Positions 1 to 64,000 of a DNA stretch of 64,000 bases are shown one piece after another; the first letter of the stretch is position 1, and every line of letters begins with the position of its first letter. The position numbers and the translations under genes are program-made. The notes under the pieces are model-generated. The model did no database searches. It saw only the letters and a program-made list of their open reading frames with translations, and was not told the origin of the DNA. Origin of the DNA: Membranipora membranacea (taxonomy: Eukaryota; Bryozoa; Gymnolaemata; Cheilostomatida; Membraniporidae); the NCBI GenBank assembly GCA_914767715.1, contig OU612069.1, forward strand, positions 29,801,079 through 29,865,078, read 5' to 3'.

Positions 1-900
1 GTTAGGTCCTCAGGAGTTGCTCTACTAATCGGGATTTGCTCCCCTCCCCACAAACGAAAGAAGGTATGGGTGTGTACGCAATTCAGCATCGTTACTTCAT
101 TGTATATATGTACCTTTATTGTGTCAATGATGACAAATGAAATGTTTCATGCTGTAAAAAGATGAGTTGGTGGAGGATAAATATATAAACACAGACTAAG
201 ATTGATCACTATTTGTTAAGGACGGATAAAACGTTCTCTCTGAAAAGGTTTTTGCATCTGCCTGTTTGTAATGTCTCTAACGTCATGAGAGGTTTGTCGA
301 TGGCAGTGGCTACTAGCCTCCATGACTCATTATGCATGTGACTCGAATAATATTGTTCGGTTTAGTGAATTCAAGCTTTGACAACTTACCACCAGTTTTC
401 GTGACTCGTATGAGTTATTGGCGATCTTTCACGGTCATAGGATTTGTACACTACTGTCATATGAAATACTACCACCATGGTGATGAGGAAGATTACAGTA
501 CTAGATCTAAAGGAGACAAGGTCACGAGCGTCCATTTTTATTAACTAGGACAATTTATCAACAAATTATGGTGCCAGTCGGAAAGAGGATAGGAGCATAC
601 CCTAATCCCTTCATCGGTAATTCCTGATCATCACTCAACCTGGTCTGCAGCTTAGGCAGTGGGGGGTTGTATCAATCTATATCATTGGTTGTATTTAGTT
701 ACAGCTTGTGTAAAGCCCAGTGCAGAGGAGAATAAATGTCATGGATTGCTCTTGATGTTTTATTTCCGGTTACTTTTGTATATTTGTGTTGCATCCCCAC
801 TCATTCGACATGCATGATAATCCAATGCACAAAGTTCTCAGTTGTGATTATCCTTCCTATATCTCTTTCTACATTATGTTATAAAATTTTACACATTGAC
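1..900. other. Non-coding stretch, nothing recognised
   Basis: No exon or conserved domain is visible on either strand. The one open frame (332-544, +, 70 codons) has no recognisable domain and the composition is like the surrounding non-coding DNA. Confidence 0.5.
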
Positions 901-902
901 TT

Positions 903-1095
903 ATGTTGACTTGACCAAAGTCAGGACAACTCCCAAGTCAAGTCAAGTCAAAGTCAATTTTTGGTTAAGTCAAGTCAAGTCAAGTGTTGTCTATTTGTTT
1001 TCGACATCGAGTCAAGTCAAGTCAAGTCAAGTCATAATTTTGTTAAGTCAAGTCAAGTCGTGACTTTGACTTGACTTGACTTGAAGATGACTTGA
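903..1095. repeat. CAAGT/ACTTG pentanucleotide satellite
   Basis: Runs of the 5-bp unit CAAGT (as tcaagtcaagtcaag) fill about 905-1060 and flip to the complementary orientation (gacttgacttgacttg) at about 1062-1090, so the two halves can pair into a hairpin. Low-complexity sequence, no coding potential. Confidence 0.85.
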
Positions 1096-1395
1096 GTTAC
1101 CATGACTTGGACCCAGGTCTGGTTTTTAGTGCCCATTCAGAACTGCATAAATTTTTGTAATGTCTGTGGTTTAAAAGATGAGTGCATTACACGCTAAAAT
1201 GTCCTAATGAATTGATGCATCAGGTCTAACGCTTTTATTGTAACAGGACACGGACAGATTACATTTCCTCTTCTACAAAAGGGAAGAATTTGTTAGCCAC
1301 AGAGCAGGGTAGGAGGCGTGGCCCGATACTCTTGTTTCATTGGCTACTTATTTATATACAAACATTGTGAAAGCACATGGATATTAGATGTATAT

Positions 1396-1467
1396 AGACT
1401 GAAACAACAGCCTCTATCTTTGTGCTCCACCCGTCGGGAGTGGTAGCAGGCCTGTTGTTTCAGTCTA
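1396..1467. mobile_element. 72-bp foldback element with 10-bp target duplication
   Basis: The ends are inverted repeats (left agactgaaacaacagcc, right ggcctgttgtttcagtct) around a GC-rich centre that can pair further (ccac/gtgg). The identical 10-mer AGATGTATAT lies immediately outside both ends (1386-1395 and 1468-1477), which is what a transposed insertion leaves. Too short to code. A hairpin RNA gene is the alternative reading. Confidence 0.55.
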
Positions 1468-1479
1468 AGATGTATATAT

Positions 1480-2770
1480 ATGGATGTAGTGCCTTATACT
1501 ACAAATACTCTCTATATGCTTATATGATGTATGCCTCTGACACTTCACTAAAATAGCCAGCTACGATCCCTACCCCCTGAACTCTCGTATTAAAATAAAA
1601 TACAAACAGAAAATAACCCTGAGGAGCAAAGATAGATAAATACCAGCCATCCAATATAGAACCACCAAGAGAAAAAACACCTTTTTTGAATCTATGCACG
1701 ATTTTTCAACTAATGCAGCTCAGACTCCTTTTATTTTGTTATATTTTTGCGGCGTTCTTTCGATGCTATCAACCAATTACAGGATGTAGATTAGAAATTA
1801 GGCAATAAACAAACTTCAAACTTCAAACTCTACTTAAACATATCCAACATTCAAGCCAGTGTTAGACTTCATATGAGAGACAACAACTTGATGAAGCAAC
1901 CGAAAACACCACCTAGTGAGCTGAATTTTGGTTAGTACCTTATTAATCATCCTAGTAGCCTCATTAAAAACTGCACAAACATGGTCTTAGGGGATGCCAA
2001 ATATTCTTTGCATTTTGCAGCCTCAATATGTTTTTATCCTACTATACAGAAACATGTCTTATCACTTTTATATATTGATATTTTGTCTGTCTTTCTTTGA
2101 GTTTTGTAACATTTACAGCTTAGGAAACCCTCTCTTTCCCCGATTATCTGAGGGGGCTGATCATTGAGCAACCCGTTATCATCTCTAACTACCAACAGCG
2201 CTAGATAGCTTACTTGAATTAATTAGCTTGGTTGTCAATCCATTCTTTCACCCAAGCCCATAGCAGACTCCTCCCCATTTATCCCTTGGGATGAACGCAT
2301 GTAATCTACACAGGAATTGCAAGTAGGATTAATGCATATTGCATATATACTTAGGGCCTCCTGAGAAATGTACTCATGAAGTTTCTGCCCACTTTCTGCT
2401 TTTAGCTGATTTTCCCCTCTCCTCAATGAATATACTGGGAGGTTATTGGGTCCAACCACAAGGTAACTAATTTTGACATGACATCCACCTGATTTGCAGT
2501 ATTGTATTTAGGTGTTATGAATGGAAACTGCCTATTCAGACAATATGGGTTATAACTATAATTAGTTCATTGATCATCTTATGCTCTAAATTCCCAGTTT
2601 CCTGTCACATCAGATAGTTATAAAAGGTCACCATCAGATCACCGCCAGGTTAGAAGTAATTCTCTGTTACCGATTACTGGGTTATCTGAGAATATGAGAC
2701 AGTGTAGTCTGCCCCTCCCCCCCTCTCCACTCTTACCCCCCTCATGCCTCCTGTTGGAGGAACAGTGATG
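1480..2770. other. Non-coding stretch upstream of glycogenin
   Basis: No supported exon. The minus-strand frame 2235-2459 shows no family similarity. A pyrimidine-rich tract at 2706-2755 and a CRE-like TGATGTCA at about 2770-2777 lie roughly 250 bp upstream of the glycogenin start and could belong to its promoter, but nothing in the sequence proves this. Confidence 0.35.
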
Positions 2771-3024
2771 ATGTCACTCCGGATGGATTGTCGATTGATT
2801 ACGGAGCTCTCCCTGAGAAGAGCTGCTCATTACAACCAGAAAAACTAAGTGAAGGACACAAAGGGGATATTATATCAGAACAAACAGGATCTCAGGGAGT
2901 AGCATTACAGGCATACGTACGTCCACTGCTGATTGTCACATCTAACGAGTACATATTTATTTATTGCAGAGTATACCCACACACCACCAGACTATCTGCT
3001 GCTGATAATCTACTGCTGATTATA

Positions 3025-3161
3025 ATGGAGGCGTTTGTGACTTTAGCTACTAATGATAAGTACTGTCTCGGGGCTCTTACTGTAGCTGCCTTGCTCAGAG
3101 CTGTCTAGACTAGCAGACAGATTGCGTGTATGATAACTCCTGATGTCAGTGAGCATATGAG
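3025..3161 (+). pseudogene. GYG: Glycogenin exon 1 with in-frame stop
   Basis: Starts ATG (ataATGg) and encodes MEAFVTLATNDKY, the Rossmann-type N-terminus of glycogenins. It continues in the same frame to MITPDVSEHMR and the donor AG|GTAAGG at 3161/3162. Residue by residue this matches human glycogenin-1 without gaps, except that codon 28 is TAG (3106-3108) where human has Arg. It ends in phase 2, exactly fitting exon 2 of the second copy (R completed by AG|A). A possible 3' splice acceptor (attgcag at 2965-2970) could bring in a 5' UTR exon. The stop may be a true inactivating mutation, an allele or an error. Confidence 0.8.
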
Positions 3162-3778
3162 GTAAGGGTGATAACTCCTGATGTCAGTTAGCATGTGAGG
3201 TAAGGGTGATAACTCCTGATGTCAGTGGGAATATGAGGTAAGGGTGATAACTCCTGATGTCAGTGAGCATATGAGGTAAGGGTGATAACTCCTGATTTCA
3301 GTTAGCATGTGAGGTAAGGGTGTTAACTCCTGATGTCAGTTAGCATGTGAGGTAAGGGTGATAACTCCCGATGTCAGTGAGCATATGAGGTAAGGGTGAT
3401 AACTCCTGATGTCAGTTAGCATGTGAGGTAAGGGTGATAACTCCTGATGTCAGTTAGCATGTGAGGTAAGGGTGATAACTCCCGATGTCAGTGAGCATAT
3501 GAGGTAAGGGTGATAACTCCTGATGTCAGTGAGCATGAGAGGTAAGGGTGATAACTCCTGATGTCAGTTAGCATGTGGGGTAAGGGTGATAACTCCTGAT
3601 GTCAGTGAGCATGAGAGGTAAGGGCGATAACTCCTGATGTCAGTTAGCATGTGAGGTAAGGGTGATAACTCCTGATGTCAGTGAGCATGTGAGGTAAGGG
3701 TGATAACTCCTGATGTCAATGAGCATGTGAGGTAAGGGTGATAACTCCTGATGTCAGTGAGCATGTGAGGTAAGGGTA
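3132..3778. repeat. 38-bp minisatellite made of exon-1 end plus splice donor
   Basis: About 17 tandem units of 38 bp. Each unit holds the last ~30 nt of exon 1 (gataactcctgatgtcagtg...) and the donor context gag|gtaaggg. The first unit is the real exon-intron border. Variants include gttagcatgtgag and gagcatgagag. Every unit therefore offers a candidate 5' splice site. Copy 2 (from 52442) has only one unit. Confidence 0.9.
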
Positions 3779-4976
3779 GTCTACACCCCTCCCCCGCCCT
3801 CCCTCAGTCTATAGTGTGAGTCCCCCCTCCCTCCTAAACCCTGCTACAAGTCAGTGTATTTATTCATACATTCATTTATTATTCGGTAATAGTGTCACTG
3901 ACACGTATCACAATGATGTTATTTGGAGGTCTATGATGTTTTAAATCTTTACGCTATCTGGTGTAACACTTGGTAAGGTGCTGATTTTGGGTAAAAGATC
4001 AGAAGAGTCGCAAAATAAGTTGATTAATAAGGTATCGTGATGTGGGAATTTTGGGAGAACTAGGAGTAGTTCCCAACAGTTATTTCTAAGTGTTAGCTAG
4101 CCTAGCTGACATGAATAATTATCAGACATAGGAGTAATACCTTGATGTAGTACCTAGAGTACTTAGATATGATTATTTATGGAGCTGATATATGAAGTAG
4201 ACCTATGACCAGCTGTGACCTGTTCTTATAGTATAAACTGTGGAGTGTGGGCCTATATAACTACATACTACATACTACATACTACATGGCACATATAACA
4301 GTACATCAGCGTCTACATCTACGTTCAGATCACTGCTGATTTATCATTTTACACATTGGCGAGGCTCAATTAAATGATGATGTGATGATCGTTGTTTTAA
4401 CTTAACAGGTTGGCTCACTTAGCCTATGATAGTAACTTGTAGGCCCTGTTTTGTTACCCCTGATTATTTACATATCGTTTGTGTTACTTAGCAGAAGTCT
4501 CTTCTATCCCACATGGTAAGCAGCTAAGTATCTGTATCCGCCTTGCTTTATAAGCTTTACCTAGTCTGTTATATAATTGTATCAGATGCTACAAAAAGCG
4601 AAGAAAGCTAGATTATGATCAGCTTGATGATTTTACAACTGTTTAACTTTCAATGAAACATTGGTCGTTTTATGGTAGTCATGTAATATTGCTTCAGATC
4701 GACGCTACATTCACTTTGGCCTAAAGTCATTACTGAGGTTTTTTTTGACAATAATTTGCATAATAGTTGAGCTGAATCTGTCTGGTGATCCCTGGATATA
4801 AATTCTAATCTGACTTGGCTGACAGTGCCAGTAGTGATTGACGACCAGCTGCTGGCCCAGAGACAATAGATCATTATAATTATACTGTCTCTTGGCATCC
4901 TGTTATTTTAAACAACGTCAAATTGTAAATAAGTTATCTTGACACCTTGTCAATGAATCAGACGTGGAGCTCCTTC
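3779..4976. other. Glycogenin intron 1, duplicated in copy 2
   Basis: No exon on either strand. The sequence is closely similar to 52485-53660, with small indels, and includes a pyrimidine-rich tract at about 3781-3840. It ends where copy 2 continues into exon 2 but copy 1 goes straight into the 137-bp repeat. Confidence 0.7.
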
Positions 4977-6300
4977 GTATGTTTGGGTAATTAGGTGATA
5001 TCTCAGGAGGGATTGTATACATTACCACCTCTCTCCAGTCCTCTTAGTCACCACCGCTCACTTTACTGACTCCTCCAGTCGACTCGTCTGTGAGATAGCG
5101 GACAGGCTGACTAGTATGTTTGGGTAATTAGATGATATCTCAGGAGGGATTGTATACATTACCACCTCTCTCCAGTCCTCTTAGTCACCGCCGCTCACTT
5201 TACTGACTCCTCCAGTCGACTCGTCTGTGAGATAGCGGACATGCTGACTTGTATGTTTGGGTAATTAGATGATATCTCAGGAGGGATTGTATACATTACC
5301 ACCTCTCTCCAGTCCTCTTAGTCACCACCGCTCACTTTACTGACTCCTCCAGTCGACTCGTCTGTGAGATAGCGGACATGCTGACTTGTATGTTTGGGTA
5401 ATTAGATGATATCTCAGGAGGGATTGTATACATTACCACCTCTCTCCAGTCCTCTTAGTCACCACCGCTCACTTTACTGACTCCTCCAGTCGACTCGTTT
5501 GTGAGATAGCGGACAGGCTGACTAGTATGTTTGGGTAATTAGATGATATCTCAGGAGGGATTGTATACATAACCACCTCTCTCCAGTCCTCTTAGTCACC
5601 GCCGCTCACTTTACTGACTCCTCCAGTCGACTCGTCTGTGAGATAGCGGACATGCTGACTTGTATGTTTGGGTAATTAGATGATATCTCAGGAGGGATTG
5701 TATACATAACCACCTCTCTCCAGTCCTCTTAGTCACCACCGCTCACTTTACTGACTCCTCCAGTCGACTCGTTTGTGAGATAGCGGACAGGCTGACTAGT
5801 ATGTTTGGGTAATTAGATGATATCTCAGGAGGGATTGTATACATAACCACCTCTCTCCAGTCCTCTTAGTCACCACCGCTCACTTTACTGACTCCTCCAG
5901 TCGACTCGTTTGTGAGATAGCGGACAGGCTGACTAGTATGTTTGGGTAATTAGATGATATCTCAGGAGGGATTGTATACATAACCACCTCTCTCCAGTCC
6001 TCTTAGTCACCGCCGCTCACTTTACTGACTCCTCCAGTCGACTCGTCTGTGAGATAGCGGACATGCTGACTTGTATGTTTGGGTAATTAGATGATATCTC
6101 AGGAGGGATTGTATACATTACCACCTCTCTCCAGTCCTCTTAGTCACCACCGCTCACTTTACTGACTCCTCCAGTCGACTCGTTTGTGAGATAGCGGACA
6201 GGCTGACTAGTATGTTTGGGTAATTAGATGATATCTCAGGAGGGATTGTATACATTACCACCTCTCTCCAGTCCTCTTAGTCACCGCCGCTCACTTTAAT
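4977..6300. repeat. 137-bp minisatellite, about 10 units (copy 1)
   Basis: Tandem units of 137 bp starting gtatgtttgggtaatt and containing ctctctccagtcctcttag and ctcctccagtcgactcg. Units alternate between two variants (cttgtatg/actagtatg and gtctgtgag/gtttgtgag), suggesting expansion as dimers. The homologous array in copy 2 lies at 54310-55690. Confidence 0.9.
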
Positions 6301-6621
6301 GTATGTGTTACACAGGATGTCGGATGAGTACAGTGTAAGTCTGAGGGAAAATTAAAATTTTTCACAAGTTTGAATTTTAGTGAAACATATGGTTAGGTAA
6401 CAATCACTCCGCATGTTACTTAATTAACTCCAGCCTTAGCTGTTGAAATTTGGTGCTAGCTAACATTAAGTTATCTTCAAACTAATCTCTAGCTAATATT
6501 ACTGCTCTGCAAGTCTCAAACTCCCTGCATAAGTTGCTGATGACATGCTAAATGTCTGTCTGTGTGTCTGTATAAGCTGCCGATGACAGGCTAACGTTTT
6601 GCTGATTTATATGACTGACAG

Positions 6622-6784
6622 GTAGTACAGAACAGTGATGAGTTATTTGAGAGAGAGGAATTCTCCGCCTCCCCAGATCCCAGATGGCCCGACTGTTTTA
6701 ACTCCGGTGTCTTTGTATTTACTCCTAGTCAGGAGACTTATAATAAACTAGTCCAGTTTGCCCAGCAGCACGGCAGCTTCGACG
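6622..6784 (+). CDS. GYG: Glycogenin exon 3 (copy 1)
   Basis: Acceptor gactgacag|GTAGTACAG, donor gacg|gtaagt; 163 nt, phase 0 in, phase 1 out. It encodes [16 protein letters not shown] and [12 protein letters not shown], which are core glycogenin catalytic-domain segments following the DxD strand. Copy 1 reads SPDPR where copy 2 and human have DPG before WPDCF, so the conserved Gly is lost here. Immediately upstream (6550-6600) is one unit of the ctgtctgtataagctgccg repeat that is expanded in copy 2. Confidence 0.9.
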
Positions 6785-7404
6785 GTAAGTGAAGAGATAC
6801 ATAACATATCCTTACCTTACAAATTGACCTTACTTACACAGATGTAGATAGGAGGTCCCTCAATGGAGACCTGCCAGGTCACTCACTGTCTCATTGTACC
6901 CTGCTCAGTGTGAGTGACGTGCTGTAGGTAATGTTCCCAAATCCCATAGATTGAACTTTGCACATATTGAGTTAACTATTACGAAAGACCAAATGAGCGA
7001 GGATTTTGGGCAAAGATCTTGAGCAAAGTGATAGTGTTAATTTGGTTCAAAAAAGCACCATTCTGATTGAAGGACCCCCCCACACCTGGTTTCGATATCC
7101 ATTCAGTCATACATTTCTTTGTATCCATTATGGTAGTTAATATATCGCTGATGCTGATTTGAGGTGGGGGGCCAATATTTATACTCTACTGTTCTGGTTC
7201 TATTACGCAATGATCTCGTTCTGTGAGCCTGCGGTTGGCTGAGCGAGGATCTCTTATGTTATGGATGCGTGACTGATGTTATAGTACTGAGTCGGGTTGC
7301 TGACTGTATATTGTTACCTAAGAATTATGAGTTAATGTCTGAACCATTGATCTACAAAGTATCACATGCTATTCTAGGACCATATCATAGTGGTAGAGTC
7401 TTGA

Positions 7405-7545
7405 GCCTAAAGACTACCCAAAGACCAGTGCATGTCATAGTCAGGCTTTTATTTATGATGTAGTTTTGTCCGATTTTCAAAACTTAATCATAAATAAAAG
7501 CCTGACAATGACATTCACTGGTCTTGGGTAGTTTTCAAGTAAAAA
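7405..7545. mobile_element. Foldback/MITE hairpin in intron 3 (copy 1)
   Basis: Two ~50-bp inverted arms (left contains gtcaggcttttatttatgat, right atcataaataaaagcctgac) flank a ~27-bp loop. The same hairpin is at 58640-58775 in copy 2, so it was inserted before the duplication. The nominal ORF 7269-7463 is just this arm read through. Confidence 0.75.
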
Positions 7546-7765
7546 TAATATTGTGATATATTGATATATATTATGCCAGTAACGTTGATCCTTATAAATA
7601 TATTGAATTATCCTCTAGTCTGCAGTTTCTGAGAGAAAATTGACAGTAATAATGTAGACACATACCAGACCACACATACGAGACCACACATAAAGAATGT
7701 TATTATCCGTATAGTTATTTTGTAACCAGACCACACATATAGAATATTGTTCTCTGTATCCGTAG

Positions 7766-7892
7766 GAGGAGATCAGGGTTTACTGAATATATATTACTCT
7801 GACTGGGCTTATACTGATATAAGGAAGCATCTACCCTTTATATATAACGTCGTGCCACAAGCATTCTACTCATATCTACCTGCGTTTATACA
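7766..7892 (+). CDS. GYG: Glycogenin exon 4 (copy 1), acceptor tyrosine exon
   Basis: Acceptor tccgtag|GAGGAGATC, donor ca|gtaagt; 127 nt, phase 1 in, phase 2 out. It encodes GGDQGLLN (conserved GDQG of the active site), [11 protein letters not shown] and AFYSYLPAF, the segment that carries the self-glucosylated tyrosine in characterised glycogenins. The 3' end of this exon with its donor is tandemly duplicated, and a second partial exon copy lies at 9041-9107 beyond a LINE insertion. Confidence 0.9.
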
Positions 7893-7904
7893 GTAAGTAC
7901 CCCT

Positions 7905-9020
7905 TGTGCGTATGTATGTATGTGTTTATTTCACAACCAAAATATCATTTTCCAGTGAAAGAGATGATAAAACTAGGTTGGTTATAGAAAAAAAGTATTT
8001 CATGCATTATAATGCCACATGAAAAACTGAAAACTCGACACTTCTCAGGATGGAATTTTGATATTACAGGTTTACGAGAGGATGTTTTAAAATTATTGAT
8101 CTTGATTCTATTAAAAAGAGGATGGCTCGGGTCCTCAGAAACTACTAGCTTTCTGTATCTTCTCTAGTTTTGCCTTGTCATGCTCCGTTAAAAATGTGTA
8201 CCAAACAGGAGCAGCATATGATAAAACAGGTTTGTCATTCGTCATATAAAAAGTTAAAAGGCCAGCAGAATTCATGCCCATCTGTTGTTTCGTAAGGAAA
8301 ATTCTACTGTTACATTTACTAAAAATATCACTAATATGATTTGAAAAAGTTAATGTCCGGTCAATAGTAACGCCTAAAAACTTAGCTGATTTCGACGGCA
8401 ATATAGCAGTGTCCAAATATTTAACAGGATCATCAATTCCTTTACGCTCAGAAAAAGCCACATTTAAAATAACATTTTTGTCATGATTTAGTTGCATGTT
8501 GTTAGCTACAGACCAATCTGAAGCTTGCTGAATGCCATATGATTTGGGTGTTTAACTGGTGTATAAATATTAGTGTCATCAGCGTACTGAACTTTAGAAA
8601 AGCCATCAGCGTTTAAATCATTACAGTAAATTAGCCAAAGAATAGGTCCTAATTTAGTGCCTTGACGGGTGCCAACAGCAACTGATTCATAGTTTGAAAA
8701 AACACCATTATGCTTAACACATTGTACACGGTTTGCCAAAAAACCTTCTACTAACAAAATAATATTTCTATTGAAACCATGATTTTCCATTTTTTCTATC
8801 AGGATGGAATGCTGGAGCCTATCAAGGGCCTTTGAAAAATCTAAACAAGCATTTTGCACATATTTTACCGAAGTGGTCTTATCTAAGGTGTGTGTCCAGT
8901 CATCTACCATCTGGAGAACAGCATCTTTGGTGCTAACAGCAGGCTGGTATGCATACTGGCTAGGGTTCACTATCTCGTGTACTTTAGTCTGCATCTTGTT
9001 GATGATCACCTGCTCAGCTA
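7905..9020 (-). mobile_element. LINE fragment (reverse transcriptase) in intron 4
   Basis: On the minus strand, 9009-8506 encodes reverse transcriptase motifs (LDFSKALDRLQHSILIEK, VGTRQGTKLGPILWLIYCND, VQYADDTNIY). 8497-8135 encodes the following thumb part (KFLGVTIDRTLTFSNHISD). The YADD box marks a non-LTR retrotransposon of the CR1/Jockey type, 5'-truncated, with a frame break near 8500. Copy 2 has the empty site. The element lies inside a tandemly duplicated exon-4/donor segment. Confidence 0.85.
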
Positions 9021-9112
9021 TTGCGTGTCTGTGTAAGAGACCCTTTATATATAACGTCGTGTAACAAGCATTCTACTCATATCTACCTGCGTTTAGACAG
9101 TAAGTACCCCTT
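9021..9112 (+). repeat. Second, partial copy of exon 4 end and donor
   Basis: ccctttatatataacgtcg through cctgcgtttagacagtaag repeats 7834-7905 and then runs into normal intron 4 (ccccttgtgtgtgtg). The preceding gtgtctgtgtaagagaccc also matches intron sequence downstream (9113-9137). The simplest history is a ~95-bp tandem duplication of the exon-4/donor junction followed by LINE insertion into the first unit. There is no acceptor, so it is not a usable exon. Confidence 0.75.
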
Positions 9113-9638
9113 GTGTGTGTGTCTGTGTAAGAGACCCTACGCTCCCTGTGTGGGATGTGGGTGTAAAGTTTGGTTACGCTCCTTTGTTTGCTCTTGTGTA
9201 AGGGACACTGTTGTCTCCTCTTTGCTCTTGTGTAAGGGACACTGTTGTCTCCTCTTTATCGCGTATGACTTTCATTAGACATTTATCGCATTCCCCTTAG
9301 CTGGAATGACTATATCCAGTTTAACCCTAGTATGATACGTCCATGTCTATAATGGCTGTCAGCAGGTAGAGGGGGTATACCCCTATCACCCTCACTGCTG
9401 TCAGTCTGTCCATAAACTTTGTATATGTAAGGAGTTGTTACCCTATTGTTAATTATTTCAGTGAGGGAGCAACTCCAAACTACCAAGCATTTTTCATTAT
9501 TGATGGATTCATGTTTATAATAATATTTCTTCGACTGATACAAATTCACACCTCTACAATAGTTTCAGTTCTTCCATCCCAGCAGTGATACTAAGATCAG
9601 GGCCTGCAATCCCACACTGTTTACTGTTTGTCTTATAG

Positions 9639-9715
9639 ATTTGGAGTTAATACTAAGATCTGCCATTTTATCGGAGCAGTCAAACCTTGGAACCACCGAG
9701 TCGATGAACTAACAG
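9639..9715 (+). CDS. GYG: Glycogenin exon 5 (copy 1)
   Basis: 77 nt, acceptor gtcttatag|ATTTGGAG, donor aacag|gtaac, phase 2 in and phase 1 out. It encodes [20 protein letters not shown], corresponding to human FGASAKVVHFLGRVKPWNY, with the conserved HF-G-KPW motif. It is identical in structure to 59677-59753. Confidence 0.9.
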
Positions 9716-10140
9716 GTAACACTCTCTGTCTCACCTCACCTCTCTGTCTGATCGCTCTGACTAATCGCTTATCTGCCTCACCTACAAAATGCTAATACCA
9801 AATCAGACACATACATAATTATGTTAACATAGTTAACCTTAGAGCTTATCTCATTACTTAAATTATGCGGAGGCTTGTATCGGTATTACTCTTAGGCTTG
9901 TATCGGTATTACTCTTAGTGTTTGATATGACTTTCCGGTGTTAGGGTGTGTTACCATTGTGAGGGATCACTCTCACCTGGCTAACCAGGCTCTCAACTGG
10001 CTAACCAGGCTCATGGTCTATTTTTAATGTAACTGCTTGACTATCCCCCTCTCTTTTATTTCCTTATCCAAACAAGAAGAAGATATTAAATAGGTTAAAT
10101 TTAGCGAGTTGTGAAGCTCCATAATATGTTCATTTCTCAG

Positions 10141-10402
10141 GACGAGTAATCGGACAGACTAGTACTGGATTTAATATATAGTACGGTATATTTATATTTG
10201 TATATCAGGGATAGTATGATGTTGAGTTGTTTGTTTCTCAGGACAAGTAATCGGACAGACTACTACTGGATTTAATGTATAGTACGGTATATTTATATTT
10301 GTATATCAGGGATAGTATGATGTTGAGTTGTTTGTTTCTCAGGACGAGTAATCGGACAGACTACTACTGGATTTAATCCTGAGCTGTTTGTTTATTTAAC
10401 AG
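10141..10402 (+). repeat. Tandem decoy copies of exon 6 start with acceptors
   Basis: The sequence ctcag|gacgagtaatcggacagac...ggatttaat occurs at 10141, 10242 and 10343 before the real exon at 10403. The first two run into stops after ggatttaat (atatag, gtatag). The third is open and in frame with exon 6, so use of its acceptor would insert exactly 20 residues (60 nt). The same 60-nt arrangement exists in copy 2 (63315 vs 63375). Confidence 0.8.
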
Positions 10403-10509
10403 GACGAGTAATCGGACAGGCTAGTACCGGATTTAATCCTGAATTGTTAAATTTATGGTGGAGAATATTCAGATCTGATGTGCTTCCTCTACTTCAACAG
10501 ACCCACGCT
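10403..10509 (+). CDS. GYG: Glycogenin exon 6 (copy 1)
   Basis: Acceptor tatttaacag|GACGAG, donor cacgct|gtgagt; 107 nt, phase 1 in, phase 0 out. It encodes [20 protein letters not shown] and [14 protein letters not shown], matching the end of the glycogenin catalytic domain (human LWWNIFTTNVLPLLQQ). Confidence 0.9.
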
Positions 10510-10514
10510 GTGAG

Positions 10515-11235
10515 TATATTATTATACTATATACGGTATATGGTATTCATATACGGTATACATATACGGTATACATATGCGGAAAATATATAAAGTATAC
10601 ATATACGGTATACATATACGGTAAATATATACAGTATACATATACGATATACATATGCGGTAAATATATAAAGTATACATATACGGTATACATATGCGGT
10701 AAATATATAAAGTATACATATACGGTATACATATGCGGTAAATATATACAGTATACATATACGATATACATATGCGGTAAATATATAAAGTATACATATA
10801 TGGTATACATATGCGGTAAATATATACAGTATACATATATGGTATACATATGCGGTAAATATATACAGTATACATATATGGTATACATATGCGGCAAATA
10901 TATAAAGTATACATATACGGTATACATATGTGGTAAATATATACAGTATACATATATGGTATACATATGCGGTAAATATATACAGTATACATATACGGTA
11001 TACATATGCGGTAAATATATAAAGTATACATATATGGTATACATATGCGGCAAATATATAAAGTATACATATACGGTATACATATGCGGTAAATATATAC
11101 AGTATACATATACGGTATACATATGCGGTAAATATATACAGTATACATATACGATATACATTTGCAGTATATATTTATACAATATATATATCAATATACG
11201 GTATACATATCCTGTATATATATACTATAGGCTTA
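10515..11235. repeat. 39-bp AT-rich minisatellite after exon 6 (copy 1)
   Basis: About 16 units of about 39 bp (ggtaaatatataaagtat plus acatatacggtatacatatgc), rich in short palindromes such as gtatac. Because 39 is a multiple of 3 and the unit lacks stops in several frames, long ORFs appear on both strands (repeating [12 protein letters not shown] and similar); these are artefacts. Copy 2 keeps only about 3 units (63490-63650). Confidence 0.9.
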
Positions 11236-11475
11236 TAATATATACATATACTATCTATTCTCAAAAAAAGTAGCAATGACTGATGAGAATAATGAGTTAA
11301 TTATGAAAAACTGGAGCTATATATGTAACATTATTAATGGATAAAAACTTATTTGTGACAATGTGTTTAGTATTTAGAGCGGCCTATTTCCCACAGTCCA
11401 CATGTACAGTGTGATGGTTTCCTATCACATATAATCACTTAATTTCTCACATTATATATATATATATACCTACAG

Positions 11476-11532
11476 CATGATAGTATCCCCGGAGGAGGAG
11501 ACAGAGATAGGCTCCGCCCCCTCTCACTACTG
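11476..11532 (+). CDS. GYG: Glycogenin exon 7 (copy 1)
   Basis: 57 nt between cctacag| and |gtatgt, phase 0 at both ends, encoding [19 protein letters not shown]. It begins the non-conserved linker after the catalytic domain. The call rests on splice sites, phase and conservation in copy 2 (63908-63964) rather than on family similarity. Confidence 0.7.
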
Positions 11533-12537
11533 GTATGTGGTCTGTGTGGTGGTGACCTTGACCTTAAGTAGAGTGATTCTCTGCTGCTTGTAGTTATTAG
11601 CAGTTCAGCAGCTTCCTAACTTACCTCACAGCTTTGCTTAATACACCGAGTCACTTCTCAGCTATATACACCTAGTCACTTCTCAGCTATATACACCTAG
11701 TCGCTTCTCAGCTAGCTATGGTATAGATTTAAGGTTAATACTCTGGTAGTCTGATCGACTGATGATTTGTTCAGAACTCATCAAAGTTTCTAGTGCTGGG
11801 ATGAGTTACTCAGTATTATCTGCTCCTGTTGGGAGGGTAAATCAGATTATCCCATAAGCTCCTAATTCTCTCACATCTACCATAACTCCTCACTTCATTT
11901 GTATGTATATGTATGTGTATATGTATATGTACATGTATGTATACTATGTATAGTAACTGCTCAGCGCGATCAAGCTTAGTATGTTTTCTTCTGTTAGTTG
12001 AGCAGGAGTTGCTCTTGCTCTGGGATCAGCTCTCACTGATATCTCTATATGGTTGAGCCTGCTGTGGAGCCTGCATCCTGCTGTCACCTTCTGTTACTTT
12101 GAGAGGAGGGTGTGAGCAGAGTGTGAGCAGAGTGTGAGCAGAGTGTGAGCAGAGTGTGATGAGAAGTACAGGACTGCATTATAGTGATAGTTTGTTAACT
12201 TCAATATTATCTCGCTTCAACAGTTTGTTCACTCTGACTGATAATGAATTGGGGGGCGTACTTCTTATTGATTCTATTATAGTATATAAGCCATGTTGAT
12301 ATAATCATGCATGAGTTGGTGAGTGGCTATGGCATATAACCGCTGCTGGGACGAGGCTTAGCTTACACTTAGCTACTGCATGGTGTCCTCAGAGGGATCT
12401 GCTTATATCACTCTACAGCTAATAGAATTCTTCTGCTGCTGCCTCTGCTTCTGCTCTTAAATCTATAAAGATGCCTGCCCTGCAGCTCAGCATCCCACCA
12501 CTACCATCCACATATTACACCAAGCTGCGGTTTATAG
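11533..12537. other. Glycogenin intron 7
   Basis: No exon seen. It holds three imperfect copies of cagctatatacacctagtc (11650-11715) and an 11-bp repeat (gagtgtgagca) at 12108-12160. Confidence 0.5.
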
Positions 12538-13080
12538 ATCGGTGGAGACCAGAGTTACCTCACACTTCCCCACATAGACATAGAGGCAGGAGATCTACTA
12601 ACAGAGGCAGCGGTACCGAGGGATAACGGCTTAGATCCTCAACCAGCCTTCCTACAGAAGAGGTTCACACTGAAAGTTATATCTGATCGCAGGGCACCCA
12701 TTCCTAACCTCGAGGCACATAACACCCCTAGCTCTGCCCTTAGCTCTGCCCTAAGTAAGTCAGAATATAACAAAGATACAGTTGCTCAGAGAACCAGGGC
12801 GACCAAACCTAATACTGACGACAGCCAGTCCGATCAAACAGACTCTGAGAGGCATGATGAGGAAACGCTGAGACTTTGTGGAGAGAGCCACGTGCCGCAC
12901 ACAGCAGGCAGATCTAAGTTTAGCTGTGATAGTATACTGTCACATCTGAGAGGGGTGATATCAGGAGGGACAACTCGGAGGGATGTTAATATCGAGTTAG
13001 ATGTCAGTTCTGTGTCAGTCATAGCTCAACTGCAGTCACTCAGTCACTCGCTCATCTGTCCTTCTAGTCCTCCTAATCAG
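12538..13080 (+). CDS. GYG: Glycogenin exon 8, long linker exon
   Basis: An open 181-codon block bounded by acceptor gtttatag|ATCGG and donor aatcag|gtcctt, phase 0 on both sides, so it fits between exons 7 and 9. The protein is polar and Ser/Thr-rich with no known domain, as expected for the variable linker between the catalytic domain and the C-terminal binding motif of glycogenins. The minus-strand ORF 12834-13022 overlaps it and is a shadow. Exact ends are inferred. Confidence 0.65.
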
Positions 13081-13554
13081 GTCCTTACATAGTGTGTGAG
13101 TCTCAGACTAGGTTATATTAACTCACAGTGCACCAGTCTCATGCTTAATATTATTATCTCAGAACACAGTTTGGGTGTGTTTAATCCTCTCTTACATTAA
13201 TCACTTTATCAGCGGCATGTTAAGTAAAGTTAAGTGGAACAACAGTGCTTGACCCCGGGGAGATTCTCATCTTATTGTTGGAAGTTATCTTGCCTTTGTC
13301 CGAGAGAGGATAATTCCATTTTATAATATTGGTATTTGATACAGACAACAGGCATGTAAAATTGACTGATAAGTTTGATTATCTCATCATTACATCAATC
13401 AGCCAATGAAAGCACAGCTGTGGCCAATAACTCTGAATCTGAAGAAGCTGATAGTACATATTATTACTTGAGTCTCATTGAGTAGTAATTATATAATGTG
13501 GCTCTTGTATGTTGTCTTGTATATTCTACCCAGATAATCGCTGACTTCTTAAGG
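13081..13554. other. Start of glycogenin intron 8
   Basis: Nothing recognised between the exon 8 donor and the 27-bp minisatellite. Confidence 0.4.
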
Positions 13555-14612
13555 TTAGATGAGATTTACTCATCTGGTCCCCAAAGTCCTTACTGTGTCA
13601 TCTGGTCCCCTTACTGTGTATCTGGTCCCCAAAGTCCTTACTGTGTATCTGGTCCCCTAAGTCCTTACTGTGTATCTGGTCCCCTAAGTCCTTACTGTGT
13701 ATCTGGTCCCCCAAGTCCTTACTGTGTATCTGGTCCCCCAAGTCCTTACTGTGTATCTGGTCCCCTAAGTCCTTACTGTGTATCTGGTCCCCTTACTGTG
13801 TATCTGGTCCCCTAAGTCCTTACTGTGTCATCTGGTCCCCTTACTGTGTATCTGGTCCCCTTACTGTGTATCTGGTCCCCTAAGTCCTTACTGTGTATCT
13901 GGTCCCCTAAGTCCTTACTGTGTATCTGGTCCCCTAAGTCCTTACTGTGTATCTGGTCCCCTAAGTCCTTACTGTGTATCTGGTCCCCTAAGTCCTTACT
14001 GTGTATCTGGTCCCCAAAGTCCTTACTGTGTATCTGGTCCCCTAAGTCCTTACTGTGTCATCTGGTCCCCTTACTGTGTATCTGGTCCCCTTACTGTGTA
14101 TCTGGTCCCCTTACTGTGTATCTGGTCCCCTAAGTCCTTACTGTGTATCTGGTCCCCTAAGTCCTTACTGTGTATCCGGTCCCCTAGGTCCTTACTGTGT
14201 ATCTGGTCCCCTAAGTCCTTACTGTGTATCTGGTCCCCTAAGTCCTTACTGTGTATCTGGTCCCCAAAGTCCTTACTGTGTATCTGGTCCCCTAAGTCCT
14301 TACTGTGTCATCTGGTCCCCTTACTGTGTATCTGGTCCCCTAAGTCCTTACTGTGTATCTGGTCCCCAAAGTCCTTACTGTGTATCTGGTCCCCTAAGTC
14401 CTTACTGTGTCATCTGGTCCCCTTACTGTGTATCTGGTCCCCTTACTGTGTATCTGGTCCCCTAAGTCCTTACTGTGTATCTGGTCCCCTAAGTCCTTAC
14501 TGTGTATCTGGTCCCCTTACTGTGTATCTGGTCCCCTAAGTCCTTACTGTGTATCTGGTCCCCTAAGTCCTTACTGTGTATCTGGTCCCCTAAGTCCTTA
14601 CTGTGTATGCTC
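13555..14612. repeat. 27-bp minisatellite in intron 8
   Basis: About 40 units of tctggtcccctaagtcct + tactgtgta, with a shorter variant lacking the aagtcct part. The 27-bp period keeps frames open in all three phases of the plus strand, giving overlapping Pro/Ser/Tyr/Cys-rich ORFs (SGPLSPYCV repeats) that are not genes. Confidence 0.9.
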
Positions 14613-15039
14613 TCATTCAGGGGGAGACAATTGTCATCGAGGAGACAATAAGTTATCTTTTGTCAATCTTAGATAGAATTAGCTGTTGAGTGTGACTATT
14701 CAGTCTATGCTGCCTGGCGGGGCAGTAGTTAGGTGATTACACATGTGACCTGCTCTATTACCTACTGAGTGAGCGCCTGCACCACCTAGGCAACGGTCAA
14801 TAATCTCAGCATATGGAATTAGAAGTTACCACTCTCGACCTAAAGCTATTTTGTTTGTACCTTGTATCATGTATCATTGTATCGCAACAGTCTCAAATGT
14901 TAGCCTTATATCATAAAATACCATCCTACACTTTGACTTAAAAGTATGGGTCGCGCAAAGACGACCCGGACGTAAGTTAGAGAACCTCAGTCTATATGAC
15001 TGAGACTAACACTAACTCTTATCTGTATATCTATTATAG
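14613..15039. other. End of glycogenin intron 8
   Basis: No feature recognised, apart from the polypyrimidine-like acceptor tatctattatag before exon 9. Confidence 0.4.
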
Positions 15040-15179
15040 GATAAGGTGATGCCTCAGTTAGAAGGTCTGTCTATCAGCTCACCAGGGGGCGCTGTAGGAG
15101 CTGCTTATAGATACCGAGACAAGGCGGAGCATCAGTTAGCCTGGGAGAGAGGAAACATAGACTATACAGGAGTAGATAG
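15040..15179 (+). CDS. GYG: Glycogenin exon 9
   Basis: Acceptor ctattatag|GATAAG, donor gtagatag|gtcagt; 140 nt, phase 0 in, phase 2 out. It encodes DKVMPQLEGLSISSPGGAV, HQLAWERGNIDYTGVD, resembling human ERWEQGQADYMGADS just before the terminal motif. The donor is the less common GTCAGT and is repeated in the following minisatellite. Confidence 0.8.
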
Positions 15180-15640
15180 GTCAGTATGTCATAGGTTATA
15201 TAACAGGTATAGATAGGTCAGTAAGTCATGGGTTATAGTTCAAAGGTTATATAACAGGTGTAGATAGGTCAGTAAGTCGTGGGTTATAGGTCATAGGTTA
15301 TCTAACAGGTATAGATAGGTCAGTAAGTCATGGGTTATAGGTCATAGGTTATATAACAGGTGTAGATAGGTCAGTAAGTCATGGGTTATAGGTCATAGGT
15401 TATTTAACAGGTGTAGATAGGTCAGTAAGTCATGGGTTATAGGTCATAGGTTATATAACAGGTGTAGATCGGTCAGTAAGCCATGGGTTATAGGTCATAG
15501 GTTATATAACAGATGTAGATAGGTCAGTAAGTCATGGGTTATAGGTCATAGGTTATATAACAGGTGTAGATAGGTCAGTAAGTCATGGGTTATAGGTCAT
15601 AGGTTATATAACAGGTATAGATAGGTCAGTAAGTCATGGG
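15160..15640. repeat. 51-bp minisatellite built on the exon 9 donor
   Basis: About 9 units containing acaggtgtagatag|gtcagtaag followed by tcatgggttataggtcatag. The first unit is the true end of exon 9 (tacaggagtagatag|gtcagta). Each unit thus repeats the donor with about 18 nt of exon. The last unit is followed by ggggaggggaaac. Confidence 0.85.
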
Positions 15641-15959
15641 GGGAGGGGAAACAAAGCATGTCAACTCTTGCACTGCTCGACGTCGAACAGCATGGATTAA
15701 ATATTGTCTTCTCTTGCGATCGGGTAGATAAATTCTTTATCACACTAATCAATTTGTATAGGAAAATGGAGTTGTTTGTTTTCCCAAACCCCCACCCACC
15801 GAACAAAGCTTGTTAGGACAGGCTAAATTATAACTTGTTGTGCGAGAGGCCCGAGTTTATATCCCTGTGAAGCCGGATTTCATTTAAATTATCAGCTCTT
15901 TTTCTACTTGGTGGTTTAACTGTTTTGTCACGGTACCTATTTAATACTATTTACACCCA

Positions 15960-16090
15960 CTAAACCTTGATTATTTTGCACTGAGCTCAGCAAGCTTCAG
16001 CGGGTTAGCGTGGCTGAGCGCTTAGAGTGTTTGATCTCAGCGCGAGAGGCCCGAGTTTAAATTCCGGTGAGGCAAGATTAAAAAAAGCAA
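15960..16090 (+). repeat. tRNA-like SINE fragment in intron 9
   Basis: tagcgtggctgagcgc resembles an A box and the following gcccgagtttaaattcc a degraded B box about 40 nt downstream, ending in an A-rich run (attaaaaaaagc). A similar piece (gcgagaggcccgagttta) occurs at 15842-15860. No tRNA fold holds. Confidence 0.45.
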
Positions 16091-16459
16091 GGAGGAGCAT
16101 GAAGAGGACCCCTTATTTTTATATAATATATATATTAATATACCACAATTATAACATTTTTGTTGCGCTATTTTCTATGGCCATATTCACTGAGAATAAT
16201 TGTTGGGGAGTTCTGCCACATAATAAGACAATGATACTCTGGCTGACTAGCTCATAGGTGGTATGGAATGGACATTTTAATTTTAGTTTGCACTTATAAT
16301 GACATCGCCCATTGGCCATCCATCATAAACTCAATCGACAACCTGAGTGTATGTCATCCACACCCCTGAAGTTTTGTGGCATTTATGATTGCTGCATTTC
16401 TAGTTATTATACATATAATATTTATTATTATATGTATTATATTTATATTCTGTTTTTAG

Positions 16460-16652
16460 TTTTGCCAACATTCAGGCTCACCTGGATAAGAGAATATCAT
16501 CATCTACAGCTGCTCCAGATGTCCGACCCAAGATACCGCCTCTCTCAGCTATAGCCACGCCTTCTACAGCATCACAGGCCACACCCACTATTACATCAAG
16601 TCTTAGTAAAGGTAAACCAATCAAAAGTATGCTAAAGAAGCCCAAGGAGTAG
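16460..16652 (+). CDS. GYG: Glycogenin exon 10, C-terminal binding motif
   Basis: Acceptor ctgtttttag|TTTTGCC, stop TAG at 16650-16652. Joined to exon 9 it reads GVDSFANIQAHLDKRI, matching human GADSFDNIKRKLDTYL, the conserved C-terminal motif with which glycogenin binds glycogen synthase. It continues with a Ser/Thr/Pro-rich tail ending KSMLKKPKE. The overlapping minus-strand frames are shadows. Seen only in copy 1 because copy 2 leaves the window. Confidence 0.85.
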
Positions 16653-18590
16653 ACTAGCAGGTGAAATAAGCGATAATTATTTCCATGTTGCCTATGTGTA
16701 TGTTCAGACATGTCTAAGTCTAATACTGTAGTTTCAATAAGCTGTGATTCTTTGAGCTCATACTGACTCTCGTGATCTGACTGGGCATGTAGATCACTGA
16801 TAAACTAGGGTATCATTACCACAAAGAGAATGTCGTAAGGCTAAGTATGTATCATGCGTGACTTGAATTTGCGCATGTGCAAGAACAATGAGTTTAGTTT
16901 GGGTTCTAATTGCAATTTTGGTCTGGGGAGATAGGACATCCCCTGCATAAATTGCCAGTCAAATTTAGCTAATAGTGGCAATAGAAGATAACTCTTTCTA
17001 ACAATTCCGCACGCATTTGAGAGTGTGCCACCAGAGCAGGTAGCCAATCAGATGGCTTCGGAATTCCGAGGCTCAATTTTGCAGAGATCAGCTCATGCCC
17101 AGAACTGAGCATGCTCAGAATGCTTTGAGCTTTCAAGAACAAAATAATAACAGAATTATTATCTTCTCCTGTTTTTTGGAGTATAAGATAAAATCTATTA
17201 TATGACTGTATGTAATAATTCACTACTTAGTATGATGTTATAATAGTTGAGTAGTTAGGTTTGTCTCAGACTATCTTTGTCTCTTAAGTCTGTTCAGTTA
17301 TTAGATAGTGAGATGATGAATATATAACTTAATCTCTCTGTAAGCTGATACTACCCACTGATGAGAATTCTGTGTATTGTTATGATAATATATCATCTTA
17401 TTCACATAAATCTGAGCTTTCTGTTGATTTTTTGCTCTTCTACTTGTTTGTTACCAAAGATAACATTAGCCGAACTATTCTGGTATTTTGTTATTCTCTG
17501 AGGACTTGTCATATTTTTGTACTTCTTACTATGATTGTTTTTGATGATCTGTGATGATCTTTTTCTACTCGGCTCTATAAAAATAATCTTTTTTTCTTTT
17601 CCAATAATATCACTTTGTTCCGGTTTCAATAATTAGTGACTAGTAAATTACAAGTTTTATAATTTAATACCCTACACAGTTGGCAACAGAGAGGTCGGGA
17701 GGGGAGTGGGAGGGGAGTGGGTGTAGGAAAACCAGTTGAGGGTGTGGCTGAACCTAAATTTGAGGGCTCTGGGTATACCATACACAAATGAGCAAACCAT
17801 CAGTGTCTAAAACTGTTGCAGACCTGGAAACGTTTAACTTACTTATAAGAATCAGGGTTCCCAAGTCACTGCTTGATGCTGGGGCTGGATACTATGCTCA
17901 CAAAGTCTAATATGCATTATTTAAGCATTGAAGCAAGAAAATAGCATTTTTCTCACAGATTCATCGAGAAACTATCCAAGCAAGTTATTTTAATGTGAAA
18001 TGTGATGGACCAAGCCAGCTGTAAGTGTTTGAATTTTGCATCTGACTCAAATATTGAGTGAGTTCCGTCCATTAGAAGTCGGAAATATCATGACTCAATG
18101 ACCGACTGTTGCATGAAAATATTTGTTTATGCGTTCTGAAAGACACAGGCCTTACCATGTTGGTGTGCTGCAATCAGTTGATGACTCAAAGCATGGCTAG
18201 CTAAAAATAGCTATAACCTTGGTCAACCTTGCACATGCTGTGTCCATCTATATTGTAGCTCAAGGGGTTTGTGACACGTCCCCATAAGTAGCATGATCTT
18301 GAAAGTTATCGCTGTAGGATTTTGGGTTAGCTTAATTTTTACATACTCTTCATTGGTGGGCTTTGCCTTATTGAGACAAAACTGTCCAGTTGCGCAGTGG
18401 ATTTCTTGCACACCAGACATGGCATCAACATCGCAATCGGTAAGATAAGATTCATAACTATACTTGTGTTTTAATTTGTTTCAGTTCCATGGTATGTTAT
18501 GATCTACTTTTCAATACTGTCAGGTAAAGGTGGCAATGACAGGCGCGACATTATGCTCTTTTTTCACTTTCGCAAAGTAGGAGAAAGATT
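16653..18590. other. Intergenic stretch
   Basis: No supported gene. Small frames at 16841-17629 are random. Repeated purine tract aggtcgggaggggagtggg at 17692-17725. No clear polyadenylation signal follows the glycogenin stop; caataag at about 16735 is the nearest. Confidence 0.4.
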
Positions 18591-18593
18591 GCT

Positions 18594-20855
18594 GTGATGT
18601 TTATGAGTTTCTCGATTTTACAGGCCAGTAAAAGTAGTCAACACTGCTGCTGTGATTTTGGCTGTAGCAACACACCAATTAAGGATGCAAGCCTCACCTT
18701 CCACCGTTTTCCGCCTCAGCAGGAACGCCGTGACAAATGGATCGAAGCAGTGTCCCGTAAAGATTGGAAACCAAACACAAACTCTGTTCTATGCAGCAAG
18801 CATTTTGGAAAGGGTGCACACAGAGTGCCTCCTAACCTTCCAGGGAGACGGGCTATGCTCTACCCGAATGCAGTGCCTACTATATTTCCAGAGTATCCTG
18901 CGTATCTACGACCCCCACAACCCAAAAAACGTAGAGTGTTAAGCAGAGACGCTGAAAACGCCCCGAGTTCCAGCGCAGAAACTACTGAGGGTTTATATAC
19001 TGTGCAAACAGATACAGTTCCTGCTGAAGCAGCAGAACCTGTAGTTCCAGATATACCCTTAATATTGAGTAGCGATAGGTATCTTAGAAAAGGAAAATAA
19101 GCTGCAGGCTGCTCAGCTGGGCACAATCGATGGTGTTATGAAGGAACTGGTGAATAATGAAGCTTTAAATAAAGGAAAAAACAATCTAGATCGTATAGTG
19201 ATGACATAAAAAGCTTTGCTATCACTATACATTATTATTCGCCGAAAGCCTATAGATATTTGCGAAAAGAACTTCAGTCTCCCTTCAACAAGGACCATCT
19301 GAAGAGCGTTTGAAACAGTGAATTGTGAAGCAGGCTTTCTTGTTGATGTGATAAAAACAATACCTAAGGACTCGAAACCGTATAGCTTGGTTATCGATAG
19401 TATGGCCATACGGAAACGCTTGCTTGTGAACAAACACACTCATAAAATTGACGGTAGAGTTACTGTTGGAGCTAATATGGAGAAGCTTGCAACTGAAGCT
19501 CTCGTGTTTCTGTTAGTTCCTATATTGGGTGGACCCAGACATCCCATAGGGTACTTCCTTGTTGATAAGATCGACAGTGATGTCCAGCAGCAGCTTATAG
19601 TCGACTGCCTGAAACTAACTGCAGAGAATGGTATCAACATTGTTAATATAACATGTGATGAAGCACGCTCAAACGTTCTGACTCTAGAGAAACTTGGTGC
19701 CAAGATACCAGCAAAGCCGTATTTCAAGCACCCATCAATGGAACATAACGTTTATACTAGTCTTGATGCCGTTCACATGTTAAAATTGGCACGGAATGCA
19801 TTTGACTCTCTGAGACGATTTAACTCTGAGAATGGGGAGATTAACTATGGCTATGTTGAGATGCTTCATAAACTACAGGCCATATGAAGTGGCAAAACAT
19901 GAAAATGAAAGTGCGTCTAGCAGCACAAATGTTATCGTCATCAGTAGCCGATGCCCTGGAATACCTAAAACAGACAAATCCAAAGTTCAAAGATTCAGAG
20001 CCTACGATAGAATTCATACGCAAAGTGAGTTGACTGAATTACCAACAACATGTATTCGCTGGGATGTTTGCTAACACTACTATTTGTAATAATAGTGTTG
20101 AAGAATCTTGATTTCAATAACATTCTACGAATTATTTTTGTCTTGGAGTTAATTGCCCTTGCTAACAAGATTTGAAGGCTGCGATATAGAAACAAGAAAT
20201 CGAGCCGCCAATCTTAAAAAAACGATTTGACATCTAATTCAGTTTTGTTTTATCACTTCTTCTTCACAACAAATTTTTACAATTTCAGATGGACAGGCTC
20301 TTTGACATTCTCAACAGCAGTAGCCCATTCGGCAGAGGTTTCAAAAGCCCTCTGACGCGTGAGAACATAGGATTCAAAGAAAAGGATCTACAGGAAATAG
20401 TCCGATACCTCAAAACTCTCACACTTCTCACTGGGAAACCAATATCTCAGAGTGGTCGCAAAACATTTGTGATGGGCTTTGAGACAGCATCTACCTCATT
20501 CAAAGCAGTTTCAAAAACGATCTTTGACACTTACCCCGGAGCTAAGTATGTACGCGGATACCAGATGGGACAAGATCATATAGAAACATTGTTTTCTAAA
20601 ATAAGATCCAGGGGAGGATTTAACAACAACCCTGATATTCTATCATTCAAGTGGTCGTTGAAGTCTCTGCTACTCAAGAGTGATATAACGCCATGCTCCT
20701 CGGCTAACTGTATAGAACTAGGTCCAAGTCAGCAACAAGGCACTCTCGGGTCACTTCTCTTCAGCGCAAAGAAGAAGAAAAAGAAATCAGATGACGAAGA
20801 ACTCGAAGAGGAATTCTTTGAGGATGAAGGAGGGCGGTTGGATCTCTCGCCATAA
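18594..20855 (+). pseudogene. P-element/THAP9-like transposase, frameshifted
   Basis: DNA transposase remnant. 18594-19100 encodes a THAP zinc-finger domain (HCCCDFGC, WIEAVSR.DW, VLCSKHF, then the P-A-V-P-TIF end). A shifted frame (LEKENKLQAAQLGTIDG) gives the usual coiled coil. 19318-19887 is the RNase-H-like core (YSLVIDSMAIRKRL, GPRHPIGYF, ITCDEARSNV). A further frame (MKVRLAAQMLSSSVADALEY) leads to an intron-like gap, and 20289-20855 gives the C-terminal insert/core (LFDILNSSSPFGRGFKSPL, GQDHIETLFSKIRSRGGFNN). At least three frame breaks (about 19090, 19285, 19880) mean no active enzyme as read. The tail is Lys then Glu-rich. Terminal inverted repeats were not found by eye. Confidence 0.88.
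20025..20288 (+). other. Intron kept inside the P-like transposase
   Basis: Frame ...EFIRK ends at donor AAA|GTGAGT (20025) and resumes at tacaatttcag|ATGGACAGG (20289) as DRLFDILN, a block that is contiguous in other P-type transposases. Both phases are 0. Stops occur in the gap. Confidence 0.65.
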
Positions 20856-22200
20856 CAAAACCCATCATCGACATAGCAGACTACATCGGTAAGTAATGGC
20901 CCCAATTAGCATAATTAACATTTCAGTTGCTTAGTTTTATAACAGCAAACTTTCATTTGAAATATATACTCCTTTTAAATTTTCACATCACACAACAGGC
21001 TATATATTGAAAAAACTAATAAAAGCAAGATAGTGTTGCTAAAAATTTTAAGAGGCTTGGACTTGACGTTTCTTATGACGGGGGTGTAACAAAAACCCCA
21101 AACATCATGTTCTGGTATGATTCTAAGTTTAGTTTACTTTTTTTTCACTCATAAAAGATCTGCAACTAGTACTAACCACCCTTCTAGATTTACAAAATTA
21201 CCACATGCATAAACCTCACCTTCTATAGGGACCAACATTGATTGAATGAGCTTATTCGATTACTTTGTAGGAGGGTATGTCATCCGCTCGACAAAACTGA
21301 ATTGTTCAGACTGTAGAGATTCACTTATAGATACAGACACTAACGAACCGAATGATGATACTACACTGGTGTCCGTCAAGAATAGGGGCGGGCTTGTTGT
21401 ACTTTCAACACAAAGAAGCTCTTCGTAGTGAGCGAGCAACTGCTCCGCAATTATATAACATGCAATGGTGTTGACACAAACATACTTATAAAAACCTGAA
21501 ACAGAGTCCTCAACCATATTCTTTTAGGAAATTTGCATGGATTTATGAAATGCGCTGTGCATTCCACTTCAACAATCAAGTCCCTTATCCACCGATACAT
21601 AATGATACGAGTTCATTACGAAACCCAGAAGATAACATAAGAGAAAAATGAAAATATCCGATCTAAACTCGATAGATTGGTAATATTTCAGCATCAGTAA
21701 CTGGTCTATCTATGCATATCATGACATAAAGTACGCAACTCGTACTTCTAGTGGTACTTCTGGATGTTCAGTTGCATAATAAGAATAAGACTTCTCATTT
21801 ATTATTACAACCAATACAAGACACATTATTTATCTTCACTGTTGCTGTTCACTGTTGAGTGGTAATAGAAAACCATAGACTCAATATATTTTTTTTTCTT
21901 TTTTTTTTGGTTTCTGCAACAATTTTTTTGTAATTAAAATCAAAGGACTAAAATAGTGAAATAAAATAAGGCAGCGGCATGGTCAGATTAGTCCAGGGCT
22001 AGTATGGCGACCATCCGAGTATCGGGAATACGAAGGCTTCTGTCCCCAGGGCGAGCCCAGACACGCAGCCTACTCGACAAGAAGCGAACCACACCCCCAC
22101 AGCGAGGACGCAAACCTCCCATGCAAAGCAGAAGGAGCCGCCCTCTCCTCTCCCAGTAGGTGTGAATTCCACAGGTTAACACCTTCGGTTAGCATTGTCC
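20856..22200. other. Intergenic, with T-rich and GC-rich patches
   Basis: Nothing recognised. A T-rich run is at 21889-21910. 22003-22160 is GC-rich with a short plus-strand frame (MATIRVSGIRRLL) and a minus-strand frame; both may belong to the tail of the adjacent LINE. Confidence 0.35.
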
Positions 22201-22773
22201 TCTCCCCTCTACAGTTGTTGGCTCTCTTTGGGGCAAATTTTTCCTTCGACCTCGTGGCTGTAAGGGCAGGGGTTTGAATTTCTAACTCCCTTAGGGCGAG
22301 TATTATTGAAATGTAACAAATAGCGGTATTTAAAAAGCATTTTGATGGGCATAATTTGATACTCAGAGAAGAAAGAGGTCACATGACCACGTGGGCGGAT
22401 TTTGAGTATGACACGAAGAGCCGATCTTTGAAGTAAATAGATTTGATGACAATTTGCGGCATGACCATCAAACTCAATACCATAATTAAATGTGGATAAA
22501 AGAATGTGTAACACAAATTGATCATCGTAGGAATTTCGAAATATGGTCGTACACTACCCATTAAAAATAGGATGTAGTTCAATTTCCGACAAACTTCTAA
22601 AATATGGGTTTTGAAAATAATGCTCTCATCAAGGTGAATGCCAAGAAATTTGGTGCTATTTTTTGTCTCTAAAACCTGATTACCAAGTTTAATTTGGTAC
22701 TGTTCAATTTGCTTATTTTGGGATTTAAAAATTACCTGAAATGTTTTTGTGTAGTTTAAAATCAATTTATTAC

Positions 22774-23253
22774 TCAAGCACCATTGTTCAATTTATGAAC
22801 ATTTGATTTTAAAATTTCGGGATCATTGGAAAATATATTTGTGTCGTCGGCAAAGAGAATATATTTAAACATTGGCGCAGATATTACCAAATCATTGATA
22901 AACATTAAAAATAAAATTGGACCTAATACAGATCCCTGAGGAACTCCTATATCGGCCTTTTTCATTGTACTGGAATGATCGTTGATTTTGACAAGTTGTT
23001 TTCTGTTTTCTAAATAAGATTTCAACAAATCACATGCATCATTTGTAAAATTATAAAAAGGCAATTTTTTGATTAAAATATCATGGTTGATGGTATCAAA
23101 AGCCTTGCTGAAGTCTAAAAATATTCCTTGTGTAATTTTACTGTTATCAAAACTGTCGTACAGTTGTTCCATTAGTCTAGATATAGCAGAAGTTGTGATC
23201 CGTTTTTCACGGAATCCAAACTGGCTGTCAATTAAAATATTATAATTTTCCAA
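22774..23253 (-). CDS. LINE reverse transcriptase fragment
   Basis: 160 codons covering RT fingers and palm: QFGFREKRITTSAI, LDFSKAFDTINHD, GVPQGSVLGP and the catalytic FADD. It is the best-preserved part of the element. The open frame ends at 22774 and the thumb continues in the overlapping frame 22777-22379. Confidence 0.9.
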   Translation of the reverse strand: MENYNILIDSQFGFREKRITTSAISRLMEQLYDSFDNSKITQGIFLDFSKAFDTINHDILIKKLPFYNFTNDACDLLKSYLENRKQLVKINDHSSTMKKADIGVPQGSVLGPILFLMFINDLVISAPMFKYILFADDTNIFSNDPEILKSNVHKLNNGA

Positions 23254-23832
23254 ATGAAAACGAAATTGGATAGCTAATACTTTTTCCGCAATTTTGGATA
23301 TTGCAGTTAATATTGATATCGGCCGATTGTTGTTACAGTTAAATTCATCACCTTTTTTATGCAGTGGTCGTACTCTGGTAATTTTCTGGCTATCTGGAAA
23401 TTTGATGTTCGAACAATAAGATTGATCATGTGGGTCAAGATTGGGCTGATAGAATTTTTATGACATTCTCTGTAATGTCGTTTGTAATTTCTAAGAAGTC
23501 AAAATGGTTAATTCTGTCGTATTTAGTATTTCGTATTTCGTATTAAGTATGATAACGGGTCAGCTCCACATTCAGGTAATTTAGCTGCCAAGCCAGAACC
23601 TACACTCGTAAAAAACTTGTTAATACATTCAGCAATTTCATTTCCAGATGTGTACCTTTGTCCATTTGTTTCAATACAGCTTGGTGTTGAAGACTTGTCT
23701 GCTTTTCTGTTTAAAAGCCGATTTACAGAAGCCCATTTCTCATTTTGATTCGATTTTACATTTTCAAATTTAGTTTTGTAAATTTCTATTTTTGCATCTT
23801 TGATGATATTACATGTCAGATTTTTTATCTTA

Positions 23833-24190
23833 AGCTGCCTTTACACATGCGACAAATCGGCTAAAAATAACAACTCAGGCACAGGTCACCGATTTGACTG
23901 ACCGTGTAAACAGTTAATCTGTGTTTAAATCTGTATCGTTCAAAATCGTTCACTTGTGACAATGTCACAAGTGAACGACAAATCTTAACTATTATGAATG
24001 GTTCAGCCAATAATAGCACAGCCAATCAGAGACAAGTTGAGTTAGAAGTTTGTGTTGAAATTGGTTAGGCATGAACAGTGTGTACATAGCGTATCGTTGA
24101 CATGTTGACAGACAACGATTATAGAGCAGATTCATAATCTGTGTCGGAGTTGTTATTATTAGCCGATTTGTCGGACGTGTAAACGCAGCT
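23833..24190. mobile_element. PIF/Harbinger-like MITE nested in the LINE
   Basis: 358 bp with ~47-bp imperfect inverted ends (left agctgcctttacacatgcga, right the complement of agctgcgtttacacgtccga) and a TTA duplication on both sides (23830-23832, 24191-24193). The 3-bp TTA target is the mark of PIF/Harbinger. The centre has another palindrome (cgttcacttgtgac...). No transposase. Confidence 0.8.
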
Positions 24191-25585
24191 TTAGAATATT
24201 TTTGAAGAAGTTTACTGTTGAAAGGCTCATCCTTTAATTTCCGGGCAAGATTTTCTCGCTGTTGAATCAATTTGAAGATTTTGAGCGTCGTCAAAGGCTT
24301 TTTAAAAGTAAATTTATTGCTTAGCTTTTTAGTTTTAGTTGTTGATGACTCAGCTACTAATTTCTGTAGAGTATTTGTAAAAATTTCAAAGGCGCATTTG
24401 GATTACTGCTATTGAGCACTCCCTGCCATACTTCGGGGTCATTAACTTTCTTGTAAAGTGTGTTGGGATCAAGCTTAGTAACTAAAATTTGGTTTGCTTG
24501 GTTTGGCTTCCATGTGTTTGGGAAATCAATGGAGCTAATCACTGGAAAATGGTCAGCTATCATGTCAGTTTGAACTGTACATGACAAAATTTCATTACTG
24601 CTGTTGTTGACCAGAATATGATCTAAAATGCTGTCTTTCGTGCGGCCGCACCGTGTTGGCGACTCAATAATATTAAAGAAGCCATTCATGCTCATAATTC
24701 TCATATAGTCTAGGGTAAAGTTATCAGTTTATTTGAAGGATTTAAGTCAAAATTAAGATCACCAACAACTATAGAGTTGATAGGGAGCGAAGGCAGCTGC
24801 CCCTCCCAATCCACCAGGAAAGCTGCCGGCCCCATCGAAGGGGTGCGATAGCCTGCCAGCACAGAGCAGACTGGGTGGCCAGAACAAGTCATACGAACCA
24901 CCATAGCCTCCGGTCCAGACAACCGAACATCCGTCACACTAGCCCCAACTCCTCTGATACATACATAGCAATTCCACCGCCAGCGCCATGAAACCGAGAT
25001 CTACAAAACACTTTATAGCCATATAGTGAATACTTCTCTAAAAATTCATTTTGTGAAAACCAAGTCTCTGAAATGACAATACATGAAAAATGAACATTGA
25101 GTTGAGCTAGCAGTACTTCAAACAAAGGCATTTTGTTGATTAAACTACGCATATTGATGTGTAAAATTGTTAAGGATCTGGTGCTAAAATTTTTAATAAC
25201 GGTATTCACAGATCCTGGGCTAAGATTTTGAGCATGATTAAAAAAGTCAATGATTTGGTAATTGGTTGGCTTAGCCGTCCTGTTTTGGTGTTGTTACAGG
25301 ATTGAGGTCATTGAGCATGCTTTCCGATGTTATTTTAACAGCATCGGCATCTTGGCTTTGTCTCATGTAGACTTGCCCATGATAAGTCCATGCATATTTC
25401 CAGTTGAGAGCCTTTTTCTGTTTATGGGCTTTATAGAAAAGTTTTTGTTGGGCTGTGGAGAGCATTTCATTAATAAAAATGTTCCGTTCTTCTCTGAAAC
25501 CGATGGTTTTTGTGGTAACCGTTTTCTTTTTGAAATTTTTTCTGGCATTGAACAGCTTTTCCCGAGATGTTGTGTTGTTGAACTT

Positions 25586-26083
25586 TTATAGGATCACTGG
25601 ATGATCTCGTGAAGACTCATTTTTGATCCGGAATGCAGCATCTATATCACTTGGTGAGATGGTAGTGTCCAGGTGACTTGCTAGTGATAGCACAATTTTT
25701 GATGTGCTTTCGTTGCGGCTCTCCGGGATATTAGCTATTAACAGCGCTCGTTGATTTTTATCATTCTCGATTTTATCAACAGTGTGGATGACGGCCTGAG
25801 TTTTTTCTGATTTGTCTTCATTATTAGCTTGGAGTTGTTGTATATGCTTGTTGAGTTCTTCAAACTTTGCTTTTAAATCAGTTACATCTCGGTGTGCATA
25901 TTCTAGTGATGTGACGAAACCTCTGTGATCCGCCTCGATGGCATCCAGGCGAGTGTTGATCTTGCTCACTGCTGTCATTAAGGTGTTGTACTGGTTGTCA
26001 GCTGATCTCTTGTTCTCGTCCATTGTGTCTAGGATTTGTTGCAGCTGCCAGCTGGCCATTATGTATCTCACTGGCTTCTGCAC
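25586..26083 (-). CDS. LINE ORF1 protein (coiled coil)
   Basis: 165 codons open. Heptad-like hydrophobic spacing runs through the first 110 residues (e.g. MTAVSKINTRLDAIEADH, FEELNKHIQQLQAN), then RALLIANIPESRN and DAAFRIKNE resemble the RRM-like part of LINE ORF1 proteins. It probably continued into the frame ending near 25363. It acts, in known elements, by binding element RNA. Confidence 0.7.
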   Translation of the reverse strand: MQKPVRYIMASWQLQQILDTMDENKRSADNQYNTLMTAVSKINTRLDAIEADHRGFVTSLEYAHRDVTDLKAKFEELNKHIQQLQANNEDKSEKTQAVIHTVDKIENDKNQRALLIANIPESRNESTSKIVLSLASHLDTTISPSDIDAAFRIKNESSRDHPVIL

Positions 26084-26159
26084 TTATGTCTTATCTTTAC
26101 CACGAGTAGCAAACTCCGATGTAATGGAATTAATCATAAGTCAGCACGCTAGGTATTGA

Positions 26160-27500
26160 TGTACACTTACCCTCAGAGGGGCAGTTCACGGTATCGCTAC
26201 CAGTTCTCTGCCCCTAGATGCTGTGCTGAGCCTCTTCAACTATAAATCTCCAAAATTATCGCCAACAGTTAGGTGATTTTCTGAACAGTACAGTGTAAAC
26301 TTAGACAGGATATTATATGAGGCATTAGCATTGATGCATGTAATTCATGAGTTGCCCTTCAAAACAAAAGTAACCCTGTTCACATGAGCTCTGTGAAAAT
26401 CAGAGGTTGAGGGTCTATTGATATCTATCCGAGCTTTTGTCTTACAACATATCGCATGAGGATTCATGTACCCATTGCCAACAACTGGTAAATAAAATGT
26501 ATGTTACCTTGATGTAGTAGATAGTGAGGTACCAAGATAACAACTGCTGAGATAAAGTGATTTATGAGCATGAGTCAGATCAGAGAGGGTTACATTTGAT
26601 ATATATCCCAATCTACCTGCCAAAATATTTTATCGTGATGCCCTTTTCAAATGTTATGGTAGTTGTCTCATTGTATCCAGGATGTCTATTAAAAATCACA
26701 CATACTTAGTCAAATTCATGATCATCAAAACTTTTACCCGGCTTTCATAAACAACAAAGAAACATGTCAGCCAAAGAATTTAAAAGCTAAGTCTTGTCAG
26801 TTTCTCAAGAAAATAATCAAAGTTGAGTGAAATATCTACCTTGTTTACCAGTCAATATAAAGTTAAGAAGCCAACTGTAGTTTATGAAGACTTTTTTACT
26901 AGTGAACAGAATATGCAGAGACCACAAACTAGTCACCGAGATAATGTTCATATTTATGCAGGTCTTCAATGCGCCTCTAGTTTATTATTGTTTTCTTGTT
27001 ATAGGCTGAAATGTGTTAAACTTATTAAAACAAACCCCCATCTTTATCATTGACCAGTCATGTTGCATTACAACAAAAATGTGTATTTTAGTTTGGTCAT
27101 TTCACACAATTGGGAAGCTGAAGAATGTTGAAACAGGAAATAAAATTTGCTTTTAGGTATAAAATTTTTATAAAACACCAGTTTTAGGCTTAAATGATTA
27201 ACCTTATTAAGACAAACCACCATCTTCATCATCGACTTACCGTGATGCATTGCTGAAATCGATAAAAGTATGTATTTCAGTTTCACACTTCACATAAATG
27301 GGTAGCAGAAAAACGATAAAAAATAAATACTAAAATGTACAAAACTACCAAGAAATTTGTTCATAAAAAAACTGAAAAACGAAACTGAGGCTTGCAATTC
27401 CTGTCTGATGCTGAAATCGAATGACTGTCTTGCATATAGTCTGATGATTGATATTGTATTTGTATTATCTTTAGTTGTCACACCTGATTCTCTCATCACT
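26160..27500. other. Non-coding, downstream of the minus-strand ROCO gene
   Basis: No supported gene on either strand. It holds two similar pieces (caccatcttcatc/cccatctttatc context at 27020-27060 and 27215-27255), suggesting a small old duplication. Confidence 0.35.
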
Positions 27501-27502
27501 GT

Positions 27503-30370
27503 CTAATCCGAATCTTGGTGCGCTAATAAAATCTCATAAATTTTCTCCCGGGGAACATATTGATTGGCCTTCTCCCCAAACTGATAGAAAAGCATATGAG
27601 CCTCATCAGCAGTAGGTAAAACTAAATCCTGGGAGTCTGAACCGATATTAGCGGGTGGAGCTATAGTCTGAATGGCGATTTGAGCTGTGGGGAACTTGTA
27701 CGACTGAGGAAGATGTTGCATGATGTACCTCTCAAAACAGTCAGAGATATTATCTGCTCTGTGGGGTGGACGGCCATTCAAGCATGGTGGTGTCTCGCAG
27801 ACTGCACATGTCTCACCAGAATAATGAGCATTTCTTGATTGTCGAACAATTTCATCTATAGTTAAAAAGTTCATTGATGCGTAGCTTTTAAGAGAGCTTT
27901 CCTTGACACGATGAGACTCAAATAGGACCATCTCTTGGTTGAATTTCTTCTTGCATATTGAATTTGACTTTGCATTACATAGTGGAGTATGCTTATCTGG
28001 GTGGTTGATAAGATCATGCTGAACATGTGGCGCGACGCCTTTTACTTTCTTCCTTGCACTTTTCTTTGAGTAGTTTGATTTCAGTATTTGAGAAAATCGC
28101 TGGCTGTCAGGGATCTTCTTGGTGGTGAGCGTGAGAGAGGTTAGAGCATCTTTATAATCCAATCTTACAGGAAGCCCTATGCTGTTAGTCTTACCGACAG
28201 CTATCAGAATGCGGCGTGTAGAATTGACACCCCAGCCCTCCCTATACTGGATTATTGGCTTACTATGACCACCATTTTTTCCTATGACCTTAGTTGTTGA
28301 TGTTGTGTTTTGTGCAGATCTTTCCTCTTGACCTGGTTCTATTTCTCCACTGGCAGCAGTTGGTCTCTTCACACTTTCCAATCTCGAAGAAACATGGAAC
28401 TTGCACAAAAATACTGACTCAGTGCATGTCTGACTGTCACTTCCTGTGTCATCTATGTCTATGAAGCGAGACAAGTTATCGTCATAATCCTGTCCTTGAG
28501 GATCAAGTGAAGCGTGCGTCGATTGGATTTGATCGAATTGCGATTGAGAAAGCTGAAAAAAATTAACAGAATATAGTTCACATCAAATTTTGTGAGTTGT
28601 GAGTAAAAAAGTCTGTCTTGTCTTTGTTAGACTGATATAAGCCATGACACAGTAATTTGATTTGTTGCTCCTAGTGGACATTCCAAACCAGCCTAACAAA
28701 GAACACCTTAATACAAAAATAAAATTACTAGCGCATATTGAGATTTGTATTTATTATGGTATATCATGTATGAGACATTCTCTGAGTGCAACCAATCTTC
28801 TCAGGGCTTATCATATCATGTAACATTTTCCAACCAACCTTCTCATTTTCCTTTGAAGTATTGAAGATGGATATAGGGATGAACTCAGTGGGTGTCTTGT
28901 CACATCCGGCCCTCACTGAAATTCCCGCAGAGCCAAAGCAGACTGAGAGATAATCATCCCTGGAGAGATGAAATACCTCAGGTTGCGGTGCATGAGGCCA
29001 CAGGGTAGATTGTAGATCTATTCCCTCACACTCATCAAACTCTGTCGGCCCAGCTGCGATTTTGTGACATATATGGGCCAGTGAGACAAGCCATTGTCCC
29101 TCAATGCCAACTTCGCTGAAGAAATATCGCTGTCCTGTTTGAAAACGCACCAATCCTTTATGAAAGACCACCAATGTGTTAGTATCACATTGTCTATTCT
29201 CTCTCTGGAATCCGCTGACAAATATGACAGCAGTGATGACGTTGTCTACTTGACCCTTATTGTCGTGCAGCTTCCTCAGCTTCTTTGTCACCTCACTTAG
29301 TTGTTGATGCATCTTCATCCGCTTGTTCATGAGCAGCGACTAAAAAAAGGAGAAATCTATGTAATTTGAATGTTTGCAGCATAATACATCAGAAAACTCT
29401 TCAAAGATTTTCAATTTGATATCACAGTAACAAAACATGATTAAAAGAGAGCATGCTGCATGTACTTAAGGTAACATTTCACAATGTAAAGCTTACCTCA
29501 ACAATCGGGTCGCCGTAGTAACTAGGACCGTCAGATGAGAGTGCTTTGTTCTTGGATGGACTCTCCGGTTTGCCAACAATAAGCTTCAAATCCTTGTGCC
29601 TGTAGAAATATGCTTCTTTTCCAGTCCCTTTGACTGATTCCACAGTTGGTGAGATGATCTCATTTCGGTCACATGTGAAGTAGCACATCTCCTCACTATC
29701 ACTCTCATCATTGCCATCAGCTGATGGTGGTTTGAACGCAGGCGGGCTAGCCATCACCAGGTACTTTGGATTATTCTTGATCATTGCAGTCAGCTCTTTT
29801 TTCTGTATATGTTCAAGAGATTTCTCATTATGTTCCACAATAAACTCATGCAGGAGGTCGTTGAAAACAATATGGGTGCTTGCTGTTTGGCTTCCAATTT
29901 CCGCAGAGAAATTCTCACTGATAGACCCAGCAACAAGATGAAACAAAGACTCACATGTTGACTTAGATCTCATCCACACTATTGTGACGACTGAGTAATC
30001 ATCAGGATTATCTAGGTCTGAGATCTCTTTCTGTACGTCTGACTCCATCTTGTGATACTGAAAATAAAGAGACATTATCAGCAACTGTACTTCTGATTGG
30101 TCACTGCGGTGTCAGTTACATTGTGAAATTCCACATCAAACAGAAGTTCAATGATTATTTATTTATTAACTCAATCAGCAAGCAAACCATACCCACCTCT
30201 CCGGGTATCATGTCACTGAGTTTGTCTTCAGAGGGATTATCTGTGTCAGTCTGGGCTGAACTCGGTTTGCTGATTAATGTCAATTCTTCATCTTGAATCT
30301 CTGTTTCTGTTTCCGGTTCATCTGATGAAGAACAAAACATGTTGTTGAAAGACATATATTTCTCAATGCA
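27503..30370 (-). CDS. C-terminal extension of unknown function
   Basis: Four exons (30370-30197, 30057-29497, 29339-28839, 28552-27503), all phase 0, about 761 residues. I recognise no family. Visible: acidic/Ser-Thr-rich exon 13 (SSSDEPETETEIQDEELT); exon 14 with a possible folded segment (YSVVTIVWMRSKSTCESLFH) and an acidic patch; exon 15 with two strand-rich blocks (ITAVIFVSGFQRE, DDYLSVCFGSAGISVRAGC); exon 16 with basic runs (KKSARKKVKG) and a Cys cluster CAVCETPPCLNG. Stop TAG at 27503. The donor at 28839 is preferred over the read-through stop at 28764 because phase and a good acceptor at 28552 fit. Confidence 0.6.
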
Positions 30371-33300
30371 CTGCTTGATATAAACAATTAGTCTCTTTAA
30401 AATACTTTATGAGAATATCTACATTCATCTACAAGATAAGTTAGTGCTTCCCATTGAACTGTGTACAAATTTGAGAAGCTACATCGCAAACATTGACCCT
30501 GACAAACAAAAGCCTTCTAGTCACTTTTGAAATCATGATGACCATCAACGTGGCTGCATATTTGGTAAAGTGTTCAAATGCAAAGGAGGTTATATTATGA
30601 TATTATATATTATATTAATGATAATAGCAGCATAATTGAATTCCCCTCGATACCTTAAGTTCTGAGAGGAAGAGATAGATCTATAGCTGAGACAAGTGAG
30701 TGCTATCTAGATATTACCTGAGAGGCACCTAATCTTTGTGCTATCAGCATTTCCTGTTTCATTAGATGGCTGACTTCCAGATTGACACTGAGATCACATT
30801 TGCCAAGATAAAGCTGCCAGCCACCAGTAAAAAGACATGTATTCTTAGGCATTTGGTCTACTTGAGCTTTGAAGTGCTCAGACGGAGGGAGGGTGTATCT
30901 GATTTCATCGGATCTCTCAGCACTGTACATACTCACAGCCTCCCTGATCTGTTAATAGAATCCAAACCAATTTTATGCTGCTGATGAAACCAGAATCTAT
31001 CAGACAGCTGAATCCTAACCACCCTTCTAATCTTTATAAGAAAAGCTCTCCCCCAGCTGTCTCTGCTCCTGGGTGGTGGAGAGATTACAAGATTGAAGGG
31101 GGTCTGGAACAATCAAATCAAAGCAAAGCAAACGTTGAAAGCTACTCAGTGGGACTTGAACCTACACCTTCTTCACCATGCTCGCCTGGCAGTGAATCGG
31201 AGACACGCTTACTCAGACCCCTTGTATGAATCTTTTTAGCAGATTTTCACGTTTGTCAGCATGTTTTCCATGCTTTCACATGTCTTTCCATGAGTCAGTA
31301 ATTTCAGTTAATTAATATTAGGCAATATTTTATGAGAAGAATGTAAGGGAAAAAACTGCTTTACACATGATGATTATATTTAGAAGTTGATATCGAATCA
31401 TTTAACATAATGTGTTCAGATCATTTCTGAACTAAACAACTCTTACAGAATTTGCAAAAGCTTGCAAGAGTTAGTAGAACTTACAATATTACTCATAGTC
31501 ACCATATCGTACCGGTCAGCCATTTTATATAGTGTTAGGGCCACAGCTCTTATAAACGGTGATCCTAAAACTGGACTCCTTGCTGAAGCAAAACCTGCAA
31601 ATGAAAGACATCTGTCGATCATTAACGTTAGTGCTCTTATCATGATGAATTGGTTCAGGTAACGGCAGTGCTGGGGCACCATTAAGGGACTGATGAATCT
31701 TAATATTTTCATTATAATATACCAATCGATCAAAATGTATGTAAAGGATAGTAAGAATGTGGTTATGCGATGAGTTTAGATTCTACTGCAATTCAACAGT
31801 ACTTCTGAGTTATTCTCTAATTCAATTTTGTACACCAAGGTTATTACATCATTTCCTCTTGTTTTTTACTGAGTCTGAGGATATTGATTGGATCACATTA
31901 TATAAAATTCTGTTGATTCCTGACATGGCACTCACCATCAAAGCCTGATTGCATTATCAATAGATCTGGAACTGATATCTCGAGTTCGACCGGTTGTTGT
32001 GACTGCTGAGGATGAGAGAACACAGCAGGTGGTTCATTCTCAGCAGCTGATTGGTTGACTCTTTCTGTATGACCCTCACTGGTGGAGCTTTGTGGGGTGA
32101 CTATCTGTTGTTCTGGCCCATCATCAAGCATTTTCTCAACTTTCTCTGCACAATAGAAATCATAAAATTAGAATTATGATAATTTGAATTGATTACCCAG
32201 AATCGAGAATGAATTGTTACAATAAAACAAATTTGAGAAGACAATACAATTACAGGTTATATTTAGGCCTACGGTTTTAATACTCTTAGTTATTGAATAA
32301 AGCGCGTTTATTATTCCACATAATCATTTTATATTATATAATATTGTATATATATCTGATTTATTGAGGCTTCATTGCAATCCCTTACCTCCAGAGGAAG
32401 CCTGAATTATCACAAGCTTTGGTTTGCCTTTCATAGCTGGGAAATTAAGAGGTGATAGCAGGTCATATAGATCAGTCAGTTTGATGTGTTTGTTATCACA
32501 GCCTAGTACACTACCCTCATCTCCATGACTTGTCACGACTAGGACAAACATGCCGTAGTTCTCGTGTATCGATCTGCCTGTGTTCTCATCTATTAGCTGT
32601 GTTTCAGCATAAATAGCATCAACGATATCCTAAAAAGAATTAATGTAGGCATTAGTATACCGTATGGGACTCATAATATTCTAGTAATTGAACATTGTAT
32701 TGTGATGTCGGTAACGGCGACCAATACCACTCCTTACCTGTATGGTGTTGTCTATACTATGTACTACTAGATGAATACCGTAAGGTCGCATATTGTAACC
32801 ACGCGGCTTGTTGGTGAACAGGCCTGGATCAATTTAGGAAACAAAACACAGATTTTAGCCATGTCACACCAGCAAGCCCACTGTCACTAGCCGGCCAGGC
32901 AATAAAATGATCAAGAGATGTGCACACTATATGTTACATGCTAATGCCCTCCCACCACACTGCACGGACCTGACCACAGCCCACAGCTGTCCTACAAAAC
33001 ATTATGATACATTTCTGTCTGTCATAACGATAAGAAGTTGCATCAACTGGTGGGGAAGAAGAATGCTGATTGGTTAACTATTTGTCAGATCGTTTCTTAT
33101 TGGATGATAATTTTATGTAGTTGTAACGAGGTAACAAGGTCATACATTGAGCTCAACAATTTTATATGTCTCTTCTGAGGTCGGATATTGTTAATAAAAA
33201 TAAGAGATATATAGTCGCTGCTAGCTTGTTACAACTGAGTTAGTATGTATGTTCACTCAATAGCCACCTGCCTATAGAATTTGGAAACAATGCCCTTATT

Positions 33301-36300
33301 ATAATCGCGGTATGCTTGACTAAGTTTTAACCACTCATGCACATTAACCACGCGGCTACAATAAGCGACCTTACAGTAGAAGTGCACTGCTGTAGACATG
33401 TGCCCAGTGTTTTTGGGACTGGCCTGTTTAGCAAAGTGTCAAAAGACCACAACGCAATTTATCAGTAGGCGATGCAGTTGTTCATTCCAAAACGACTGAC
33501 AAAATGCAAAGACTCACGGCCCTGGATCTCAAAACAGCCACACCAATTAATAAAAAAGTAGAAACATTGTACTGTAAATGCAAAAGAAAGGGCACAACAC
33601 ATCTAGAGAACCGTTACAATACCTACCGCCATGTTGTCCAGAAAATGCTACAGAAGCAACATGCTGAGTATTTCAATAAACTATTCACTGACCAAGAGAA
33701 GTCCCCGGAAGAACTTTCTAAGCACTTCTGTACCTATATCAAACATAAGTATTCTGGCAACATGTCATCTGTGGGATGACTGAAGAAAGACAAACAACTG
33801 GTGACAACCCTTTAAGAAAGGGCTGAAATTCTGAACAACCAATTTGTATCTGTCTTCTCAAAGCCCTCAGAAGGAGGATATTATCATGCCTTAACACTCA
33901 ATTCCACCATGAGTGACATTGTCATAGGCAGGAATGGAGTTCACAAACAACTACAAACTCTCAACCAATACAAGCCCTCAGGTTTAGACGGTATCAGCCC
34001 AAGAGTCTTGAAAATCTAGCGGAAATCATGGCTGACCCACTCACCACCCTATCCCAGAACTCACTGGACAGTGGCAGTGTCCCTGAAGATTGGAAAAAGG
34101 CTGTGGTATGCTCCATCTACAAGAGGGGAGGGAAGACCACAGCAGCCAATTATCGACCTGTAAGCCTTACCTGTATATGCAGTAAGATGATGGAACACAT
34201 CATTACCAGCCAGCTTAGGACATTCGCAGAAGACAATAACATCTAACCAGCATGCGTTTCGCAGAGACCATAGCTGTGAAAGTCAACTAATTGAGCTGAT
34301 AAGCATTATCACCGAAAAACTTGACAAAGGCGAGGAGACAGAAACGTGTGTTTTGGACTTCAGTAGAGCTTTTGATAGTCAAAGTCAACCACACCAAGCT
34401 GCTTTACCAACTCGCATCATACAGCGTCAACTACCAACTCGTGTCTTGGATCGGCGACTTCCCCGGAGGGCGTAGCCATAATGCAGTGATCAATGGTGAA
34501 AGCTCCTCAGAAGCACATTGTGTTCACTAGACAACGTCAACCTACAAAAAGAAGCTACACCTGCACGGCACTGAAATCCTGAAAGCACAGCACATCAAGT
34601 ATCTAGGAGTTAAACTTGACCTGGAATCTCGATATCTCCATATCGATCATGTGGTTGCTAAGGGAAAGTCCACTCTCGGATTCATATTATGTAGAAACAT
34701 ACCCACAGGCTGCGAGGCAATCGAGAACACAGCAGCGTACAAGCAGCTGGTCCGGCCAGTCCTAGAATATGCCTCCGAAGTCTGGGACCCAGCAGCTGAC
34801 TCTGCTACCAACCCCAATCGAAGATGTGCAGAGAAGAGCAGCCCTGTTCATCTGCGGTATACGGCGCACCAACAGGGAAACCAGCACAACCTGGATTGAT
34901 CGAGAAACTGTCGCTTCAACCCCTCTCACACAGACGGAGGGATAGCCATATCAAAATCTTTAGTCGATACCATCACTCCAACAAAGGCGTCATCAACAAC
35001 TACATCCAAACAGCCAGCGTTTCATCAGCTAGGAGACAGGAGGAGCAGTACTTTATACCTATGTCAAACAGAAGCGAGAATGTTTTCATCCAGGACTGGA
35101 ATGCCCTACCCACTGGTAACTCATTTCTTGTCCCCGTGTGTATAACCCCTAAAAGCTGTTCAATTATCAAAATTGTTGCTGATTGGAAATGTTAACCGAC
35201 ATACAAGAAAAAAAAGTTTCTCAAGTCACAGCAGACGCTGGCACTGGAAACTAGACTCATCAAGGAATAAATCAAGGTACAAATCAAGGTACAGATCAAC
35301 ATCACAATGATATATTCAGTTACCAGATTATACTGACAACAATGATTGCAGACAAGGCCCCAAATGTATGGTCGGAATGTGGAAGGCAAAATTAGATCAG
35401 TTTTGGGTTTTTTGAAGTGTACATGGAAAGAAAGTGAAATGAATAAATTTAACTGCTATTTGGAAGAAAAAAAAGTTTTGTATTCCCTGATTACCCCCCT
35501 AAAAACTGAGCAACTTACTGCGTGTTCACCAGAATGGATTACCGGGCTTTTAACCTCCAGCCACAAATAGCACTCATTCAGGGTAAGGAAGAAGGGCAAT
35601 CTGTCTGCAACTTGCCCATCACAATCAAACCACCAGTACAGCCAATCACATCACAGTTTGGTACAAAACAGTTCAAATCGACAACTATTCTATATCAAGT
35701 TGCACAATAAAGCATAGCAACAGATTTAATGATACAAAGTCTGATATGCCATATTATACCTTAGCGTTGTAGTTCTTGTGTTCTCCTGCTGTGACGAAGC
35801 TCAGACTATCCAGTACTCGTTTCATGTTTTTATAGTCATGTTCCGATCCGTGTCTCATGAGGTCATTTCCTGTCTGTTCATCAGTCACCTGGTACATGTT
35901 AGATAATATCAAGGCTCTGCCTCGCGGCTCTGTCATCTTGTATACCTGTAAGAGTAAAACACAGAGATCTACATAAATAACTGTTCTAAACTGTGCAATC
36001 AAATGACAATCTGTGACTTCAGTCTGAAAAGTAACATACTTTATATTAGTATAATCTCATTAAAGGGGATAATGAGAATAAAAATCAATCTACATTAATG
36101 TGTAAACTGTAAAGCATCAACAGCTGCTCATCACAGAAACTTTGCTGAAATTAATCAAGCATGTACCAAGGTGGGATGCAAAAAATATAGGAGGGGTAAA
36201 CAAAATGAAATGCAGTGAAGAGTTGATATACCTCATACAGTGCCTGTGTTGGCTCAGTAACCTGATCTCCACCCTCAGGACAGATATCAGCAGGTGAATT

Positions 36301-39300
36301 CCTCATCATATTTACTATCTCACCAACGACTTCAATAGTCGAATTCTCTGACACCTCTACAGATACTTGGATTCCGGTTTGTGCAATAGATTCTTGGTGA
36401 GGCAATGAAATCAAATATAAAATTTCAGTAAGCAAAATAAACATGAAATAATGGCAGTCATAAAAATTACTCCAATTTAATCACGCCGCTTAAGAGTGTG
36501 TTAATTATGTATAAACAAGATATTATGTAGATGACTGAACACAAAACTGATACTGGTTCTCTCTTTGATTCAACAAATACCTGACAGATCGTTGCTGTAA
36601 AACATCAATCATATCTCCATAACCTGATACAGAAAATTCTACATTACTGATCAAACAAACAAATCCATATACTATGGTACATACCAGTGATACTTCTTTG
36701 GAGGCCTCTAGAGGTCCCGACAAATCCAGACCTAGGTGAGCCAGACCTCTCTTCTTCAAGCTCCCTCACATAATCCTTTACCTTCTTCAACTCTTTCTTC
36801 GTCAACCTGTCACCTGTGACAAAGGACAGATGAGACTAGTATAATAATGAGGTGATATTGAAATCGCCTAAAACAAACTCTCAGTATTCCTATACACAAG
36901 ATCTTGAACAAGGCCAAAAAATTTAAAGATTTTGACAATGCGATTAATGTTGCTGAGCTTGGAGGTTATTTGTAGAATACTTGAAAGGGATTAAACCATT
37001 GCTGCCACAGCTTGGCTTTGCCCAGCATAGCAACCAGTCAAAAATTTAAATAGAGAGTTGTGGCATCAAAAGATCTAAAAAATCCAAGATATACAACCGC
37101 TTTCTCAAGCATGGAATTATCCATCTCAAAACTAACGTCAGTGAAAATTCCAATAAGCAGCAGCATGTCTCTCAGTGTAAATTACTCACACGGGTACCGC
37201 AGAGGCTTCAGCACCTTCAGGGGGCCTCCATCAGTTCTGTCGTTGGCACAGGGGACAGGCTCCACGCCTCTGAATTCACGTAGCCAGTCATCTTTATTCT
37301 CTTGCAAATCAGGAATTTCCATCCAGTCTGGGTCAATATCAGCATCAGGATCAGGGAGCCTCAAGTACAAGCAATGAGAGCAGAAGAATTTACAGATGGG
37401 TCGAGCTCCTTCCCATTGCCCCAGGGAGCATCTCAACAGGTGACAAATCGCTTTCTTCATCAGCCTCCAAGACTTATTCAACTCTTCCACTGGTGTGTCC
37501 ATTTGGATTATGAGCTCACAGTTCTCACTGCTGTGGGTGACACGACTGATTGAGGATCCATGATGGACTTCTGCACCATTACTAGCGGCTCCTATCTTAT
37601 ACTCAGGTGCCAAGAAGAGATTCAAGAATGCTACTGTCAGAAGGTGGTAGACATAGGGAGGTGGTGGAAGGCCTACAAAGAGAATGCCCACCCGGAGGGG
37701 AAGGAGACGATCAACGATCACATTTTCTCTAATTACATCTGTTGAGAGCGCAGGGATGATATATGCCTCTGCAGGTTTGTCTCCAACTGGGCCACAAATC
37801 AGGTAAAATGTCCGAAGAAGGGCAACGGCGATTTCAACAGGGAAGTCATTGCCGCTAAACGCAGTTTTGAGAACTCTCTCATCCAGCATCCCAGAGCTGA
37901 GGAAATTGTTAACTAGCACTGAGTATTTCTCCTTAGTGACCCACTTTCCATTCAACCGTAATGGCTGAAATTCATCTGTTCTCCTTTGCCAGTTCTCACC
38001 ATTCCTGTGATGAAATATCACTGCGATCGCACTGGTCACCAAATCTATCCTGTGAAAGACATACTGACGAAGTATGACATCTCGCTCAAACCATAGAATC
38101 CTGCCAACATCATGCTTATACCGTAGTATCACCAAGTCCTTATCTTCTGGGAATGCCTTTATAATATCTGTCAGAAGGATGTACTGTGACTGGTCATGTT
38201 GCTCGAAGATGGACTCGATATCATTCCACAAGTCAGGGACAACCCTTTTGTGAGCTTCACTACAAAACTCAAGCTTTTGTGTCAAAGAATGAATGTTTTC
38301 TGTTTCAAGCTCATCATCACCGAAAGAATATATGTCATCATCGTCGAACAGTGGTCGGTTGGTGTCGGAGAAATGCTCAATGGTGCAAAATCTGCTGGAG
38401 TTTCTGGAGTAAAGCACTTCCTCCTTCACCATGGACAAACGCTTAGATTCCATGGTTGTTAGTAGCTGTGCTTTACTCTCAGTGAATGCTTCGTCTGATA
38501 GGCGATCCATGTGTGTGAGAACCAAAATGGGCGCTCCCAGATTAGGACAATGAGATATATAGGTGACTGAGGTATCTCATGCAGACCAGCTCTGTAGCTT
38601 TACTGGTCCCGGCAGACATAGACAAATCTGAGAACTGTTTCATGTTCACAACTATGACAGGGATGTAATTGTTCCTTATTGTGAACTGGTGAGCAAGATG
38701 ATAAACATCGTTGCCACCAAAGTCAAAACACATCAGCTTCGAGCCATTGATTGTAATGTCTTTCACCTCAAAGACTTCAGTTGTATCGTCAATAGGTAAA
38801 GTCTCATCGCGGCTAGTCAGGGTCCTCTTATTGTGTTTTAGTGTTTCAATCAGACTTGTCTTACCAGCCAAAGTACTTCCTATGACTGCTACTGAGATAA
38901 CGGGAATTTCAGCGGGTGGAGTATGACCTTGATTAGCGAGGTCAGTATAGTATTTCTTGATTGCAGAGAGCCCCTGAACACATACTTCGAAAGGTGGACT
39001 TCTTAGTGCATAGCAACCCCTACAGCCTAGTGAGGTGAGGTGGGCCAGGTTAAGTATCCCCTTGTCCAGTGATTCTAATGGGTCTGTCTGTGAGTGAGAT
39101 CCAAATGCTTGAGTCTCTTCAGCAGTAAGATTACAGGAGGTAATGTTGTGAATTGGTTACCTCCTATATAGAGATACGTCAGATTTTCCAGTGCTGACAA
39201 ACTGTAAATAATAATAGTGAAAGTACAGATAATAATTCACAAAACTTGAATTTTGTGTTTATGACAGTCCTATTTTCAACCACATCTGTGTAGTAAAACC

Positions 39301-42300
39301 AATTGATGGTTTGCCTATTTGCCCGATTACACTTTAATTGCCCGATCTTAAAGAGGTAGGAATCGAAGGGGGTGCACGGGGATTAATCATGTGAAGTGAC
39401 AGGCAAGACCATTGGCTGATCAATGTAATTAGAGGCGGAGAATGGCCTTGGTCTCCGCCTCTAACAGCCAGTCCACGTTGCGTTCTCAAGTGGTCAAGTG
39501 TGTTATATAAGAAATTGTGATCCGCAGACACCCATAAATAAAGTTGAATAGAAGCTATGATATAGCTATTGTTGTGTTGGCTCATCACACTTGGGATTAT
39601 AGGGTTTAATTACAACGGTCAATTTCAATCTTGACAACGGTATCGAGGCAACCTCCAAAACCATAAATCATAACATCAAAATTGACCAATAAGAGCTCGT
39701 ATATTTTGAAGCGGATGATTTGAAATCATCGGAACTGGGCGATTTCGTATGACATCAGTCATATTTTCACCACTTTCCAATGCCATTATTGGAATGAAAA
39801 TTTATTGGGCATGTGTATCACACAATTCCGCATCAGCTTGTCTGATTCCCATTAAAAATAATTCACTGCTTCTCCTCTCAATTCCGAGAAAGCAGGAGGA
39901 ATTTGAATGCTGCTAACCCCATTTGAATTTGATATGGCTGGGTGATCGCTTTACATTGACTGGCCCTTATATACCGGTCGAGGCACTTTAATATTGAAAG
40001 CTTCAAATTATTAAGCGACCTACCAGGCCTTTGAAGATAAACAATTTCAATCAAGTTGTCTTCCCTTTGAAAATTGACAGTGGCGTTGAGCACATCATTA
40101 GTGATGACAGAATTCATGGAATAACTCCTATTCCAAGAAAGCTAAAGCTAAGGGGTTGCCAGAGGATCATGTCAGTGTAGTATGATATCTGATGGCCATA
40201 CTTGCCAAGTAATCTAAATACAAAATAGGGAGATTCCATTTTACGGCGATACTGCATCACAACTTGGTGCTTCGAGGGTGCGACGCGCCCGAGTCACCCA
40301 AATGGGGGTTTGGGGGCGGTGTGAGCCCCCCAACGGGGTACGGGGCGGAGCCCCGTCTGCAGAAGCTCTGTGAGCGTTTCCAGCCACTAGGAAGGGCTAA
40401 AAAGCTATATTTGACCCCAAATAATTTCATATTTGTACTAGTACTAAAATATCAAACTGAGGTGAAATACACTTTAAACAATTACAATCAATCCATGGGC
40501 CCCTGGGACTCTTACATACATGCCTCTACATTGTCAATGTCCAGTATCAAACACCCCATTGGCAAAGTAGAGGCATGTAAGTCCCAGGGGCCTTTGCCTG
40601 TCAAGACAGGCTACAAGTGCCCATGCATCATCAAGATCTGAAAATGTGCTCAGTCACAGACAGTGAGAATCCAGATAAGGTACTATATTTTTGTTTGACT
40701 AACATTAAATATGTTTCAAAGTCTTTGGTCCGAGGTTTGTTAAATTGTAGTGGACCTACCTTTGGAATTGTTAGGTTTCTATTTTCCTTCACTTAAATTT
40801 AACTAGTAGACAGTACAAAATGAATACTAAAAAATGTGTGATCTGAAAGGAAATGAAAACTAAAGGTATGCACTTGACTAGCTACTTTATATTGTGACCA
40901 ATGACAGTCAGTGTTGTGAGTTATGAGAGGATGCTATTGGTCATTTACAATAATAGGCTGAATCTTAACAGAACAGGTAGAATTGTTAGGATTGTTCAAT
41001 TTGATAATTCCTTTCAATTTTGTGTGCAAAGACCTTAACAGTAACTAGTCAACAACAACATGTGCTTGGATTACTATCAAAAAATTGCGATTGGACTGTT
41101 TTCTCTAAAATCTGGAGGAAATAGTGAGATTTACAAAAAGTGGGAGGTGGGTGTAAAAATCTGGAGGGTCACGCCTAAATCGGGAGACTTGGCAAGTATG
41201 CTGATGGCATAGTTTTCAATACCCTACTCGGGATTATTTTTTTATTTTTTACGTACTGCCCAGTGGTTTTTTCAGGTAATTACAGTAAATGTATGTTGCT
41301 GATCACAGCAATAAATTGACCCAATGTACACCAATACACAATACAGTACACAATACACATATTATTGCATCGCTATGTTATGCCTGATTATTGTCTGCTG
41401 TGATCAGGTAAAATAGAGGTTATCATGCTGATGACAAGAGAGGGTACTGTGTCTGTACTGGAATGTTGGATGAGGCCATTACAATTTGACTAGAAATACC
41501 GCAGGAATAAATGCCACAAAACATCAGGGGAATGGATAACAGACTATTTATTTTTTGTATTAGGTTAATTTGGTGATTGACTTGTGTAAGATGAATGGTT
41601 GACTGAATTATCCAGTATAGGTTTTGGGTGGTTGATACTTGACATCGGCAAAATGCAGGCTTGCAGGAATACAGATCCCAGGGGCCCATGACACAAACCC
41701 TCCCTAGCCTTATCTTCAGACCCTATTCTAAGCTCAATGTGGTCCAAATGGCCAAGTGAGGGGGATTGATGAAGTCAGTTTTTGTCCTCACGGTGTCAAC
41801 CATAGTGTAAAGTTTGATGCGATATTCTCCCTTTCCGTGCAGCTTTCCACAAGGCACCATTACTCTGGTCCATGGTGTGACACTGAACATCATATATTTC
41901 TCCAGCGGTGAGGTTCATTTTCTGCATGAGTTGTGCTATAAATTGAAGAAAAGAAAGATGAGCATTTGGTAACAAACAGGAGTGGTTGATACTTTTCAGT
42001 GATCAATCACAAACTAGTTCCGAGATCTATATTAGTAAAGGTAAAGAATGGAAAGATAATACCATAAACATATAAACCCATAAAACATAAAAATTTGATT
42101 AACATCAAACATACTCATGTTACCAGAACGCTAAACCAACTTACTTTACCAATTTGCGAGTTTGGATAGCACTTCAGTAAAAGAGACTTTGTGTCACATT
42201 CTACATGGTAACCTACCGATCTATGTCTTCAGGTAAATTATCAGAGTAAAGAAGTTACTACAAGTCGGTTTATACAATGGCAGCCAATAGTACACTGCAG

Positions 42301-44140
42301 GTGTTGTCAACCAATTATCTAAAACTTCCAACAATGGTGTAGATAGATTGTCAAAGATTTTCTATCACACATAATGAAAGAACTAGAAAATAAAGTTATT
42401 CCACTGTTTGCTGTATATCCTCACAGTAGGTAGTAATGTACAGCTACTAAGAATTAATAACATCACATGCCACATTCCGGAGCAAAGGCAGCTTAATATT
42501 GATTGCTATATGGGCTAGGCTGCAATGTCTGCACCAGGTTGCTCTATAATTGCAGACAGGCCGGAGCACACCTGGGGGGTGGGCCAACCAAACCTTAGTA
42601 GTCAATAGAATGCAGTGGGATATGAACCCCTGACCTTATAATCACTTTCATGCTGAAGGACCGGCATTCTGACCAACTGAGCCACCGCCTACTCCTAGAG
42701 TAGGATAGACTGCGTCCAGGACTGCTGGATCTGCATCAGCTCTCTACATTAGCTTGACCCTGATATTAAGGTAATACTTATATTTTGTGTCCAGCTAGTT
42801 TGAGATGTAACATCCTGCAATTAAAAAAAAAAGCAAGATCAGCAGGGGAGACAACTTAGTTATTATCATCAGAGTTTACACAGCTTACCCTGTTGACTGA
42901 TCTGCAGTTGTCAAGTTCTCCAGTCTCAACACTTTGAGGTTAGGTGATATCTGATTTAGAGGTGGTATGTCTCCACTAATAACCATGTGTGTTACAGTGT
43001 GACCTTCTGTAGCTGATATAAACTCATGTAGTGTTAGGTTCTTGTATCCCACATCTTCAGGTATATCATCAATATCAGGCTCACTGTCATATCTGTACCA
43101 CATATCATACTTCTCTGTTAATATAACCATACACCACTTTTGGCAATGGAGACATCAGGTTGGTTCATTGAATACCCCTAAGTCCTCTTCACCAAAGACA
43201 ACCTATACCTAACCGCCGACTACACAAAGGGACACTACCTATAAAGCCACTTCCTAGTAAAACTATAAAATTTTACTTCTGACTGTGTCGTATAGATATT
43301 TCACAATTTCCAGCATGCAGAGAAACAGAAAAAAATTTATACTTGGGAGGACTAGAAACTCTTACATACCAAGAATGAATAAAGACAACAATGTAATTAC
43401 AACAATCAGGAGAGTAACAGGTCTGAGGGCGGCGTGGCTAGAGTGATCAACTATGAAAGCTTGCCTTGTGGGACCCGAACCGATTACTCCATTGTTCCAC
43501 CTCGCCTTCTCACAACCAGGGAGTAAGATAGGGTAGTAAATAGCAGATAGTAGTAGATAGTTAGTAAAGGGATGTTTGCACCACAAAATTTAATATTGCA
43601 CGCATGAAAATCCTTTTGTACTGGTAAAAGATTGTCATGGGAAAACAAATATGGAGTCTTAATCGTAATATCATAATTCGTAGTATATTGATTTAATCTT
43701 TGAATCTAGCGGTTCAACCAGTACCTTTTACGCAATGGCCTTATTTGCAGTGGACTTATAGTTAGTGACCTATGGGTAGTTGCCTTTTGACCCTAATAAT
43801 TCACTGCTCGGGAGATGACCAGTTCAGAAGTAAAAACATCACGATAACAAGCGAGGTAAGGCCAGCTGATTTTGTGAGTTTCTTGTGATAAGTTTAGCGA
43901 CTTGATGTGAGATCATCTCATTTTGAGTCTCTGACCAAATCTGATATATTTCTGATGTCATGATCTATTCACTTGGTTGGAACCGTGTATACCCAATGTC
44001 AGCCTAGAAAGCCGTCAAAGCGAATTCATTACTCTCTATAACTCAATCTCACCTTGCTGGCTATCTGCTGGTTTACTTGTACCTGAGTTCTGACTCTGCT
44101 TTTTCTCTGCGGACTCGATTCTACGTTGTGGTGTATCCAT
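27503..44140 (-). CDS. LRR-ROC-COR-caspase-like fusion protein
   Basis: A single gene assembled from 15 minus-strand exons, all with GT-AG borders and matching phases: 44140-44053, 43114-42889, 39201-37190, 36813-36685, 36392-36232, 35945-35760, 32806-32738, 32629-32389, 32145-31936, 31594-31485, 30948-30718, 30370-30197, 30057-29497, 29339-28839, 28552-27503 (TAG). Sum 5949 nt, about 1980 residues. Domain order: short basic N-terminus, leucine-rich repeats, ROC GTPase, COR, linker, caspase p20 and p10, then ~760 residues not recognised. ROCO proteins are GTP-regulated scaffolds, so the fusion suggests GTPase control of a caspase-fold module. Catalytic Cys is replaced by Ser. Two compensating frame breaks lie in the ROC exon. 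Whether all exons form one mRNA is inferred from phase, order and domain continuity. Confidence 0.72.
30718..30948 (-). CDS. Caspase-like p10 C-terminal exon
   Basis: 77 codons, phase 0 at both ends (attaacag|ATCAGG ... TCTCAG|GTAATA). It has AVSMYSAERSDEIRY, FKAQVDQMPKNTCLFTGGW and QLYLGK, matching the way caspase p10 ends (Q-P-x-STL-KLYF). It completes the fold and then runs on into unrecognised sequence. Confidence 0.7.
31095..31225 (-). repeat. tRNA-like SINE (minus strand)
   Basis: Complement holds B box GGTTCAAGTCC (31152-31162) with the partner A-box-like TCTGAGTAAGCG about 45 nt earlier, then CACTGAGTAGCTTTCAACG. The tail tttcaa...ttgattgttcc links it to the copies at 42580, 43425 and 45430. 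Confidence 0.55.
31485..35945 (-). CDS. Caspase-like domain: p20, linker, p10 start
   Basis: Exons 35945-35760, 32806-32738, 32629-32389, 32145-31936 and 31594-31485. p20: VYKMTEPRGRALILSNMY, RHGSEHDYKNMKRVLDSL (conserved Arg of the S1 pocket), VLVVTSHGDEGSVLG (catalytic His, CAT at 32525-32527), GKPKLVIIQASSGE in place of QACRG, so the nucleophile is Ser (TCC at 32396-32398). The linker exon is Gln/Ser/Glu-rich. p10: EISVPDLLIMQSGFDG, then SARSPVLGSPFIRAVALTLY with the S-x-R of the substrate pocket. The start matches caspase-8-like VYxM-KPRG. Exon 7 has an alternative acceptor at 32823 that would not keep frame. A LINE fragment sits in the intron before it. Confidence 0.82.
33495..35200 (+). 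mobile_element. Degenerate LINE fragment in a ROCO intron
   Basis: Plus-strand pieces in broken frames: 34028-34246 has VPEDWKKAVVCSIYKRGG and AANYRPVSLTCICSKMME (RT fingers), 34330-34480 the LDFSRAFD box, 34600-34900 YLGVKLD and RPVLEYASEVWDP (thumb). The YADD box is missing, so there is an internal deletion near 34530. 5' part 33504-33779 is the upstream linker. Opposite strand to the host gene. Confidence 0.85.
36232..36813 (-). CDS. COR-to-caspase linker exons 4 and 5
   Basis: Exon 36813-36685 (cacag|GTGACAG ... ACTG|GTATGT) encodes DRLTKKELKKVKDYVRELEE, a charged helix. Exon 36392-36232 encodes SIAQTGIQVSVEVSENSTIE and ends TQALYE|, directly before VYKM of the caspase. Phases 1/1/0 fit. 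A 43-nt segment 36623-36581 also has splice borders but would break the frame. Confidence 0.6.
37190..39201 (-). CDS. ROCO core exon: LRR, ROC GTPase and COR
   Basis: 2012 nt. LRR: LSALENLTYLYIGGNQFTTL, then LNLAHLTSL, SPPFEVCVQGLSAIKKYY, the usual bridge from LRR to ROC. ROC: P-loop GSTLAGKTS (38854-38880), CFDFGGNDVYHLAHQF (switch region) and PILVLTHMD (THxD base-binding motif). COR from about 38300: GRILWFERDVILRQYVF, SSGMLDERVLKTAF, YIIPALS. It ends C|GTGAGT in phase 1. Two frame breaks, near 39090 (between LRR and ROC) and near 38575 (before LTHMD), compensate each other, so LRR and COR share a frame and the ROC piece does not. Either sequence errors or inactivating indels; no intron signals explain them. 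Confidence 0.85.
39202..40190. other. Intron 2 of the ROCO gene, part
   Basis: No exon needed here by phase. A minus-strand frame of 79 codons (40117-39878) has no recognised family. A small frame at 39334-39588 is low-complexity and unlikely. Confidence 0.35.
40197..41200. mobile_element. 1004-bp TIR element with 8-bp target duplication
   Basis: Ends are inverted CATACTTGCCAAGT, and CTGATGGC flanks both sides (40189-40196 and 41201-41208). An 8-bp duplication fits the hAT or P superfamilies. No transposase is encoded. Inside are a GC-rich block (40264-40370) and an imperfect copy of the 51.3-kb palindrome (40494-40595). Confidence 0.75.
40494..40595. repeat. Imperfect copy of the CATGGGCCCC palindrome
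   Basis: Left arm catgggcccctgggact and right arm aagtcccaggggcc with ttgtcaatgtccagtatcaa and ggcaaagtagaggcatg between. Related to the perfect copy at 51289-51402; a solo right arm ends at 41691. Confidence 0.65.
41630..41691. repeat. Solo arm of the CATGGGCCCC palindrome family
   Basis: ttgatacttgacatcggcaa ... cagatcccaggggcccatg matches the right arm of the 51.3-kb element. No matching left arm was found next to it. The adjoining 41495-41545 shares ttttgtggcatttat-type sequence (complement) with 16365-16390. Confidence 0.5.
41796..41950 (-). pseudogene. Possible YqaJ-like exonuclease fragment
   Basis: Complement: acceptor-like tttatag|CACAACTC then QLMQKMNLTAGEIYDVQCHT, MDQSNGALWKAARKGRIS, ending at TGA (41796-41798). 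The block T-x-QS-x-x-W-x-x-R-x-R-I resembles the start of YqaJ-type nuclease domains found in animal transposons. Only one exon-sized piece, inside an intron of the ROCO gene; weak. Confidence 0.3.
42580..42690 (-). repeat. tRNA-like SINE (minus strand)
   Basis: Best A and B boxes of the group: TGGCTCAGTTGG (complement of 42673-42684) and GGGTTCATATCC (complement of 42618-42629). The 3' body shares the CACTGCATTCTATTGAC pattern with its relatives. The spacing is that of a tRNA but no clean cloverleaf forms. Confidence 0.65.
42889..43114 (-). CDS. ROCO-caspase gene, exon 2 (first LRR)
   Basis: Acceptor attaacag|AGAAG, donor acagg|gtaagc, phase 1 in and phase 2 out. Acidic start (DSEPDIDDIPEDVGYKN), then leucine-rich repeat-like PNLKVLRLENLTTADQ, which continues directly into GLSALENLTYLYIGGNQF of exon 3. 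Confidence 0.65.
43425..43510 (-). repeat. tRNA-like SINE fragment (minus strand)
   Basis: B-box-like GGTTCGGGTCCC (complement of 43471-43482) followed by AAGGCAAGCTTTCATAGTTG, matching the relatives at 31.1 and 45.5 kb. The 5' half is poor. Confidence 0.45.
44053..44140 (-). CDS. ROCO-caspase gene, exon 1 (start)
   Basis: ATG at 44140 (complement) opens MDTPQRRIESAEKKQSQNSG and ends CAA G|GTGAGA in phase 1, which fits exon 2 (|AG AAG TAT) to read QQEKYDMWY. Hydrophilic, no domain. The start was chosen because it is the only ATG in an exon with a phase match; stops precede it. Confidence 0.6.
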
Positions 44141-46139
44141 GGTTACATCTGATCTATCTGCTATCTATCTGTCCATCCAGAGTCTAAAATATCAGATATA
44201 ACATACAAGTAACATATAACTCAGATGTGTTCTCAACAAGGTAAATGAAGAGATTCAGACAGAAAGTGGAAATAACAAGACAAAATCATGGACAGTGTTA
44301 GGCTTTTCCTTCTCTGTATGCTCTATTTTGAACTTTGACTAAGATTATCCCTAACAAGCTGAAGATATTTGAATATTCCAACTTATTGGTAAGTTGGCTT
44401 CACCTAAGCTTAGAATTATTTACGGTAGGTGGTCTGCAAGTAATCACAGTAATGCACTGCGAATGGTATTGTGTTGTTGTTTAAACAATACTAACGCAAA
44501 ACAACAGTGTCACTAGTTGGGTTCACAATCCCTCAAACCTATCATTACATAATAATCAACCTATGTGAGATCCATGAAAGTTGAAGGCTCAGATTTCTTT
44601 GATATATCCACCCAAGCATTTAAGAGTCAAACCTCAGCTCTGAAACTCTACAGCTCCAGCCCTTGTTAAAATCTCACACTGCCTCAGACCACTGACCTAC
44701 ATCTAAGTAAGCCTACTGTCAATAGGCTTAGTGCTAGAACATGACCTGATAATTGATTGCTATTGAAAGCGACTTATATGGCTCTTATTACATCAAACAC
44801 TAACAATAGCCTTCACAATAGCACGCTATTATATTCTTTGGTATTGATTTAAAATGTTTTGTAAATCCAGTCTGATCCAGTCGCTGAGCAGTTTTTTAAT
44901 ATTTGTATAGAATTCTGAGTGTGCATTAGGGTGCTACATGAGGCCTAGATCATGCTGACTAATTTTACATAGTAGAGAGCTGTCAATTATCACATATTTG
45001 AGGGGTGGGGTAAACATCACCCTGATTTAATGCCATAGCATCAGCTTAGCAGATATTACTATGGGTTCAGCGTAGATCAAGTTTACGACAAGTAATATAA
45101 ATTTCCACATGTTCAAGGACTACACTTGGTCAGCTTGAAAAAATCAATCCTATGCCCACGCCGTGAAAGATCTGCCATTACTTATTTTATTTTCCTAAAA
45201 TCTGCAAAAGTAGTAATGCCAATATTCATGTTCATTCACAATTAGGTGATGATGATATTTTTTAATAGTGATGGCTAACTGACGGCAATACAGTTGATTA
45301 TCCCTGAAATCTCTACCTGTCCGCATTCATTATTTGCAACGGTCCCTAATCCATGTTTATTTTACAAGCTAGATGCAGTAAGTTTCATTGGCAATCCCTT
45401 AATTACAGAAGAGGTATACACCCGAAGGTGCTGGGGACTAGAACAATCAACCTTGAAAGCTCCCCCAGTGGGACTCGAACTCACAACTCTTGCGGCACTA
45501 ATCTCCTGGCAGCGAATAGCAAGCCGCTAGCCGATTGTGCGATTGTGCCATCTCATTACAGAAACAGCAATTTAAAATCAGCATTAATCGATGATGCGTG
45601 AGACAGCAAATATTTGGTATCATTGTTTCATTTGTGATAATCCAAATAAATCTGAATGATAAACATGACTGAGCTAAGAACAATGCAACTAGATTTGGCC
45701 TTGTGAATTTCATGAATTCTCCCAAGATATAAGCCTCATTTAATTTCGGCAAATTAAATGTCAATACACAGTGTTAAGATTAGTGTATTTTGTGGAAGGA
45801 ATTTGTTATTACACAATTGGAACAGAGCTTATGTTTGATAATATCTACATGTTGCCATGCCAGAAGCGGATTTGGTGCTTCTCTTAGTCATCATGTTTTC
45901 TACTCCCACAATAAATTGCCGTCTTTTCGCTGAACGAACATTAATAAATCAAACTAACATTGGTACATAAATGAACTGCGTATCTAGTGAGAAGTGCCTC
46001 GATCCATATATATAAATAGGCCGGTATTGCATTGTACAAATTGTCCGACAATGTTTTTTGTTTTCCCCTGTACCGACAATGATTCCACATACCTAGCTTA
46101 ATTGGTTTTGACAATTACCCACACAGTTTTCTAAGGTAC
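44141..46139. other. Intergenic stretch upstream of the ROCO gene
   Basis: No gene supported. It contains the SINE at 45430-45555. Promoter elements for the ROCO gene (transcribed leftward from about 44.2 kb) could not be identified. Confidence 0.4.
45430..45555 (-). repeat. tRNA-like SINE (minus strand)
   Basis: B box GAGTTCGAGTCCC (complement of 45470-45482), A-box-like GGCTAGCGGCTTGC (complement near 45520-45535), then CACTGGGGGAGCTTTCAAGG and TTGATTGTTC. Same 3' body as 31.1 kb. Confidence 0.6.
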
Positions 46140-46383
46140 CTGTCCTTGACTTACAGGTCAATGGTGATCATTTCTGGTCCCTGATTAGACATCAACTACT
46201 GTCAACCAAACAAAACACCATGGGCATTGATGAATATGTAACCTCACTTCACAAGATTGCTTGTGAGTGTTAGTTAGCTACGATGTATGATAATTTCATA
46301 CTTCAAGCTTTGCTTCTTGGCATAAATGATGACCGACTTAGACGGAACTTATTTGATGAGGCTGGAGGAGATACCATGTAGCA

Positions 46384-46701
46384 GTGAGAAAAACGAATGG
46401 GACACTAAGAGTATGTTTGGACCCGACTAGTCTGAACAAAGTGATACAGAGAAATCACTTCCCAATGCCTACTTTGGATGATGTACTCAGTGAGCTTGAT
46501 GGTGCTAAAGTATTCTCTTTATGTGATGCAAAGAATGGTTTTTTGCGGGTAAAACTAAGTGAAAAGTCAAGTGACCTTACCATATTCTGGACGCCGTTCG
46601 GCAAACACAAATGGTTGAGAAGTCCTGAGGAGTTTCAGAGGAGTCTTTCTGATGCACTGAGTGGTCTACAAGGAGTAACTGTAGTGGCTGATGTATACTA
46701 A
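46384..46701 (+). pseudogene. Ty3-like reverse transcriptase fragment
   Basis: RT fingers and palm of a Ty3-like element. The catalytic box region reads TVVADVY followed by a stop, where YIDDIL-type residues are expected; the homologous frame resumes (KLERLLTRARRVNLRLNKEK) to about 46845. Confidence 0.8.
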
Positions 46702-46859
46702 TTTACGGGAAAGGTGACAGCCATGCGGAGGCAGTGCAAGATCACAATCAGAAGCTGGAGAGACTGCTTACTAGAGCCAGACGAGTAAACCTCAGGCTAA
46801 ACAAGGAGAAATGCAGATTTCTTCTGGAGGAACTGCCATAAATATTGGCCATCTTAAAG

Positions 46860-47920
46860 TGTTTGTAAAGGATCAGGTTTTTTGGTATCATTCTAGAGAT
46901 CTCAGTCTAGTTTAGAACATTATACTATGTTCAAAAGCAGCCTGTGGCCCAGGTGAGACTTATTTGCCCTCAAAGTTGGGATGAGAAGGTACTAAAAAGG
47001 TACTTTTTTTTTCTTTGGAGTTGTGATCACTTGTTGAAAATAGTACCTTTTCAGTACCTCAGATTATAATGGGAATATACAGTACTTTGTAACTAAGGCG
47101 TATTGTTATGACGCAGTGGTTTTGATATTCTGCATATGAAATGTAAACACACAGAAATTATCTATTGAATGAATGAGTGAATACAAGGCATTATTTATCT
47201 GTCCTATGTGGTTTAGCTGGTAAAATGGGATAGTGTATGACATTTCATAATTCAATGACAAAGCTAACGATCTAAATCGAACACGGCAAAAAATTACAGC
47301 TCTAGCTCATCCGACAGTGAGAATGGAAATTACAGGGAGATTAGCAGCTCTAGTGAGAGCAAGATTGAATATCATTTAGGAGGCATTTGTAGCAAATCGA
47401 CGTCGAGTCCATGTGATTATCAGAAGGAAAATATCTCTGAGGTAGTCAAACCACTCAAGTTTAAATCTGTATGATTTCGGCCACTGGAAATAACCCACAG
47501 TGCTTTGGCAGATAGAACATTTTCTATTAACCATGGTTACTGCTCGAGATAGAAATTGGCAATATAAAGGCAGATCAATACATCGCTAAGTATTTCAAGG
47601 TTTTTGTTTACATTAATATGATGAATAAATGAGATTGTGGCTATGACATTCCAATCAAACTCCGTCTTCAGCCCCCATGAAAACCAGTGATATGCTTCAA
47701 TTATTAGCTTCATGAATAGCGGCTTTCAATAGAATTTCAATGGAAGATACAAAATTTACACAGGTAAATTGTGTGTTTTCTTGAAAATATGTATATCCAA
47801 ATCGCACAGAAATCTAAAACAAATTCTTTGTAAATCTCGACATTTCAGGCATTAGGGTGATGTTGAAATCCAAAGCATGCAATGATTAATACTGAGTGAT
47901 TTGAGGTTTTGACAATCTTT
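46860..47920. other. Unidentified insert splitting the Ty3-like element
   Basis: Replaces the RNase H region. A short acidic, Ser-rich frame at about 47270-47474 (YSSSSSDSENGNYREISSSS, ISEVVKPLKFKSV) looks like the N-terminus of a transposon-associated protein but is too short to name. Confidence 0.3.
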
Positions 47921-48502
47921 TCAACAATTTTTGCAAATATTCTGATGTTTAAACACTCAAGGTTTTTTGGACCTGCCAGTATCAGAAGTTACATAAATAA
48001 AAGGTTTCAACGCTATACAAGTGAAGATCCGGTGATGATTCAACTAAAATCTCTGATAACCTCAGGCTGGCCTGGAAAGATAAGTCAAATTTCAGAGGAG
48101 GTCAAACCCTACTACTATTACAAGGACGAACTGGCAGTGCTTGATGGCATCATCTATAAAGGTTCCAGACTAGTCATACCAATAACAGGTAGAGCTGAGA
48201 TACTTAACAAGCTTCACACTAGCCATCAAGGTACTGCAGCTAACATCAGGAGAGCGCGTGGAGCAGTATTCTGGCCGCAAATGTCAGAGGATATCCGAAT
48301 GAAGACTGAGAACTGTGTAACCTGTGCTCTAGACTCTCCATTGCAGCAGCATGAGTCACTTCAAAGCCATGACATACCTGATGTCCCCTGGAGTAAAATT
48401 GGGATAGATATACTCACCTACAAACGAAGAGATTACCTGATGTTGGTTGACTACTACTCAGATTTCTTTGAGTGTGAGCCTCTGTCTGATATAGAGTCAT
48501 GA
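47909..48502 (+). pseudogene. Ty3-like integrase, N-terminal and core part
   Basis: 197 codons containing the linker (DGIIYKGSRLVIP), HHCC zinc region and the first catalytic Asp of the core (GIDIL). It ends at TGA just before the second Asp (HSDNGPQF at ~48560), which lies in the following frame. Confidence 0.82.
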
Positions 48503-49745
48503 TCAGTTATCAAAACCTGCAAGAAAGCTTTTGCGAGCTATGGACTACCTCATCAACTACACTCAGACAACGGACCGCAGTTTGTATCAGCTGAATTTGC
48601 AAAATTCAGTGGGGAGTGGGGATTCAAACATACAGTCTCATCTCCTGGGCACCAGCAGTCCAATGGCAAAGCAGAAGCAGCAGTAAAAATAATCAAGTTA
48701 CTGATGAATAGAGCTGATGATCCCTACTTAGCTTTTTGGAGTATCGCAATACCCCAACGGCAGGAATGTCCTCATCCCAGCACAAAGAATGTTTGGACAT
48801 TCCACAAGATCAATTCTCCAACAGCAAATCCAATGTGTACTGATGTCTTAACTCAGAAGGCCAGGAAGAAGATGGTTTCTCAAAATCACTACAATCGCTC
48901 AGCTAAGGAACTTGCTCAGCTGAATATTGGTTCCCCAGTGCTGCTGCGAGACTTTGCTTCTCAAAAGTAGTGGCAACAGGGAAGAGTGGTAGAGCAGCTG
49001 TCGGATCGGTGTTACCTAGTTTCAAACAGCAGTTCAGATAAGCCTGTAGGAAGAAATCGTGTAGGCCTGCGTCCTATAGCTGAGCCTGAATCGGACCAGA
49101 CCGAAGAGGGAACTCAGTCATTAGCAGGAAGTACACCAGCAGAAGGTACTCCAGAGCTTAGTACACCAGCAGAAAATAAATCATCAGAATGTACACCAGC
49201 AGCAAGTACATCAGTAGGAAGTACAACAACTAAACCAGCTCCAAACCTTGTTGCTTCACCAACCTCAGAAGTCAATACTGAGTCTAAAGCAGAATGGCAG
49301 AGATCCAGACAAACCAAGACGCCAGCTAAATATCAACCATATGTTCTCTACTAAGTGACGGTGACCAGTCTGACCCAGAAGGCGTCGGACAACAGGCTGA
49401 GGGGCCTGCGCCTTGGGAGGCTGAAGGGACTTACACAACCTCTGAAAGTATGATGTATCCTGAAGATGAGAAGGAGACAATTGCTTAATATAATTCTGAT
49501 ATTCAATCTATAATACAATCATTATTATTACTTGAATAGTATTTAACTTGTTTGCTTTTGTTGTTTTTGTGTATTATTTTCATCAAGCATGTTAATACAA
49601 TCACTATGTTTCCATGTGTCGATTTTGTAAGGATTTCGGGAGTAATCGCCCCATGGAAACGGCATTAAAGTCAAATTCCGATTATGACGAGGGACTTTTT
49701 GGACATGAATATCCATACCGTGTTTATTTAATCCTATTTCCTTAT

Positions 49746-49840
49746 TGGCGGCGTGGCTGAATGGTTAACGCGCTTGTACGCAATGCCTTCAAAAGGAGTA
49801 CAAGCGGGAGGCCGGGGTTCAAGTCCTGGCTGCGGCAGAT
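49746..49840 (+). repeat. tRNA-like SINE head
   Basis: A box TGGCTGAATGG and B box GGTTCAAGTCC at tRNA spacing, starting ggcggcg and ending ctgcggca. The anticodon arm is replaced by an 8-bp perfect stem gcttgtac/gtacaagc with an 18-nt loop, so it is not a normal tRNA. Downstream at 49867-49895 is the palindrome atggttagaatcca/tggattctaaccat. Confidence 0.55.
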
Positions 49841-49899
49841 TCTTTTCATGTTTTTCCCATCATGGGAATGGTTAGAATCCACTGGATTCTAACCATTCG

Positions 49900-50850
49900 A
49901 AATTGGAGTGAACCACAAAATCGAAGCATGGAACCATAGTGGTTGTGCTTTACTTTTTATTTGTTTTGTTTCACACTTATGTTCTATTATCATCATTTGC
50001 CTCATCTTGCTACAGTTTTAATAAGGGGGATGTTGATCGTGTGCTGACTGCATGAGTTTGTATATATGTTGTCACTCTTTTATTCATCTCAGTTATAGTA
50101 ATCAATCTGTATATGTAGATGTTAGATGCCTAGAGTGGACCTTAAACCATAGCTCTAGACAGGGCTTTTTATGTATCTAATAGGTTTTCTTTTATGCTCT
50201 ACATCACTATTTCAATAATATTTAATAAATTAGTTCCCTTTGTATCAATCAATAAATAAATCAATCAATAAAAGTTGGGCCAATTACCAGCATTTTGAAA
50301 AGGAAGTGAGGCACACCCACCTGAGATTCCCGTGAATGATGACGTCATGATAATAGTCTTAATGGAGAATTCAATGTCAGTGACCTGAAAAACTTGCTTA
50401 ATATCTTCAGCTAATTTGATTAGATCCTTGGGATGGATCCTTCACCCAGCCTTCCCAGTGAGTAAGAACACAGCAAAGTGGTACCTTACACACCTATTCC
50501 AACATTTCACCCCATGAATCTCTTGCAATCATCCCAAAAAGGGAGTGTTATTTACTGTGTTGCTTTTTCGTTGCTTTTATAAGCTCGATTCTAATTGGCC
50601 AATTTATTCATGGCCTGAGAATTGTAAAATCCCAGTCAAAACATTTCAAACTATAGAGTAATAGTTTTCATCAATTATGTTACCTGCTTAGAACATTTGA
50701 GCCAACTTAAAATGTGCTTTTTGAATGTGTGTAATATCCTTGGCAATAAAATCACCCTTTCATAGAACAATGCTTGGACTTTTCTGTGGTTCCATATTAT
50801 CATGGCCTATCATAGATTTGCTGTGACTTTCAACTGCTTGTTCTTGCTGC
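49900..50850. other. Non-coding stretch
   Basis: No gene or known repeat. caatcaataaataaatcaat at 50245-50272 is a short tandem. Confidence 0.4.
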
Positions 50851-50854
50851 TATT

Positions 50855-51010
50855 AGTGTCACTGTTACTGTATGGTTTGGCTGGTTACCTGTTATATGAT
50901 GTACCATGTATGAAATGTATGAAATGTATTTAGGCCCATATATATGTAATAGGCTATATATATAAATATACTATATATAAATAAATGTTTTGCATGATTA
51001 TGATGATGAT
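50855..51010. repeat. Local duplication, unit 1 (empty site)
   Basis: tagtgtcactgttactgtat, ggtttggctggttacctg and atgatgtaccatgtatgaaa recur in the same order at 51259-51540. This unit lacks the palindrome that interrupts the other one and so shows the pre-insertion state. Confidence 0.75.
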
Positions 51011-51288
51011 GTATGTAGGGCCTAGCCCTAGTATAGTGTATGAATTTGTATTGAATGACATGTATGTATTGTTATTGCTACTCTTACTATAATATAAGGA
51101 TCAACAATGAACTCCCTGTAGGCCTAAGGATAGGAACTTCATTGTAAGGATAGACCTAACTCTTACTATAAAAAAAACTTATTATTATTCATTGTATATA
51201 TTAATATTATATTCTAACTTGTTCAGCTGCTTATATTAGCTCCTTGTTAAATAGACTATAGTGTCGCTGTTACTGTATAGGTTTGGCT

Positions 51289-51402
51289 CATGGGCCCCTG
51301 GGACTTGCATGTCTTTACTTTGCCAATGTCCACTATCAACCAGTACACTGGTTGATAGTGGACATTGGCAAAGTAAAGACATGCAAGTCCCAGGGGCCCA
51401 TG
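51289..51402. mobile_element. Perfect 114-bp palindromic MITE
   Basis: Two perfectly complementary 56-bp arms (start catgggcccctgggacttgc) separated by only AC. GTTTGGCT is duplicated on both sides (51281-51288, 51403-51410), and the paralogous site at about 50880 is empty with a single GTTTGGCT. An 8-bp duplication and CA...TG ends fit the P or hAT groups. Relatives are at 40494-40595 and 41630-41691. Confidence 0.88.
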
Positions 51403-51410
51403 GTTTGGCT

Positions 51411-52441
51411 GGTTACCTGTTTTATGATGTACCATGTATGAAATGTATTTAGGCCTATATATATATAGGCTATATATATATACTAGTAGTAGTACTATAT
51501 ATAAATGTTTTGTATGATTATGATGTATGTTGTGTATCTAGTGTATGAATTTGTATTGTATGTCATGTATTGAGATACTTTTACAAACAACCTGTAGTAA
51601 TTAAAAGATTATTACACTCAACTAAGGCTTTCTGCATTGATAGCTGCTGAGTCATCATCATAATTACTGTATGCTATTCTCAACTGTATTTATTCCAGTC
51701 ATTATCTCCTCTAGCCAGCACAATTTCACACTTTGTAAGTTGTAACTTGGAAAAGGTGGGGTCAAAACATTGGCATAGCTCTGGGAACTGGCGCGTTCTG
51801 GGCTGTCGCTGACACTTAGCCAGAAAACCCTGACTGGCATTCCGGGATGCCATCGGCTTGGCCGGGAAAACCCATGACTGGTTGTATTCCACTACATATA
51901 TTGAGCTCATACACATGGTCAACTGGTCATTACAATTCACTAGCTCACTTATCTGACCTAACGAGGTTACACACTTATCACACACCATTGGACTGGTATC
52001 CATTCCATTCATAAATACTCTCACCTGGACATACTGACAGACACACTCGACATCTATCTCTCTGGTAATTATTATTTACATCTAAACCTTCTTGCATACT
52101 GATACAAATCTTAGCTGGGCTAAGTTGAACCACCTTGTAATTGCTTTCAACCATGCATCACACTCTTACTTGCTGGCGTTTACTCTCACTTTTATATTGT
52201 ATGTTGTTGTTTTTATTTCTTTCACATGCCTGTAATCACAACAATGGTCAGAAACTTAATCGCTGTAATAAAATTTCACAACATTTGATTGGCTGACCTT
52301 TCTGTCCCTGACATCTAAAGCCTCTGATTCTTTACCGTCGACGATGAGGCTGAGTTAAACCCTTACCGCTTTCAGATTCTAAGGGTATCACTTCTGCAAC
52401 AAGTTTCTTGCAGAAACTAAATTCCATTAGTCAGCAAACTG
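51411..52441. other. Stretch before the second glycogenin copy
   Basis: A minus-strand frame of 114 codons (52024-51680) has one Cys pair (VCDKCVTSLGQISEL) but no family I can name; otherwise nothing seen. Confidence 0.3.
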
Positions 52442-52484
52442 GATGTCAGTGAGCATATGAGGTAAGGGTGATAACTCCTGATCC

Positions 52485-54000
52485 GTCTCTAGTGTGAGTC
52501 CCCCCTCCCTCCTACACCCTACTATAAGTCAGTCCCTACCACAAATGTATTTATTTATCATACATTCATTTATTACTTGGTAATAGTGTCACTGACACGT
52601 ATCACAATGATGTTATTTGGAGGACTCTAATGTTTTAAATATTTACGCTATCTGGTGTAACACACTTGGTAAGGTGCTGATTTTGGGTAAAAGATTAGAA
52701 GAGTCGCAAAATAAGTTGATTAATAAGGTATCATGATGTGGGAATTCTTCGGAGAACTAGGAGTAGTTCCCAACAGTTATTTCTAAGTATTAGCTAGCCT
52801 ACATGAATAATTATCAGACACAGGAGTAATACCTTGATGTAGTAACTAGAGTACTTAGATATGATTATTTATGGAGCTGATATTTGAAGTAGACCTATGA
52901 CCAGCTGTGACCTGTTCTTATAGTATAAACTGTGGAGTGTGGGCCTATATAACTACGTACTACATACTACATGGCACGTATAACAGTACATCAGCGTCTA
53001 CATCTACGTTCAGATCACTGATGTTTTATTATTTTACACATTGGGCTGGCGAGGCTCAGATTAAATGATGATGTGATGGTCGTTGTTTAACTTCACAGGT
53101 TGGCTCACTTAGCCTAGTAACTTGTAGGCCCTGTTTTGTTACCCCTGATTATTTACATATCGTTTGTGTTACTTAGCAGTCTCTTCTATCCGACATGGTA
53201 AGCAGCTAAGTATCTGTATCCGCCTTGCTTTATAAGCTTTACCTAGTCTGTTATAATATTGTATCAGATGCTACAAAAAGCGAAGAAAGCTAGATTATGA
53301 TCAGCTTGATGATTTTACAACTGTTTAATTTTCAATGAAACATTGGTCATTTCGTGGTAGTCATGTAATATTGCTTCAGATTGACGCTACATTCACTTTG
53401 GCCTAATGTCATTACTGAGGTTTTTATTGACAATAATATGCATAATAGTTGAGCTGAAACTGTCTGGTGATCCCTGGATATAAATTCTAATCTGACTTGG
53501 CTGACAGTGTCAGTAGTGATTGACGACCAGCTGCTGGCCCAGAGACAATAGATCATATTATAATTAAACTGTCTCTTGGCATCCTGTTATCTTTAACAAC
53601 GTCAATTTGTAAATAACTTATCTTGACACCTTGTCAATGAATCAGACCTGGAGCTCCTTTGTGTGGCCCTTTATCTTTATTGTATTGTTCAATTTCTGAC
53701 TTTCCGCTCATATCTCACTAATTCACAATGAAATAATGTATTCTCTTGTCTTTAGTAATTTGGGGAAGACATCAGAGTGTCATTAGCGAGTCACCTCTTT
53801 GTCTTTACAGCTCGTTTCACTCACAAGACAAGCTGCTGTCTGTCTGAGAGATTTCGGATATCCTACAAATTCATTCATTCATAAAGTTAAATACAAATAA
53901 ATTTTGGGTTTTATCATATTACAATACCTGACCCACCTATTATTGATGAGAATCGTGGATAATCCATACATCCTCTAACTGTTTATTTATATATTGTGTT
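52485..54000. other. Glycogenin intron 1, copy 2
   Basis: Homologous to 3790-4970 up to about 53660. The following ~340 bp up to exon 2 have no counterpart in copy 1. No exon other than the partial one at 54006. Confidence 0.6.
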
Positions 54001-54005
54001 GACAG

Positions 54006-54108
54006 ATCGGTATTAGATAAGCTGTATGATGAGGTACATATGGTAGATATATATGTCTGTGTACTTACTGTTGACAGTTATATATGTCTGTGTACTTACT
54101 GTTGACAG
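54006..54108 (+). repeat. Partial exon 2 duplicate and repeated acceptor
   Basis: gttgacag|atcggtattagataagctg repeats the first ~45 nt of exon 2 with its acceptor, followed by two copies of tatatgtctgtgtacttact + gttgacag. The duplicate does not stay open and has no donor. It is another case of a copied splice junction. Confidence 0.75.
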
Positions 54109-54283
54109 ATCTGTATTAGATAAACTGTATGATGAGGTACATATGGTAGATATACTCGCCTCACGTGACCTGGCTAACTTAGCGTTACTAGAGAGACCCG
54201 ACCTAGGAGTGACATTCACTAAGCTTCACTGCTGGAGGTTAGAGAAGTATAAGAAGTGCGTGTTCCTCGACGCTGATACTCTG
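54109..54283 (+). CDS. GYG: Glycogenin exon 2 (copy 2), DxD exon
   Basis: 175 nt, acceptor ctgttgacag|ATCTG, donor ctctg|gtgagt, phase 2 in, phase 0 out. It encodes [40 protein letters not shown] and CVFLDADTL, with the DAD metal-binding motif essential in GT8 enzymes. Strong match to human LDSGDSAHL...ELGVTLTKLHCW...CVFMDADTL. This exon is missing from copy 1. Confidence 0.95.
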
Positions 54284-57200
54284 GTGAGTGAGTCTCTCAG
54301 CCGTCAGATTTACTGACTTCTCCAGTCGACTCGGCTGTGAGATACCGGACAGGCTGACTTGTATGTTTGGGTTAATAGATGACATCTCAGGAGGGATTGT
54401 ATACATTACCACCTCTCTCCAGTCCTCTTAGTCACCTCCGCTCACTTTAGTGACTCCTCCAGTCGACTCCTCTGTGAGATAGAGGACAGGCTGACTTGTA
54501 TGTTTGGGTAATTAGATGATATCTCAGGAGGGATTGTATACATTACCACCTCTCTCCAGTCCTCTTAGTCACCGCCGCTCACTTTACTGACTCCTCCAGT
54601 CGACTCGGCTGTGAGATACCGGACAGGCTGACTTGTATGGTTGGGTAATTAGATGATATCTCAGGAGGGATTGTATACATTACCACCTCTCTCCAGTCCT
54701 CTTAGTCACCGCCGCACACTTTACTGACTCCTGCAGTCGACTCGGCTGTGAGATAGCGGACAGGCTGACTTGTATGTTTGGGTAATTAGATGATATCTCA
54801 GGAGGGATTGTATACATTACCACCTCTCTCCAGTCCTCTTAGTCACCGCCGCTCACTTTACTGACTCCTCCAGTCGACTCGGCTGTGAGATACCGGGCAG
54901 GCTGACTTGTATGGTTGGGTAATTAGATGATATCTCAGGAGGGATTGTATACATTACCACCTCTCTCCAGTCCTCTTAGTCACCGCCGCACACTTTACTG
55001 ACTCCTGCAGTCGACTCGGCTGTGAGATAGCGGACAGGCTGACTTGTATGTTTGGGTAATTAGATGATATCTCAGGAGGGATTGTATACATTACCACCTC
55101 TCTCCAGTCCTCTTAGTCACCGCCGCTCACTTTACTGACTCCTCCAGTCGACTCCTCTGTGAGATAGAGGACAGGCTGACTAGTATGTTTGGGTAATTAG
55201 ATGATATCTCAGGAGGGATTGTATACATTACCACCTCTCTCCAGTCCTCTTAGTCACCGCCGCTCACTTTACTGACTCCTCCAGTCGACTCGTCTGTGAG
55301 ATAGCGGACATGCTGACTTGTATGTTTGGGTAATTAGGTAATATCTCTGGAGGGATTGTATACATTACCACCTCTCTCCAGTCCTCTTAGTCACCGCCGC
55401 TCACTTTACTGACTCCTCCAGTCGACTCGTCTGTGAGATAGCGGACATGCTGACTTGTATGTTTGGGTAATTAGGTAATATCTCTGGAGGGATTGTATAC
55501 ATTACCACCTCTCTCCAGTCCTCTTAGTCACCACCGCTCACTTTACTGACTCCTCCAGTCGACTCGTCTGTGAGATAGCGGAGAGGCTGACTTGTATGTT
55601 TGGGTAATTAGATGATATCTCAGGAGGGATTGTATACATTACCACCTCTCTCCAGTCCTCTTAGTCACCTCCGCTCACTTTACTGTATATGTTACACTGG
55701 ATGAGTAAAGTATTAGTCTGAGGAAAAGTTTATTACAAGTTTGAGTTTTAGTGAAATGTATGATTAGGTAACATTCACTCCGCATGTTACTAAATTGACT
55801 CCAGCCTAAGCTGGTGAAATTTGGTGCTAGCTAACAATAAGTCATCTCCAAAGTCCAAGTTCTAGCTAATATTACTGCTCTGCGGGGTCCCACACTCCCT
55901 GGAGTAGTCTGACTGGTTTGATTGTTGTGTCTGTATAAGCTGCCGATGACAGGCTAACTGTCTGTCTGTGTGTCTGTATAAGCTGCCGATGACAGGCTAA
56001 CTGTCTGTCTGTATAAGCTGCCGATGACAGGCTAACTGTCTGTCTGTGTGTCTGTATAAGCTGCCGATGACGGCTAACTGTCTGTCTGTGTGTCTGTATA
56101 AGCTGCCGATGACAGGCTAACCTGTCTGTCTGTCTGTATAACCTGCCGATGACAGGCTGTCTGTGTGTCTGTGTTTGTTTTGTTTGTTAGTTTGTTTGTT
56201 TTAATTGGAGCTTTTCATCCGAAAATGCTTACAATATGTCTGTATAAGCTGCCGATGACAGACTAACTGTCTGTCTGTCTGTATAAGCTGCCGATGACAG
56301 GCTAACTGTCTGTGTGTCTGTATAACCTGCCGATGACAGGCTAACTGTCTGTCTGTGTAAGCTGCCGATGACAGGCTAACTGTCTGTGTGTCAGTATAAG
56401 CTGCCAATGACAGGCTAACTGTCTGTCTGTGTGTCTGTGTAAGCTGCCGATGACAAGCTAACTGTCTGTCTGTGTGTCTGTATAAGCTGCCGATGACAGG
56501 CTAACGTTCTGCTGATTTATATGACTGACAGGTAGTACAGAACAGTGATGAGTTATTTGAGAGAGAAGAATTCTCCGCCTCCCCAGATCCCGGGTGGCCC
56601 GACTGTTTTAACTCCGGTGTCTTTGTATTTACTCCTAGTCAGGATACTTATAATAAACTAGTCCAGTTTGCTCAGCAGCACGGCAGCTTCGACGGTAAGT
56701 AAAACTTCACCTTACACATTAGCTTAGAGCTAACTTATTGTCTTCGAATAGTTTCAACAAATAAGATCAATTTTTGTAATCATAGGTTGTTCCTGTTTTA
56801 ACTATATCAGATCAGTGAACTAACTAATGATTCACAACTCATAGTCACATATTGTGCAGTTAAAAATTGGCTTTAAATTTAATAACATGGGTCTTAGAAC
56901 ATTCTTCTGAAGACTGGAAGTCATTAACACCAGGTAGTGATTATTTGAGAAAGATGAGTTACAAGCAGTTTACAGAATTCACTAAGTGTACATTTCACAT
57001 CCTAGAAATTGAAGCCACTATTCACTAATTTCAATCTGTGGTTCTGACATGTTAGTTTGAGTTGGGGGCGGACATTTTAGATTGGTGTTACTTGAGGTTG
57101 GCTGAGTGAGGATCTCTCATGTTATGGATGAGTGTGACTGTATATTATAGTAGTGAGTCGTTGCCTGTATATTATAGTAGTGAGTCAGGTTGTTGACTGT

Positions 57201-60200
57201 ATATTATAGTAGTGAGTCGGGTTGTTGACTGTATATTATAGTAGTGAGTCGGGTTGTTGACTGTATATTATAGTAGTGAGTCGGGTTGTTGACTGTATAT
57301 TATAGTAGTGAGTCGGGTTGTTGACTGTATATTATAGTAGTGAGTCGGGTTGTTGACTGTATATTATAGTAGTGAGTCGGGTTGTTGACTGTATATTATA
57401 GTAGTGAGTCGGGTTGTTGACTGTATATTATAGTAGTGAGTCGGGTTGTTGACAGTATATTATAGTACTGAGTCGGGTTGTTGACTGTATATTATAGTAG
57501 TGAGTCGGGTTGTTGACTGTATATTATAGTAGTGAGTCGGGTTGTTGACTGTATATTATAGTAGTGAGTCGGGTTGTTGACTGTATATTATAGTAGTGAG
57601 TCGGGTTGTTGACTGTATATTATAGTAGTGAGTCGGGTTGTTGACTGTATATTATAGTAGTGAGTCGGGTTGTTGACTGTATATTATAGTACTTAGTCTG
57701 GTTGTTGACTGTATATTATAGTACTGTGTCGGGTTGTTGACTGTATATTATAGTACTGTGTCGGGTTGTTGACTGTATATTATAGTAGTGAGTCGGGTTG
57801 TTGACTGTATATTATAGTAGTGAGTCGGGTTGTTGACTGTATATTATAGTAGTGAGTCGGGTTGTTGACTGTATATTATAGTAGTGAGTCGGGTTGTTGA
57901 CTGTATATTATAGTAGTGAGTCGGGTTGTTGACTGTATATTATAGTAGTGAGTCGGGTTGTTGACTGTATATTATAGTAGTGAGTCGGGTTGTTGACTGT
58001 ATATTATAGTAGTGAGTCGGGTTGTTGACTGTATATTATAGTAGTGAGTCGGGTTGTTGACAGTATATTATAGTACTGAGTCGGGTTGTTGACTGTATAT
58101 TATAGTAGTGAGTCGGGTTGTTGACTGTATATTATAGTACTGTGTCGGGTTGTTGACTGTATATTATAGTAGTGAGTCGGGTTGTTGACTGTATATTATA
58201 GTACTGAGTCGGGTTGTTGACTGTATATTATAGTAGTGAGTCGGGTTGTTGACTGTATATTATAGTAGTGAGTCGGGTTGTTGACTGTATATTATAGTAG
58301 TGAGTCAGGTTGTTGACTGTATATTAAAGTAGTGAGTCGGGTTGTTGACTGTATATTATAGTACTGTGTCGGGTTGTTGACTGTATATTATAGTGGTGAG
58401 TCGGGTTGTTGACTGTATATTATAGTACTGAGTCGGGTTGTTGACTGTATATTATAGTACTTAGTCGGGTTGTTGACTGTATATTATAGTACTTAGTCGG
58501 GTTGTTGACTGTATATTGTTACCTAAGAATTATGAGTTGATGTCTGAACCAATGAACTCCCTCAGTTTATTGTCTGAACCATCTATCTACAAAGTATCAC
58601 ATGCTATTCTAGGACCATATCATTGTGGTAGAGTCTTGAGCCTAAAAACTACCCAAACACCAGTGCACGTCATAGTCAGGCTTTTATTTATGATATAGTT
58701 TTGTCCGATTTTCAAAACTTCATCATAAATAAAAGCCTGACTATGACATGCGCTGGTCTTTGGGTAGTTTTTAAGTAAATGAAAATAATATTGTGATATA
58801 TTGGTATATATTATGCCAGTAACGTTGATCCTTATAAATATATTGAATAATCCTCTAGTCTCCAGTTTCTGAGAGAAAATTGACAGTATAATAATGTAGA
58901 CACATTGATTGACCACACATATGAGACCACACATAAAGAATGTTGTTATCCGTATAGTTATTTTGTAACCAGACCACACGTATAGAATATTGTTCTCTGT
59001 ATCCGTAGGGGGAGATCAGGGTTTACTGAATCTTTATTACTCTGACTGGGCCTATGCTGATATAAGGAAACATCTACCCTTTATATATAACGTCGTGTCA
59101 CAAGCATTCTACTCATATCTACCTGCGTTTAGACAGTAAGTACCCCTTGTGTGTGTGTCTGTGTAAGAGACCCTACGCTCCCTGTGTGGGATGTGGGTGT
59201 AAAGTTTGGTTACGCTCCTTTGTTTGCTCTTGTGTAAGGGACACTGTTGTCTCCTCTTTGCTCTTGTGTAAGGGACAGTGTTGTCTCCTCTTTATCGCGT
59301 ATGACTTTCATTAGACATTTATCGCATTCCCCTTAGCTGGAATGACTATATCCAGTTTAACCCTAGTATGATTCGTCCATGTCTATAATGGCTGTCAGCA
59401 GGTAGAGGGGGGTATACCCCTATCACCCTCACTGCTGTCAGTCAGTCCATAAACTTTGTATATGTAAGGAGCTGTTTCCCTATTGTTATTTATGTCAGTG
59501 AGGGAGCAACTCCAAACTACCAAGCATTTTTCATTATTGATGGATTCATGTTTATAATATATATTTCTTCGACTGATACAAATTCACACCTCTACAATAG
59601 TTTCAGTTCTTCCATCCCAACAGTGATACTAAGATCAGAGCCTCACATCTCACACTGTTTACTGTTTATCTTATAGATTTGGAGTTAATACTAAGATCTG
59701 CCATTTTATCGGAGCAGTCAAACCTTGGAACCACCGAGTCGATGAACTAACAGGTAACACTCTCTGTCTCACCTCACCTCACCTCTCTGTCTGATCACTC
59801 TGACTAATCGCTTATCTGCCTCACCACAAAATGCTAATACCAAATCAGACACATAAATTATGTTAACATAGTTAACCTTAGAGCTTATCTCATTACTTAA
59901 ATAATGCGGAGGCTTGTATCGGTATTACTCTTAGGCTTGTATCGGTATTACTCTTAGTGTTTAACATGACTTTCCGGTGTTAGGGTGTGTTACCATTGTG
60001 AGGGATCACTCTCACCTGGCTAACCAGGCTCTCACCCAGCTAATCAGGCTCATGGTCTATTTTTAATGTAACTGCTTGACTATCCCCCTCTCTTTTATTT
60101 CCTTATCCAAACAAGAAGAAGATATTAAATAGGTTAAATTTAGCGAGTTGTGAAGCTCCATAATATGTTTATTTCTCAGGACGAGTAATCGGACAGACTA

Positions 60201-63200
60201 GTACTGGATTTAAGCGTATGATGTTCAGTGATTGTGATGTTTGATGTAAAGTATGATGTTGAGTTGTTTGTTTGTTTCTCAGGACGAGTATTGTATGTTT
60301 GTATGTTTGTATTTTTGTTCCTCCTAAAATCAACAGTGCGACGTACCGGAGTGAATTCCACTGGAGAAAAAAATTTAGTCAGTAAAATATTAAACGATAG
60401 AAATAGTTACTAAAATATTATATTAAAAGTTAGAGTATTTATAAAAAGAAGTGTGTAGCGGCAGCCGTGGTTAAGTTCTTGAGTTATTTATTGAGCCGGA
60501 AGTCTCGAACTGATGCCATTAAGACACCGTGAAAACTACAAAGTTTGAACAACAAGTTGGTAAAAATGTGTTTCTAAAAGTATAAAATTAGCAGGTATAA
60601 CATCAAATACAGTTGAGACTTTTACATTATTTCACATCAAAGATATTAACAGTTCAGATTCACAGAAAAAGTAAAGTTATTAATTACCTGATTGGCTCTA
60701 TAAAACGGCTGTGCTAAATTGGTGGAACATGACATGACCTTCCATGGCTAGGCCAAGCATAGAACAAATCTCTATGATCAATACACAAGTATTTATAGTC
60801 AGTTAAATTGTTTACAAAAACATCTGAATGATTCATATAGCTTCATAGCGGGCGACAGCAAGACAGCAAACCACCGAACAGGTGGATATCTGATTAATAA
60901 CCACAAAAGGTTACAAAATATTTACTGGTTGGTGACAAAAGCATGGGTTTATGAATCACTTTCTTATGAAAATATTAGGCTTTATAGAGTGCAAAATAGA
61001 TAAACAAGATGAGCTAAAATTAGGCCATGCTGGCCGTTACACTCCCACCTAAAACCACTTTGGTTTTAAAATAATTTAAGGCCAGCTGATAGCCATTAAA
61101 ACAGTGTTTACTGGTACGCATTATGTACTGTCTGATTTGAGTTTGTGTAGTAATGCTGACATGTGAAGATTCTTAGGCTATAGGTTTGGTTTGAGTGAGT
61201 AGGTACTCCATGAAGGTTGAACATAATTTGTTCGCAAGGGTGGATGTGGCAGCTTCACTAAACTGCGGTAATCCCATTTGCGCATGACAGCGGCGTTGTG
61301 TTCCAGTTGGAACTTCTGAGTTGCTTCACAAGACGTTACTCTCAGTGGTTAGGGTAGGCACACCCATCCACTGTGTCAGATTACAGCTTTGAGTTATTGT
61401 CGTTTTACATGAGGGTTTTTAACTTGGTGGAACATTACGGCATATCCGCTTTCAGACATGTAGTACAGAAGGTACATAGTTAGGAGACAATAGTCCAAAA
61501 TGTCGTTAGAATTTGATGTAGGTTCAAGAACGAGTTGACAGGACCTGCTGAAGAAGGCTGATTTATGTGTGCAGGATTATCTCAGACTACCAATCTTGAG
61601 GCTTTACGTAACTGAGAAATCTAGTAGCAGAACCCATATTTCGTTCGTTACTACTCCCTAATCCAGTGTCCTGAAAACTCTGACTGCTAAGCCCTTAGCA
61701 TACTTCGTAGGTCTTCCTAGACAGCTGACTTGAAGATCCAGCAGCATTCTCCCGTAGTTTGGAATAAGATCTCGCTCCCACCGTAGCTCGATACATCCGT
61801 GTCCATCAGCATCAAGCCTCAGTTTTCACTGTAGCGGCAGCCGTGGTTAAGTTCTTGAGTTATTTATTGAGCCGCAAGTCTCGAACTGATGCCATTAAGA
61901 CACCGTGAAAACTGATTGGCTCTATAAAACGGTTGTGCTAAATTGGTGGAACATGACATGACCTTCCATGGCTAGGCCAAGCATAGAACCAATCTCTATG
62001 ATCAATACACAAGTATTTATAGTCAGTTAAATTGTTTACAAAAACATCTGAATGATTCATATAGCTTCATAGCGGGCGACAGCAAGACAGCAAACCACCG
62101 AACAGGTGGATATTTGATTAATAACCACAAAAGGTTACAAAATATTTACTGGTTGGTGACAAAAGCATGGGTTTATGAATCACTTTCTTATGAAAATATT
62201 AGGCTTTATAGAGTGCAAAATAGATAATCAAGATGAGCTAAAATTAGGCCATGCTGGCCGTTACAAAGTGTTTCGTAGCTTTTCGGTCCGACAGCGGGGC
62301 ATCTGGGTGGCGAGTGACACCTGAGTCTGTCGCCCACTCTTCTTCATTATCAGCTTGATGAGTGGGTGTCCCTCATCATTAAAAATATTGGACAGGGCGT
62401 TATGTGACAGGTGAGATATAAACTCTGTGACGTTTGGCAGCTGATAATGGCGTACAGCATCTTCGTGGTGCATATCACTGTTGATGACATTCATCGCTCG
62501 CCTTTCTATCTGTATCGCTTTCTCCAGAGACCGCTCGGTAATAAGTGAACCCTACATTTGGCATGCATAAGTGAGCACAGACCGAATGTTGGCTGTGTAG
62601 TATAGTCTAAGGCCTTGTGCATTCAGCCCTAGTCTTTTCAGTTCTCTCATGCCATATAGACGGCTAGCTAGGCGGTCACATATGTAATCAATGTGGTCAG
62701 AGAAAGTTATCCTCTGATCAACTGTGATGCCCAGTAGCTTAGCATTTGAGGATACTTCGAGAGTATGCCCGTCCATGGTGAAAGTGGGGATGTACTCAGG
62801 GCCTGATAAACTTAGGTGCTGGATCTTAGTCTTAGAGGCGTTTATCAGCATGATGTTGTCTCTAGCCCAGCGAGAGATGTCATCTAGTGCTGTTTGGAAA
62901 TAATTCACAGAGAGGGATCTGATTTTTGAAAGGCAGTATAGGCCTACAGATTCAGATCATCTGCATATTTTATTATGTTGCATTCAGGAGACATGGTCAG
63001 ATCGTTGATATAGATCAGCCAGAGCCATGGGCCCAGCTTCCTCCCCTGAGGCGCACCCATAGTCACATGCTTATACTCAGACTGCTCACCAAGCTTGACA
63101 CATCAGGTTAATCAGTCCACTGTTTACCCTTAGGTCTGTATTGCCCTAGAGTTGATGGATTTTTCACTTTTTTCAAGGGATAATCTCAGCCTTTTTCCAT

Positions 63201-63964
63201 TCCTCCGGATAGGTGTTAGTGGCTAGCATGGTATTCATAATATCGGGCAGACTAGTACTTCAGTAATCGGACAGACTAGTACTGGATTTAATGAGCTGTT
63301 TGTTCATTTCTCAGGACTAGTAATCGGACAGACTAGTACCGGATTTAATCCTGAGCTGTTTGTTTATTTAACAGGAAGAGTAATCGGACAGGCTAGTACT
63401 GGATTTAATCCTGAATTACTAAATTTATGGTGGAAAATATTCAGATCTGATGTGCTTCCTCTACTTCAACAGACCCACGCTGTGAGTATATTTATTATAC
63501 TATATAGGGTATATACGGTATATGATATTCATATACGGTATACATATACGATATACATATGCAGTAAATATATACAGTATACATATATGGTATACATATG
63601 CAGTATATATAAACAATATACATATAAATATACGGTATACATATCCTGTATATATATACTATAGGCTTATAATATATACATATACTATATATCCTCAAAA
63701 AAAGTAGCAATGACTGATGAGAATAATGAGTTAATTATGAAAAACTGGAGCTATATGTTACATTATTAATGGATAAAAACTTATTTGTGACAATGTGTTT
63801 AATATTTAGAGCGGCCTATTTTCCACAGTCCACATGTACAGTGTGATGGTTTCCTATCACATATAATCACTTAATTTCTCACATTATATACATATATACA
63901 CATACAGCATGATAGTATCCCCGGAGGAGGAGACATAGATAGGCTCCGCCCCCTCTCACTACTG
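54109..63964 (+). CDS. GYG: Glycogenin, copy 2 (exons 2-7, partial)
   Basis: Exons: 2 (54109-54283), 3 (56532-56694), 4 (59009-59135), 5 (59677-59753), 6 (63375-63481), 7 (63908-63964); lengths and phases are identical to copy 1. No frame breaks. It retains [19 protein letters not shown] and FYSYLPAF, so the catalytic core is intact from exon 2. Exon 1 is represented only by its last 20 nt at 52442-52461, with no start codon found nearby. The C-terminal exons would lie beyond the window. Likely the better preserved allele or paralogue. Confidence 0.85.
54310..55690. repeat. 137-bp minisatellite (copy 2)
   Basis: About 10 units homologous to 4977-6300, starting immediately after exon 2 and its donor. 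Sub-variants gtatggttggg, cctctgtgagatagagg and aatatctctgg are private to this copy. Confidence 0.9.
55900..56520. repeat. ~43-bp minisatellite before exon 3 (copy 2)
   Basis: About 13 units of ctgtctgtgtgtctgtataa + gctgccgatgacaggctaa, the last running into the exon 3 acceptor region. Copy 1 has about two. A minus-strand ORF at 56201-56407 is an artefact of it. Confidence 0.85.
56532..56694 (+). CDS. GYG: Glycogenin exon 3 (copy 2)
   Basis: 163 nt with the same borders as copy 1 (gactgacag| ... gacg|gtaagt). It encodes [20 protein letters not shown] followed by [13 protein letters not shown]; the conserved Gly that copy 1 lacks is kept. Confidence 0.92.
56700..57125. other. Intron 3 sequence specific to copy 2
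   Basis: No feature recognised; only partly alignable by eye to 6790-7260. Confidence 0.4.
57125..58520. repeat. 32-bp minisatellite in intron 3 (copy 2)
   Basis: About 43 units of gtgagtcgggttgttgact + gtatattatagta with few variants (actgtgtcg, acttagtcg). Copy 1 has a single unit (7285-7315). High uniformity indicates recent expansion. Confidence 0.95.
58640..58775. mobile_element. Foldback/MITE hairpin in intron 3 (copy 2)
   Basis: Counterpart of 7405-7545 with ~50-bp arms (gtcaggcttttatttatgat and its complement); both copies carry it at the same place. The frames at 58516-58698 and 58620-58979 are shadows. Confidence 0.75.
59009..59135 (+). CDS. GYG: Glycogenin exon 4 (copy 2)
   Basis: 127 nt; [30 protein letters not shown] and AFYSYLPAF with the acceptor tyrosine. 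Not duplicated and without the LINE, so it shows the original junction. Confidence 0.92.
59677..59753 (+). CDS. GYG: Glycogenin exon 5 (copy 2)
   Basis: 77 nt; [20 protein letters not shown] as in copy 1, with the same splice borders and phases. Confidence 0.9.
60293..63237 (-). mobile_element. LINE fragment in intron 5 (copy 2)
   Basis: Minus strand: 62908-62552 encodes the RT palm/thumb ([38 protein letters not shown]), and plus-strand 62940-63060 is the complement of the catalytic region (the G-x-PQG area degraded). The 3' end is an ACAAACAT-type tail at 60295-60320 (complement). It splits one of the exon-6-start repeats (ctcaggacgagta | atcgggcagactag). Related to the copy-1 LINE at 8.1-9.0 kb. 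The LTR element at 60454-62265 is nested inside. Confidence 0.75.
60454..62265. mobile_element. Short non-autonomous LTR element (TRIM-like)
   Basis: Two direct repeats (60454-61041 and 61830-62265), each starting TGTAGCGGCAGCC and ending GGCCGTTACA, flank 788 bp without coding sequence. The 5-bp AAGTG is duplicated outside (60449-60453, 62266-62270). The left LTR has ~150 bp absent from the right one. A purine run (complement AGGTGGGAG) abuts 61041, suggesting minus orientation. No proteins encoded. Confidence 0.88.
63375..63481 (+). CDS. GYG: Glycogenin exon 6 (copy 2)
   Basis: 107 nt; [34 protein letters not shown]. The in-frame alternative acceptor is at 63315 (60 nt upstream), as in copy 1. 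Confidence 0.9.
63490..63655. repeat. 39-bp AT minisatellite, short form (copy 2)
   Basis: About 3 diverged units of the array at 10515-11235 (gtatacatatgcagtaaatat). Overlapping ORFs on both strands are artefacts. Confidence 0.8.
63908..63964 (+). CDS. GYG: Glycogenin exon 7 (copy 2)
   Basis: 57 nt, [19 protein letters not shown], one residue different from copy 1. The conservation of frame and splice sites between copies supports it as a real exon. The window ends in the next intron. Confidence 0.7.
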
Positions 63965-64000
63965 GTATGTGGTCTGTGTGGTGGTGACCTTGACCTTAAG

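Follow-up and report, generated by a model that had tools for sequence, protein, structure and literature searches.

Background

Whether a GTPase switch and a caspase can share a single polypeptide chain is the question raised by a locus of the bryozoan Membranipora membranacea, at which LRRs, a ROC GTPase, a COR-like region and a caspase fold follow one another on one strand. A caspase fused in this manner would set the ROCO GTPase cycle directly upstream of proteolysis and, if the fusion is real, the nucleotide state would become readable as protease activity. The stretch of DNA analysed here, hereafter the window, comprises 64,000 nucleotides of chromosome 5 (C5:29801079-29865078) in a genome of 339,339,785 bases; the end of the chromosome lies 98 kb beyond the end of the window.

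Bryozoan immunity is, to our knowledge, little known, and nothing on bryozoan caspases was found in the open-access PMC literature. The same literature yielded no description of a ROCO-caspase fusion, a silence that does not prove that none has been published. A review of the Roco proteins distinguishes three groups, namely the kinase-bearing, the MASL1-like and the DAPK proteins, and its main text leaves caspases unmentioned (PMC6320773).

Results and discussion

Gene model of the window copy

The gene occupies the minus strand of the window from 44140 to 27503. An initial annotation had counted fifteen exons over this span; the span stands, but only 14 exons have GT/AG ends, and these are labelled here 1-6 and 8-15, the label 7 being absent. 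Exon 1 (44053..44140) holds the proposed start codon and the first 29 codons and leaves through a GT donor in phase 1. It is the weakest exon of the model, its one support being the splice phase; no homology was found for it, nor was it found in 30-kb stretches around the two closest paralogs, b and c (see below). Exon 2 (42889..43114) encodes the N-terminal segment that precedes the LRRs (WYR...HVTHM) and aligns with the N-terminus of protein P0001 of a second bryozoan, Watersipora subatra. Matches to it by tblastn lie at C5:1.26 Mb (E 5e-7) and C5:1.36 Mb (E 1e-7), and none was found in the 30-kb stretches around b and c. A short LRR-like piece with a stop at its end (42780-42830, minus strand), perhaps a dead LRR exon, lies in the intron that separates exon 2 from exon 3.

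Exon 3 (37190..39201), supported by Pfam matches, carries the last LRR, the ROC GTPase with its P-loop GSTLAGKTS (38854..38880) and the COR-like region, and contains two frameshifts. The linker from COR to the caspase is encoded by exon 4 (36685..36813), whose GT/AG ends are kept in b and c, and by exon 5 (36232..36392). The caspase begins in exon 6 (35760..35945) with the first part of p20 (RGRALILSN...RHGSEHD), a Peptidase_C14 match that is 94-98% identical among the paralogs, and continues in exon 8 (32389..32629) with the second part. Exon 9 (31936..32145) encodes the interdomain linker and exon 10 (31485..31594) the p10 piece GFASARSPVLGSPFIRAV, again within Peptidase_C14 and matched at loci on C11, C8, C9 and C2; p10 ends in exon 11 (30718..30948), which holds a third frameshift. 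An acidic linker (exon 12, 30197..30321), whose phase 1 acceptor is shared by b and c, leads to a tail in three parts: exon 13 (29497..30057), exon 14 (28839..29339) and exon 15 (27503..28552). The last of these is 94-95% identical in b and c and ends at the same stop codon in both.

Two elements of earlier versions of this model were dropped. Comparison with b and c revealed a different acceptor for exon 12 from the one first chosen, whereby a 1647-residue open frame from mid-ROC onwards was lost; the wrong acceptor had kept the third frameshift hidden. Also abandoned was a possible exon at 32.72-32.86 kb, exon 6 joining the next p20 exon directly. Within the large intron that separates these two p20 exons, frames resembling the reverse transcriptase of a non-LTR element were noticed by eye (33432-35195, plus strand).

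Profile searches bear out the proposed order of LRR, ROC, COR-like region and caspase, beyond which lies a tail of some 700 residues. LRR_4 (E 2.5e-9, 37.5 bits) and Roc (E 1.3e-8, 35.6 bits) both exceed their Pfam cut-off of 27, the LRRs preceding a ROC domain in which G1, G3 and G4 motifs are present. COR-A reaches E 1.3e-5 with 25.6 bits, below its cut-off of 35.3, and we speak here of a COR-like region. Peptidase_C14 matches at E 1.2e-23 (84.4 bits, cut-off 21.4) over positions 1-225 of a 233-position profile, which supports a caspase fold with both p20 and p10. The motifs originally picked out (GSTLAGKTS, DFGG, THMD, RHGSEHD and SHGDEG) are all present. No Pfam match to NACHT or NB-ARC was obtained in the window copy or in the W. 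subatra proteins and further loci that were profiled.

Two paralogs with open reading frames

A search of the M. membranacea genome with the tail exons placed the closest copies on the same chromosome, b at C5:29.53-29.55 Mb (minus strand) and c at C5:28.22-28.23 Mb (plus strand), and 30 kb around each was compared with the window. Exons 3-15 occur in both in order and on one strand, with protein identities of 69-100% depending on the piece; at the nucleotide level exon 3, its 40-base flanks included, is 97.8% identical to b and 97.4% to c, and both copies are in frame there. Spliced at the same sites over 12 exons from LRR to tail, b remains open for 1836 codons and c for 1828, up to a common stop codon. 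This terminal stop is the only one in the spliced frame, compared with 186 and 124 stops in the other two frames of b and 191 and 125 in those of c. Exon phases are identical in b and c at every exon, and the exon lengths of the two copies differ by multiples of three only. The AG before exon 5 has been lost in c, where an AG 27 bases further on would keep the phase.

Relatives in Watersipora subatra

Homologs were sought among proteins sharing exact words with the query, and the results are to be read within that limit. A query made from the window copy (residues 324-1200, with X at the breaks) returned one match, W. subatra P0001 (E 1.3e-101, 33% identity, 79% of the query stretch). P0001 in turn returned ten proteins, nine of them from W. 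subatra (P0001 included) and one from Branchiostoma, the last with 11% coverage and no caspase domain listed. Peptidase_C14 is found in seven of the nine W. subatra proteins, each of the seven with HG and QACSG motifs, so that ROC and caspase stand together on one annotated protein in these seven; the COR-then-caspase architecture, which the initial annotation had proposed seeking in other animals, was read in this second bryozoan as well. Two of the nine are without a caspase. Some of the W. subatra gene models appear to be partial: those of P0002 and P0009 begin within ROC, that of P0002 also breaks off before p10 is complete, and that of P0003 ends at the point where a caspase would start. 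The six members with a complete p10 end just past it, with no tail. Roc exceeds its Pfam cut-off in P0007 and falls below it in P0001 and P0008, while COR-A is below cut-off in P0001 and unlisted for P0007 and P0008, and COR-B is below cut-off in P0007.

In a tree of the ROC-COR region with 23 rows, the 13 Membranipora and the nine Watersipora rows fall on opposite sides of a branch (support 96/98); the only root of this tree is a very long outgroup branch, and a warning about long branches applies to it. From this division it seems that the fusion was present in a common ancestor and that the expansion took place separately in each species. The window copy, b and c sit together on a long stem with short tips.

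Size of the family in Membranipora membranacea

With P0001 as query, 35 ROC-COR places were scored in the genome, in open frames of 683-771 residues. A stop codon falls within the match at nine of the 35; in b and c it lies outside the spliced frame. The window caspase gave at least 140 exon matches, 131 of 498 candidates having been scored, and once 14 of the 140 rows had been set aside as belonging to other exons, the second p20 exon was represented by 126 distinct places. At 33 of the 35 ROC-COR places a listed p20 exon lies downstream on the same strand, and at the other two a p20 was located by tblastn. The spacing is about 1.0-1.8 kb in 31 of the 33, and 7.0 and 9.7 kb in the C5 paralogs. 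Given a caspase exon downstream at all 35 scored places, the linkage of ROC-COR and caspase is not due to chance.

A ROC query widened the count to at least 150 matches (150 of 209 candidates), 140 of them in open frames of at least 600 residues. As caspase marks we took 152 places, the 126 p20 places and 26 further places of a QAC pattern described below. Downstream on the same strand, such a mark lies no more than 15 kb from at least 95 of the 150 ROC places and no more than 4 kb from at least 91 of them, and in the mirror-image upstream control the number was 0 of 150. Among the 55 ROC places with no listed mark, 36 of which are on C3, some may truly be without a caspase, and some of the 57 marks with no listed ROC may represent caspases of other kinds. 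Three of the 93 p20 places left unpaired in the 35-place comparison were viewed in 5-kb stretches, mostly upstream; these were chosen rather than random, on C1, C5 and C10, and all three have a ROC-COR frame (673-694 residues) together with HG and QACAG, only the C5 place being among the 57. Roc is above the Pfam cut-off at two of the loci profiled, L001 and L039, and COR-A is below it at both. The architecture had been regarded as without a well-described counterpart in animals; it is not unique, loci with ROC-COR and a cysteine-type caspase existing both in this genome and in W. subatra. As a separate observation, some ROC matches lie in very long single frames (C1:30535830, 1634 residues; C3:14198930, 1705; C11:3049138, 2462), perhaps intronless ROCO genes of other types.

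These data bear on the alternative that a ROCO gene and an adjacent caspase gene were duplicated as a block and never formed one protein. The initial annotation had itself named two neighbouring genes, parting between COR and the caspase exons, as the competing view. In its favour, the gene model derives from genomic sequence, the two caspase-free W. subatra proteins are ROCO proteins all the same and a distance of 1-10 kb separates the ROC-COR exon from the listed p20 exon. At the level of genomic sequence, however, the COR-caspase frame is continuous in b and c, the phases joining without a stop and each copy running in a single frame to the same stop codon; seven annotated W. subatra proteins hold both domains; and the spacing is tight, with 91 of 150 ROC places having a mark within 4 kb. 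We regard a pair of separate genes as very improbable. The placing of ROCO and caspase on one chain has held up, and a ROCO-caspase fusion is, for predicted proteins, well supported.

Frameshifts in the window copy

Splice phases had been reported to match along the full length of the window copy; they do not, three frameshifts having been overlooked. Relative to the open paralogs, exon 3 has an excess of two bases at one place and one base at another. Gap columns against the paralogs locate the first frameshift in the LRR (39075..39098, about 39.08 kb) and the second inside ROC (38541..38565, about 38.55 kb), the window copy being the longer at both, so that its LRR, ROC and COR parts lie in frames that do not join. 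The third, in exon 11 at about 30.79 kb, leaves the window copy one base shorter than the paralogs. Since b and c are open at these three places, the window copy is most likely a recently broken one.

If the frameshifts were assembly errors, the window copy would be intact, a view that we hold to be decidedly unlikely. The breaks coincide with or adjoin short repeats or doublets, as judged by eye, and the evidence comes from the primary assembly alone, but this assembly was made from 66-fold HiFi data with one round of 10X polishing, according to its published description (PMC10290214), and a stop inside the ROC match occurs at only two of the 150 ROC places, one of which is the window copy. 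A broken window copy remains the preferred interpretation. With three frameshifts and the change of active site described next, the window copy as assembled cannot, in its present state, function as a protease controlled by a GTPase switch, and the earlier placement of a caspase module directly under such a switch is unsupported for this copy.

A serine at the caspase active site

A substitution at the active site of the caspase in the window copy had been overlooked. The catalytic histidine of the HG motif is kept (SHGDEG, 32514-32530), while the catalytic cysteine of the QAC motif, also encoded in exon 8, is replaced by serine (QASSG, 32389-32410). Among solved structures CED-3 is nearest to the window caspase, followed by an ancestral effector caspase and caspase-2; the best-matching CED-3 entry itself reads QAS at the active-site position of the alignment.

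The distribution of the two residues was followed with a DNA pattern for PK, four hydrophobic residues and QAC, and with a serine variant covering TCN codons, AGY codons lying outside the pattern. The cysteine pattern has 156 matches genome-wide (100 listed; control 0), a number that includes caspases not necessarily of the ROCO-caspase family. The serine (TCN) pattern has three, namely the window copy, b and c (control 0). Catalytic histidine and cysteine are both kept at four tail-free loci (C11, C8, C9:642 kb and C2:816 kb), and the cysteine (QAC) is also present at loci L006 and L039-L041.

Judged from this residue, the caspase of the serine branch (window copy, b and c) is unable to cleave in the usual caspase manner. 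The ratio dN/dS over all codons is 0.72 for b-c, 0.66 for window-b and 0.60 for window-c; in the caspase exons it is 1.09, 1.34 and 0.48, respectively, exceeding 1 in two of the three pairs. By these ratios the branch is under weak constraint, an argument against its having an important role. Synonymous divergence varies several-fold among the exons of the three copies, as would fit gene conversion.

It is therefore a serious possibility, if not the one we favour, that the whole three-member branch is decaying and functionless. The cysteine is lost in all three copies, c is without its exon 5 acceptor, dN/dS stands at 0.60-0.72 and an arginine that we take to be an S1-pocket residue has become lysine in b, with another such change in c. 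Weighing against decay are the 1836 and 1828 codons still open in b and c and the confinement of their exon-length differences to multiples of three. A regulatory role for the branch is a guess, loss of function being nearly as likely. In either case, the serine branch would supply natural dead controls.

The C-terminal tail

Exons 13-15 form a family of their own within the genome: a query of exons 13 and 14 gave 46 exon matches, the two in the window included. Tail and ROC-COR occur together at C3:22.28 Mb and in the three C5 copies (the window copy, b and c). The tail of the window member has no match to a Pfam family, and other single tail members gave two families at E 0.066 and 0.078 only. 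Residues 1-500 of the 761-residue tail query, of which about the first 16 are probably not coding (they stem from the earlier exon 12 acceptor), found nothing at E <=1 among the best 7998 word-sharing candidates of a large protein set. Against the PDB the tail matched trypsins only, at E 0.74, and GQWLVSLAHIC in exon 14 (28839-29339, minus strand) resembles the histidine region of trypsin-type proteases at that same E-value; a trypsin-like tail was set aside as a mere lead.

A tail that forms a separate downstream gene, with the fused protein ending after the caspase, must also be considered. This would agree with the six W. subatra members that end directly after a complete p10, with the lack of any tail match within 4.5-8 kb beyond p10 at C11, C8, C9:642 kb and C2:816 kb and with the tail copies at C5:1.25, C5:1.35 and C2:30.80 Mb, where no ROC-COR match was found in the stretches fetched. 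It agrees poorly with exons 11-15 being in frame in b and c, with C3:22.28 Mb, where a single strand carries ROC-COR, a degenerate p20 and the tail, in this order, within 8.5 kb, and with C9:21.67 Mb, where a p20 exon (locus L042, C9:21670801-21671200) precedes a same-strand tail exon by 6.6 kb. A separate tail gene is, in our judgement, unlikely, and we retain the tail as part of the window gene. At C5:1.25 and 1.35 Mb (L025-L028), an exon-2-like segment and tail exons occur with no ROC-COR or caspase match between them, possibly an LRR-tail protein; LRR-like frames are seen at C5:1.25 Mb.

A strict pairing of the tail with a dead caspase was also entertained. At the tail-bearing locus C3:22.28 Mb, THA replaces HG and IIQAC appears in a later frame. 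At C9:21.67 Mb, by contrast, the p20 exon has SHG and QTC and so keeps the cysteine near a tail; it is possibly a tail-bearing member with an unaltered cysteine, no ROC being among the matches listed there. The pairing is therefore not clean, and an association of the tail with a dead caspase is only suggested, favoured by four loci and not by C9:21.67 Mb.

Proposed mechanism and relation to known systems

We consider it probable that the gene in the window is one of a family of NLR-like ROCO proteins with a caspase, a bryozoan family greatly expanded in this species, in which a switch controls the pairing of caspases, the serine branch supplies non-catalytic partners or decoys and the window copy is a broken member. 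Initiator caspases activate by induced proximity. In the predicted chain (N-terminal segment, LRRs, ROC GTPase, COR-like region, linker and caspase), the LRRs would sense a ligand and the nucleotide state of ROC would control COR-mediated pairing, which would bring two caspase domains together and activate them by proximity in the initiator manner. Control of caspase pairing by the ROCO part would apply to the cysteine-type members, and intact members of the serine branch may act as non-catalytic partners or decoys after the fashion of c-FLIP. Two published statements are relevant here: a bacterial Roco protein is dimeric when empty or GDP-bound and monomeric with GTP (PMC5714945), and COR is described as a domain involved in dimerization (PMC7159879).

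A bolder version, which we hold more tentatively and rate at somewhat below an even chance, is that bryozoans possess an NLR-like superfamily of their own, with at least 150 ROC loci, at least 95 of them with a caspase, in which sensor, switch and protease share one chain and a branch with dead caspase and tail serves as regulators. The many copies, and their standing in blocks on single chromosomes, point to a possible lineage-specific repertoire for immunity or self-recognition. NLR immune receptors combine an LRR sensor, an NTP switch (a NACHT ATPase) and a death effector with large lineage expansion, and their protease is usually recruited rather than fused. The comparison concerns how such a system might work and not membership, a ROC GTPase taking the place of the NACHT ATPase in the bryozoan proteins.

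Other likenesses are partial. CED-3 and caspase-9, both initiator types, are the solved structures nearest to the caspase of W. subatra P0004, CED-3 being nearest to the window caspase also. Both carry a CARD prodomain, whereas the bryozoan family has LRR-ROC-COR in its place and the window branch a serine at the active site. Akin to the window branch, c-FLIP has a caspase fold without the catalytic cysteine; it carries death-effector domains and is without a ROCO part. DAPK1 is likewise a ROCO protein tied to cell death and, as far as we know, has no protease. It differs further in having a kinase and a death domain and in being without LRRs, according to the Roco review (PMC6320773). In domain order there is a resemblance to ROCO proteins of the MFHAS1/MASL1 type, with LRR, then ROC, then COR and no kinase, and four of the nine W. 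subatra relatives are named after MFHAS1 by NCBI. MASL1 consists of those three domains only, as given in the same review (PMC6320773); in the bryozoan family a caspase domain follows them.

Other frames in the window

Several further frames were noticed by eye outside the gene. Non-LTR retrotransposon-like frames lie at 22382-26083 and 8138-9072 (both minus strand), and frames resembling a THAP-domain transposase, again on visual inspection alone, at 18540-20852 (plus strand). Long repeat-like stretches with several frames open occupy 10479-11270 and 13489-14536. Frames of an LTR-type element, resembling reverse transcriptase and integrase and likewise recognized by eye only, are found at 46360-49351 (plus strand).
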